From the NCBI GenBank assembly GCA_029204225.1, contig CM055096.1, positions 67,120,370-67,184,369 of the forward strand: a stretch of 64,000 nucleotides of DNA, read 5' to 3'. The notes under the pieces were generated by a model, which was not told the DNA's origin, did not search any database, and worked only from the letters and a program-made list of their open reading frames with translations. Position numbers and translations under genes: made by a program. Source of the DNA: Diphasiastrum complanatum (taxonomy: Eukaryota; Streptophyta; Lycopodiopsida; Lycopodiales; Lycopodiaceae). The number at the start of each line of letters is the position of its first letter. Positions within the stretch are counted from its first letter, which is position 1. Below, piece after piece: positions 1-64,000 of the stretch.

Positions 1-264
1 AAAAATAGCTTCAAAACAAGCTATCAAGCAAGATAAATGGATCAATCATGAGAGAGAACTTCCAAACTGAAATTGGATGTTCCTCACAAGTGTCTGAGCA
101 CCTGATTCTGTACAGTACCAGGTCAGACCCAATCAATGTCCTTTTGATCTCTTTTGATCCAAGATTGAACAAGATAGCTAGGAAAATGGGCCTTGACAAC
201 TTCTAGCTCAAGATTGATGAAATTTTTTTCACTTAGATGGATCAAAATGCATGGTAACCTTAGG
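1..264 (-). other. Probable leader of a minus-strand LTR element
   Basis: This stretch lies on the internal side of the primer site at 265-279, so on the minus strand it should be the untranslated leader of an LTR element that continues off the left edge. I see no conserved coding sequence in it; the short open frames are unremarkable for AT-rich DNA. This is inference from position. Confidence 0.4.
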
Positions 265-279
265 TAGGCTCTGATACCA
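265..279 (-). promoter_or_regulatory. Primer-binding site (tRNA-Met type)
   Basis: Read on the minus strand this is TGGTATCAGAGCCTA, the usual plant copia primer site complementary to the 3' end of initiator tRNA-Met. It directly follows an LTR ending in ACA at 280, which fixes the element's orientation as minus. Confidence 0.75.
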
Positions 280-1016
280 TGTTGCATTTCACACGTGTGG
301 ATTGTCCACAACATGTACTTGTGATCTCCTAAGATGTGTAGATGCACCAAGATCAAGACTAGATTGAGATTCAAAATCAATCTTAGATCCTATGGCAAAA
401 ACACACTACTACATGCATTCAATCACTTCCAACTCTCACTCACACATGTGGGAAGTATTCAGAAAATAATCTAAGTAAAAACAAGCTGCTCTCCTCGGAT
501 AGAGAGAGAAAATGCATCATGAGCTCTCGGGTAGAGAGAGAAAGCTAGAAATCCAATAACTCACAAAATCCATGAAATCACCAAATCAATTAGATTCAAA
601 ATGAGGAGTACAATGATAATATTAGGTCCACGAGCTACCACTATGCTTAACTATGATTGGACCATATTTTGTCACTTCTTGGTCCTATTGGATCATTGAT
701 CCATGCACCTCTTAATTCTATTGGACTATATTCAAGCACACCTCAATTTCCTATTGGACCTCACAAGGTTCCACCTCTAAATCCTATTGGACCTCTTGGA
801 ATTCATCAAACAAAAGCTTTACACTTGTCTACACTCTAATTGGCACATGTTTAGCCTCTTACTCTATTTTGGCTCAATAGTGGCATTACAAGTGGAAATG
901 CATAATTTGCCATCTATGCCAAATTTATTCCTATCAACATCCTACACCTAGATGCTTGATGTAAAAAACATAAGACCCCTATATCTAACATAGATAATCT
1001 TTTTCAATTCTTCACA
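280..1016 (-). repeat. LTR of a copia-like element (5' LTR, minus)
   Basis: On the minus strand the LTR runs from TGTGAAGAATTG (ending at 1016) to TGCAACA at 280, with a TG start and CA end, and is followed by the primer site. It contains paired CACACGTGTGG / CACATGTGGG motifs, two short (GA) tracts near 500 and 530, and repeated CCTATTGGACC units between 680 and 800. The same motifs in the same order, more diverged, occur in the LTR at 10378-11145, so the two are related. The LTR appears to have inserted into the leader of the copia fragment at 1017-1140. The start at 1016 is set by where similarity to the other family (38366 onward) resumes. Confidence 0.55.
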
Positions 1017-1830
1017 ATTTGGAGGCACAATCACTAGATTAGCAATTAGTAGCAAGGACAAAGCCAATACTACTCAAATCTAGGATTCTAGCTCGAGAAA
1101 ATCAAATCTAAAGCTCACTTTTGATTAGGCTATGATACCATGACAAAATTTTACAGCAAATTCAATCCCAATCAATCCTAAAAGTGATGGAGAAGGCACA
1201 AATCAAAGATCTAAATTCAAACTATGAGCTAGAATCAAGACTAGTTACCAAAACTAGCTAATTTGGCATTTAACTCCACAAAAGGGACATAGATTTGATC
1301 AAATACACAATATTAAAGTATAGCAAGCATACTAGACCTGTAATAAACTTAATTACCTTCCAAAACATGTAATCAATGCATAAAATCACTGAGATACAAT
1401 AGCTTTAACTCACCACTCACAAACAATGTTGATGGAAGTGAAAAAGCTTGATTTTTCTTCATATTTGAATGGAGATCCCATCACATCTTTATACATTTCA
1501 AGCTTGGATTTGAACATTTAGGGCTTCTCTAATCTTATCATACCCTAAACCTAACATATAACCTAATAGGTCATTGGATCCACCCTAATATGGGGTCAAG
1601 ATCTCAAGATCCAAAAACAATATAAAACATGCTATTTTTACGTCCTAAAATTTCTCTAGCCAATCTAAACACTCTTTGGCCTCATTTCAAAGATGCTATC
1701 CAATTGTATATGATGAATGAAGTTTTGGGAAAGCATCCCATGCTATGTGGCATCTATTTACATGGCCATCTTGCCAATTACCATGCATCTGACCAAAATT
1801 GGTCATGCTAGAGTTGTGAAATTTCAACAC
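1017..1830 (-). mobile_element. Copia fragment: leader, PBS and truncated LTR (minus)
   Basis: The minus strand reads LTR (1830 down to 1141, ending TTTTGTCA), a degenerate primer site TGGTATCATAGCCTA at 1126-1140, then about 110 bp of leader. It matches 37168-38480 on the plus strand, where the same LTR, primer site and leader occur, and it also matches the LTR at 8178-9240. Relative to those copies it lacks about 400 bp (equivalent to roughly 8400-8800). It abuts the Helitron-like element A at about 1830. Confidence 0.65.
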
Positions 1831-1869
1831 AGAACAAGAAAATGCTTTTTCGATTTTGATGTTAAATCG

Positions 1870-2640
1870 GTCAGGTATTTTTGTATTGTCAGGTTTTCCG
1901 AGAAGTGAAAAAATGCATCTGATAAAATATCTAACATTCTCGTTCAAAAAATGAACAAGTCTGTTCTGTTATGTGCCACAATAGGTGCAGTTGTGTCTAG
2001 GCCTAGTAAACGTTTATTAACAATGCACAACTTATTTTCGATTCCAGTTAATGCTTTATATATACAAAATCTGATGTCTACTAGCATACGTTACAAAACA
2101 ATACTTACTACTGATATTATTATTATCAACGAAATGTCTATGATGACTGCTCAAACGTTACATCTTGTCATACATCAAATAAATCAAGTAAAATCAAATC
2201 CATATCATGTGCCTTTCCAAACTTTCATCTTGTTATTAGTAGGCGATCATGCACAGTTGTCGACAATATGTAAACATAGAACCGATATCTTATGTTCAAT
2301 ATGCCACATCTCCACATCTTTATATTGGAAAATGGTGATTCAAATCCACTTGAATTATTCGATTCGACAATGGTCAGATGAGTTATATCTTTCATTTTTA
2401 AACACGTTAAGATCTAGGAAGCCAATGTTAGAATAAATCAATGATATATTGAATAAAGAAGTAATTTTAGAAGAAAAAATTCTTAAAATGATTAGTTCTA
2501 ACGTGACAATAATATGCACACACAACGAAAATGTCAAAATATATAACACATATGCATTAGAAAGAAATTAACACCTACAGATTTTGATCCAACACCAATC
2601 ATTGTAAATCAAACAAACAATTAATATTCACAATATAGTC
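1870..2640 (+). pseudogene. PIF1-type helicase fragment of the Helitron-like element
   Basis: This encodes part of a superfamily-1B (PIF1-like) DNA helicase, the motor half of a Helitron Rep-helicase. Visible motifs: a ruined Walker A at about 1893-1915 (PRSEKM where copy B has SGKTH), an ATIGA segment at about 1978, Walker B DIIIINEMSM at about 2113-2142, and motif III LLVGDHAQL at about 2236-2262. The frame is open from 1951 to 2433, then stops. A deletion at about 2565 removes roughly 480 bp present in copy B (32410-32890), including helicase motifs V and VI upstream sequence. The tail (PTPIIVNQTNN-like, near 2600) rejoins the copy B C-terminus. Acceptance as PIF1-like is firm; function is lost. 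Confidence 0.8.
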
Positions 2641-2879
2641 CTATTCTACCATATGTTAATCTTTCTAATATATTATGTTGATGTTCATTGTTTTGAAAAT
2701 ATAATATCCAAAATATTTCATTTCTAATTTTTCAATTCTATTTGGAAGCAGACATCTGATATGGCATTACAAGAACTTTTACAAGCCGAAAAGGTACATT
2801 GTTATGAACATCATGAATCATTTTTTATGATCGAATAAAGTATCTAAAAGAATAGTGCTTTTAAATATTCAAAATTCAA

Positions 2880-4102
2880 AATTTAATTATAATAATAACC
2901 TTTATGATGAAATCTTCTGAAAGTTAAAAAAAAAAAACTCAAAAACTGCAAACTTCGACATTTAAAGATATTGAAGAATTGTGAATTTATCCTACGACGC
3001 GACAAATGTTCCTGTTAAATGTCTGTGAAATAGACACCAAACAATACAAAGACGAGTTTCAAAATAGTTAGACTATGAGTATGAATATTACAAGACACAA
3101 ACGTGTAAGAGAAGCGTATATGCATGAACATCACGGAGATCCTATAGAAGGTAAAAAATCACATCTATTTTTTTTAATTTATTTTTCATTGTATTCTTTT
3201 TAATCGTTTATGACATATGAAAATCATATCATTTTTATAACATATTTGAACTTTTCAGAGTTTTTGAAATACTTTTATAAATTGTTTTTCATTGCGATCC
3301 CGGATTCGATCAAGACGAATAGGTCGGTGATGCAACATTTCGAAGCACATCCTGACAAAGATTATCATGCAATACGTAAGCTATATTTCTGTTATAACAT
3401 TTTCATTTCAGAATGGAAAACTATGTCTCGAACAGAATTGAATGTCATCAACATAGATTTGGGGAGACAACTTGGCCATCTCTCTGACGTAGGAGCTCGA
3501 CTGACAGGACGGTCCTATTACAATTGAAAATGTTTTGAAGATCTTGGAACGAGAAGCTACCAACATATTTATAACGACAACAACTGACAACATCAGGTTC
3601 ACATATTTTAATCATTGTAATGTACAGTTTGCCTACAATGGATTTAATATACATACTTGCAACTAACAAATAACAGGTGATAACTCTCGAATCTTCACAA
3701 CCGATATCACAATGATCTTCCTCCAGAAAATAGGTATGTCAAGTTAACGCTATTTTTTTGTTCGAAATAGATATTCTTCTGTCATAAAAAAAAACATTAA
3801 TTTTTAATATTCTACACAAGATCTGACACCGCCACCACCACTGAAACGACCACGAGCAAGTTCTTCACAATCTTCAAAATAGTCTCTTGAACAGACAAGC
3901 TAGTCTACATCAGCCAAACAACAGATTTTGACAGACGCATGCGACAACATGCCCATTTTGAAGATGGGGTGGTCTATGACATGACTTGTGGTCATTTTTT
4001 TGATCATTTTGAAGTTCGGATATCAGAAATGGTTAATGATTCTTCGATTGCAAATAGATTAGAAAAAATGTATATCAAAATATTTAGATCTCAAAAAATA
4101 TG
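2880..4102 (+). pseudogene. Multi-exon GIY-YIG gene, left arm of A (decayed)
   Basis: A row of short coding stretches has canonical-looking borders. One runs to about 3150 and ends IEG before a GTAAAA donor. One runs from a TTTTCAG acceptor at about 3258 to a GTAAGC donor at about 3376 (IPDSIKTNRSVMQHFEAHPD, with DYHAIR shortly after). One starts after TTTCAG at about 3411. A small one lies at about 3678-3731. The last starts at about 3822 and carries the GIY-YIG region. In this arm the key motifs are damaged: TIFKI replaces TIYEI, a stop follows FKIVS, and YIS replaces YTG; the tail NDSSIANRLEKMYIKIFR is kept. Exon borders are inferred from GT/AG and from agreement with the other three arms. 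The upstream exons resemble no family I can name. Confidence 0.6.
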
Positions 4103-4496
4103 AGTTTGTAATAACTTAAGTAGTCGTCCATCACTCTCGCGCAAATACTGAAACGTCGATTTTACATATAAAATTTTTTGGCACATTTTATTGATTCGTG
4201 ATCTTAATAAATTCAAAATTTTAATTTAATTATCTATAAATTCTTCTGCGATATTTTTAATAATTTTGTATTTTTCTCTTTAAATGATATAGAGTTCTTA
4301 TTTTACGTTTATGAAAACCACGATTTTGTCAAGATATTCAAACTCAGTTGAACAATGTTGTCATTAGCAATCAAAATTAGTTAAAAGATATTATTGATTG
4401 TCAACTATTTCAATTCCGACATTGTTCTTTATCATTATTGATTGGAATGTTTTAATCTTCTAAAAAAATCTCAAAACACATGAACATGTAATTTTT

Positions 4497-4519
4497 GTAA
4501 TCACTAACTGTGTGATTAC
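4497..4519 (+). other. Small hairpin in the subterminal region
   Basis: GTAATCAC, a 7-nt loop, GTGATTAC: a perfect 8-bp stem. The same hairpin is kept in the left arm of copy B (about 30328-30350) and is degenerate in the right arms. Helitrons carry a subterminal 3' hairpin, so this may be one, but no CTRR-type end follows and the role is a guess. Confidence 0.3.
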
Positions 4520-5330
4520 AGATATCTTTTTGACAATGACATTTCTATATTTAATAGACACATAGATCATGCTTTTGTACTTTGTTATTTAGTGTTCCTT
4601 TTCAAAATACAAGATTTTTTAATTTACAACATAACGACATCAAACATACATGAGTCGAATACAAAATTCAGTTATCATTACGACATGTAATTCACTCTTT
4701 ACAATTTTTGTTTGACTCAAATTGGGTTAAACATAAGTTGTAAAGAGCGAATTGCATGTCATAATGATAATTGAATGTTGTATTCGACCCATGTATGTTT
4801 GATGTCGTTATGTTGTAACTTAAAAGAAATTGCATTTTGAAAAGGAACATGAAATAACAAACTACAAAAGCATTATGTATGTGTGTATCAAACATAGAAA
4901 TGTCATTATAAAAAAAGTACTTGTAATCACACAGTTTGTAATTCAAAAATGTGTTTTGGATATTTCAAATCAATAATGATCAAGAACAATGTCAGAATTG
5001 AAATAGTTGGTAGCTGATAATATCTTTTAACTAATTTTCACTGTCAATGACAACATTGTTCAATTGAGTTTGAATATCTTGACAAAATCATGGTTTCTAT
5101 AAACGTAAAATAAAAACTCTATATCATTTAAAGGAAAAAATACAAAGTTAATGAAAAAATCGTAGAAGAATTCATAGATAACTAAATTAAAATTACAAAT
5201 TTATATTAAAATTACAAATCGATAAAATGTGCCAAAAATTTTCAAATGTAAGATCAACGTTTCAAATACCAGTAACTTGTGCAAAAGCAATGGACGACTA
5301 CTTAAGTTATTACAAAAGCTCGTATTTTTT

Positions 5331-5605
5331 TTATCTAAATATTTTAATATACATTTTTTCTAATCTATCTGCAATCGAAGAATCATTAACAATTTCTAAT
5401 GTCCGATTTTCAAAATGATCAAAAAAATCGCTGCAAGTCTTGTCATAGACCATCTCTTTCGGTGGTCTATGAGCATGTTGTCGCATGCGTCTGTCAAAAT
5501 CTGTTGTTTGGCCGGTGTAGATTAGCTTGCCTATTCGAGAGACTATTTCGTAGATTGTGAAGAACTTTCCCATAGTCGTTTCGGTGACAGTGGCGGTGTC
5601 AGATC
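5331..5605 (-). CDS. GIY-YIG nuclease-domain exon, best preserved copy
   Basis: Last exon of the Helitron-like element's second gene, on the minus strand. A splice acceptor (CGCAG, 5606-5610) precedes SDTATVTETT and then MGKFFTIYEIVSRIGKL. The GIY motif corresponds to TIYEI, and the YIG motif to IYTGQTTDFDRRMRQHAH, with the conserved arginine pair and histidine of the GIY-YIG fold following. The exon ends NDSSIADRLEKMYIKIFR and a stop. The start Met at 5573 lies inside the exon, so the true protein begins in upstream exons. GIY-YIG domains cut DNA, for example in UvrC, homing endonucleases and Penelope-like elements. A catalytic glutamate downstream is not obvious: candidates lie in the KEMVYD and ENRTLEIV stretches. 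The frame is open while the other three copies are broken, so this arm is the least damaged. Confidence 0.7.
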
Positions 5606-6040
5606 CTGCGAAGAATATTAAAAATTAATGATTTTTTTTTATGATAGAAGAATATCTATTTTGAGCAGAAAAATAGCGTTAACTTGACATACTTCATTGC
5701 TAGAAGAAGATCGTTGTGATATCGGTTGTAGAGATTCGAGATTTATCACATGTTATTTGTTAGTTGCAAGTTTGTGTATAAAATGCATTGTAGGCAAACT
5801 GTACATTAGAATGATTAAAAGATATGAATCTGATGCGTGTTAGTTGTTGTCATAATCGATGTGTTGGTAGTTTCTTGTTCCAAGATCTTCAAAATGTTTT
5901 CAATTATGATAGGACCATCTGTAAGTCGAGCTCCTATGTCGGAGAGGTGGCCAAGTTGTCTCTCCAGGTCTGTGTTGATGGTTCAATTTTGCCCGAGACA
6001 TAGTTTTTCAATCTAACATAAAAATGTTATAACCAATCGT

Positions 6041-6230
6041 TCTGATCGCTCCATTAACTATTCCATTTGTTATGTCTAGATTATGGTTTTTCACAAATCT
6101 TGATATTCTTTTGTTTTAAATCATCCATCAACATATGACATAAATTGTCTTACTTTTTTTGAAAAAGGTTTTCTTTCGCGATTCTATGTCTTTCAATTCA
6201 CGTTCGTTTTGTTTCTAATTGTATTTTTTA
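6041..6230 (-). pseudogene. Rep-helicase remnants left after internal deletion
   Basis: Two scraps are joined on the minus strand. 6041-6088 encodes NLDITNGIVNGAI, the helicase segment found in copy B at about 32705-32754. 6089-6228 encodes the N-terminal stretch around LETKRT..ERHRIA and NIKICEKP, which in copy B is at about 35766-35909. About 3 kb between them is gone. A stop interrupts the N-terminal scrap. Confidence 0.7.
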
Positions 6231-7478
6231 CTAGGCAATTGACCGTGTGTTTTGAATTCTAAGCAAACAATTACTTTATTCTATTTTTTCGAAAGTTGTT
6301 TATGCTAGGTATTCAATGCAAATCGATATTATTTGCTTTATGCCATAACACGAGACTTGTAGTGCGAATTGATATTATTCGCCTCATGTTAAAACACGAA
6401 ATTCCTAACTTTTCCTGATGCAAATTTAAACTATGGAAATAAACAACGAGAGATGAAACAATCATAATGTGTTAGTCATTGTCAAAAAGAAACAAACTAA
6501 AAAACATTTACTGAAAAAAATAATTTCGTACGAAATTTTGTTTGAGATAAAATTGTATGTGTCTTAAAAAAACAATCGACTTCTACTAAAATAACAAATT
6601 AAAATTCATAACATTGCAGTTGTACGATTTATTGAATTTTCTAAGAAAAACAATATTGGAATAAAAAACAATGATTAATTTTCAATATTCTCTAATTGAT
6701 AGGAATTCTAAATGCAATATAGATAATTCTCAGAACAATTTCATATAAGATGCAATTGATATAGAAGGATTGTCGAAGTTCAAAATGCAAAATATTCTCC
6801 AAAATCGACAATATTGGGAAATCATGACATGTATTGAGCTATCTCCCAATCCTGAAAACGACATGAGCTATTGTAATATCAATTGTTGATAACCGAATTG
6901 TGCAAAGAGCTCGGTAAATACTTTCTAAAATCCCTACTATTCTACTTCCCACACATCGCTACTATTAGGTGGTACCAACTACCAACGGTACGTGAGGATT
7001 TTGTACTGTACAATCTTACTACCCGATGCCATTGGAAGTATGATAAGGCTATAGAATTCAGGTAATTAATGACTAAGTTGTAAGCAGCGTGAGATAGTTT
7101 CTTAGACTTGTGGACATATGAGATGAAATATTTTTAATTGTCTCAAAATGATATCAATAAATTGCATGCACATTTGGTTTCAGACTTCTAGGCCTACTAC
7201 AGGTTCTATGGAATGTGACCGTACACTTATATGCTTTTCAATATTTTTGCAGTTCATTTCCAGCAACTTTTCAGTTTTATCATTGTATAAGTTACATACT
7301 TATTTACTTGTCCGCATATGAACTGAGCTCCCATTTTGTATTGTACTGTACATGTTTTGTGTGATGCACCACTGGTGCCCAATAGGGGATAGGGGATCCG
7401 ATGCTTCTGGATACATTATATATGTATCGATATATCCAAATATGCATATTTGTCAAGAATTGCTTGCGCTTTGACATG
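6231..7478. repeat. Right flank of A, duplicated next to B
   Basis: Runs parallel to 35910-37167 at high identity with only small indels. It may be part of the element or host sequence duplicated with it. Apart from the short frame at 6883-7065 I see no gene. Several short AT-rich inverted stretches occur but no TG..CA-bounded element. Confidence 0.7.
6883..7065 (+). CDS. Short conserved reading frame, unknown
   Basis: A 60-residue frame kept almost unchanged in the second block at 36570-36752 (two residue differences seen: I3M and T35M, with some synonymous changes). Its end is followed by ATTCAGGTAATTA, which resembles an exon-end donor, so it could be a captured exon rather than a whole gene. 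It is rich in aromatic and basic residues (FYFPHIATIRWYQLP, NLTTRCHWKYD). I recognise no domain. Start choice is simply the first ATG. It could equally be a chance frame preserved by recent duplication. Confidence 0.3.
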   Translation: MLITELCKELGKYFLKSLLFYFPHIATIRWYQLPTVREDFVLYNLTTRCHWKYDKAIEFR

Positions 7479-8177
<699 letters not shown>

Positions 8178-9240
8178 GACAAACCTATTTTATTTAGATT
8201 AAAACCCAATTAATTTAAATATGATGATGAAGATGACTTTTAATATTAAAATTTCACAATTCTAGCTTGACCACTTTTGGTCACATGCATTGTAATTGGC
8301 AAGATGGCCATGTAAATAGATGCCACACACGCCAAATCACATAGGATGCTTTCCAATAAGTTCATTCCTCATATTACATTGTGAGAGCATCTTTGAATCT
8401 AGAGAATATATGAACCCAAAAAGGCCCTTTAAGGAACACCATGTAGGAGACAAAAGTAATAAAAAGCTATTAAAATACTATTTTCAAAATTTCTTCAGGC
8501 ATATGCCCGCCTATTTTCAATGCAAATCATTACAAATATTGTAATCACATAAAAAATAACTGATGCTTAGCCACAGTTAAATACAAGTATTGAAACATTG
8601 AAATGTTTCTCTCAAGATTTGAAAACATTCATAAAGATTGAAACGCATCACTTTTATTGACAATCTTGCTCATCCATCCACAAAGGGGAGCTATCTCTCT
8701 CATCCATAAGGAGATCAATGCTCAACAAGCCACAAGGAGAGTTTTTCATCATAGGGGATCCATGCTCATCCACATGGTGATGATTCAATCAATTAACAAT
8801 GAGGCAAAAATGTGTTTGGATAGGCTAGAGAAATTCTAGGATCTAAAAATAGCATGTTTTACATTGTTTTTGGATCTCGAGATCTTGACCCCAAGTTAGG
8901 GTGGATCCAATGACCTATTAGGGTAGATGTTAGGGTTAGGTTATGATAAGTACAGAGATGCCCTAAAACATTCAGATCCAAGCTTGAAATGTATAAATGT
9001 ATGATGGGATCTCCATCCAAATATGAAGAAAAATCGAGTTTTTGCACTTCTATCAACATTGTCTTTTGGTGGCGAGTTCTAGCTATTGGATGTGAGTGTT
9101 TTTATGCATTAATTGCTTGGTTAGGAAGGTACTGAACCTATTTACAGGTCTGAGAAGCTTGCTGTACTTTATTTTGGTTCATTAGATCAAATCTATGTGC
9201 CTAATGTGGAGTTAAATGCGCAATCCATTATGCCTATGTG
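8178..9240 (+). repeat. Copia LTR copy (plus), truncated 3' end
   Basis: Matches 37168-38240 closely, including GGCAAGATGGCCATG near 8300, the CATCCATAAGGAGATC stretch near 8704 and the TTTGGATCTCGAGATCTTGA stretch near 8871. Similarity stops at about 9240, before the LTR end and primer site seen at 38341-38365. It shares the orientation of the B-block copy, and an inverted copy sits on the other side of the palindrome at 1141-1830. Confidence 0.65.
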
Positions 9241-9244
9241 TCAA

Positions 9245-9266
9245 ATATATATATATATATATATAT
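9245..9266 (+). repeat. (AT)n microsatellite
   Basis: Eleven AT repeats at the broken end of the preceding LTR copy. Confidence 0.95.
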
Positions 9267-10377
9267 TATATAGATTGTAAAAGTCATAGATGTCACTATC
9301 CGCAAATGTAGTCACTATAGAATATTGAGAAACAATGTGCATTAAAACCAAAATTATGCCAGCAGACAATGCATAACAAGTCTCAAAACTTAAAATGTAA
9401 ACAAAATAAGAATCAACATTATGCTAGCAGGTACTGAGTAACAGATGGCAATAATCAAAATGTAAATAGATTGTAAACTTTGAAAATATGTGAGAAAGAT
9501 ATGAGCTAAGTATGAACACTTCAACAAGCAGGAACATGTGCGAAGAACTTCAAGTTCTAATGTGTACCAAACACAATGACACTTTCAATTTTCAGTAAAT
9601 GTATAATACCATTTTTGTACTGATACTTTGCAAGTAATCAAACCAAATAGAACTAATTCAAGCAAGTAAATTGCAAGCAATCAATTGAAAATGATGCACA
9701 AATGAAAATGAAAGTCATGCCAAGAAGCGATGAGTAACAGACATGAAACAGAATGCAAACGATGCGAGCTCCGAAGAGCTTTGTGAAAGATATGAGCCAA
9801 ATTCGAATATTTCAACAAATAGCCTCGTTTGCAAAAAATTAAGTGTTCATACTATTTCACAAAGTTTTGAAATTATTCAATCTGTACACATGTATTAATG
9901 TTTTGAATAGTTATAAGTAGACTCAAATTTTAGATTTGTAATAACTTTGTGTTGTTATCTAATATACGTAGTAACTCTAACAATTCACTTTTTACCATAA
10001 GAAAATATCATGAAAAGACGACCAGTGTTGATGTCCAAACAATCTGTATCGAGTTTCAACTTCTGTCATGAATCAATGTCTTTTCTCATAAATCTATTAT
10101 TGTCGAATTTGTTTTTGATTGATCTATGTGGTTGCTAATATGAATAGTATAGTCCTATCTATGCACTTACCTATAGATCATAATATGCTATGAAAATGTA
10201 TTTTGAATTCGAAATTTATATGCATGTATTAACAATCTGAAAGCATATAAGTAGCCACAGACCTTAGAGTTGTAATTAGTTACTGATATTTCTTAATATA
10301 CATAAAAACTCTAGGAATTCATTTAATATTTCAACAAACTTTTTTTTTTCGATTTAAATCTACAAAAACATTAAAAA
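9267..10377. other. No gene seen; degenerate local repeats
   Basis: AT-rich sequence without a supportable gene. Three loosely similar units (about 9357, 9421 and 9717: ATGC.AGCAG..., TGAGTAACAGA, AATGTAAAC-like words) and another pair (about 9890-9990 and 10215-10320: GTATTAA...TATAAGTAG...TTGTAAT...TAATATAC...ACTCTA) suggest old tandem duplications. Confidence 0.4.
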
Positions 10378-11145
10378 AATTGATCTCCTAAGCAATGCTT
10401 TTGCACTTTAGATCAACTATTGATTGAAAACCAAGATCAATGTCAAATTCTAAGGAATAGAGGCAAATCTACATGCATACATTCATAACCAAAGGTGTTT
10501 TACACATGTGGAAAAGCTTCATGACAAACCTAAGGCAAAATAAGCTCCTCTCCTCGGGGAGAGAGAGAATAGACCAATTTTGCCTTTTGGTAGAGAGAGA
10601 AGAAAATACACACAAAATTGAGAGATCTCCAAATTGACTAAAAATCTCACATTAGAACTCATCAAAGCACATATAAAACTCATGGAGATCCATGCTTCAA
10701 TCCTATTGGACCTCTTAAACATAGCCTCTCTAACCCTATTAAATGAGTGATGCAACATCCCTTACTTTTGATTGGACCCTTCCAACAAATATCTCTCTTA
10801 TGATTGGACCCTTTGACTTATGCCAACACATTGACTTGATTACTCATCAAATTACATCTACACGTGTCACAATCATAACTAGCTCTACCTATGTCATATT
10901 TGACTTTTGGCCTAATGATGACAAGACATGTGGATCTCTAATGCCAAAATTGGCTCTATTAACTAGTGACACCTAGATGCTTGACCATAAAACTTTATGA
11001 ACCCCTAAAGTCAACATTATAAACTATTTCGAACTATTTTACACATGTGGAAACATGATCCACACGTGTAAAATGTATTCACAAACATAAAACATAAAAC
11101 ATAAAACATAAAATTGCCAAGCTAGATTTTTGCAAATTTTTCACA
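10378..11145 (-). repeat. LTR of a copia-like element (3' LTR, minus)
   Basis: On the minus strand it starts TGTGAAAAATTTGC at 11145, directly after a polypurine tract (GAGGAGGAG, 11146-11154), so it is the 3' LTR of the fragment at 11146-11677. It shares word order with the LTR at 280-1016 (GATCTCCTAAG, CTCTCCTCGG..GAGAGAGA, CCTATTGGACC, CACCTAGATGCTTGA). It contains four ACATAAA units at about 11089-11118. The left end is set only by loss of similarity. Confidence 0.5.
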
Positions 11146-11677
11146 CTCCTCCTCAAAGAATAGCCTGGTAAAGTACTAGATCAACCAAGGAGTTTGTGAA
11201 ACTTTTTGAGTGGATCCTTTGGTATGCATGTGAAGTGAAGATCAGCCAAGGTATGCATCATAGTAGCACCCTCACCATATCCATGATAAGATTTCTTTGG
11301 TAGAAATCATTTGCCAACATCACTGAAGAGCATTCCACCAATTTGCCACTATATCCATGGCTTGATGATGATCTTTGATTTGGAAAATACATTTGCATGA
11401 ACTTTGCTGCACCATGATGAAAATTAGAGCCTCCATGCTTCATAAAGATCACAAAGATCATAGAGATCAAGATCATAAGATGAGTAAAAGTGTTGATTAT
11501 CAAGATTAAGCATTCTAGCTTGACTAGTCCACATACTATGAACTTTATCCATGATGGATCTAATCTTGAAATCAAATATAATCTTGATCTTATTGAAGCT
11601 AAATACTTGCTCAACGACGTAAGTGTTCTCTTTGGATGCTTCACTTAATCTCAAGAGAAGTTTACAAAATGCCTCAT
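11146..11677 (-). pseudogene. Copia pol 3' fragment with polypurine tract
   Basis: The minus strand encodes TLADLHFTCIPKDPLKKFHKLLG at about 11170-11260 (broken), which fits the end of copia RNase H where AD.FTK..P.D.L.KF...LG is usual, followed by the polypurine tract and LTR. Upstream frames (11258-11644 and 11424-11696) look like decayed pol but no catalytic motif can be read. It is cut on its right side by the copia LTR beginning at 11678. Confidence 0.45.
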
Positions 11678-13048
11678 TGTAGGAAATTAAGCCCACAGAT
11701 GCCTCCTTGGTGAATGACTAATTTCTATTTCATGATTCTTCCTGCACGTTTATTGATCATTGATCTAGGGTCAGGTGAAAAGATCTTTGGTTCTATGTCC
11801 CTCATCTGAGACCTGCAGGAATCACAAACTTAGACAGCCAATTTATTTGAAAAACGTCTACAATGGGCTTCCGGTTGATCTCCAGCAAAGGGTAACCAAT
11901 CCTGTCAAATTTTCATATTTCAGATGTCAAGTTTAATAACATGAAGTCATTGAAGACTTGGCCATCTTCAAGAACTTCCACAAAACTTGCATTTAGAACA
12001 AGTCTGCAGAAATACATTATTTTTTCAACAATATGCAGAAATACACTACGTTTTTAACAGCTTCGGCTTTTTTGCATTTTCCCAAAATGCGACACTTGCA
12101 TAGTTCAAAAGTTTAACTGTTTCTTATACACCTTCGACTCTTTGTGAAAAATAAGAAGAGAGAAAAAAATCCCGAACGTCATCTATTTTCATGCGTTAAA
12201 CTATTTTAAAGACATCGTCTTTTTTAGGGCACCTTCGGCTTCTTGCGAAAAATGCGAGAGATCAAAAATCCCGAAGGTCGTCTCAAATAAACGAGGAACG
12301 TTCCAGTGATGTCCTCGTCCGCGTCAATGATCCTAAATTATTGACCGTATATATAATGTGTATAGTTGTCACAAAAGCCATATACTTCCAAGTACAATGG
12401 ATTTTCTAATTAGGTGACAAGCATTCAATGTAATTAATACACGGATGAAGTCTATAAATAGATTATCCAAGCACAGATTATGGCTTGCTCCGTCCATGAG
12501 ACGCATTTTTGAGCCTCCCAATTACGCCGTCATTTTTTGTTGTAATTGCTATTTGTATTGTGCTTCAGTGTAATATAGCAGCAGCTTGCTTTTATTTGTG
12601 TACAACGTAGATGAATGCATGTTGTGATTGAATGCACTTTTATTGTTGTTTGATCGCACTTGTTTACTCACTCTGATCAGAACACAAACGTCTAAGACTC
12701 CTCAGTTTCTGATCAGACGATGGCCGTATGTGACGCCTGAGGAACTCGCGATATCATACTGCTCTTCCATTTATTTCAGAACTATACTTCACATTGAATC
12801 TGATTTCAGTAGCACCACACACAAACCATCTCTAATCTCTTTAGTGGACTGTACTCTTATTTTAGAGTATGAATTAATTTTTTGAGATCCTGTTGGGCTA
12901 TTAAAACACTTAAAGCTGTGATTACATTTAGCATAAGTTGTCTATTAGACTGTTTTTGCACCTAGCAGCTGATCAGAACGGGAGAGCTGTTTCGCAATAT
13001 TCCTGCTCTCTTCTCCGTTCGCATTTTTCTATCTTCCTTGTCCCATCA
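11678..13048 (+). repeat. 5' LTR of the old copia element (1371 bp)
   Basis: Starts TGTAGGAAATTAAGCCCACAG and ends TCCCATCA just before the primer site. A TATA box (CTATAAATA) lies at 12452-12460. Upstream of it are three degenerate units built on CTTCG(G/A)CT...GC(G/A)AAAAATGCGA...ATCCCGAA.GTC at about 12063-12110, 12125-12182 and 12233-12285, placed where U3 enhancers would be. Confidence 0.8.
12452..12460 (+). promoter_or_regulatory. LTR TATA box
   Basis: CTATAAATA in the middle of the 5' LTR, the expected place for the retrotransposon promoter; initiation would be about 30 bp downstream, near 12485. Confidence 0.6.
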
Positions 13049-13051
13049 AAT

Positions 13052-13063
13052 TGGTATCAGAGC
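13052..13063 (+). promoter_or_regulatory. Primer-binding site
   Basis: TGGTATCAGAGC, three bases after the LTR's CA end; initiator tRNA-Met type. Confidence 0.9.
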
Positions 13064-13115
13064 TTAGCTCAAATAAACCGAGAGATTAAGTGTGTTCTAT
13101 TTGTATATTGTTATC

Positions 13116-13987
13116 ATGTCTCATATAGGTAGCTCTTCATCTTCATCACTAAGTGAAGCTAGAGTCATTGGCGAGTTCAATGGTTCTAACTTCTACATCT
13201 GGAAGTTAAAACTTAGAATGAAGTTGATAGATAGAGATCTTTGGGATGTATAGAAGATGCAGACCTGAAACCATAAGATGGTGATCAAACAAAGGCCTGG
13301 AGGATCAAAGATCAGAAGGCCTTAGCATGTATCACACTCAATCTGGCCGACTCCCAAATATCTCACGTTACCACATGCAAAACCTCTAAGGAAGCACTGG
13401 ACTTGTTATCAAGTCTTTATGAGACTCACGATGTAACCACAAGATTACATCTTAGAAGGAAGTTCCTCACTCTTAGCATGTTAAATTCTACTGCCAGCAC
13501 TTCTCACATCGACAACTTCAAGTCCCTGTTAGATCAGTTATCAGCTGTAGGATGTTCTATTCAAGATGATGATGCCGTTATGACCTTGTTTTCTTCTCTT
13601 CCAAAGTCCTATGAGCACTTTGTGGTGATGATCTCCACACAACCCGACCTCACTCTTCAAAAGGTGATCAATCATCTTCTTCAAGAAGAAATGCGGAGAA
13701 AGACTAGCAGCCTATCCATCAAAGAAAAATCCATGGCTCTATATACCAAGAAGAAAGACTATTCCAAGGGCAAGAATCAAGTGCAACAACAACAACAGAA
13801 GCCTCACACTCAAGGTGAGCATGGTGGATCGCGCAAGAAGCTTTTCTGCAGATATTGCAAAAGAGCTAATCACGACATCAAGGAGTGTTGCATTAGGATC
13901 TACAACGAGGCAAAGAAGCAACAACAAAACAGCAGCCAGACTCCTCCAACATGGCAGAATTCAAGGAGTCAGATACACACTTGTTAA
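13116..13987 (+). pseudogene. Copia gag, broken
   Basis: Begins MSHIGSSSSS at 13116 and reads FNGSNFYIWKLKLRMKL, the usual N-terminus of plant copia gag, until a stop (TAG) at about 13251. A shifted frame continues from about 13270 to 13984 through the UBN2-type capsid region (LRRKFLTLSM, DDDAVMTLFSSLPKSYEHF) to a zinc knuckle CRYCKRANHDIKEC (CX2CX4HX4C, about 13848-13889), then a Q-rich tail. Encodes the particle protein that packages element RNA; dead here. Confidence 0.85.
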
Positions 13988-15400
13988 TGGCTTACAACAA
14001 CAGCAAAGACTGTGATAGTTGGTACTTGGACAGTGGCGCTACCCAGCACATGACCTCTTGCAAGAAATGATTTACGGAGTACACAGCTTACACATGCACT
14101 AGAGTCAAAAATCTTTACGTACTCTCTAATTCAGTTGCAATAGCTAATATCTCTAATGAAAATGTAAACGACAGTGTTGTTCTGTGGCATAGTCGATTTG
14201 GACACGTGAATACAAGATCACTTTCTTATATGCGTTGTAATAATTTAGTTGATGGTTTGAATTTCTCATCTTTATTAGATAGGAAATCTTTCTTTTGTGA
14301 ATCATGCATTCTATGGGAAGCACTCTAGAAGCAAGTTTTTAAAATCACATTCCATCAAAATAAAGCATGTACTAGATCTTGTACATAGCGATCTCTGTGG
14401 TCCAACACCAACTCCGTCATTAGGAGATGCAATCTATTTTATCACTTTCATAGATGATTATTCTAGATGGTCCACATTCCAAATTAATTAAGCACAAATC
14501 TGAAGCCTTTGAATGCTTCAAGAGATTCAAGGCCATGGCTGAGACACAAACATGTAGGAAAGTGAAGGCACTCCGAATTGATGGTGGCGGCGAATACATC
14601 TCTAATGAGATGTCCGACTACATGGCTGAACATGGTATTAGAAGACAATTCACCACTTCTTATTCACCTCAACAGAACGAGATTGCAGAAAGAAAGAATC
14701 GAACTCTTCTCAACTCAGCCAGATCCACGCTACATCAAGCACACCTACCTACGAAGTTTTGGGCAGAAGCAACTGCCACAACCTGTTACGTGTAGAACAG
14801 ATCGAGCACCAAAGCCGTCACAACAAGACTCCTCATCAAGTTTGGCATGGGCACAAGCCTAGTGTCAGCCATTTAAAAATCTTTGTTTGTATATGTTTTG
14901 TTCACATTCCTAAACAGCTTAGGAAGAAGCTAGATCATAGGACAAATAAATGTATTTTCATTGGCTATCCTGATAAGCATAAAGCTTATAAAGTTTATGA
15001 TCCATCCACCAATGTAGTATTTGTCTCTAGGGATGTAATATTTCAAGAACATACATACTATGATTTCAAACAACCATTGATAAATGATGCTATTTCATCC
15101 TATTTTACGTAGCATGGATTCTTCCAACGTTGATGTTCCTTCTATAGAACCTACAGCTACAGCTACAGAAGCCGAGCAACCGACAGTACTTGTCATTAGA
15201 CCAGACCAAGCTAGCTCGAGCAGATCTGAAGAAATTCAAGAAGAAGCATCATCACATCCTTGTAAATCCAACGTTCGCAGATCCTCACGGGCTCGAACAA
15301 TTCCTGAGAGGTATGCACCTCAATCATTTTGGACTTCATCAGAAGAACCAGAGAGCCTAGCCGAAGCAATTAACTCCAAGGATGTTGTGAAGTAGTGAGA
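13988..15400 (+). pseudogene. Copia protease and integrase, broken
   Basis: Protease: WYLDSGATQHMTS at about 14021-14060, followed by a stop. Pre-integrase zinc region: LWHSRFGHVNTRSL at about 14180, CESC at about 14300. Integrase core: VHSDLCGPTPTPS (first Asp) at about 14380, FIDDYSRWS at about 14445, then a frameshift; LRIDGGGEYISNEM (second Asp) at about 14573; PQQNEIAERKNRTL (Glu) at about 14667, then another frameshift to about 15112 (CIFIGYPDKHKAYKVYDP, SRDVIF). A linker with RSSRARTIPERY follows to a stop at 15395. Confidence 0.85.
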
Positions 15401-16913
15401 AGCTATGGAAAGCGAGTATAACTCACTTTTGACGAATCATACTTGGACGCTGGTCAATTTCCCCACTTCACAAGAGAGTTATCGACAACAAGTGGATTTT
15501 CAAGGAGAAGATCAACTCTGATGGTTCCATTGCAAAATGGAAAGCACGGCTAGTGGATAAAGGATTCACTCAAGTCCAAGGAGTGGATTATTAAGAAATT
15601 TTCAGTCTTGTCATCAAGATGCAGTCAATCAAGACTCTGATTGCGTTAGCAGCCACGGAAGACCTCAAAATGCACCAAATGGATGTCAAGACAACATTTT
15701 CCAACAACAATGTCGAAGAGGAGCTGTATACTTTCCAACCAAAAAGATTCAAAGTCAAAGGCCAACAGCACAAAGTGTGCAACCTGTAAAAAGCAATCTA
15801 CGGTCTGAAATTGGTCGCAAGGGATGGTTCGATAGAATCAACTCTTATCTCATTCAATTAAGATTTGCAAAGAATTCAGCTGACTGTAATGTTTTTCAAA
15901 GCATATCGGCACCAATTCAGTTCACACAGCTCTTTACGTAGATGATGCATTTATTCTGTCTAACGACACTTCTCTACTACACACTACTAAGAGTGATCTG
16001 TCAAAGGAATTTGATATGACTGATTTGAGAGCTGTCCATTCTTTGATAGGAATTCACATTACTAGAAATAGACTTCAGAAGAAGATCTATCTTAGACAGC
16101 AGACATATCTAAAAAGAAAGTTTCATATGTCTGATTGCAAACCAATTGATATTCCAATGGATCCAGGTATAGTATTGACTAAATCTTCTTGTGTTGAGAT
16201 TGATAGTGAAGTACTCGACTTAGCGAAGTACCCTTATCATTCACTAATCAGATCTCTAATATATGCAATGATGTGTACTAGACCAGATTTAACATACAAT
16301 GTTAGCACGTTAAGTCAATTCATGTCTAATCCTAGGATCTCTCATTAGAAAGCAATAAAGAGAGTGATGAGATATATTCAGGGAAGTTTAGATCACATGT
16401 TATGTTACGATGGAAATGCTATTGACCCACTCGTCCTGCGAGGGTACTCCGACTCAGATTGAGGAGGAATAGTCTCTACCAGAAAATCTACCTCTGGGTT
16501 TTGTTTCTATCCGGAAGGGGGGCCAATTTCGGGGAACTCAAGGAAGCAGAAATCAGTTGCGCTTTCTTCGACAGAGGCAGAGTACATCGCAGCATGTCAA
16601 GCTTCAAAAAAAGTTGTATGGATCAGGTTATTGCTTCACGACTTACATCACACTCAGTTTAATGTTACCACCATTCTGTGTGACAACTTGAGCTGTATTT
16701 CACTGTCACTAAATCCCAGATTTCATGGCAAATCCAAACACGTAGAAATCCAGTATCATTTCATTCGGGAGAAAGTTTTTTCAGGGCAAGTGATTCTTCA
16801 ATATTGTTCCACAACATAAATGGTCACAAACATCTTCACCAAAGCGCTTCCCATGATCAAGCACCAGAAATTCTTCAACAAGCTAAACCTGACAAAGATA
16901 CCAAGGCACCTGG
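15401..16913 (+). pseudogene. Copia reverse transcriptase and RNase H, broken
   Basis: RT signals: WIFKEKINSDGSIAKWKARLV at about 15492, MHQMDVKTTF at about 15671 (altered), LYVDDAFILSND at about 15936 (the YVDD catalytic box), then DLRAVHSLIGIHITR and the thumb/connection to about 16340. RNase H: GYSDSD at about 16443, LSSTEAEYIAACQA at about 16563, LCDNLSCISLSLNP at about 16675, SKHVEIQYHFIR at about 16735, NIFTKALPM at about 16830. Multiple stops and frameshifts. Confidence 0.85.
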
Positions 16914-17133
16914 AAATTAAGCCCACAGTTGCCTCCTTGGTGAGTGACTAATTTCTATTTCATGATTCTTCCTGCATGTTTATTGATCATTGATTTAGGA
17001 TCAGGCGAAACGATCTTTGGTTCTACGTCTGCTCATCTGATACCTGCAAGAATCACAAACTTAGACAACCAATTTATTTGAAGAACGTCTACAACGGACT
17101 TCCGGTTGATCTCTAGCAAAGGGTAACCAATCC
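16911..17133 (+). repeat. 3' LTR of the old copia element, truncated
   Basis: TGGAAATTAAGCCCACAG onward matches 11678-11908 until GGGTAACCAATCC, where similarity ends abruptly. Only about one sixth of the LTR is present. Confidence 0.8.
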
Positions 17134-18737
17134 ATACAATAGGCATCATCCAAAACTAGAATTGTCTTACTTGAAATAATCTCAATAAAGCAAGATGGTA
17201 CATCAAATAATGGAAGAGAAGCATAAGTGAGGTTATTGGAGTGGATACCACCTAAAACTTGCCTCTCAAATAATCGATTGCCTGGGATGAGAAAATGCTC
17301 GACATAAGGGCTATAGAAGTAGTAATAGGCTGCCCCTTGTCGCACTACCTAACATAAGTCTTTTGGCAAGGGAAGGTCACGTAAAGCCGTACTTGTCATG
17401 GAAAGTCTATTGGAGTCGATGCTTGCTCAACGGATTGCAATTGTAAGGTCCATGTGGTTATGAATATCCATTGTTGATTTATTTTGATGTATAGCATGGC
17501 CCTTACTTGAAATCCTTCGTTGTCCACCTCTTGTGCTAAGTCTCCAGTTTGAAGCCCACGTACTATAGTATTGAGTCCTATTATGGTCACATAGAGTCCG
17601 TTTAATCAAAGTATAGGACAATATCGTCGTGGTCGGCGTTCTTCATTCATGCCCTCACTATGTGGTGTTATACAATGACATTGTTCTAGTAGCAAAGATT
17701 CCATCTCAGCTTGGGTGAAGTGTCTAAGATTCTCAACAACTCTAGAAGGTGTGGATCTTGTTCTAATTCAGTCTAGATTTTATTGAACTTTTAGAACATT
17801 CCACTCTCCAATCCATTCCTCTCTTCACTCAATAGTTCCCTTGATAACATCTTTTACCCCCTTACGTTGAATACTCACTTGCTTAGATCAGTATATGGGT
17901 CTGATTATGACTTATCATTATGGTTCTCCCCCAAAGATGATTATAGATAATGTGCCATTCTTTCATCATATCATGACGTGGTTTTGTTGATAAAGGAAAG
18001 TACAAAAATTGACTCATTCAAAGTTTTGATAAATCCTCTCCTTAAAGTCACTAATGATAGCATATGTTGTTATGTGATGTTTATCTATAGTTGTATCTTC
18101 TTGCGGAATCCAATCACACTACAGTAGAATGGCAATTCAGATATAAGCAGTCTAAAGTGAGCTTTTTATATATCACAGTATAGGGCTCTTAAGGTGGTGT
18201 TTTTTGCTAACACTTTGATGTGATGATAGTATGATATTCGTATGCTTGAAGAAAGTACCTTTTTCAAAGAGTTCCTAATACCATTAGCCCCATTCAAGTA
18301 AACTCGGGAAAATCCTGACCCTCCCATCAAAGTTCGATACAACAAATATAGGTTGTGATTATTCCATCGTTTTCTCACTTTTCTCTCAAAATCTCCCACT
18401 TCTACGAACTCAAGCTACGGAATTTTGTGACTCTTAGTTGTGTGTAATGGTTTTTTGCAGATTTTTCGATTTTCGATTTTTTCTTTTTCTCGATTTCCCA
18501 AATGATCTTATATACACTAATGTGCTCGTGCTAATGCATGGACCCGGGTTCCAGGGCCCGTGAATCCTCTAGTGCCCGTATATTCCAACGGCACACTAAG
18601 GATTGTGTTCTATGTGAGGAATTAAAACTGATTCAGTGTTAATTTCTAGACCCAAGAGGATATTCCACCTCTTTAGGTCTCATTTATCCCTCCCTTTATA
18701 TTCCAAGAGGTTGGGGCATAGTACTCATTATAAAACG
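17134..18737. other. Unidentified sequence with short minus-strand frames
   Basis: Several minus-strand frames of 60-95 codons (about 17061-17345, 17396-17621, 18166-18399) are compatible with decayed coding sequence but carry no motif I recognise and no consistent splice order. They may be a gene fragment; I cannot assign one. Confidence 0.25.
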
Positions 18738-19446
18738 TAAATCACATTGCATTCACACATGTCATGCACATTCCATCACTTGCAACTTTACAACTTACGA
18801 TGAGGAGACACATGTTTAAGCTAAACGCTAAGACTTTATGGACATTCCCAATTTTTTGTTTTAGGCACAGGATTAGGCCATGAGATAACCTAATTACACT
18901 TATCGACAAGGTGAAAAAACACAAGGGATTTATGCACAACCTCTTTTTCTTTTTCTTTTTCTAAAAAACACAGCACATACTACATATTGATAACTTCATC
19001 AACATGTGGCTATATTATGACACGCACATATTATAAGAAAGTCGACTTCAAAGCAACTTCACAATGCCAACGTGGGTTAGCCATTTCTTAACACTGGCAT
19101 AAAGAGTTCAACTAAATATTGAAATGCGGACAACTATATACTCTTTGCATGTTGAAGGTTGTGCTCGGTGGGGAGGGCTCGGGTGCTTGGTCGAACCGTC
19201 GTTTGAAAGTTGGTTTTGTGAGGCCACCTCTCCAAAAAACTTTGCTCTTACTCTTCATAACACGACTTTGGAAGAGATGTAAACTCGTGGAAGTGGAAGC
19301 ACGTTGGTTAGGAAAGTTGAGGAGTGCTCATTTGCTTGGCTTCTCTGCTCGCTGCTCGCTGCTCGCGCCTCCCTGCTCGCAATCTACTGGCCCGTTCTGG
19401 GCTCCCTGCAACTCGCTCTTCAAGCAACCAGGTGGAGCTTGATCCT
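18738..19446 (+). repeat. Repeat R, direct copy beside SAC3B copy 1
   Basis: Matches the reverse complement of 55376-56096 from CACATTGCATTCACACATGT to GGTGGAGCTTGA. It contains TGCTCGCTGCTCGC-type tandem words near 19350 and a 107-codon frame at 19119-19442 whose only support is this duplication. No terminal repeats found. Confidence 0.8.
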
Positions 19447-19475
19447 CTGACTTTTTTTCTGTACACCTGCTAAAA

Positions 19476-22400
19476 TTGAATTTAGTTGCTAAAGAGCTTG
19501 GAAACGCTATGCCATTGAGCTTACCTTTGAAGGTTGATTTTTATCATGATTATGGGTCTTGCAGAACAGGAAATTACACTGCCTTCTTTCGGCTAGCCAG
19601 AAAGGCAGCATACTTACAAGCTTGCCTTATCCATGCTCGCTTGTCAAAGGTACTTGACTTTTGAAAGTTGGGAAGTATGGAAATGTATACTGTAGTATTA
19701 GATATATGTTATGGCTATATATTCTTGCCTGCAGGTTGGTTAGTTCTGGACTGTTTCTGTAACCATATTCATACGTGCATTTTCTCAATGCAGCTTCATA
19801 CACATGCATGAGCTTCTGTTCACAGTAGGTTACAGAAGAACCAACGAATTCCAACTATACAAATTGCAGAGTGCTTTGGAATGGAGGTATCTATGGTGCT
19901 TTTTGTTTATCTGCAGTTAGTTTAATCAGAAACTTTTGAAGTAAAACTGTTTGGCATGCATTTCACTGTCATCACTCCCTAAGATCTCAATGGTTCGCAT
20001 GATAGGGAAAGGATATTGAAGAGCTTCTTGATCGTCACGGCTTTTTATTTGACAATTTGAAGAACCTTATATGATGAAGGAGGGCCCTTTTCTTCATAGT
20101 CACAGAAATGATCCAACACGAATATCTTCATCGGTTATCTCAAAATGTTCAACGATGGTTGTTAATGATGTGGCCATGCCACAGAGATCAAGAGCCTTTC
20201 AAATGATAGAGCTTCAGCAAATGCAAGAGAGAGGCTTGGTGGTGCTGCAAGATCATGGAGGGATATTCAGGGTGGTGGTTTTGTAATACCTGAAGAGGAC
20301 ATGCCTGACTATGAAGAGGAAGAACATCAGAGGGAGGAGCCAGTATCTGATAAAGATTCAGAGATGCAGGTTGATGACACAATGTACACAGAGCTTAACT
20401 ATGCTGAGGATGAAGATTGACCAGCTAACATATTTTTAAATCAAGAAATGGGAAGTTATCTTGAAGTTGAGAAAGTCATGAGAGCAGTGTCATGAGCTCG
20501 AAGCGAGCACCAGAATGAGCCACACATTAAGAAAGTGCAACATGGAGTTGCAATTTGAGCCCGAGGTACAAGAAGAGACACATAAACACTTAAAAGTGGA
20601 AAATTATTGACAACGCAAAAAAAGCTAAAGGCTCACAAAATACTGCAGGAAGGTCAAGATGTATTTGTGCAAAGATGGAAGGTACTAATACTCTAGCGCA
20701 TTTGCAGGACGATGAGAATGTGCAAACTCTCCACAATGCTAAGGCAATGGATGGGAGAATACGGTTTTGGTTTTAAGTATTGTGTTGCCATAAGTTTTAG
20801 CTGATGTAATGATTGGCATTTATTGTATGCTTAGAAGCTGGGTAGTGGCAACTTATTATGCTACAGGGGGTGGAGGCTAAGAGCGTCTGATAATATATAG
20901 GATAAGCGTCATAAGAAAAAGAGGACAGAAGCAGCATTGTGTCGATTAGCAGTGGGTCCTTCTCTTAGAGAACTCATAGGTTATGTGTAGCTCTTATTGC
21001 ATGTGTTTTTTGTCTCTTGGATATCACTTGATAGATTCTTTGCAGCCCTTTTGTTGTTTTACGTTTTTAGTTGTGTGATTTCAGTGTATTGACAATGAAA
21101 GAATACAAATGCTACAGCCAGGGGTACAGTTACGGATTCAGACTTTTATTTGAAGGAGATCATTGAAAAGATAAATATCAAATTAATAAAATCTGGACAG
21201 CTGTATGTGCCTTTCCTGGTGGCACAAATATTAAACGGCAAGAATCCTCAGGCTAGGTGTCTCTATTGAAAGTTGGCAGTTTGTTCAAGATCAAATGATA
21301 ACTATTTGAGCCCTGAGATGAAAGACTATCTTAAGAAATTGGTTGGTGAATGGTTGAAATTTAAGCTTTTCAATGGCAGACAGGTACAGGGGAATATGCA
21401 AAAGCCCTTTCATCATCGGTCAGAAATTGTTGTAACAAGTAATGTGATAAGTGTCAGTTTGGATCTGAAAGTGGTGAAAATCTGTTTCTGTGGTGCATTG
21501 CTCAAGAGCTTGGATTCATCAATAAGAGGCCAAAAGATGAAGCGGGTATGGATGGTGCAAGTGGTCTACTGTTTCTGCCACTCAATCGTTTACCCATTGA
21601 TGAGGAGTGCACAAGATTGCATGCTAAGGTTGAAAGCATCCCATCTGGCAGCCGCCTTCCCCTTCTTATATAAACTCACGACTTGAGCATCTGTTTGAGA
21701 GGAATGGTTTGCTCCTGAGCACATAGTCAAGCCAACCGTAGGATATTTTGCAACAATCTTACAGCTGGACGAATTGGATAAAGTGAAGGTCAGCTGCTAG
21801 TTAATTCTGCCCGTAATGAACCACGAGGAGTTATCAACTGAAAACAATCCAAGTTTGTTACGTAAAAGGGATTTCCATGTTTCGAATCTTCCAAAGCATG
21901 CAGATAATATGGACCAAGTTTCCATGAATTTGGGCAATCCTGTAAAGCTTTAGCTAGCTAGCAAGGCACCTGCAGCACCAGATGTGCATCATGTGAATGT
22001 TCAGGATCTTGTCTTGGAACACTTAGAGCCACATTTGAGATTGCTACTGACTATGCATCCATCCAATGTCACACCTGAGAGCTGCATAGGCATTTTCAAT
22101 GCGTCGTTACAGAATGCAGTAAAGGAGATCAAACTATCTGCCGCTACAACTATTCCTCACTGGCCTCCACCTGAACTTGGAGATGTCTCTGAGGGGGCTG
22201 AAAGAGATTTGTCACATGCCCATTTGCCTTCTGCTGGCTGAAATGAGCCTGCTACATTGCACCTGAAATGTTCCTGCTTTTTCCAAACCTTACCCTTGGG
22301 CATTGTTCCAAGTTTGAGACTACTAATTTCCTACCATTGACCAATAAGGCGCCGTCAAAACGTGGAATCATTGATGAAATCCAAAATCAAAAGGTCATAA

Positions 22401-22798
22401 TCTATATACATTGCCACAGTGCATGGGTTAATTAGGAGAAATTGGGGAAGGAAGCTGGTCAGCAGGTAAAAGGGATTCTAGAGAAGTCTAGTATACTAAA
22501 TTGTACTGATACCGGCTGTGAGGTTATTCCAAAGTGGGCCTACTTGTTCCAGACAACATATCAGACCAGATTGTTGCACTTAAATGGTGAGCCTGCTCCA
22601 GATGTATATGTGCTTCATAAGAGCAGCACGGCTCGAAAGCAAGATGAATTTGAAAAAATCCTTGGCTCCCCTGTTTTTATTTTCTGTATGATCAAGGAAA
22701 ATAAGCAAAGCATTGCTGTATATGAAGAATTTTTCTTGTCTGACTTTTATCATGAAAACATACTTGATGAGGCTATAGAATGTTTTCCCAACAACTGA
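19476..22798 (+). pseudogene. SAC3B: SAC3B/GANP-like mRNA-export factor, pseudogene copy 1
   Basis: SAC3-family proteins scaffold the TREX-2 complex at the nuclear pore. An exon ending at about 19649 encodes the SAC3 domain core (GNYTAFFRLARKAAYLQACL) before a GT donor. Later pieces encode GKDIEELLDRHGF (about 20006) and EGPFLHSH (about 20078). Further on are VPFLVAQILNGKNPQARCLY (about 21207), LLFLPLNRLPIDEECTRLH (about 21570), KPTVGYFATI (about 21732), QDLVLEHLEPHLRLL (about 22003), PHWPPPELG (about 22157) and VIPKWAYLFQTTYQTRLLHL (about 22520). Their order agrees with my recollection of plant SAC3B C-terminal regions. Introns remain, so it is a genomic duplicate rather than a retrocopy. 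Frameshifts (about 21470 and 21690), a stop within AGCTTTAGCTAGC at about 21950, and a missing N-terminal half make it a pseudogene. Family assignment comes from remembered motifs and is untested. Confidence 0.65.
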
Positions 22799-24512
22799 AG
22801 TCGAAAATGATTTGTTACCGGTTTATGAATGTATTTTAAGTTTTAACTATTGATGCAAACTTACAAAAGTGTTTGCTGTTGAGTTATACTTTGTAACTTG
22901 AAATTCTAGGGTAACATTCAGCAACTTTTAGAGGGATGTGATTGATACAAGTTTCCTCCTATATACTCGAAACTTATCACTCTATCCATTTAGTTAGCCA
23001 CAAAACCAACCCAATCATTGTACATGTTGGATACCAAAAGTTGAGCTCTTTAATGTTCAATATTGGGAGTTGACAATGGACGTGAAAGTACATTCTTGAG
23101 GGTAATCATTCTTAGTCTCTATGAAGGTTTATGTAGATGATAAAATTTTAGTTTTGGATGGACGCCCAGAACAAATACCATAACGTTGAAACTTAAATTA
23201 TCGTCTCATGGGTTGAAAAGGGACAACACGCTGGATGTAGCTGGCACATTGAAGATTTCATAGGCACAAAATCTTTTTGAGAAAAAGCTCGTTACCAATC
23301 TATGTAGCCTGCTGTGTATCTAATGTTCAAGATTGCTCTTAAAATTGTTAACCTTTTCTTAGGGCTTTACTTGTCCTAATTATAGTTCCATCAAGATTTT
23401 GCATGCCAATAGGTCATGTTATTTTGACGTAGGAAATTTAACAAATATAATATATCTTTTTTCTTGAAGATTTAGTTTTATACAAATGTTTTGTGAAGTC
23501 ATCTTAATTACTTATTTTTAGCAAAATCTATAGGAAACTCATAATAAAACCATTATGTGATGTGACTCTATGTTTTATTGAAATTATAAACTATTCGAAA
23601 GTAGTTGTAAAAGTATCATTTTTTTTAATCTAGGCCCATAAAAAAGGTGTGTTATATTTCACTTTAAAATTCTTGCTTCATTCATTTTTGACATTTTTTT
23701 TTATTGCTTCATGTTTTCTTGCGACTCCACATTCTTCTATTGCTATTCTTGTATAGGGTTGCTCTTGTTATCATGGAGATTGCTAGAGAAGGTATTCAAA
23801 AGCTATTGCTTGTCACTCCTATTGAGAACCAAGTCAATTGAATTTTCTCTAGGTTCATAGTGATATTATTGATACTTTGGCAAAGATAGGTGCACACACA
23901 AGGAAATGATCATTTGCTATGGATATTAGATCGACTATACTTTATCCATATAGACTTGAGAGTTCCAGATTATGATGGTACCACAGTAGTTCTTTTTAGG
24001 TCTAGAAAAAAAATTTCATGAGACTTTTTTCATCATTGAGTGAAGCCTTTCAATTTTTTTTTCTCAATAATTTACATATCCTAGTCTTTATGCTCTACCC
24101 TTGAGAAGGGATTCTCAAAACCAATAAATACATATAGATATTATTGTATTTAAAAAATCTCCAAATGTTGTGAGAAGGAATAAAGTAGATGATTTATTTG
24201 GAAGGGCTCTTGCAACATGTAAAATAACGGGACTTTCCCAAGATTGGATTATGTATTTTATGAAATTAGTGTATTTCAAGTATGTCACATACTGCTCATT
24301 TGACAACAATAATGGAATTATTTTCTCAAATGTGTGTGTGTGTGTGTGTGTGTGTGTGACTTGTCGGTTGACATTTGGTAGTGATGAGAATTGTAGGCAG
24401 AAAGTTTAGGGTAGTTGAAGCTTTCTGACGTTGTGGACTACTGATGGTGTTATAAGAAAAAGTTACACCTCAATAGAAGCCTTCTTGTTGTATGATAAAT
24501 ATTTTCAATCCT
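22799..24512 (+). repeat. Duplicated 3' flank of SAC3B copy 1
   Basis: Parallels 58440-60132 at about 97-98% by eye and ends sharply after ATTTTCAATCCT in both copies. No supportable gene. Confidence 0.8.
24331..24358 (+). repeat. (TG)14 microsatellite
   Basis: Twenty-eight bases of TG. The paralogous site near 59968 has only about five repeats, so the length differs between the two copies. Confidence 0.95.
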
Positions 24513-26739
24513 TATAACATGGCATCTATATTAATTAAAACAATAGTGTTGTCAACAACAACAAAGAGGCAATCGCACAAAGATATGACTTTCAGCCTTT
24601 TTCTAGATGGATTGAGCAAATCTTCATGATCATTGCATAATGCGCCCTCCATCTGAAAAAATGTTGAAAGTCATACCTTAAGCAATGATCATTCACTTTT
24701 TTGATAATAAAGTAAATCAATGTTCATTGCTAATCACTTCGCTAGCAATGATCATTTTTTTGTTTGCTAGCAAAGTAGAAATTTTTGTCATTTAAGGCAA
24801 CTTTCAAATACACTTGAAAAAATGCTGCAGGTATTTATGAATATTTTCTGTTTCTTCAATGTCCATTGAGAATACCTAATTTTGGATGTCGTTGCTAGGA
24901 TTGTCGTTAGTTTGTATTGTAAAATACACTCATGGCAATGTTTGTCATTTGTAGCTTAATCTTCTGAAAAACCAGAAACAGAAGACTCGAATTTTTGAAC
25001 GGAAGATTGAAAAATTCAGAATCGAATTTTCTAGAATTTTTTGATACCAGATCAACTTGAAAAGTCTATATTTTTTGAGTCAGTGTATATATTTCGAGTT
25101 ATTGTACATTTTTCAATACTTGTAAATTTTGATACTGTCGGTCTAAAATCCGCGACTCAACGACTTCGTGTTGACAATTTGCCCACTTTGTACATGCATT
25201 AACTGTAATAAGGCGGTTGTAATAACTGCAACAAAATGGTTGTTGTAGATATTTTGTAGTACATCAATTCTAGAATCTTTGTCAAGAAAACTTCTTCTGA
25301 TAATTCTTAATCTGATCAATCCTTTTGTAGCCAGCATAATCACGCCCAATGATTGTAAGCTGAAGTTATCACTTCAAGCATTGTACTCATTGTTTGATAT
25401 TAATCAGAGTGCAAATTCTCAGTCTCACTACTGTATTGTTTCATTGAGCATTTGTCTGAATCATTCAATTTGAATATTCTACTACTGTTTGTTGTGCTTC
25501 CGATCCTACACCAAGCTCGCTCATCAACTTCCGCTCATTCCCACTGATTTTTGACAATAATGACATGTGTATAACTTACAGATGAGATCCTACACAAGTA
25601 GGATTCAAACCGGAATAAAATCAAGAAGGTAGCAGGACATCATCAGACCACAGATACCATTGATAGTGCAGATCAAACTTGAAAATCTTAGGCTCGATCA
25701 TACAAAATAAAGAAAAAAAAATCAAATTGATAGATGAGCTACCAAATTTTATAAGAACCTTCGCAGAGCTCACCATAGACAGATATGATCCAAATGGACC
25801 TACAACAAGCTCTATGAGAGTTACTTGTGAAGAAACAGTAAAACAGTGGTCTATGCAAGAGTTCAATCTGAGAAAAACTTCATAACCTTTGTATGCCATC
25901 AAAATCATCAAACCAACATTCGCAAGCAGTCTAAATGGAATCATGGCAGTCAAATTGATTTTCCTATAGGGTTGGTTTCCATAAATATGATAACAGAAGC
26001 AAGTTGGATGAGAGTTCCTTTTCTACGAGAGTTGAACCCTTGCATGACCTTTAGAACCTTCACAAGGCATGCAAAACAGCTTTTGAATTCTCGTTGAATT
26101 CTCTGAGATCTTAGGAAATCATGAGAAAGGTACCTGCAAATTTTTAATATTGACATGAGCTGTGGAAAGTGTACTTCTTCTGATACGCACTCTAATTCTT
26201 TGCTATAAAAATAGAGAATTCGAGTCATTTGTCACTTTTCCTAGTGAAGCTCTTGTCATTTTCTACCCTGAATTTTCTACTGCGTCCAAAAGCCTTCAAA
26301 ATTTGCACATAGCATCCTTAGCCTACTAAAATACCGTATCTAGCTCCACATCCCTCCACTTCACTCTGATCACCCTGAAATCCACCATTGCTCTCACTTC
26401 ACTCATTCCACCTCCTCCACTTTACCAAACCTTCTATACCAACAAAACATGTCCAATAAAGCTACCATCCCATGCCTTCCATCATGACATCATCTACCAA
26501 CCCCAATAACCAATCGTCAAGTCCCTCCGATGAGACCGACACCACCCAGATCTCCCGTCGCAACATCCCTTCTGCCACCCAAATATTCGATCTTCCCACT
26601 TATTCCTAGATTGCCCAATGGATCCAGGCCACTCAACCCCTTCTAGCATTTATCCACAACTTTTTACCTGTGCCCTTTGTCTAGACTTCGTCGTTGAGGT
26701 CTTTGAGACTTGGGATGAAGATAAATCTAGATTCTACAT
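24513..26739. other. No gene recognised
   Basis: Unique AT-rich sequence. Words like GCTAGCAATGATCATT recur near 24640-24780. Overlapping frames on both strands near 25620-26230 (60-110 codons) show no known motif. A stretch near 26455-26610 (MTSSTNPNNQSSSPSDETDT) is compatible with a copia gag start for the fragment that follows, but this is weak. Confidence 0.3.
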
Positions 26740-27112
26740 CTATCACACTCCTCCTATAGAAGTAGAATACATTCTTGTTTCTCAATCTATTAAGGAAGCG
26801 TTTTGGTTGATAAATTTATTGTCAGACGTTAATCTGTATCAGTACAACCCTATAATTTTATTTTGTGATAATCAGAGTGCTATTGCCTTATCGGCCAATC
26901 CTAGATTTCACTCTAGGAGTAAGCACATTGAAATCAAATCTCACTACATCAAGGGTAAGGTTCTCAACAAGGAGGTAAGCTTAACGTACTGTAGAACGCA
27001 GGACATGGTTGCAGACATATTCACGAAAGCACTCAGTGTTAATGCACACAACAGATTTTGTGCATTGCTTAGTCTGAAGATCAAGGCATTCACGGATCCA
27101 GATTAAGGAGGG
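26740..27112 (+). pseudogene. Copia RNase H fragment with polypurine tract
   Basis: Encodes VEYILVSQSIKEAFWLINLL, then LFCDNQSAIALSANPRFHSR, SKHIEIKSHYIK and DMVADIFTKALS: the C-terminal half of copia RNase H, in frame to a stop at 27106. The polypurine tract AAGGAGGG (27105-27112) follows, then an LTR start TGTTGG. Everything upstream in pol is absent. Compared with intact family members the final aspartate region (ADIFTK) is intact. Confidence 0.85.
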
Positions 27113-27600
27113 TGTTGGATTTATTTCCTTTGCTCTCCTAAATCCCATTTTAATCTGCCTCCATTCATGCTGCATCTTTACTCACGTTGTCGCGCAGTCT
27201 ACATATTTACATGTAAATTCTCACAAACGAAGAAAAGACGAAAGAATCGCAACACTGTGTTTTTAAACATGTTTTGGTGACAGGCCAAAAAAGTGACGCC
27301 GTCTTACAAAATGTCGAAAGTGCCTCAAAAAGCAAAGGCACCCTGTAAATCAAATCCCATGGCATTTCATCAAAGTGACGCATTTTTCACATCTTCACCA
27401 ACGATCGTTTCAGCGAAGGCTGACATCGCACCCTTTTCACGCTCACCCATGCAGCTGCGCTAATAGACTTGACAACGACTGCAACCACCCACGATCTCCT
27501 ATAGACAGCACATCCACTTTGCACTTTCTTCATCTGCACACTTGTAATATTGTGTATATATATTGAATACCATTTTGCATATTTTTTCGTTTAGGTGTTG
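27113..27600 (+). repeat. Start of a 3' LTR
   Basis: Begins TGTTGGATTTATTTCC immediately after the polypurine tract. It contains GACGCCGTCTTACAAAATGTCGAAAG-like words near 27296 similar in style to the U3 repeats of the LTR at 11678. The end is not visible; 27600 is nominal. Confidence 0.4.
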
Positions 27601-28667
27601 ATGTGTCAAGCCCTTAGAGGTTGTCTACCTCCAAACACCTCCTCTGCTAGCTTGAAATAGATCAAGAACCACAAAACAAGAAAATCCCAAACCATCTCTA
27701 ATACTCCAAAAATAGCTAAAAACAACTAAACTAGTTAGTAGCAAGTATCCCCAACAATGATGAAGGTGAGCAGATCAAAAGTATCCGCCTGTCAAAAGGA
27801 GTTAGATCACTAGTATAGATGTCTAACTGTTATTAGTTGTAGATTAGTTGCCATTCTAACTCTAACCTACTTTAACTCCTCCACCTAACACATATACAAG
27901 ATGTAAAGAGAGGGAGAGAAGAGAAATGAGGGAGGTATCTCATCCAAACCATTTACAAGTTAATCCATAAATCTCCAATCCAAAGATTTATTAACTCTGC
28001 AAGTATTTGTAAAAACAATACTTGATCACATGTTTATGTTCACTGACTAGGTTAAGTGTACCAAATAACCCTAGTAACCAAGATTACACAGTAGATTCAT
28101 ACAAGATTAATCATGCACATATGTGAATAATCTCACTATGACCCGATACATAAACACATTCTCAACTGGCAGATTCCTTCAGAACCCACATATGTTACTC
28201 ACATATCTCACTGAGATATTGTAAGTCAGCTACAAAATATTTCTATTTCTCATGAGTAAATAACATATCCGGAAAATCCCTAAGACGAATAACATTCACT
28301 CTCAATAGTTTTCCAATCCCACTTACCTCTAATTACAAAATTTCTTCATTCAATCAGCCTCTCTCTGATCCTAGTACTAAACTAAGATTAGGTTGATTCA
28401 ATACAAAACTCTTAGACTTAAATTATGATCAAACTTACTTCTATTTCAATCAAAATGGAATTAGTAACCTTTGACCTTTTACTATACTATTAATAGATAA
28501 TGATTCAAATTCCAAACCTGTTCTAGTTCCAGATTGTCCACACAATCCCTAGAGATTTTCTCTTATTCGAAAAGTTCCAATTAGGTATCTTACTTTGAAT
28601 CTATCAGAAATCACTTTCAGACCAAATCTCATTTCTATACCACAGCTGGATCTCTTTCGAAAACTAT
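27601..28667. other. No gene recognised
   Basis: AT-rich, no conserved frame, ends where the left arm of the B palindrome begins. It may be part of an LTR element but no boundaries are seen. Confidence 0.3.
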
Positions 28668-29960
28668 GCAAATTTTTTATGATCGTATAAAATACCTAAA
28701 AGAATTATGCTTTTAAATATTCAAAATTTAAAATTTAACTATAATAATAACCTTATTGATGAAATCTTTTGAAAGTTAAAAAAAGAAACTCAAAAACTGC
28801 AAGCTTCGACATTTAAAGATATTGAAGAATTGCAAATTTATCCTACGACGCGACAAATGTTCTTGTTAAATGTCTATGGAATAGACACCAAACAATACAA
28901 AGACAAGTTTCAAAATAGTTAGACTATGCGTATATATATTACAGCACAGAAACGTGTAAGAGAAGCGTATGTGCATGGACATCACGGAGATCCTATAGAA
29001 GGTAAAAAATCACATATATATTTTTTAATTTATTTTTCATTGTATTCTTTTTAATCGTTTATAACATATGAAAATCATATTATTTTTATAACATATTTGA
29101 ACTTTTCAGGATTTTTGAAATACTTTTATAAATTGTTTTCCATTGCGATCCCGGATTCGATCAAAGATGAATAATAGGTCGGTGATGCAACATTTCGAAG
29201 CACATTCTGACAAAGATTATCAATGAATACGTAACCTATATTTCGGCTATAACATTTTCATTTCAAAATGGAAAACTATGTCTCGAGCAGAATTGAATGT
29301 CATCAACATAGATTTGGGGAGACAACTTGGCCATCTCTTTGACATAGGAGCTCGATTGACAGGACTGTCCTATTACAATTGAAAATGTTTTGAAGATCTT
29401 GGAACGAGAAGCTACCAACATATCTATAACGACAACAACTGACACACATCAGGTTCACATATTTTAATCATTGTAATGTACACTTTGCCTACAATGTATT
29501 TTATATACATACTTGCAACTAACAAATAACAGGTGATAACTATCGAATCTCCACAACCGATATCACAATGATCTTCCTCCAGAAAAGAGGTATGTCAAGT
29601 TAACGCTATTTTTTTGCTCGCAATATATATTCTTCTATCATAAAAAAAAAACGTTAATTTTCAATATTCTACACAGGATCTAACACCGCCACCACCACCG
29701 AAGCGACTACGAGCAAGTTCTTCACAATCTTCAAAATAGTCTCTTGAACAGACAAGCTAGTCTACATCAGCCAAACAACAGATTTTGAAAGACGTGCGAC
29801 AACATGTTCATAGACCACTGAAAGGGATGGTCTATGACATGACTTGTGGTGATTTTTTTGATCATTTTGAAGCTCGGATATCAAAAATTGTTAATGATTC
29901 TTCAATTGCAAATAGATTAGAAAAAATGTATATCAAAATATTTAGATCTCAAAAAATATG
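28668..29960 (+). pseudogene. Multi-exon GIY-YIG gene, left arm of B (decayed)
   Basis: Same exon series as in the left arm of A: an exon ending DPIEG before GTAAAA at about 29002; one near 29109-29230 with an added frameshift in IPDSIK; one from about 29268; a small one at about 29532-29588; and the terminal one from about 29679. In the last, IVS is followed by a stop, YIS replaces YTG, and a deletion breaks the frame after DFERR; the tail NDSSIANRLEKMYIKIFR is kept. Confidence 0.6.
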
Positions 29961-32290
29961 AGTTTGTAATAACTTAAGTAGTCGTCCATCGCTCTCGCGT
30001 AAATATTTGTATTTGAAACGTCGATTTTACATATATAAATTCAAAACTTTAATTTAGTTATCTATAAATTCTTCTGCAATATTTTTAATCATTTTGTATT
30101 TTTCTCTTTAAATGATATAGAGTTCTTATTTTACATTTATAGAAACCACGATTTTTTCAAGATATTCAAACTCAGTTGAACAACATTGTCATTAGCAATC
30201 AAAATTAGTTAAAAGATATTATTAATTGTCAAGTATTTCAATTCCGACATTGTACTTCATCATTATTAATTTGGAATGTTTTAATCTTCTAAAAAAATCC
30301 CAAAACACATGAACATGTAATTTTTGTAATCACTGATTGTGTGATTACAGATGTCTTTTTGAGACTGACATTTCAATATTTAATAGACACATAGATAATG
30401 CTTTTGTACTTTGTTATTTAATGTTCCTTTTCAAAATACAAGTTTTTTTAAATTACAACATAACGACATCAAACATACTTGAGTCGAATACAAAATTCAA
30501 TTATTATTATGACATGCAATTTGCTCTTTACAATTTTTGTTTGACTTGAATAGGGTCAAATATAAGTTGTAAAGAGCAAATTGCATGTCATAATGATAAT
30601 TGAATGTTGTATTCGACCCATGTATGTTTGATGTCGTTATGTTGTAACTTAAAAAAATTGCATTTTGAAAAGGAACATGAAATAACAAACTACAAAAGCA
30701 TCGTATGTGTGTATTAAACATAGAAATGTCATTCTCAAAAAGGTACTTGTAATCACACAGTTTGTAATTCACAAATGTGTTTTGGGATTTTTTTAGAAGA
30801 TCAAAATATTTCAAATCAATAATGATCAAGAACAATGTCAAAATTGAAATAGTTGGTAGATGATAATATCTTTTAGCTATTTTCACTACTAATGGCAACG
30901 TTGTTCAATTGAGTTTGAATATCTTGACAAAATTATGGTTTCTATAAACGTAAAATAAAAACTCTATCATTTAAAGGAAAAAATACAAAGTTAATGAAAA
31001 AATCGTAGAAGAATTCATAGATAACTAAATTAAAATTACAAATTTATATTAAGATTACGAATCGATAAAATGTGCCAAAAATTTTCAAATGTAAGATCGA
31101 CGTTTTAAATACCAGTACTTGTGCGAGAGCAAATAAATTATTACAAAAACTCGTATTCTTTTTTATCTAAATATTTTGATATACATTTTTTCTAATCTAT
31201 CTGCAATCGAAGAATCATTAACAATTTCTAATGTCCAAGTTTCAACATGATCAAAAAAATCGCTGCAAGTCTTGTCACGGACCATCTCTTTCGGTGGTCT
31301 ATGAGCATGTTGTCGCATGCGTCTGTCAAAATCTATTGTTGCCTATTCGAGAGACTATTTCATAAATTGTGAAGAACTTGCCCATAGTCGTTTTGGTGGC
31401 AGTGGCGGTGTCAAATCCTGCGAAGAATATTAAAAATTAATGATTTTTTTTTTATGATAGAAGAATATCTATTTTGAGCAAAAAAATATCGTTAACTTGA
31501 CATGCCTCATTGCTAGAAAAATATCGTTGTGATATCGGTTGTAGAGATTCGAGAGTTATCACATGTTATTTGTTAGTTGCAAGTTTGTATATAAAATGCA
31601 TTGTAGGCAAACTGTACATTAGAATGATTAAAAGGTATGAATCTGATGCATGTTAGTTGTTGTCGTAATCGATGTGTTAGTAGTTTCTTGTTCCAAGATC
31701 TTCAAAATGTTTTCAATTATGATAGGACCATCTGTCAGTAGAGCTCCTATGTCGGAGAGGTGGCCAAATTGTCTCTCCAGGTCTGTCTTGATGGTTCAAT
31801 TCTGTCCGAGACATAGTTTCTCAATTTGACATAAAAATGTTATAACCAAATATAGGTTACGTATTGCATAGTAACCTTTTTTAGAATGTGCTTCAAAATG
31901 TTGTATTGTTGTCCTATTTGTCTTGATCGAATCCGAGATCGCAATGGAAAACAATTTATAAAAGTGTTTCAAAAAACCTAAAAAAATTGAGGATGTTATA
32001 AAAATGATATGATTTTCATATGTTCACTACAATAAATTAAAAAGAATACAATGGAAAATAAATTAACAAAAGTAGAGGTGATTTTTTTACCTTCCACAGG
32101 ATCTCCGTAATGTTCATGCACATACGCTTCTCTTGCACGTTTTTGTGTTGTTATACACATGCTTATAGTGTAACTATTTTGAAACTCGTCTCTGTATTGT
32201 TCTGGATCAATTCCACAATCATTTAATAAGAATATTTGTCATGTCATAGGATAAATTTGCAATTAATATCTTGATATTTTCAAAACAATG
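28810..32290. repeat. Long palindrome B, centre near 30550
   Basis: TTTGACTTGAA on the left faces TAGGGTCAAA on the right with no spacer. Pairing extends outward to about 28810 (ATTTATCCTACGACGCGACAAATG) and 32285 (its inverted, diverged partner), so each arm is about 1.7 kb. Confidence 0.85.
31140..31430 (-). pseudogene. GIY-YIG exon, right arm of B (deleted motif)
   Basis: Aligned with 5331-5605 it keeps TIYEIVSRIG but loses about 23 bp that encode the YIG part (KLIYTGQT), shifting the frame. The C-terminal part (NDSSIADRLEKMYIKIF) remains readable out of frame. Confidence 0.75.
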
Positions 32291-32351
32291 AACAATAACA
32301 TAATATAATAGAAAAATTAACATCTAATAGAATAGGACTATATTGTGACTA

Positions 32352-35300
32352 TTAATTATTTGTTTGATTTATAATGGCTGGTGTTGGATCAAAATTTGGA
32401 GGTGTTAATTTGCATATAAGAAATATGTTTTCTTGTCTTGTCACTCGAGATAACATAACAAAAGTTAATCTTGGACAGAAACATTTTTTAATATCAATTA
32501 TTGCAATGTCATGGATTTGCGATTTTTGAACTGTAATAACGTATGCTAATGTTAAAGGAAATGTACATTTGTAATATATTTTAAAATCGTACCTCAATTT
32601 GCTAGTAGTTGATGGCATAATTTTAATTTTTTTGTCAGATTCGTCAATTCTTATCGTGATAGAATCTATTTTGTTGGTTTGTTTTGAATATGCAAAGTCT
32701 TCAATCATTCCGATCGCTCCATTAACTATTCCATTTGTTATGTCTAGATTCACAAAACCCATGACCTTTGTATTATTTGCAATTTAGTCTAGTCGATGAA
32801 ATGATGAGTCTTCAACCCATGATTTTAATTCTAGATTGTATGCATTTGTTTTCACTGGTATATTTATGATGTTCTCGTTTTCAAAGATTCTTTCCAGTGC
32901 ACATTTGTTATATCTTTTGACATTTTCTTTGTGTGTGCATATTATTGTCACGTTAGAGCTAATCATTTTAAGAACTTGTTGTTTTGAAATTGCTTGTTTA
33001 TTCAATGTATTATTAATTTCTTCTAATGTTGGTTTTCTAAATCTTATCGTGTTAAAAAATGAACGATATAAGGCATTTGACGAGTGTCGAATCAAATAAG
33101 TCAAGTGGATTTGAATCGCCATTTTCCAATGTAAAGATGTGGAGATGTCGCATGTCGAGCATAAGTTATCGGTTCTATGTTTACATATTGCTGGCAACTG
33201 TGCATGATAACCTACTAATAACAAGATGAAATTTTGGAAATGTATGCGATATGGAATTGATTTTACTTGGTTTATTTGATGTATGACAAGTTGTAATGTT
33301 TGAGCAGTCATCATAGACATTTTATCGATAATAATGATATCAACAGTAAGTATTGTTTTGTAACGCATGTCAGTAGGCATCAGATTTTGTATATATAGAG
33401 CATTAACATGGATCAAAAATAAGTTGTGCACTGTTAAATCACGTTTACTAGGCCTAGACACAGCTGCACCTATTGTGGCACACAACAAAATAAACTTGTT
33501 CATTTTTTTGAACGCGAATGTTAGATATTTTATCAGATGTGTTTTTCCACTTTAAATAATGTCCTAATTGACCCATATATATATATATTTTTAGAACTGG
33601 GTTTTTTTTGTGGTCACAATAAATCGTTGCCAATAGTCATAAAAACTCACATTTTCAAGTTCTTCAGGCCTATATGTGTAGATATTAATTGGATGCAATA
33701 GTATTGTATAGTTATAACTTATCAGGAAAAGAGCTACCTACGTATTGAACAACCTCATTGCTTTTGATAATGGGGATTTGTAAACACATGAAACTTATTT
33801 CTGGCAATGATATCGGTTTTGTCAAGATGTAACTAGATATTAATTTTAATACATTTTTATCTGTATGAGATCACTCGATCTTTTTTGCATCATTTATATT
33901 CAAATTCAATGGCCTTGTTGGCTCTGACTTCATTGCGTATTTCAATAGGTAATTTGACCAGCCTGTGTTTGTAGTTGTTGTAAATTCATGTGCGCTTGCC
34001 ATAACAATAGCATTGTCAGATGGTAAGGTATTATATTACGATCTTCATATCTAGGTCGAAAGTATTGCCATCGTTCAGGTTTTGTGTCCAATTCAGTTGA
34101 TATCAAACATTTTTCGAATGGAAATCCATACTTACAGATCTTTGTTATTTTTGTATCACCTTTGATGGTGCAAGACGATCGACAATAATGGATTTGTTTT
34201 CATACGACTAATTCATATATTTATTTTTCGATTGGATTTAATGGAATTTTGATTTTTTTGTTTGCAAATTAAATCTCGTAGGAATGAACGCAACGATTTC
34301 ATGTCGAATTTCTTTTACATCTTTTCATTTAACCCATAGCATGATATGGGCATGTACAGAACCTCGATTTTGAAATTCATATCATAACATGTAATGTTTA
34401 ATTCATTCTAAGATGGCTCTTTTCGAAAGAACAAATTTTTTCATAAATAATTCTAATTTCTTGACAAAAAACAACGGACATTCAATCGGACAATTTCTAT
34501 TCAATCGGACAATTTCTCTAATCAAAATTGATATTATAGTTTTTCACTATTTCTTCTATCTGTCAGATTTCTGACCATCATAATTTAGTTGTTTCATCGC
34601 TTGTCAATGTCAAAAAGAAATCTGGCAATCTCCAATGTGTCACCACCGTTAATAAATCTTTAATATTCTGTCCATGCCATGACGGTGTGTCTGGCATTTC
34701 ACATGGCAAAGTGAATTTCAAAACATTTCTAAAAATTTGTTCTTCGTTTGCTTTGGATGTTTATTAACGAAATCGATAATGTCTTTTTGCAAGACAACGG
34801 ATGACACGGTTGTTGTTATCAAGATGGCTTGTCATATTTGAAACAATATAAGTAAATCTGGTGAAAATAGATTAAATGGGAAAACAATGAAGAAACTCTC
34901 ATTTTTATATAATCGATATAACATATTTTTCCATCATAGTAACCCATATGGTCAAATGGAAACAGAAATGGAAATATTGCATTTTCTAATGTGACGAATT
35001 GTTTTTCTTCAGTCACTAATGGCAATCTAGAAACTTTTATTCTAAACATTGATGTTTCCTTTCTTTCATGCGTTGTTTCCCTAATTTGTAAATTTGAATA
35101 TGTATATATGTCATCTTTTTTAACATCTTGTCTATTGCTACAGGGTGTTACGTCTTGTAATAATAAATATACATGTTCAAAGAGATCATTTTCCATGTTC
35201 TCGAATCCATGTATTTCAGTTTTTAACATTTTCTGAAACGAAGCTAATGATATAAATGGCAGTACTTGAGTTTTCATATAAGCTCAAAACAATTCTTGAT

Positions 35301-35909
35301 ATCGGATTGTGCAAAATATTATGTCGTAGCACACTTTGCAATTCTTCTTTATCATCATCATTCGTATATCTATTCAAATTGCAAGCAATAAGACTAACGA
35401 AAAGCGATCTTTTTTCGAGTTGTCCTATCACGAACGAGTTTATGCGTTGAGTCACATCCACTGAAACATCTATTATCGATAAAAAATGTAAATATGACAC
35501 ATGTATCTTAAAAAGAGAGCGCACATATGTAGGCAAATACGTACTATGTATTTTATCCTATTTGGATAAGTTTTACATAAATTGCATGTATACCAATGTT
35601 TCTATTCCTCATTTATATATGTATAATCCCATACAAAAGTATTAGCTATTGCATATGGCGGGACATTTTCATTCGAATTTTGAAGTTCCTTATTATGTTC
35701 TTCCTTGAATAAATTTGTACTTCCACATGTAGAACAACATTTCATTTGTCCGATAATTTCCATACAGATGGTTTTTCACAAATCTTGATATTCTTTTCTT
35801 TTAAACCATCCATCAATATACGACATAAATTGTCTTCCTTTTTTTGGAAAAGATTATCTTCCGCAATTCTATGTCTTTCAATTAACGTTCGTTTTGTTTC
35901 TAATTGCAT
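32352..35909 (-). pseudogene. Helitron Rep-helicase (HUH + PIF1), decayed
   Basis: Rep nicks and rejoins single-stranded DNA in rolling-circle transposition; the helicase unwinds. N-terminus: ERHRIAEDNLFQKKEDNLC from about 35890, then after a frameshift a zinc-finger-like KCCSTCG...WYTCNLC pair (about 35755-35575, one stop between). About 35536-34819 encodes the domain preceding Rep, with TYSNLQIRETTHERKETS and AIFPFLFPFDHMGYYDG followed by YIDYIKMR. HUH motif: EFQNRGSVHAHIMLW at about 34390-34331. Tyrosine motif: NYLLKYAMKSEP at about 33960-33920. Helicase: Walker A SGKTHLIKYL at about 33555; an open frame from 33503 to 32784 with ATIGAAVSRPSKR; Walker B DIIIIDKMSM (K replaces the usual E); motif III LLVGYHAQLPAI. 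A final frame at 32762-32352 has NLDITNGIVNGAIG and TLAYVITVQKSQ..VMLSRVT (motifs V and VI). Several stops in Rep. It resembles Helitrons by motif order, but the helicase is nearer generic PIF1 than the common plant Helitron sequence I remember. Confidence 0.8.
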
Positions 35910-37167
35910 TTTTTATTAGGCAATTGACTGTGTGTTTTGAATTCTAAGCAAACAATTACTTTATTCTATTTTTTCGAAACTTGTTTATGCTAGGTATTCA
36001 ATGCAAATCGATATTATTTGCTTTATGCCAAAACACGAGACTTGTAGTGCGAATTGATATTATTCGCCTCATGTTAAAACACTAAATTCCTAACTTTTCC
36101 TGATGCAAATTTAAACTATGGAAATAAACAACGAGAGATGAAACAATCATACTGTGTTACTCATTGTCAAAAAGAAACAAACCAAAAAACATTTACTGAA
36201 AAAAAATAATTTCGTATAAATTTTTTTTTTGAAATAAAATTGTATGTGTCTTAAAAAAACAATCGACTTCTACTAAAATAACAAATTAAAATTCATAACA
36301 TTGCAGTTGTACGATTTATTAAATTTTCTAAGAATAACAATATTTGAGTAAAAAACAATGATTAATTTTCAATATTCTCTAATTGATAGGAATTCTAAAT
36401 GCAATATAGATAATTCTCAGAACAATTGCATATAAGATGCAATTGATCTAGAAGGATTGTCGAAGTTTAAAATGCAAAACATTCTCCAAAATCGACAATA
36501 TTGGAAAATCATGACATGTATTGAGCTATCTCCCAACCCTGAAAACGACATGAGCTATTGTAATATCAATTGTTGATGACCGAGTTGTGCAAAGAGCTCG
36601 GCAAATACTTTCTAAAATCCCTACTATTCTACTTCCCACACATCGCTACTATTAGGTGGTACCAACTACCAATGGTACGTGAGGATTTTGTACTGTACAA
36701 TCTTACTACCCGATGCCATTGGAAGTATGATAAGGCGATAGAATTCAGGTAATTAATGACTAGTTGTAAGCAGCATGAGATAGGTTCTTAGACGTGTGGA
36801 CATATGAGATGAAATGTTTTTAATTGTCTCAAAATGATATCAATAAATTGCATGCACATTTGGTTTCAAACTTCCAGGCCTACTACAGGTTCTATGGAAT
36901 GTGATCGTACACTCATATGCTTTTTGATTTTTTTGCAGTTCATTTCCAGCAACTTTTCAGCTTTATCATTGTATAAGTTACATACTTATTTACTTGTCCG
37001 CATATGAATTGAGCTCCCATTTTGTATTGTACTGTACATGTTTTGTGTGATGCACCACTGGCGCCCAACAGGGGATAGGGGATCCGATGCTTCTGGATAC
37101 GTTATATATGTATCGATATATCCAACGTTGGATATGCATATTTGTCAAGCATTGCTTGTGCTTTGAC
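35910..37167. repeat. Right flank of B, duplicated from or to A
   Basis: Parallels 6231-7478. No gene other than the short frame at 36570-36752. Immediately after it, 14 bp (GCTGAGATCATAAG) replace the 700-bp segment found in A. Confidence 0.7.
36570..36752 (+). CDS. Short conserved reading frame, unknown (second copy)
   Basis: Counterpart of 6883-7065, differing at two residues. It ends before the same CAG/GTAATTA junction. No family recognised; possibly a captured exon. Confidence 0.3.
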   Translation: MLMTELCKELGKYFLKSLLFYFPHIATIRWYQLPMVREDFVLYNLTTRCHWKYDKAIEFR

Positions 37168-38350
37168 ATGGCTGAGATCATAAGTAACAAACCTATTTTA
37201 TTTAGATTAAGACCCAATTAATTTAAATATGATGATGAAGATAACTTTTAATATTGCAATTTCACAATTCTAGCTTGACCAATTTTGGTCACATGCATTG
37301 TAATTGGCAAGATGGCCATGTAAATAGATGCCACACACGCCAAATCACATAGGATGCTTTCCAATAAGTTCATTCCTCATATTGCATTGTGAGAGCATCT
37401 TTGAATCTAGAGAATATACGAACCCAAAAAGGCCCTTTAAGGAATACCATGTAGGAGACAAAAAATAACAAAAAGCTATTAAAATACTATTTTCAAAATT
37501 TCTTCAGACATATGCCCGCCTTTTTTCAATGCAAATTATTGCAAATATTGTAATCACATAAAGAATAATTGATTCTTAGCCACAGTTAAATACAACTATT
37601 GAAACATTGAAATGTTTCTCTCAAGATTTGAAAACATTCATAAAGATTGAAACACATCACTTTTATTGACAATCTTGCTCATCCAGCCACAAAGGGGAGC
37701 TATCTCATCCATAAGGAGATCAATGCTCAACAAGCCACAAGGAGAGTTTTTCATCATAGGGGGATCCATGCTCATCCACATGGTGATTATTCAATCAATT
37801 AAGAATGAGGCAAAAAAATGTGTTTGGATAGGCTAGAGAAATTCTAGGATCTAAAAATAGCATGTTTTACATTGTTTTTGGATCTCGAGATCTTGAACCC
37901 AAGTTAGGGTGGATCCAATGACCTATTAGGGTAAATTTTAGGGTTAGGGGATGATAAGTTCAGAGGTGCCCTAATATGCTCAGATCTGAGCTTGAAAAGT
38001 ATAAATGTATGATGGGATTTCCATCCAAATATGAAGAAAAATCGAGTTTTTGCACTTCTATCAACATTGTCTTTTGGTGGCGAGTTCTAGCTATTGGATG
38101 TGAGTGTTTTTATGCATAAATTACTTGGTTCGGAAGGTACTGAACCTATTTAGATGTCTGAGAAGCTTGTTGTACTTTACTTTGATTCATTTGATCAAAT
38201 CTATGTGCCTAATGTGGAGTTGAATGCCAAATTTGCTAGTTTTGGTAACTAGTCTTGACTCTTGCTCATAGTTTGGATCTAGATCTTTAATTTGTGCATC
38301 CTCCATCACTTTTAGGATTGATTGGGATTCATTTTGCTGTAATTTTGTCA

Positions 38351-38365
38351 TGGTATTAGAGCCTA
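38351..38365 (+). promoter_or_regulatory. Primer-binding site (one base off consensus)
   Basis: TGGTATTAGAGCCTA directly after the LTR's CA; the consensus has C where this copy has the second T of TATTAG. Confidence 0.7.
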
Positions 38366-39155
38366 ATCAAAAGTGAGCTTTAGATTTGATTTTCTCAAGC
38401 TTAGATCCCAGATTTGAGTAGTATTGGCTTTTTCCTTGCTACTAGTTGCTAATCTAGTGATTGTACCTTCAAATTTGGTTTCATTTGCATGATAATAGAT
38501 CAAAGGGAACTGTTTTTGCTAAATCATAGCTGCAGGAACCGAGATTGACCCATTTTCATTCAACCAAACCAAATTAGAAAGTTCTTATGAGTTGAATCTT
38601 GGAGTACATGTCTCCTAGTAGAGATTTTCATAAGGATTTGAATGCCACCACTCTTTAGAAGTTTGGATCAGTCATTTGAGAGCTTAATTAGGTCATTCTT
38701 AGGCTTCTTAAGGTCCTAAAATACACCTTTGAGGTTTAGATCAAATGTTTTGATGATTTTTTCATCTAGAAATGCAAAACTAGTGAAAATTGTGTTTCTA
38801 TTCTACTCGGTTTTGGATAGGTTTGAGATTGAATATGTCAATGTGATTCAACCTGAATTTAAGAGGCTTTATTTGTAAGACATTTGTGTGTTATAGAGTG
38901 CTTTTGGTTCGGTATAGGTGGATTTACCCTTCTTGTAAAGTCGAGATCAAGGAGGAGACTAGTTTTGATCAAATCTATAGTAAATTTGGATCTAATTTGG
39001 ATCTAGAAGATATATTAAGCTCATGATCACCTTAGATCTTGTTGAGAAATAGGAGAGCAATTCATCTCAGGTCCAAAGAGAGTGGGATAGCTAGTAGTGA
39101 TCATATCTTGTACAATCTATCTTGTTTCTTTGAATCTATCTCCCTATCATTGAAT

Positions 39156-39455
39156 ATGGCATCCATAAGTGCCTATCTTTTGGATTCTAGTGATAGATTG
39201 AATTCTTCAAATTATTCAATTTGGAAGTTAAGAATGGAATCCATCCTTATCATGCAAGATTTGATGGATATTGTGAATGGAGAGGAAGATGAGCCAATCC
39301 ATCCACAAGAAGCAACTAAATACAAGAGAAGGTGCAAGATTGCACTTCATTGTATTAAGATGAATGTTGCAAATGATCTGTATTTGAATTTTACTAAGAA
39401 TTTAATAACATCTTATTGTTATTCGTCAGAAAAAAAAATATTGATCATATATTGA
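39156..39455 (+). pseudogene. Copia gag N-terminus, truncated
   Basis: Starts MASISAYLLDSSDRLNSSNY and continues WKLRMES, DLMDIVNGEE, ALHCIKMNVANDL. It aligns residue for residue with the first 75 residues of the young copia gag in this window, at perhaps half identity, so it is a related but distinct family. After about 39390 similarity is lost and the frame ends at 39455. Confidence 0.75.
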
Positions 39456-39500
39456 ATTCTGTTTGTTGATTTTATTTTTCATTTGTTCCACTTCTCATGA

Positions 39501-39505
39501 TTTAG
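39501..39505 (+). repeat. Target-site duplication of the outer young copia, left
   Basis: TTTAG, matched by TTTAG at 52633-52637 after the 3' LTR. Confidence 0.9.
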
Positions 39506-39929
39506 TGTGAAAATTGTCAACATTTCCTAGCTAGTTTGAGGCCTAAATTGGCTAAAATTGTAAATAGTTTTGGTTCTGGAGTTTCACACGTGTGAACCAG
39601 GCCACAATGTTTTTATTTACTGTATTTTTTCAGTATGATGAAGTGTCAAACTTCATACCCTTCAAAATGAGACCATTTTGATGTATTTTGGTCATATAAG
39701 CCATTTTTAGCTATTTTTCCTATATAGGGAATATCTAGGGTCAAGTACCTTCTAGAGAGAGGAGAGAGAGTCATCTTCCTCATCCATAAATAGTAGGGAA
39801 GTCGTGGAGAACAGGTTGGAGAAACCTTTTGTATGCTTCATTGAGATCAATAGATCATTGTCATTGTTTCTTCCTCCATTGAGAGCATTGTTGTGTGTAT
39901 TGTCTTCAAGCTATTGTGTATGATCTTAG
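39506..39929 (+). repeat. Outer copia 5' LTR, first part
   Basis: First 424 bp of the LTR, from TGTGAAAATTGTC to GATCTTAG, including the TATA-like CCTATATAGG near 39719-39728. Identical by eye to the start of the 3' LTR at 51978. Confidence 0.95.
39925..39929 (+). repeat. Target-site duplication of the nested copia, left
   Basis: CTTAG, matched at 46621-46625 on the other side of the nested element. Confidence 0.95.
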
Positions 39930-40584
39930 TGTGAAAAATACAGATCCTAAGTGGATCTAAACTCCAAGATCATTGGCTTGAATGCTTGCACTCCAAACTA
40001 CATAAGCTAGGAATTGGCAACACATTCTATGCTACCTAGAATGCAAAGAACTTGATCAAAAAGCATTTATCACAAATGGAAACTTCCATAAACATCAAGT
40101 GTGGCCCAAAATAGCATTATACAGTCCATAATACATCAGCCTATCACTTTTGGAAAGCACCTAAGATCATACACAATAGCTTGAAGACAATACACACAAC
40201 AATGCTCTCAATGGAGGAAGAAACAATGACAATGATCTATTGATCTCAATGAAGCATACAAAAGGTTTCTCCAACCTGTTCTCCACGACTTCCCTACTAT
40301 TTATGGATGAGGAAGATGACTCTCTCTCTTCTCTCTAGAAGGTACTTGACCCTAGATATTCCCTATATAGGAAAAATAGCTAAAAATGGCTTATATGACC
40401 AAAATACATCAAAATGGTCTCATTTTGAAGGGTATGAAGTTTGACACTTCATCATACTGAAAAAATACAGTAAATAAAAACATTGTGGCCTGGTTCACAC
40501 GTGTGAAACTCCAGAACCAAAACTATTTACAATTTTAGCCAATTTAGGCCTCAAACTAGCTAGGAAATGTTGACAATTTTCACA
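39930..40584 (-). repeat. Inner copia 3' LTR
   Basis: On the minus strand runs TGTGAAAATTGTC to GTATTTTTCACA. The polypurine tract AAGAGGGAG (40585-40593, read on the minus strand) precedes it, and the gag-pol stop codon overlaps the LTR start. Confidence 0.95.
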
Positions 40585-43500
40585 CTCCCTCTTCAACATT
40601 GGATGCTAGTTTCAACATAGTCTTTGAGCACATTCCAAGATTAGATCTATGCATTAAATATAGGTCCTTTCCCAATGGTTTGGTGAAGATATCAGCCACA
40701 CACTCCTTTGAAGAGACATGTTGAAGCTCCACCTCTTTGGCAATGACTTGATCTCTCACAAAATGGTGAGCAATCTCAATGTGCTTGCTCCTTGCATGAA
40801 AAACAGGATTGCTTGCCAAGCTTTGGGCTGAAAGGTTATCACAAAGTATGATTGGAGTCTTCTCTGGTTCCAGCAAGTGAAGATCCAATAACATCCTCTT
40901 GATCCAAAGAATCTCCTTGGTGCATGTTGTTAATGCCTTGTACTCGGCTTCGGTGGAAGATAGAGAGATAGTTGGTTGCTTCTTTGATAGCCATGAGACC
41001 ACTCCATCTCCAAGATAGATTGCAAAGGCACTTGTTGACTTCCTATCCATTTGATCACCTGCAAAATCTGAATCTGAAAATCCACAAAGGTTAGGTGTAG
41101 TACCTCCATACAAGATGCCAAAATCTCTAGATCCCGAGATGTATCTAAGTACTCTCTTTCCTAGCTTCCAATGAGCCTCACTAGGATCTTGCATAAATTG
41201 ACTTAGTTTACCAACCACAAAGCTTAGATCAGGTCTTGTGATGGTTAACCATATAAGAGATCCTATTAGCTTTCTATAGAGAGTAATGTCCTTGAAGGAT
41301 CTTTCATTACTTCTTGTAGTTAGCTTTACATTTGATTCCATAGGAGTAGAAACAACTTTACAATCTTCCATATGAAACCTTTTTAGAATAGAGTTAACAT
41401 ACTTTTCTTGACATATGAATGTAGATTTAGAAGTTCTAATAATCTCTATTCCTAAGATATAATGAAGTTTACCAAGATCTTGAATTTCAAACTCTCTTTT
41501 GAGTGCCATCTTGATTTCATCTATATTTAGATTGTTACCACCACTTAAGATAATGTCATCAACATAGATCAAAAGTAAAGTGATATCATTTTCATTCAAT
41601 CTAAAGTAGAGAGAATGATCATACTCACTCATAACAAAGTTTTGAGAAAGTAAGAAGGAATTGAGCTTAGCATACCAACTCCTTGGTGCTTGCTTTAGCC
41701 CATACAAACTCTTTTGGAGATAGCACACATGATTAGGCTCATCATGTGAAACATAGCCCTCGGGTTGCTCCATGTAAATATCTTCTTCAAGATCACCATT
41801 CAAGAAGGCATTAGTAACATCCATTTGCCACATATCCCAATCATAAAGAGTTGCAAGAGAGATTAGGATTCGAATAGTTACCATCTTTGCCACGGGTGCA
41901 AAGGTCTCATCATAGTCAATACCATATTCTTGAGCATACCCCTTTGCCACCAACCTTGCCTTGTACTTGTTGATTGATCCATCTTGATTTGTCTTGATCT
42001 TGAAGATCCACTTACAACCAATTGCCTTCTTGTCCTTTGGAAGCTTTACCAACCTCCATGTGTTGCTTTTGATGAGTGCTTGATGCTCATGATCCATGGC
42101 TTGGATCCATTCCTTCTTTTGAATTGCTTCACCTACACAAGTTGGTTCATCAAAAGAGGTAAGAAAAGCAAAGTTAGAGTTGTCCACCACTTGCTTTCCT
42201 TTTTCATCATAGGTTAGCCTTGATGGCTTAGCCCTTTGCCTTTGAGTCTTCCTTGAAGTTTGCTTTGGAGTGGCATCTCCATCTTCATCCAAGACATCTT
42301 GCACATCATGATGATTAGTAGGAACATCAACATCAACATCAACAACATTGGAAACATTCTCTTCATGAAAGATGACATCCCTACTTATGACAACTTTCTT
42401 TGTAGAAGGAATGTACACTTTGTAAGCCTTGCTTACTTCACTATAGCCAACAAACACACCCTTCTTTGATGAAGGATCTTCTTTAGTTCTATCATCAAGT
42501 GTGATATTGACAAAACATGTACATCCAAAGATCCTACAATGCTTGACACTCGGCCTTCTACCATAAAGAACCTCATGAGGAGTTTTACCGTCCAAGGAAG
42601 CACTTGTCCATCTATTACATAGATAGTTAGCACATGCTAAAGCTTCCCCCCAAAAAGACTTAGCAAGATTAGCATGTAGTCTCATTGCCTTGGCACATTC
42701 ACAAAGGGTTCTATTCTTCCTCTCGGCCACTCCATTCTGTTGTGGAGTCCTAGGACTAGACATCTCCCTCTTAATCCCATGTGCTATACAAAAGTCTTTG
42801 AACCTATTTGAGGTGTATTCCCCTCCATTATCAGATCTTAAGCATTTGATCTTTGTATTGAATTGGTTTTCCATTTCATTCTTGAACTTGACAAATGCAG
42901 CAAACACTTCATCCTTACTTTTAAGAAGATAGATCCAAGTATACCTACTAAAGTCATCAATGAAAGTTGCATACATCTTTGCCCCACCATTGCTAGTTGT
43001 ACTAGAAGAATGAATATCAGAATGCACAAGTTGAAAAGCTTCTTTAGATCTAGAAGTAGATCTAGAATAAGCAAGTCTATGAGATTTGGACAAGGCACAA
43101 TGTTCACAAACACTATTGTTTGCAACAAGACTTTTAGGGAGACCAAGAACAAGCTCTTTCTTTGCCATTACCTCCAAAGATTTGAAGTTGGGATGGCCCA
43201 ACCTCTTGTGCCAAACTTCTTGGTTTGTCAATTGCTCCCTAGCCATACATCCTTCATGATTAGAGATCACACATGCATCAAGCTTGAAAAGTTTACCATG
43301 CCTCCTACCTTGAGCAATCAAGGATCCACATTTACTTATCAAACATGCATCTCCAATGAACTCCACATCAAGTCCTTTGTCAATCATTTGACTTACACTA
43401 AGCAAATTCTTAGTGATTGAAGGAATGTACAAAACATTTTCAAGATTTGCTTTCCTATTTGTTGAAAGGGAAATAGGAATAGTGCCTATGCCTTTGATGT

Positions 43501-44533
43501 CACATTGACCATCATTTGCAGTGTAGATGATGTTACCTTCTCCCTCATAAGACAATAAGGATGTAAAGTATTCCTTATGTCTTGTCATGTGAGATGAGGC
43601 TCCACTATCAATCCACCAAGGATCATTATCATCTATGTTGGCTAACAAACTTGAAGTCATAACAAGTGATTCACATGTGTTATGTTCTTCCTCATCTATT
43701 GTAAGATTTCCTTGCCTCTCTCCTTGCTCTCTTTTCTTCTTATAACATTCATTTGCAAAATGACCTTTTATCCCACAATAAAAGCACTTGAACTTTGACT
43801 TATTGTTCTTAGTAGAAGAGGAAGAGGAAGAGTGATCATCATGATCAAAGTTACCACCTTTGGACCATTTCCCTTTGCCTTTACCTTTGCCCTTGAATTT
43901 GCCTTTTGTGAAGAAAGCCTCTTCACCTCCACCTTGCAAGGATGCACCATCAAGCTTTGATTGCAACCTATGTTCTTCAGCCAATAAGATTTCTTGCAAG
44001 TCAACCACACTTGGCAAGACTCTTTGAATGGCAAAACTTTGCACAAGGTTAGCATGTTCATTTAGCAAACCATTCAACATAACTTGGACTATTTCACCAT
44101 CTTTTATGTTCTCATCAATGCATGCTAAATCATCACTTAGGGACTTAACTCTCAAGATAAATGCATGAGCACTTTCACCCTCTCTTTGCCTACTAGAAAA
44201 TATTTGTCTCCTTAGGGTCAATACCCTAGATGTGGACTTTGATTCAAAGAGCTTCTTTAAGGCATTCCATGCCTCACTTGCACTTTGACACTTTCCAACT
44301 TCCTTGAGAAGTTCATTTGTAACATTCATTTTAATGATATGAAGAGCCCTTTTGGCCTTCTTATCAAACCTTTGTTGCTCTTGAAGTGTGAGAGGTCTCT
44401 CTTCAATTTCTGCAACTATGTCCATGAGTTCATTCAACTCAAGTAAGGACTCCATCCTCACTTTCCAAGTAGAGTAGTTTGATGAACTCAACCTTTCACT
44501 AGACTCTAGCATGATCCCACCATTGGAAGCCAT
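40580..44533 (-). CDS. Ty1/copia gag-pol polyprotein, intact (inner copy)
   Basis: A 1317-residue single frame that would be cleaved into capsid, protease, integrase, RT and RNase H. Gag 1-270 has the SSNYSTWKVRMES start and a basic GKFKGKGKGKGK run. The zinc knuckle is C250, C253, H258, C263. Protease: DSGASSHMT at 309-317. Integrase: H442 and H447, C476 and C479, then catalytic D506, D568 and E604 with PQQNGVAERKNRTL, and a GYSEVSKAYKVY chromatin-side motif near 697-708. RT: WQMDVTNAFLNG near 902-913 and YVDD at 990-993. RNase H: D1154, E1196, D1232 and ADIFTKPL near 1280. No stops or shifts; all expected catalytic residues are present. It differs from the outer copy at five residues (156, 185, 362, 459, 901). 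The start follows a leader of about 1.16 kb after the PBS. Confidence 0.97.
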   Translation of the reverse strand: MASNGGIMLESSERLSSSNYSTWKVRMESLLELNELMDIVAEIEERPLTLQEQQRFDKKAKRALHIIKMNVTNELLKEVGKCQSASEAWNALKKLFESKSTSRVLTLRRQIFSSRQREGESAHAFILRVKSLSDDLACIDENIKDGEIVQVMLNGLLNEHANLVQSFAIQRVLPSVVDLQEILLAEEHRLQSKLDGASLQGGGEEAFFTKGKFKGKGKGKGKWSKGGNFDHDDHSSSSSSTKNNKSKFKCFYCGIKGHFANECYKKKREQGERQGNLTIDEEEHNTCESLVMTSSLLANIDDNDPWWIDSGASSHMTRHKEYFTSLLSYEGEGNIIYTANDGQCDIKGIGTIPISLSTNRKANLENVLYIPSITKNLLSVSQMIDKGLDVEFIGDACLISKCGSLIAQGRRHGKLFKLDACVISNHEGCMAREQLTNQEVWHKRLGHPNFKSLEVMAKKELVLGLPKSLVANNSVCEHCALSKSHRLAYSRSTSRSKEAFQLVHSDIHSSSTTSNGGAKMYATFIDDFSRYTWIYLLKSKDEVFAAFVKFKNEMENQFNTKIKCLRSDNGGEYTSNRFKDFCIAHGIKREMSSPRTPQQNGVAERKNRTLCECAKAMRLHANLAKSFWGEALACANYLCNRWTSASLDGKTPHEVLYGRRPSVKHCRIFGCTCFVNITLDDRTKEDPSSKKGVFVGYSEVSKAYKVYIPSTKKVVISRDVIFHEENVSNVVDVDVDVPTNHHDVQDVLDEDGDATPKQTSRKTQRQRAKPSRLTYDEKGKQVVDNSNFAFLTSFDEPTCVGEAIQKKEWIQAMDHEHQALIKSNTWRLVKLPKDKKAIGCKWIFKIKTNQDGSINKYKARLVAKGYAQEYGIDYDETFAPVAKMVTIRILISLATLYDWDMWQMDVTNAFLNGDLEEDIYMEQPEGYVSHDEPNHVCYLQKSLYGLKQAPRSWYAKLNSFLLSQNFVMSEYDHSLYFRLNENDITLLLIYVDDIILSGGNNLNIDEIKMALKREFEIQDLGKLHYILGIEIIRTSKSTFICQEKYVNSILKRFHMEDCKVVSTPMESNVKLTTRSNERSFKDITLYRKLIGSLIWLTITRPDLSFVVGKLSQFMQDPSEAHWKLGKRVLRYISGSRDFGILYGGTTPNLCGFSDSDFAGDQMDRKSTSAFAIYLGDGVVSWLSKKQPTISLSSTEAEYKALTTCTKEILWIKRMLLDLHLLEPEKTPIILCDNLSAQSLASNPVFHARSKHIEIAHHFVRDQVIAKEVELQHVSSKECVADIFTKPLGKDLYLMHRSNLGMCSKTMLKLASNVEEGV

Positions 44534-45690
44534 GATTCTAATGTTTCTTCAACTTTTAGGTTCTGTCCTAAAGCACTTAGCACTCACTTTTCTCTCAACA
44601 AATGATAGATAAAGAGATCTATGAAGATTTAGGACCCTAAAACACTTCTATCTTGAACCTAGATGGTTTCCAAGCATAGAAAGGAAGATTGAAACACATG
44701 CAACACTTTGCACACACTAAGAATGGATTACAAAATCAAACCAACCTGAACACACTCTTGCTTAAGCTCTCAAACTTTCCAGCAAGTGACCAAATCAAGT
44801 TATGGTGTGAAGAGTTACTTGCATTCTTAGAAAATACCCAAAACTAGGATGCCAAGATTACCTAGTAATGAACAAACTTGATCAACATATGATCAACACA
44901 CTAAGATATTGATTCAACCTGTAAAACCACATGTAAACCACACTTCTAAAAGTTTATAAACTCCAGCAAGTGATAAATACAAGATTTAGAGGTGAATGAA
45001 TGAGCACACTTAGTGAATCACAAGACTAGCTTCACTATCTTGTCAAATCTTGGTGTTTAGATGTAGATCTAAGATCACTTCACATGAGAATGTTCCTCAA
45101 CCTGTTAAGAACCTGAAAACACACTTGCATAATGGTTAACACCTTCCAGCAAATGCTCCAATCAAATTACATAAGGAGAGTTACTTACATGCTCAACAAA
45201 GTACACCAAAATTTATGCCAAAATTGATGACAATCTTTACAATATGCTCTTCACAATGGAGCTTACAATATGTTCACCCAAAAAAGGGGATCTTTCATCC
45301 AAATGGGAGCTTTGCTCAGCCTTTAGGAGAATTACAACTCACTCAAAAGAGCATTTGTCATCCACTTAAGGAGAAGTTTCATCCACTTAAGGAGAGTGTT
45401 CATCCAAGAATGGAGATTGTCAACAATAGGATTGAAAAGAACATTGTTAGTATTGAATATGCACAAGCCTCACAATCACAAATGATTAGGTGTTATGATC
45501 TGATCCAAAATAGTTTCTTTTCAGCCTCTGATCTTCAATAGACCTGAAATATGCTTTTGATCCACAAGTTCAACTCACAAAACAAAGGTTAGTAAGATTT
45601 GATCAACAAAGCAATGCAAAATCATGCTAGAACTTGATCAAACATCCAAATATCACCAAAAATGGAATACTTACTGTAAATAGAAGCCAA
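44534..45690 (-). other. Inner copia leader (untranslated, before gag)
   Basis: About 1.16 kb between primer site and gag ATG, matching 46872-48028. It contains repeated words such as CTTGCTGGA and CAGGTT..., and short CATCCACTTAAGGAGA tandem units (near 45360-45400, plus-strand reading). Likely packaging/leader sequence; the antisense 108-codon frame here is treated as chance. Confidence 0.7.
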
Positions 45691-45705
45691 CCAGCTCTGA
45701 TACCA
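45691..45705 (-). promoter_or_regulatory. Copia primer-binding site, displaced from its LTR
   Basis: TGGTATCAGAGCTGG on the minus strand, identical to the outer copy's site at 46857-46871, but here it follows a foreign 144-bp LTR instead of the copia LTR. Confidence 0.9.
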
Positions 45706-45849
45706 TGTTAGAAATCCATAAATCATAATATGGATGGACAGACTAGGATTCGAACCCAGGACCTCCCTCATACTGGATGAGATGCTCTACCACTGAGCTA
45801 TCCGCCCTGTTTGATAGTTCTCTCTAGAGTGTGGATTGATATTCCAACA
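45706..45849 (-). repeat. 144-bp LTR containing a tRNA-like sequence
   Basis: TG..CA ends, placed between a G-rich polypurine tract and a primer site, as an LTR should be. Its centre is the tRNA-like stretch described at 45736-45807, and its 3' part holds a short hairpin (CCATA...TATGG, 45717-45734). Confidence 0.7.
45736..45807 (-). tRNA. tRNA-like sequence inside the TRIM-like LTR
   Basis: 72 nt fold as a cloverleaf: acceptor GGGCGGA / TCTGTCC (7 bp with G-U pairs), D stem GCTC/GAGC, anticodon stem TCTCA/TGAGG, loop TCCAGTA, variable GAGGTC, T stem CTGGG/CCTAG with loop TTCGAAT. Pol III box A (TAGCTCAGTGGTAGAGC, 45784-45800) and a perfect box B (GGTTCGAATCC, 45746-45756) are present. Position 33 is C, not the near-universal U, and no CCA or T-run terminator follows, so it is probably a tRNA-derived promoter module rather than a working tRNA gene. 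If read literally the anticodon would be CAG, yet a Leu tRNA would need a long variable arm, which is absent. Confidence 0.65.
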
Positions 45850-45950
45850 CCCCCCCTCAAGCCACACTTGGTTGGGGTCCTAGTTGTCACCTGCCCCACA
45901 TCTTGGGCCACCTAACCATGGCTTTGACACCATGAACTGTTAGGTCTAAC

Positions 45951-45965
45951 TTGGCTCTGATACCA
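45951..45965 (-). promoter_or_regulatory. Second primer-binding site, TRIM-derived
   Basis: TGGTATCAGAGCCAA, directly after the inner copia 5' LTR. After the shared 12-mer it reads CAA, not the copia TGG, marking it as the other element's site. Confidence 0.85.
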
Positions 45966-46620
45966 TGTGAAAAATACAGATCCTAAGTGGATCTAAACTC
46001 CAAGATCATTGGCTTGAATGCTTGCACTCCAAACTACATAAGCTAGGAATTGGCAACACATTCTATGCTACCTAGAATGCAAAGAACTTGATCAAAAAGG
46101 ATTTATCACAAATGGAAACTTCCATAAACATCAAGTGCGGCCCAAAATAGCATTATACAGTCCATAATACATCAGCCTATCACTTTTGGAAAGCACCTAA
46201 GATCATACACAATAGCTTGAAGACAATACACACAACAATGCTCTCAATGGAGGAAGAAACAATGACAATGATCTATTGATCTCAATGAAGCATACAAAAG
46301 GTTTCTCCAACCTGTTCTCCACGACTTCCCTACTATTTATGGATGAGGAAGATGACTCTCTCTCCTCTCTCTAGAAGGTACTTGACCCTAGATATTCCCT
46401 ATATAGGAAAAATAGCTAAAAATGGCTTATATGACCAAAATACATCAAAATGGTCTCATTTTGAAGGGTATGAAGTTTGACACTTCATCATACTGAAAAA
46501 ATACAGTAAATAAAAACATTGTGGCCTGGTTCACACGTGTGAAACTCCAGAACCAAAACTATTTACAATTTTAGCCAATTTAGGCCTCAAACTAGCTAGG
46601 AAATGTTGACAATTTTCACA
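45966..46620 (-). repeat. Inner copia 5' LTR
   Basis: 655 bp, three differences from the 3' LTR. Read on the minus strand it carries the TATA-like CCTATATAGG near 46398-46407. Confidence 0.95.
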
Positions 46621-46625
46621 CTTAG
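46621..46625 (+). repeat. Target-site duplication of the nested copia, right
   Basis: CTTAG, pairs with 39925-39929. Confidence 0.95.
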
Positions 46626-46856
46626 GTGCTTTCCAAAAGTGGTAGGCTGATGTATTATGGACTGTATAATGCTATTTTGGGCCGCACTTGATGTTTATGG
46701 AAGTTTCCATTTGTGGTAAATGCTTTTTGATCAAGTTCTTTGCATTCTAGGTAGCATAGAATGTGGTGCCAATTCCTAGCTTATGTAGTTTGGAGTGCAA
46801 GCATTCAAGCCAATGATCTTGGAGTTTAGATCCACTTAGGATCTGTATTTTTCACA
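46626..46856 (+). repeat. Outer copia 5' LTR, second part
   Basis: Remaining 231 bp, GTGCTTTCC to TTTTTCACA, directly followed by the primer site. With 39506-39929 it restores a 655-bp LTR. Confidence 0.95.
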
Positions 46857-46871
46857 TGGTATCAGAGCTGG
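46857..46871 (+). promoter_or_regulatory. Primer-binding site of the outer copia
   Basis: TGGTATCAGAGCTGG immediately after the LTR, the normal arrangement that the inner copy has lost. Confidence 0.95.
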
Positions 46872-48028
46872 TTGGCTTCTATTTACAGTAAGTATTCCAT
46901 TTTTGGTGATATTTGGATGTTTGATCAAGTTCTAGCATGATTTTGCATTGCTTTGTTGATCAAATCTTACTAACCTTTGTTTTGTGAGTTGAACTTGTGG
47001 ATCAAAAGCATATTTCAGGTCTATTGAAGATCAGAGGCTGAAAAGAAACTATTTTGGATCAGATCATAACACCTAATCATTTGTGATTGTGAGGCTTGTG
47101 CATATTCAATACTAACAATGTTCTTTTCAATCCTATTGTTGACAATCTCCATTCTTGGATGAACACTCTCCTTAAGTGGATGAAACTTCTCCTTAAGTGG
47201 ATGACAAATGCTCTTTTGAGTGAGTTGTAATTCTCCTAAAGGCTGAGCAAAGCTCCCATTTGGATGAAAGATCCCCTTTTTTGGGTGAACATATTGTAAG
47301 CTCCATTGTGAAGAGCATATTGTAAAGATTGTCATCAATTTTGGCATAAATTTTGGTGTACTTTGTTGAGCATGTAAGTAACTCTCCTTATGTAATTTGA
47401 TTGGAGCATTTGCTGGAAGGTGTTAACCATTATGCAAGTGTGTTTTCAGGTTCTTAACAGGTTGAGGAACATTCTCATGTGAAGTGATCTTAGATCTACA
47501 TCTAAACACCAAGATTTGACAAGATAGTGAAGCTAGCCTTGTGATTCACTAAGTGTGCTCATTCATTCACCTCTAAATCTTGTATTTATCACTTGCTGGA
47601 GTTTATAAACTTTTAGAAGTGTGGTTTACATGTGGTTTTACAGGTTGAATCAATATCTTAGTGTGTTGATCATATGTTGATCAAGTTTGTTCATTACTAG
47701 GTAATCTTGGCATCCTAGTTTTGGGTATTTTCTAAGAATGCAAGTAACTCTTCACACCATAACTTGATTTGGTCACTTGCTGGAAAGTTTGAGAGCTTAA
47801 GCAAGAGTGTGTTCAGGTTGGTTTGATTTTGTAATCCATTCTTAGTGTGTGCAAAGTGTTGCATGTGTTTCAATCTTCCTTTCTATGCTTGGAAACCATC
47901 TAGGTTCAAGATAGAAGTATTTTAGGGTCCTAAATCTTCATAGATCTCTTTATCTATCATTTGTTGAGAGAAAAGTGAGTGCTAAGTGCTTTAGGACAGA
48001 ACCTAAAAGTTGAAGAAACATTAGAATC
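46872..48028 (+). other. Outer copia leader
   Basis: Untranslated leader between primer site and gag ATG, matching the inner copy's leader. Confidence 0.7.
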
Positions 48029-51000
48029 ATGGCTTCCAATGGTGGGATCATGCTAGAGTCTAGTGAAAGGTTGAGTTCATCAAACTACTCTACTTGGAAA
48101 GTGAGGATGGAGTCCTTACTTGAGTTGAATGAACTCATGGACATAGTTGCAGAAATTGAAGAGAGACCTCTCACACTTCAAGAGCAACAAAGGTTTGATA
48201 AGAAGGCCAAAAGGGCTCTTCATATCATTAAAATGAATGTTACAAATGAACTTCTCAAGGAAGTTGGAAAGTGTCAAAGTGCAAGTGAGGCATGGAATGC
48301 CTTAAAGAAGCTCTTTGAATCAAAGTCCACATCTAGGGTATTGACCCTAAGGAGACAAATATTTTCTAGTAGGCAAAGAGAGGGTGAAAGTGCTCATGCA
48401 TTTATCTTGAGAGTTAAGTCCCTAAGTGATGATTTAGCATGCATTGATGAGAACATAAAAGATGGTGAAATAGTCCAAGTTATGTTGAATGGTTTTCTAA
48501 ATGAACATGCTAACCTTGTGCAAAGTTTTGCCATTCAAAGAGTCTTGCCAAGTGTGGTTGACTTGCAAGAAATCTTATTGGTTGAAGAACATAGGTTGCA
48601 ATCAAAGCTTGATGGTGCATCCTTGCAAGGTGGAGGTGAAGAGGCTTTCTTCACAAAAGGCAAATTCAAGGGCAAAGGTAAAGGCAAAGGGAAATGGTCC
48701 AAAGGTGGTAACTTTGATCATGATGATCACTCTTCCTCTTCCTCTTCTACTAAGAACAATAAGTCAAAGTTCAAGTGCTTTTATTGTGGGATAAAAGGTC
48801 ATTTTGCAAATGAATGTTATAAGAAGAAAAGAGAGCAAGGAGAGAGGCAAGGAAATCTTACAATAGATGAGGAAGAACATAACACATGTGAATCACTTGT
48901 TATGACTTCAAGTTTGTTAGCCAACATAGATGATAATGATCCTTGGTGGATTGATAGTGGAGCCTCATCTCACATGACAAGACATAAGGAATACTTTACA
49001 TCCTTATTGTCTTATGAGGGAGAAGGTAACATCATCTACACTGCAAATGATGGTCAATGTGACATCAAAGGCATAGGCACTATTCCTATTTCCCTTTCAA
49101 CAAATAGGAAAACAAATCTTGAAAATGTTTTGTACATTCCTTCAATCACTAAGAATTTGCTTAGTGTAAGTCAAATGATTGACAAAGGACTTGATGTGGA
49201 GTTCATTGGAGATGCATGTTTGATAAGTAAATGTGGATCCTTGATTGCTCAAGGTAGGAGGCATGGTAAACTTTTCAAGCTTGATGCATGTGTGATCTCT
49301 AATCATGAAGGATGTATGGCTAGGGAGCAATTGACAAACCAAGAAGTTTGGCACAAGAGGTTGGGCCATCCCAACTTCAAATCTTTGGAGGTAATGGCAA
49401 AGAGAGAGCTTGTTCTTGGTCTCCCTAAAAGTCTTGTTGCAAACAATAGTGTTTGTGAACATTGTGCCTTGTCCAAATCTCATAGACTTGCTTATTCTAG
49501 ATCTACTTCTAGATCTAAAGAAGCTTTTCAACTTGTGCATTCTGATATTCATTCTTCTAGTACAACTAGCAATGGTGGGGCAAAGATGTATGCAACTTTC
49601 ATTGATGACTTTAGTAGGTATACTTGGATCTATCTTCTTAAAAGTAAGGATGAAGTGTTTGCTGCATTTGTCAAGTTCAAGAATGAAATGGAAAACCAAT
49701 TCAATACAAAGATCAAATGCTTAAGATCTGATAATGGAGGGGAATACACCTCAAATAGGTTCAAAGACTTTTGTATAGCACATGGGATTAAGAGGGAGAT
49801 GTCTAGTCCTAGGACTCCACAACAGAATGGAGTGGCCGAGAGGAAGAATAGAACCCTTTGTGAATGTGCCAAGGCAATGAGACTACATGCTAATCTTGCT
49901 AAGTCTTTTTGGGGGGAAGCTTTAGCATGTGCTAACTATCTATGTAATAGATGGACAAGTGCTTCCTTGGATGGTAAAACTCCTCATGAGGTTCTTTATG
50001 GTAGAAGGCCGAGTGTCAAGCATTGTAGGATCTTTGGATGTACATGTTTTGTCAATATCACACTTGATGATAGAACTAAAGAAGATCCTTCATCAAAGAA
50101 GGGTGTGTTTGTTGGCTATAGTGAAGTAAGCAAGGCTTACAAAGTGTACATTCCTTCTACAAAGAAAGTTGTCATAAGTAGGGATGTCATCTTTCATGAA
50201 GAGAATGTTTCCAATGTTGTTGATGTTGATGTTGATGTGCCTACTAATCATCATGATGTGCAAGATGTCTTGGATGAAGATGGAGATGCCACTCCAAAGC
50301 AAACTTCAAGGAAGACTCAAAGGCAAAGGGCTAAGCCATCAAGGCTAACCTATGATGAAAAAGGAAAGCAAGTGGTGGACAACTCTAACTTTGCTTTTCT
50401 TACCTCTTTTGATGAACCAACTTGTGTAGGTGAAGCAATTCAAAAGAAGGAATGGATCCAAGCCATGGATCATGAGCATCAAGCACTCATCAAAAGCAAC
50501 ACATGGAGGTTGGTAAAGCTTCCAAAGGACAAGAAGGCAATTGGTTGTAAGTGGATCTTCAAGATCAAGACAAATCAAGATGGATCAATCAACAAGTACA
50601 AGGCAAGGTTGGTGGCAAAGGGGTATGCTCAAGAATATGGTATTGACTATGATGAGACCTTTGCACCCGTGGCAAAGATGGTAACTATTCGAATCCTAAT
50701 CTCTCTTGCAACTCTTTATGATTGGGATATATGGCAAATGGATGTTACTAATGCCTTCTTGAATGGTGATCTTGAAGAAGATATTTACATGGAGCAACCC
50801 GAGGGCTATGTTTCACATGATGAGCCTAATCATGTGTGCTATCTCCAAAAGAGTTTGTATGGGCTAAAGCAAGCACCAAGGAGTTGGTATGCTAAGCTCA
50901 ATTCCTTCTTACTTTCTCAAAACTTTGTTATGAGTGAGTATGATCATTCTCTCTACTTTAGATTGAATGAAAATGATATCACTTTACTTTTGATCTATGT

Positions 51001-51982
51001 TGATGACATTATCTTAAGTGGTGGTAACAATCTAAATATAGATGAAATCAAGATGGCACTCAAAAGAGAGTTTGAAATTCAAGATCTTGGTAAACTTCAT
51101 TATATCTTAGGAATAGAGATTATTAGAACTTCTAAATCTACATTCATATGTCAAGAAAAGTATGTTAACTCTATTCTAAAAAGGTTTCATATGGAAGATT
51201 GTAAAGTTGTTTCTACTCCTATGGAATCAAATGTAAAGCTAACTACAAGAAGTAATGAAAGATCCTTCAAGGACATTACTCTCTATAGAAAGCTAATAGG
51301 ATCTCTTATATGGTTAACCATCACAAGACCTGATCTAAGCTTTGTGGTTGGTAAACTAAGTCAATTTATGCAAGATCCTAGTGAGGCTCATTGGAAGCTA
51401 GGAAAGAGAGTACTTAGATACATCTCGGGATCTAGAGATTTTGGCATCTTGTATGGAGGTACTACACCTAACCTTTGTGGATTTTCAGATTCAGATTTTG
51501 CAGGTGATCAAATGGATAGGAAGTCAACAAGTGCCTTTGCAATCTATCTTGGAGATGGAGTGGTCTCATGGCTATCAAAGAAGCAACCAACTATCTCTCT
51601 ATCTTCCACCGAAGCCGAGTACAAGGCATTAACAACATGCACCAAGGAGATTCTTTGGATCAAGAGGATGTTATTGGATCTTCACTTGCTGGAACCAGAG
51701 AAGACTCCAATCATACTTTGTGATAACCTTTCAGCCCAAAGCTTGGCAAGCAATCCTGTTTTTCATGCAAGGAGCAAGCACATTGAGATTGCTCACCATT
51801 TTGTGAGAGATCAAGTCATTGCCAAAGAGGTGGAGCTTCAACATGTCTCTTCAAAGGAGTGTGTGGCTGATATCTTCACCAAACCATTGGGAAAGGACCT
51901 ATATTTAATGCATAGATCTAATCTTGGAATGTGCTCAAAGACTATGTTGAAACTAGCATCCAATGTTGAAGAGGGAGTGTGA
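48029..51982 (+). CDS. Ty1/copia gag-pol polyprotein, intact (outer copy)
   Basis: A 1317-residue frame with the same domain series as the inner copy: gag with zinc knuckle at 250-263, protease DSGA at 309-312, integrase D506, D568 and E604, RT YVDD at 990-993, RNase H D1154, E1196 and D1232. It differs from the inner copy by F156, V185, T362, R459 and I901, none at a catalytic position. The stop codon overlaps the 3' LTR start, and the polypurine tract AAGAGGGAG (51969-51977) codes for the last residues. The protein looks functional, but its 5' LTR is interrupted about 7 kb upstream of its primer site, so expression would need the nested copy's LTR or another promoter. Confidence 0.97.
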   Translation: MASNGGIMLESSERLSSSNYSTWKVRMESLLELNELMDIVAEIEERPLTLQEQQRFDKKAKRALHIIKMNVTNELLKEVGKCQSASEAWNALKKLFESKSTSRVLTLRRQIFSSRQREGESAHAFILRVKSLSDDLACIDENIKDGEIVQVMLNGFLNEHANLVQSFAIQRVLPSVVDLQEILLVEEHRLQSKLDGASLQGGGEEAFFTKGKFKGKGKGKGKWSKGGNFDHDDHSSSSSSTKNNKSKFKCFYCGIKGHFANECYKKKREQGERQGNLTIDEEEHNTCESLVMTSSLLANIDDNDPWWIDSGASSHMTRHKEYFTSLLSYEGEGNIIYTANDGQCDIKGIGTIPISLSTNRKTNLENVLYIPSITKNLLSVSQMIDKGLDVEFIGDACLISKCGSLIAQGRRHGKLFKLDACVISNHEGCMAREQLTNQEVWHKRLGHPNFKSLEVMAKRELVLGLPKSLVANNSVCEHCALSKSHRLAYSRSTSRSKEAFQLVHSDIHSSSTTSNGGAKMYATFIDDFSRYTWIYLLKSKDEVFAAFVKFKNEMENQFNTKIKCLRSDNGGEYTSNRFKDFCIAHGIKREMSSPRTPQQNGVAERKNRTLCECAKAMRLHANLAKSFWGEALACANYLCNRWTSASLDGKTPHEVLYGRRPSVKHCRIFGCTCFVNITLDDRTKEDPSSKKGVFVGYSEVSKAYKVYIPSTKKVVISRDVIFHEENVSNVVDVDVDVPTNHHDVQDVLDEDGDATPKQTSRKTQRQRAKPSRLTYDEKGKQVVDNSNFAFLTSFDEPTCVGEAIQKKEWIQAMDHEHQALIKSNTWRLVKLPKDKKAIGCKWIFKIKTNQDGSINKYKARLVAKGYAQEYGIDYDETFAPVAKMVTIRILISLATLYDWDIWQMDVTNAFLNGDLEEDIYMEQPEGYVSHDEPNHVCYLQKSLYGLKQAPRSWYAKLNSFLLSQNFVMSEYDHSLYFRLNENDITLLLIYVDDIILSGGNNLNIDEIKMALKREFEIQDLGKLHYILGIEIIRTSKSTFICQEKYVNSILKRFHMEDCKVVSTPMESNVKLTTRSNERSFKDITLYRKLIGSLIWLTITRPDLSFVVGKLSQFMQDPSEAHWKLGKRVLRYISGSRDFGILYGGTTPNLCGFSDSDFAGDQMDRKSTSAFAIYLGDGVVSWLSKKQPTISLSSTEAEYKALTTCTKEILWIKRMLLDLHLLEPEKTPIILCDNLSAQSLASNPVFHARSKHIEIAHHFVRDQVIAKEVELQHVSSKECVADIFTKPLGKDLYLMHRSNLGMCSKTMLKLASNVEEGV

Positions 51983-52632
51983 AAATTGTCAACATTTCCT
52001 AGCTAGTTTGAGGCCTAAATTGGCTAAAATTGTAAATAGTTTTGGTTCTGGAGTTTCACACGTGTGAACCAGGCCACAATGTTTTTATTTACTGTATTTT
52101 TTCAGTATGATGAAGTGTCAAACTTCATACCCTTCAAAATGAGACCATTTTGATGTATTTTGGTCATATAAGCCATTTTTAGCTATTTTTCCTATATAGG
52201 GAATATCTAGGGTCAAGTACCTTCTAGAGAGAGGAGAGAGAGTCATCTTCCTCATCCATAAATAGTAGGGAAGTCGTGGAGAACAGGTTGGAGAAACCTT
52301 TTGTATGCTTCATTGAGATCAATAGATCATTGTCATTGTTTCTTCCTCCATTGAGAGCATTGTTGTGTGTATTGTCTTCAAGCTATTGTGTATGATCTTA
52401 GGTGCTTTCCAAAAGTGGTAGGCTGATGTATTATGGACTGTATAATGCTAATTTGGGCCACACTTGATCTTTATGGAAGTTTCCATTTGTGGTAAATGCT
52501 TTTTGATCAAGTTCATTGCATTCTAGGTAGCATAGAATGTGTTGCCAATTCCTAGCTTATGTAGTTTGGAGTGCAAGCATTCAAGCCAATGATCTTGGAG
52601 TTTAGATCCACTTAGGATCTGTATTTTTCACA
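51978..52632 (+). repeat. Outer copia 3' LTR
   Basis: 655 bp, TGTGAAAATTGTC to GTATTTTTCACA, intact. TATA-like CCTATATAGG at 52191-52200. Confidence 0.97.
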
Positions 52633-52637
52633 TTTAG
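52633..52637 (+). repeat. Target-site duplication of the outer copia, right
   Basis: TTTAG, pairs with 39501-39505. Confidence 0.9.
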
Positions 52638-53313
<676 letters not shown>

Positions 53314-53363
53314 TGTGTAAAATAGTTAGAAATAGATTATAATGTTGACTTTGGGGGTGTCAT
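53314..53363 (+). repeat. Short LTR fragment
   Basis: TGTGTAAAATAGTT.GAAATAG.TTATAATGTTGACTTT.GGGG matches the reverse complement of about 10999-11045, part of the LTR at 10378-11145. Similarity ends at 53363. Confidence 0.5.
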
Positions 53364-54908
53364 TGTTAGCCGAATTTTTGACACCAAAAATCGGGCTAAT
53401 ATTGGAGCTTAATTTTGCTTTAGTATAGAAATCGACATGTAAAAGCCGCAAAATTTCAATGTAAAATGGCTGAAAATCACCAATAGAAGGGGTCTCAGCC
53501 CGCCCTTAATGTGGCTAGAGAAATAACGACCGTAGAACTGGCCTTTAAAATTTTTGACGGCCTTGAAAATTCGGCCTATAGTATAGTTTTGAGCACGGTG
53601 CCAAAATTTTGCAATGCACTGTGATTTTTAATACTAATATCAATATCGAAGTACTGTGTTTTCAGGTTGTCGCTCAGTGGGGAGAGGGGATCACTCACCA
53701 CAATTGCGAAATTGCAAATCGAAAATCAGACGGCTAAGGTTAAGGGGGCCTCAAAGTGCAACATAAAAAAAAAGGGACCAATGTCAAAGAGAGACGGCTT
53801 TATGACCATATGGGCAAAGGACCAAGGGCTAAAGAAAATTAGCCATGGGGTTTCTTGATAGCCATGTGAATAAACCCAGTCACCTTTTTGGGAGCTATGG
53901 GTATTTGGACCATAAATAGAGCAAAGAATCAATTTACAAGTTGGGCATGGTAATTGGCAAAATTCCCCTCTAATTGGCACATGGGAAAAGAAACTAACCT
54001 TACTTTATTGCTAGCCAAGAGAAAAAGGGTTCATAATGGAAATTCAAGGAGAAGGGCACTTAAAGAGGGCCATTATGTAATTGCCATTGGCCTAAAGGCA
54101 AATAGATATAAGGGGTCTTTTAATAGGCACATGAGGTTGAAAAACAAATCACATTTAATACCATTTGCAAGGCTGTGCAAGGATGGAAGAAAGGTAAAAT
54201 GGCAAAATGAAAAGTAGGGTGGCCTCAGCTCCATAAAAGGAGAAGGACGTGCTGCATGAGATGTGGAGAGAATGAGTTTTGTGAAGACCATGAGTTATTA
54301 TTCTGCATGCTGTGTTTTTCCAGGCTGAACAGTGTCAATTGATTTATCACAGTTCCATTATATGTCTATGAATCTGCTATGGAGTTGAAACTTTTGGTTA
54401 AGAATGGTGTCTCATACTGGCTTGCTGAAGACATCTGTCTGTTTTGATTGTAAGAGAAGGGAGTAGTTCTGTTATGAGAATCAGGTTGTGTTGAGGTTTA
54501 CTCTCTTTGCATGTTCTTATGCTGGAATTTTACTGCGTCAGAATGGGTTCTCTGTTGGATGAATTTCCTGTGATTCTCAAGCCTACTATCCCTTGGTAGA
54601 ATGCTGCATCTTCCTCTGAATTTTGAGTCTCTACAAGACTGCTAATTGTCTCTGTTATGGGTTAGAACTGATCATGCTTAACTCTTATCTGTGGGTTCAT
54701 GGACACTGTATCTAGGTTGTTTTGCTAGTTCCTATGTATGCTGAGATACTGAGGCTCTTTGTTAGTTTCCAAAAGAGACTGAGAATGTTTTACTTCCAGG
54801 AGTAAAATACTGAGTTTTCTGAAGACTGTTTCTCCTATGTACTCTTGTTATCAGTTCTTCAAAAATGCCGCTTCTTCATCATTAAGCCCTGTCTTACCTC
54901 ACTTCTCA
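53364..54908 (+). repeat. Possible long LTR
   Basis: TGTTAGCCGAATTTTTGACACC at the start, CTCCATAAAAGGAGAAGG (TATA-like) near 54229, and an end CACTTCTCA followed by a primer-site-like TTGGTATCATGTC at 54909. This pattern fits LTR-promoter-PBS, but no partner LTR or coding region is seen, so it is tentative. Confidence 0.3.
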
Positions 54909-55375
54909 TTGGTATCATGTCATAAAGAGAGGGTCAGTAGCAATACTGGTTATTGAAGTTTGCAGACCTCCCTTTCCCAATTCTCAGAATGTGAGGAACT
55001 AGTTAGGAATCAAAATCACCGTCTCTTCTTAACCAACATGAGGAATGGAATCATTGTTCTATCAGAAATTTTTAATTCGGGCTTCTGCAAGAAAGATGCA
55101 CACAACAATGCCTCATTTTGAAAGTCTGATCAGAATGTTCCAAGTCCTTACTTTGGCGAGCTCAGCTCCACGATGAATGCCTTCAAGTGACTGTCCGCGG
55201 ACTGGGTTGCATAATCACTATTTAGGTGTAACAAGTCTGATTTCTGCTAGCGACTCACTGTAAGAGTGGGATAGCAAAGCAACTGGAACACATCAGTTCA
55301 ACGGTCACAAACCCGCAAACCACCTGTGCCAACTCGCATCAATGAAAATGCACCCTCCTTTGAAGAAGGAGATGT
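54909..55375. other. No gene recognised
   Basis: May be leader of the tentative element to its left; no conserved frame. Confidence 0.3.
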
Positions 55376-56096
55376 TCTAGCTATGAACCCTCAAGCTCCA
55401 CCTGGTTGCTTGAAGAGCGAGTTGCAGGGAGCCAGAACGGGCCAGTAGATTGCGAGCAGGGAGGCGCGAGCAGCGAGCAGAGAAGCCAAGCAAATGAGTA
55501 CTCCTCAACTTTCCTAACCAACGTGCTTCCACATCCACGAGTTTACATCTCTTCCAAAGTCGTGTTATGAAGAGTAAGAGCAAAGTTTTTTTTGGAGAGG
55601 TGGCCTCACAAAACCAACTTTCAAACGACGGTTCGACCAAGCACCCGAGCCCTCCCCACCGAGCACAACCTTCAACATGCAAAGAGTATACAGTTGTCCA
55701 CATTTCAATATTTAGTTGAACTCTTTATGCCGGTGTTAAGAAATGGCTAACCCAAGTTGGCATTGTGAAGTTGCTTTAAAGTCCACTTTCTTATAATATG
55801 TGCGTGTCATAATATAGTCACATGTTGATGAAGTTAATGAAGTTATTAATATGTAGTAGGTGCTATGTTTTTTATAATAAAAAAAAAAAAGGGTTGTGCA
55901 TTTATTCCTTGTGTTTTTTCACCTTGTAGATAAGTGTAATTAGGTTATCTCATGGCCTAAGCCTGTGCCTAAAACAAAAAATTGGAAATGTCCATAAAGT
56001 CTTAGCCTTTAACTTAAACATGTGTCTCCTCATCATAAGTTGTAAAGTTGCAAGTGATGAAATGTGCATGACATGTGTGAATGCATTGTGATTGGA
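55376..56096 (-). repeat. Repeat R, inverted copy beside SAC3B copy 2
   Basis: Reverse complement of 18738-19446. In copy 1 it lies upstream of the SAC3-domain exon in direct orientation; here it is flipped and the SAC3-domain exon is missing. Confidence 0.8.
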
Positions 56097-56113
56097 GATG
56101 ATTACTGATTCAC

Positions 56114-58439
56114 TGTCATCACTCCCTAAAATCTCAATGGTTCGCATGATAGGGAAAGGACATTGAAGAGCTTCTTGATCGTCACGGCTTTCTATTTGAC
56201 AATTTGAAGAACCTTATATGGTGAAGGAGGGCCCTTTTCTTCATAGTCACAGAAATGATCCAACACGAATATCTTCATCGGTTATTCAACGATGGTTGTT
56301 AATGATGTCAAATTCCAAGGCCATGTCACAGAGATCAAGAGCCTTTCAAATGATAGAGCTTCAGCAAATGCAAGAGAGAGGCTTGGAGGGATATTCAGGG
56401 TGGTGGTTTTGTAATACCTGAAGAGGACATGCCTGACTATGAAGACGAAGAACAACAGAGGGAGGAGCTGATGTAATGATTGGCATTTATTGTATGCTTG
56501 GAAGCTGGGTAGTGGCAACTTATTATTCTACAGGGGGTGGAGGCTAAGAGCGTCTGATAATATATAGGATAAGCGTCATAAGAAAAAGAGGGCAGAAGTA
56601 GAATTGCCTCATTCAGCAGTGGGTCCTTCTCTAAGAGAATTCATAGGTTATGTGTAGCTCTTATTGCATGTTTTTTTTTTTGTCTCTTGGATATCACTTG
56701 ATAGATTCTTTGCAGCCCTTTTGTTGTTTTACGTTTTTAGTTGTGTGATTTCAGTGTATTAACAATGAAAGAATGCAAATGCTGCAGCCAGGGGTGCAGT
56801 TACGGATTCAGACAAATATCAAATTAATAAAACCTGGACAGCTGTATGTGCCTTCCCTGGTGGCACAAATATTAAACGGCAAGGATCCTCACGCTAGGTG
56901 TCTTTGTTGAAAGTTGGCAGTTTGTTCAAGATCACATGATAACTATTCGAGCCCTGAGATCAAAGACTATCTTAAGAAATTCGTTGGTGAGTAATTGAAA
57001 TTTAAGCTTTTCAATGGCAGACAGGTACAGGGGAATATGCAAAAGTCCTTTCATCATCGGTCAGAAATTGCTGTAACAAGTAATGTGATAAGTGTCAGTT
57101 TGGATCTGAAAGTGGTGAAAAGCTGTTTCTGTGGTGCATTGTTCAAGAGCTTGGATTCATCAATAAGAGGCCAAAAGATGAAGCGGGTATGGATGGTGCA
57201 AGTGGTCTACTGTTTCTGCCACTCAATAGTTTACCCATTGATGAGGAGTTCACAAGATTGCATGCTCTGGCTGACAGCATCCCGTCTGGCAGCCACCTTC
57301 CCCTTCTTATATAAACTCACGACTTGAGCATCTGTTTGAGAGGAATGGTTTGCTCCTGAGCACATATTCAAGCCAACCGTAGGATATTTTGCAACAATCT
57401 TACAGCTGGACGAATTGGATAAAGTGAAGGTCAGCTGCTAGTTAATTCTGCCCGTAATGAACCACGACGAGTTATCAACTGAAAACAATCCAAGTTTGTT
57501 ACGTAAAAGGGATTTCCATGTCTCGAATCTTCCGAAGCATGCAGATAATATGGACCAAGTTTCCATGAATTTGGGCAATCCTGTAAAGCTGTTGCTAGCT
57601 AGCAAGGCACCTGCAGCACCAGATGTGCATCATGTGAATGTTCAGGATCTTGTCTTGGAACACTTAGAGCCACATTTGAGATTGCTACTGACTATGCATC
57701 CATCCAATGTCACACCTGAGAGCTGCATAGGCATTTTCAATCCGTCGTTACAGAATGCAATAAAGGAGATCAAACTATCTGCCGCTACAACTATTCCTCA
57801 CTGGCCTCCACCTGAACTTGGAGATGTCTCTGAGGGGGCTGAAAGAGATTTGTCACATGCCCATTTGCCTTCTGCTGGCTGAAATGAGCCTGCTACATTG
57901 CACCTGAAATGTTCCTGCTTTTTCCAAACCTTACTCTTGGGCATTGTTCCAAGTTTGAGACTACTAATTTCCTACCATTGACCAATAAGGCGCCGTCAAA
58001 ACGTGGAATCATTGATGAAATCCAAAATCAAAAGGTCATAATTTATATACATTGCCACAGTGCATGGGTTGATTAGGAGAAATTGGGGAAGGAAGCTGGT
58101 CAGCAGGTGAAAGGGATTCTAGAGAAGTCTAGTATACTAAATTGTACTGATACCAGCTGTGAGGTTATTCCAAAGTGGGCCTACTTGTTCCAGATCACAT
58201 ATCAGACCAGATTGTTGCACTTAAATGGTGAGCCTGCTCCAGATGTATATGTGCTTCATAAGAGCAGCATGGCTCGAAAGCAAGATGAATTTGAAAAAAT
58301 CCTTGGCTCCCCTGTTTTTATTTTCTGTATGATCAAGGAAAATAAGCAAAGCATTGCTGTATATGAAGAATTTTTCTTGTCTGACTTTTATCATGAAAAC
58401 ATACTTGATGAGGCTATAGAATGTTTTCCCAACAACTGA
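56114..58439 (+). pseudogene. SAC3B: SAC3B/GANP-like pseudogene copy 2
   Basis: Direct duplicate of about 19963-22798. Present: DIEELLDRHGF (about 56159), EGPFLHSH (56226), KFKLFNGRQVQGNMQK (56998), KPTVGYFATI (57371), and a longer open frame 57457-57882 with LLASKAPAAPDVHHVNVQDL, CIGIFNPSLQNAIKEIKL and PHWPPPELG. The C-terminal frame 58083-58439 has KWAYLFQITYQTRLLHL and EDF-rich tail residues. Lost relative to copy 1: the SAC3-domain exon, about 450 bp between GAGGGAGGAG and CTGATGTAATG (joined at 56469), and about 45 bp near 56813. It lacks the stop seen at about 21950 in copy 1, so the two copies decayed independently after duplication. Confidence 0.65.
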
Positions 58440-60132
58440 AGTCGAAAATGATTTGTTACCGGTTTATGAATGTATTTTAAGTTTTAACTATTGATGCAAA
58501 CTTACAAAAGTGTTTGCTGTTGAGTTATACTTTGTAACTTGAAATTCTAGGGTAACATTCAGCAACTTTTAGAGGGATGTGATTGATACAAGTTTCCTCC
58601 TATATACTCGAAACTTATCACTCTATCCATTTAGTTAGCCACAAAACCAACCCAATCATTGTACATGTTGGATACCAAAAGTTGAGCTCTTTAATGTTCA
58701 ATGTTGGGAGTTGACGATGGACGTGAAAGTACATTCTTGAGGGTAATCATTCTTAGTCTCTATGAAGGTTTATGTAGATGATAAAATTTTAGTTTTGGAT
58801 TGACGCCCAGAACAAATACCATAACGTTGAAACTTAAATTATTGTCTCATGGGTTGAAAAGGGACAACACGCTGGATGTAGCTGGCACATTGAAAATTTC
58901 ATAGGCACAAAATCTTTTTGAGAAAAAACTCGTTACCAATCTATGTAGCCTGCTGTGTAACTAATGTTCAAGATTGCTCTTAAAATTGTTAACCTTTTCT
59001 TAGGGCTTTACTTGTCCTAATTATAGTTCCATCAAGATTTTGCATGCAAATAGGTCATGTTATTTTAATGTAGGAAATTTGACAAATATAATATATCTTT
59101 TTTCTTGAAGATTTAGTTTTATACAAATGTTTTGTGAAGTCATCTTAATTACTTATTTTTAGCAAAATCTATAGGAAACTCATAATAAAACCATTATGTG
59201 ATGTCTCTATGTTTTATTGAAATTATAAACTATTCGAAAGTAGTTGTAAAAGTATCATTTTTTTTTAATAGGCCCATGAAAAAGGTGTGCTATATTGCAC
59301 TTTAAAATTCTTGCTTCATTGATTTCTGACATTTTTTTTTATTGCTTCATGTTTTCTTGCGACTCCACATTCTTCTATTGCTATTCTTGTATAGGGTTGC
59401 TCTTGTTATCATGGAGATTGCTAGAGAAGATATTCAAAAGCTATTGCTTGTCACTCCTATTGAGAACCAAGTCAATTGAATTTTCTCTAGGTTCATAGTG
59501 ATATTATTGATACTTTGGCAAAGATAGGTGCACACACAAGGAAATGATCATTTGCTATGGATTATAGATCGACTATACTTTATCCATATAGACTTGAGAG
59601 TTCCAGATTATGATGGTACCACAGTAGTTCTTTTCAGGTCTAGAATAAAAATTTCATGAGACTTTTTTCATCATTGAGTGAAGCCTTTCAATTTTTTTTC
59701 TCAATAATTTACATATATAGTCTTTATGCTCTACCCTTGGGAAGGGATTCTCAAAACCAATAAATACATATAGATATTATTGTATTTAAAAAATCTCCAA
59801 ATGTTGTGAGAAGGAATGAAGTAGATGATTTATTTGGAAGGGCTCTTGCAACATGTAAAATAACGGGACTTTCCCAAGATTGGATTATGTATTTTATGAA
59901 ATTAGCGTATTTCAAGTATGTCACATACTGCTCATTTGACAACAATAACTGAATTATTTTCTCGAATGTGTGTGTGTGACTTGTCGGTTGACATTTGGTA
60001 GCGATGAGAATTGTAGGCAGAAAGTTTAGGGTAGTTGAAGCTTTCTGACGTTGTGCACTACTGATGGTGTTATAAGAAAAAGTTACACCTCAATAGAAGT
60101 CTTATTGTTGTATGAGAAATATTTTCAATCCT
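58440..60132 (+). repeat. Duplicated 3' flank of SAC3B copy 2
   Basis: Parallels 22799-24512 with few differences; the (TG)n tract is short here (about 59968-59978). No gene supported. Confidence 0.8.
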
Positions 60133-60969
60133 CAAAAAATAGGAAAGTAGACCAATAAGTTAATGTGAGCTCTGCTAGCAAGTGAAATCAATGTTGTCTT
60201 TCTAAGTTTTTCCTTCTATCTTGTATGTGTTCATACTTAGGTAGTGTTTTTGTTGAACTTTTTTACATTGGCTAGTCTAGCCAAAGGAATGCTCATGTTG
60301 TAAAGTCGGGTACACAGAGGTTCTTCACCTATTCTTTTTCCTTATTTTTTTGTTTTCTTATAGAGTTGGCCTGGCTTAACAATTGCATGTACAAAGCATG
60401 TTGTAAAGTAGTAGTTCCTCTTCCAATTTAATTTTGCATTATAGCATTTTAGCTGCCTTAAATTGTCAGGTCTTTACAGCGACTTCAATGACTTCAAGCT
60501 TTTGAACAACTTGAATAAACAGGTGAGAAGAAGTATTTGTGAAGAATTAGTTGTATAATGTTGCTCCCAGAAGAAATCTTTTTTGGAACTAATCACTTCA
60601 AGGAATTATCTCGTAAAAACTAGAGGAGCTAACCTTTAGATAAGTTTCAAATGCGTAGTTGGATTTGAAATGACTATGATTAGTTACTACTTGTTCCACT
60701 ATAAGATCTCCATAATTGATGTCTTTGTTTATTCCAAAATGGTTCTTTCAAAGCCTTTTTCACATCATAAAACATAATCATGAATGGACACAGATATTCA
60801 ATGACAAAATAATGTTTGTGTGTATAGGCTATTCATGATGAATAATTAAAAAAACTATGTAAAGAGTGAAGGTCCCAATACAGCCCCGCATTGTTCCTAC
60901 CTTGTAACTTGCATAAGATTCACATATAGGTTCAATGGATAACATACAAACATCATTCACCATGGGAGG
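60133..60969. other. No gene recognised
   Basis: Unique sequence without a supportable frame. Confidence 0.4.
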
Positions 60970-62290
60970 AACTCCAAATTATAGTCGCAGTGTATGGGAG
61001 TTGCTTTGCCTTGCTATTCCTTGCAATCAACAAGGAGTCTATGAAGCCACATGCATTCACTAGTTGCATTTGCCACTGCTCTATATTCTACTTCCATGGA
61101 CGAGAGTGAAACAGTGGATTATTTCTTATCCACACATGGACGAGAGTGCAACAATGGGTTATTTCTTATCCACCCATGAGCCAAGTGTAGAAACCAATAA
61201 CTTACAAGGATGCATCTTTCTTTTGAGACGCTTCCTCGTAAGTTCTTAGTTTCTAAAGTCATGAGGGCAAAGTTGACTCTTGGATTGGTACTTGCAATCT
61301 TTCTTTTTCATAGAATCTTTTTTTCCCTTCCTCACTTGACTATGCATGATCGGATCCATCCATCTCTCCAAAGGTACGCAAGTCGGTTGAGGTTTACTTC
61401 TTCATGGATCTTTTTCTTTTCTTTTTTCATTTGTGAATGATTGTCATCTTCTTCAGGCAAGCCCTTGTCAAAATCCAACACCTGCGGTTGATTTTGGCTT
61501 CGGATTTTACACCTTTTGTGAAGCAACATGCTCATAAAAATCACATCCTTGCTCACAATGATCTTCTTGGTTTGCAGATTGTAAGCTTTCTCCTTGGTAG
61601 CATATCCAACAGATAACGCATTTTGTCCACTTCGAATCATATGTATGTCTTTTCTAATCAAGTACATGTGTGTACTTCATGCATCCAAAGATCGTCAAAT
61701 GTGACATGCAGGTTGATGCCTATACACATCTCTTCATATGTCTTTTTATCCAAAGCTTTGGTAGGAGATGTGTTCTGTAAGTACGTTGATGTGTTTACAG
61801 CTTTGGCCCAATATGAGTTAGTCAAACCCTTGGCTTTCATCATACTCGTGGCACATTCCACTAAGTTCATGTTCTTTTTTCAACCACTCCATTCTATTGT
61901 GGCGTGTATGTGGTGGTAAGTTACCTTCTGATGCCATGTTCTTTGCAAAAGTTCTCAAAAGCGACTAAACTATACTCACCACCTTTGTCGCTTCTAAGAC
62001 CTTAATCCTTTTGCTCGACTCTCAACAAGTCTCCGCAATTCAATGTCTGCTGATCTACAACTGATTGAAGCTTGTACAACTTCCCATCTCCTTGTATTCC
62101 TCTTGCAATCACCTTGAAATTCTTCTTCACGTCCTTTATAAGGAACTTGTCCTTATAAAACTCTCATTTCATGTCATTGTTTGTGATACAACCAACTGAA
62201 AGCATATTGTTGCCTAAATTTAAATGAGTAGTGTTAATACACCTTTCTCACCCTGTTCTAAATAGATTGGCATACTCCCATGTAGCCGCT
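60970..62290 (-). pseudogene. Copia pol fragment (integrase joined to RNase H)
   Basis: Minus-strand order: pre-integrase region with LNLGNNMLSVGCITNN (about 62220) and VIARGIQGDGKLYKLQS (about 62110-62060). Integrase: LRSDKGGEYSLVAFENFCKE (about 62000-61940), VVEKKNMNLVECA (about 61880), ANSYWAKAVNTSTYLQN-like (about 61810), GYATKEKAYNLQTKKIIVSK (about 61600), all in short or broken frames. After about 61330 the frame runs out, and at about 61150-61000 RNase H words appear (STVSLSSMEVEYRAVANATS, then MWLHRLLVD). The whole RT is missing, so an internal deletion joined integrase to RNase H. This is a different family from the young copia. Confidence 0.8.
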
Positions 62291-63442
62291 TAAAAAATTG
62301 CTAAACTGCTGAAATAAGCCAAATGACACTCAAGTCAATATGAATACATGAAAAACTTTAGTTGTTCGCCTTTGTTTCATAACCAACCAAATTTTACAGC
62401 CCCAAATTTGGTCACACGATGACGAAATGACAAGCCTTTTCTATCACTAGATGCAATCTAACACCGACTACATCCGGTGAAGTTTGAATAGCAAATTAAG
62501 TGGTCTCCCAATCGGAATCAACGCTTTGTTGGAGCTGTGTCATTGAAAATTACGTAGCTTTTTGTCCTTCCAATTTGGCTTCAAAATGGCCAAGAAATGT
62601 TCAAAATAGTAAAAAATGGCATGTTGTTCTAATACAAAAAAGTCCCTATTTTTCACCTTGAAGTTGAAAAGCCCTCAAACTTGACTATTGGCGTTTGGAG
62701 CTGTTTCACAAACTTCGATTTTGCCCTTCAGTTCTTCAGAAAACAAAGAAAGTGGACCCACGCACATCCAACGGTAAATCTAAGGTTTTTCCAGGTCGAT
62801 CTACACCGTTGATCGAAGATCCTGATTTTTCTGTGCATCACGCACTCTAGATCGTTAGCGAACCCTTTACGTTGGGCTCACGAGTGGGGGCAGAGAGAGA
62901 GAGGGGTGCGATGGCTGCAGCCTGCTCTCCTCTCTAAACTGGATTAATCAATCAGAAATCGCTCCTCCTACCACGGCTGATCACGGCCTCTTGCAGGTGG
63001 ATCCTACAAGCAAACTCGCCCTCTTCTACCACTGAAACTTCAGAGAATGATGCCTGCCCTATGTAGAAAGATCCAACACTTTGCATTTATGAAACCTCAG
63101 GTCTCTCACAAAGCATTTCATCTTTGTGGGTGATGAAAACAAACTACAAATTGGGCAAAAGCATGAAACTCCTCAACGGCAAGTGTACGTTCCCCTTGCA
63201 GAATGGCTAAGATAGGTAAAAGAAGCAAAACTACGTGTTTGTTTATGGAAAGATTAAAGTGCTTTGTCGATCAAAAGAGAGAGAAATGTTCTCCAAAACT
63301 CAAAGATATTCAGAAGAAAAGTAGCATATTGAATTGGAAATAGCAGAAACACATTTATATAGGAAGTTCATGGTAAAATCCTATAGTGTAGTTGACCATA
63401 TTTTCAAAACAATTGAATCAGCTATTATTGTGGAACTAATTT
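62291..63442. other. No gene; possible LTR or leader
   Basis: GC is higher around 62750-63000 and a short (GA) run lies at about 62890, as in some plant LTR promoters, but no LTR pair, primer site or gag is visible. Confidence 0.3.
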
Positions 63443-64000
63443 TTATAGAAAGAGATGGTTCATCTCCCAACAAAGATCTCCTTTAGTAGATGCACGTTGG
63501 GTCAAATGAGGTAAATCACAGGTTGCACAGGGGTCGATTCTCGAGACAAAAGGTTGTGGTTCCAAGTGTTCCAAGACAAGATCACGAATATGTACAGAAT
63601 TGCCTGCTATTGCCTTGCTAGCTAGCCACTGTATTAATTTTATGTTCTCGTCAAGATTGTCTGCATGCTTTAGAAGATTTGAGAGATGACCATTTCTTCC
63701 ACTTAACAAACTTGGATTGTTTTCAGTTGATAACTCCTCGTGGTTCATTACGGGCAGAATTAACCAGCAGCTGATCTTCGCTTTATCCAATTTGTCCAGC
63801 TTTATGATTGTTGCAAAATATCCTACGGTTGGCTTGAATATGTGCTCAGGAGCAGAGCCATTTTCCACTCAAAGATGCTCGAGTCGTGAGTATAAGAAGG
63901 GAGAAGGTGGCTGCCACAGACAGGATGCTTTCAACCATAGCATGCAATCTTGTGCACTCCTCATCAATGGGTAACTATTGAGTGGCAGAAACAATAGACC
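63443..64000 (-). pseudogene. SAC3B: SAC3B/GANP-like pseudogene fragment, copy 3
   Basis: Minus-strand frame with HIFKPTVGYFATIIKLDKLD, SCWLILPVMNHEELSTENN, LASKAIAGNSVHIRDL and VLEHLEP, which parallels 21570-22040 and 57210-57680. Upstream (to the window edge) LLFLPLN and SRLEHL can be read in shifted frames. It is more diverged from copies 1 and 2 than they are from each other, and after VLEHLEP it diverges entirely. It is orphaned from the flanks that accompany the other copies. Confidence 0.65.

Follow-up and report, generated by a model that had tools for sequence, protein, structure and literature searches.

A tRNA-bearing TRIM joined to unrelated copia elements at the primer-binding site in the genome of Diphasiastrum complanatum

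INTRODUCTION

Three-LTR complexes formed between members of the same retrotransposon family were described by Sabot and Schulman 2007 (PMC1950507), together with a model in which templates are switched in the R region. Tandem arrays of TRIM and Cassandra elements are documented in passages of Gao 2016 (PMC4717578) and Kalendar 2020 (PMC7215508), and the latter refers there to the autonomous partners of Cassandra as unknown. According to excerpts of Hou 2010 (PMC2923131), mini-Tnt1 experiments indicate that a copia element packages two or more RNAs and switches between templates, and the recombination treated in the corresponding part of Sanchez 2017 took place inside one family. In the pertinent section of a wheat study (PMC9744471), partners were inferred from a common primer-binding site (PBS) and common LTR ends, not from fusions.

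Helenus, or TRIMp3, was named by Kojima 2024 (PMC10886601), the only publication on Helenus/TRIMp3 returned by our search of the literature from 2015 on. Passages of that paper report the family of Selaginella as the only plant one, and call the upkeep of the helper dependence of non-autonomous elements unknown. In the present study we analysed a stretch of the Diphasiastrum complanatum genome in which a TRIM-like unit lies in a copia element at the PBS.

RESULTS

A TRIM-like unit between the LTR and the PBS of a copia element

The window (the whole stretch of DNA analysed, 64,000 nt at G000:C5:67120370-67184369, in a genome of 1.74 Gb) contains two copia elements of one family, copia-1, one nested in the other, and 260 bases that only the inner one carries:

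39506..52632, plus strand: outer copia, of the same family as the inner one and in the opposite orientation, without the insert; PBS at 46857
39930..46620, minus strand: inner copia (copia-1) with the TRIM unit and an intact ORF, inserted into the outer copia's 5′ LTR
45966..46620, minus strand: 5′ LTR of the inner copia, 655 bp, ending in ...TTTTTCACA
45706-45965, minus strand: insert of 260 bases between the 5′ LTR and the PBS
45954..45965, minus strand: first PBS 12-mer TGGTATCAGAGC, the left joint (LTR1, PBS, TRIM internal region)
45850..45965, minus strand: TRIM internal region of 116 bp, PBS included, with a G7 polypurine tract as its 3′ end
45706..45849, minus strand: TRIM LTR, 144 bp, TGTTGG...CTAACA
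45694..45705, minus strand: second PBS 12-mer TGGTATCAGAGC, the right joint (TRIM LTR, PBS, copia-1 internal region)
40580..44533, minus strand: intact Gag-Pol ORF of the inner copia, 1317 aa
39930..40584, minus strand: 3′ LTR of the inner copia

The inner copia is flanked by a clean CTTAG target duplication (39925-39929 and 46621-46625) and the outer copia by TTTAG (39501-39505 and 52633-52637). The two LTRs of the inner copia differ at 3 of the 657 columns compared. Both elements contain a single ORF of 1317 aa with Gag, integrase and RT domains in copia order, and the integrase located before RT, the RVT_2 domain and the 5-bp duplication place copia-1 in the copia superfamily. With the 260 bases set aside, the internal regions of the two copies aligned without a gap and with 9 mismatches in 5119 positions. 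Read on the minus strand, the insert starts with TGGTATCAGAGC, which we take to match the 3′ end of plant initiator-methionine tRNA, and runs through the internal region, G7 and the 144-bp TG..CA LTR to TGGTATCAGAGC anew, with both joints in the shared 12-mer. An earlier note on this DNA, made from the letters, had described the insert, its absence from the near-identical outer copy, this layout, the clean duplication and the matching LTRs, and our re-reading confirmed each of these observations.

Two extra copies of the PBS 12-mer lie in the window outside both copias, at 268-279 (minus strand) and 13052-13063 (plus strand). The window also holds large repeats, both direct and inverted, that are 80-91% identical (2820-6036 and 28672-32272), which are unconnected with the TRIM unit, and a further long repeat pair (18740-24520 and 55391-60140) that is at most 96% identical.

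A tRNA-like sequence in the TRIM LTR

The TRIM LTR contains a feature absent from the earlier note:

45735..45807, minus strand: tRNA-like sequence, 73 nt, found with Rfam RF00005 (50.5 bits) and with ARAGORN
45790-45800, minus strand: A box of the tRNA-like sequence
45746-45756, minus strand: B box of the tRNA-like sequence

The RF00005 match is full-length and its score compares with a cut-off of 29 bits. A scan of 13 TRIM loci gave 24 tRNA matches, and the A and B boxes were exact in seven of the eight TRIM loci tried and missing in L030. Since the sequence folded no better than its shuffles (z −0.51), the tRNA-like assignment rests on the covariance model. The lack of TTTT in the TRIM was considered as a sign of Pol III use and discarded as not significant, 25% of the shuffles being free of TTTT as well. 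The TRIM is 404 bp long (144+116+144), non-coding, and composed of two short LTRs, a PBS and a polypurine tract, which is the structure of a TRIM, and its size lies inside the Helenus range of 311-1263 bp. As the LTR holds a tRNA-derived sequence with A and B boxes, and 5-bp duplications are present, the inserted unit is, judged by its features, part of a Helenus-type TRIM. An IMG/VR pattern and plasmid search gave zero matches.

Free copies and arrays of the TRIM

Scoring of the best 40 of 1248 candidates gave at least 43 full-length TRIM-unit matches at 40 loci. Four pairs had common flanks, leaving 36 distinct loci, which are the top-scoring ones rather than a random sample, with counts that are lower bounds. 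Plain two-LTR copies accounted for 25 of these 36, flanked by exact 5-bp duplications in 19 cases, by duplications with one mismatch in three and by sequences unmatched by position in three. The 144-bp LTR thus occurs in separate two-LTR elements with duplications of their own, the check that the earlier note had proposed, which supports its interpretation of the insert as a TRIM-like unit joined at the common PBS. The remaining loci were one two-LTR copy plus an extra LTR fragment (L031), three-LTR forms at two loci (L002/L003 and L020) and eight one-LTR loci, five of them PBS chimeras (L001, L021, L024/L025, L030 and L039), one a nested insertion (L004/L007) and two unexplained or eroded (L026 and L029).

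The nested insertion (C5156 and C19) had been considered as a TRIM with a foreign 5′ LTR and was rejected, as copia-2 lies reversed against the TRIM LTR remnant. L024 and L025 were rejected as two events, being one duplicated stretch that is ~99.5% alike including the flanks. At L026 (G000:C1:20178326-20178585) a one-LTR TRIM unit has a stretch resembling copia integrase on one side and a different repeat pair on the other, and no clear target duplication was seen at this locus. In a wider TRIM search the best 40 of 4713 candidates were scored, and from the new places L066-L070 and the arrays L063-L065 were read, L060-L062 being places already identified. Tandem arrays of the form LTR-internal-LTR-internal-LTR were found at L002 and L063, and arrays also at L064 and L065. 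The array at L065 (C1247) is a shorter one, and more arrays are suggested among the matches listed.

Chimeras of the TRIM with copia elements

A foreign LTR followed by the exact PBS 12-mer and the TRIM internal region was found at no fewer than ten distinct loci on several contigs, the window included, and three of the partner LTRs are mutually unrelated. As ten distinct loci carry this joint type, the joint in the window is not due to chance, and the earlier note, which knew of no described case with such an architecture, had put the matter too strongly and overstated its uniqueness. Copia LTRs are outermost in the window chimera (CTTAG), and copia-2 LTRs in L068 (GACTG), L066 (AAGCA) and L067 (ATGCC); L021 (C4:71.51 Mb) is a copia-2 chimera truncated on both sides. 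The copia-3 pair on C2, again with the copia LTRs outside, represents one event inside a duplicated stretch; its 3′ LTR ends in TTATA, not CA, so the duplication TGGAT depends on the chosen LTR end and is obtained only if this is set at TTATA. Two reciprocal chimeras have the TRIM LTRs outermost and copia-2 inside, L030 (C6) with an exact ATATA and LTRs different at 5 of 144 positions, and L039 (C2:31.0 Mb) with an exact GATAC and LTRs different at 0 of 144. All seven chimeras with both ends seen had 5-bp duplications. At two more loci (L076/L077 and L078/L079) other LTRs are joined to the TRIM at the PBS. In each case the two members are nearly identical across the 550-600 bases retrieved. 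Their LTRs show a likeness to the copia-1 LTR end, but blastn with the complete copia-1 LTR found no match to the L076-L079 LTRs at 1e-3.

In all eight joints read where a TRIM LTR meets the internal region of an identified copia, the two are separated by the PBS (five exact, three with one mismatch). Two loci, L066 and the copia-3 pair, have a copia 5′ LTR whose final ~12 bases are like the TRIM LTR end and unlike the 3′ LTR, so that U5 can contain the left switch or a tract of conversion. L020/L062 has the start of a copia-2 LTR (35 bases) first and a TRIM LTR last within one GTTAT duplication, and its inner joint is at base 91 of the TRIM internal region, away from the PBS. Because the 35-base copia-2 piece meets the TRIM at this base, a deletion or a second jump has to be assumed. 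Integrase and RT pieces are present in copia-2, and no ORF of 100 aa was found across the stretch scanned of copia-3, which may thus itself be non-autonomous. At L069 (C3:28.563 Mb) and L070 (C8:59.302 Mb) a TRIM LTR and PBS are followed by unmatched sequence, and no partner element was identified within ~4 kb. The anatomy, the joints, their recurrence and the duplications were all read directly from the DNA.

Sequence shared between the partners

When the TRIM LTR and the LTRs of copias 1-3 were compared in pairs, none of the six pairs showed similarity at E 0.1. Comparison of the TRIM internal region with the first kb of the copia internal regions gave in common the 10-12 bases of the PBS and one 9-base match at chance level, which leaves the PBS as the only clear sequence the partners share. 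Because the LTRs are dissimilar and the internal regions share only the PBS, a switch through R has nothing to pair and appears unlikely here. The chimeras have the internal LTR, the flanking duplication and the like outer LTRs of template-switch complexes, and their partners are not alike enough for R-region pairing.

DISCUSSION

Transfer of the plus strand at the PBS is a normal step of reverse transcription in which exactly the PBS stretch is paired, and in retroviruses it is mostly intramolecular. We consider it probable that copia and TRIM were joined while co-packaged elements were being reverse-transcribed, by strand transfer at the PBS, and we infer a common particle, the strands concerned and the following order of steps. 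Plus-strand strong-stop DNA of the copia, ending in the PBS copied from the tRNA primer, would pair with the PBS complement at the end of the TRIM minus strand in place of the copia's own, and extension would pass through the TRIM internal region and LTR. Copying of the primer still attached to the TRIM minus strand would restore a PBS end, which could then pair with the copia minus strand for normal completion, and the linear product with copia LTRs outside would integrate with the usual 5-bp duplication. Identical steps begun at the TRIM LTR would give the reciprocal form, a single hop would give an element with two unlike ends, a form like L020, and transfer from TRIM to TRIM would give tandem arrays, as at L002 and L063.

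The inner joint of L020/L062, which is off the PBS, and the switch in L066 and the copia-3 pair, possibly within U5, can be held against strand transfer. The former lowers its weight and raises that of a crossover, in which a one-LTR circle of the TRIM (for the reciprocal form, of the copia) recombines once in the common PBS with an integrated or linear partner. This crossover would give the same structure, with the duplication and outer LTRs of the recipient kept, and most of the chimera duplications and outer LTRs would be equally expected if the partner was integrated; L066 and the copia-3 pair, with LTR ends like that of the TRIM, also look as if they held a heteroduplex tract. We nevertheless regard it as rather unlikely, as it requires a precise exchange within 12-15 bp to be repeated and does not readily produce the heterotypic ends of L020/L062 inside one duplication. 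The earlier note had left two possibilities, movement of the chimera itself or joining after insertion. Among the best 40 of 1013 candidates, none was a near-identical second copy of the window chimera. Across its joint, the best of the other matches were at 84% for the 160-base query and at 88% for 129 bases of it, which gives no support to movement of the window copy; the reciprocal chimeras with their duplications, together with the unlike ends of L020/L062, make formation ahead of integration somewhat more likely.

The lack of such a copy among the candidates scored speaks against a single origin, in which all loci would descend from a first chimera copied as a mobile family. L021 and L068 do share descent, as their TRIM units are identical except for one base of a G-run and their copia LTRs are 99.5% alike with different flanks, and the three copia-2 chimeras with copia LTRs outside and differing exact duplications would also suit a mobile family. 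However, three of the partner LTRs are mutually unrelated, two others resemble the copia-1 LTR end only, and the TRIM units of the six copia-2 chimera loci as a single clade were rejected (p 0.008), making one origin for all loci very improbable. The chimera and free labels change seven times over 43 TRIM units on a weakly supported tree, which has no well-supported branch and whose best-supported branches are compatible with one origin, and conversion could mimic apparent many origins. With several partner families and the single clade of copia-2 units rejected, the sequences support repeated joining events. We give least credence to the explanations that copia-1 ancestrally carried the 260 bases and the outer copy lost them, or that the joint is an assembly error. 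As far as compared, neither of the two findings named by the earlier note as refuting its view was made. The copia-1 comparison covers two copies, the insert-free copia-1 joint resting on the outer one; as far as compared, the joint without the insert is present in that copy and in copia-2 (L041), free TRIMs with their own duplications are common, the same joint type occurs on several contigs, and exact loss of the unit between PBS copies would need the same exchange anyway.

With the PBS as the only clear shared sequence, strand transfer there remains our preferred reading. The repeated splicing of this TRIM to unrelated larger elements at or near the site where copying starts suggests that particles were shared during copying. 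On a broader and more tentative view, intermolecular plus-strand transfer at the PBS may regularly fuse unrelated LTR elements in plants, giving heterotypic, reciprocal and tandem forms alike, with a putative Pol III-type TRIM and several unrelated copia families being copied in the same particles. If true, this would establish same-particle copying of a TRIM and several copia families, for which elements of this kind offer no other known example. The tRNA-bearing TRIM–copia fusions point to helper partners from DNA alone, and a genome scan for joints of LTR end, PBS and foreign internal region is applicable to any plant genome.

The rice Dasheng/RIRE2 chimeras and LTR swapping in soybean are reportedly precedents for fused partners, and PBS joints are possible in these. 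We recognised no description of TRIM–copia fusion at the PBS in those parts of the literature searched, which covered few subscription papers. Like Helenus, the element described here is a short non-coding LTR element with a PBS, a polypurine tract and, in its LTR, a tRNA-like sequence that has A and B boxes, and it shares the 5-bp duplications of the fungal and plant members in the account given there; fusions with autonomous elements are not described in the corresponding passages of Kojima 2024 (PMC10886601). The arrays at L002 and L063 have the LTR-internal-LTR-internal-LTR order of one TRIM seen in the TRIM and Cassandra arrays, which in the passages concerned contain a single family per array and, in Kalendar 2020 (PMC7215508), are attributed to LTR recombination; the word tRNA is absent from the main text of Gao 2016 (PMC4717578), as far as that text is available. 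The mini-Tnt1 experiments likewise concern a copia with multi-RNA packaging and template switching, but the switches, as presented in excerpts of that study (PMC2923131), were within one family and ascribed to minus-strand synthesis. Like the present chimeras, the complexes of Sabot and Schulman (PMC1950507) have three LTRs and two cores, a single duplication and like outer LTRs, and they were explained by a switch between co-packaged RNAs. They join near-identical family members and are accounted for by R pairing, whereas here the LTRs are unrelated and the PBS is the only clear overlap. Because the partners share only the PBS, the chimeras locate the template switch, which same-family complexes cannot. 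Taken together, the structure in the window is real, more general than the earlier note had supposed, and a variant of the template-switch complex with a testable mechanism.
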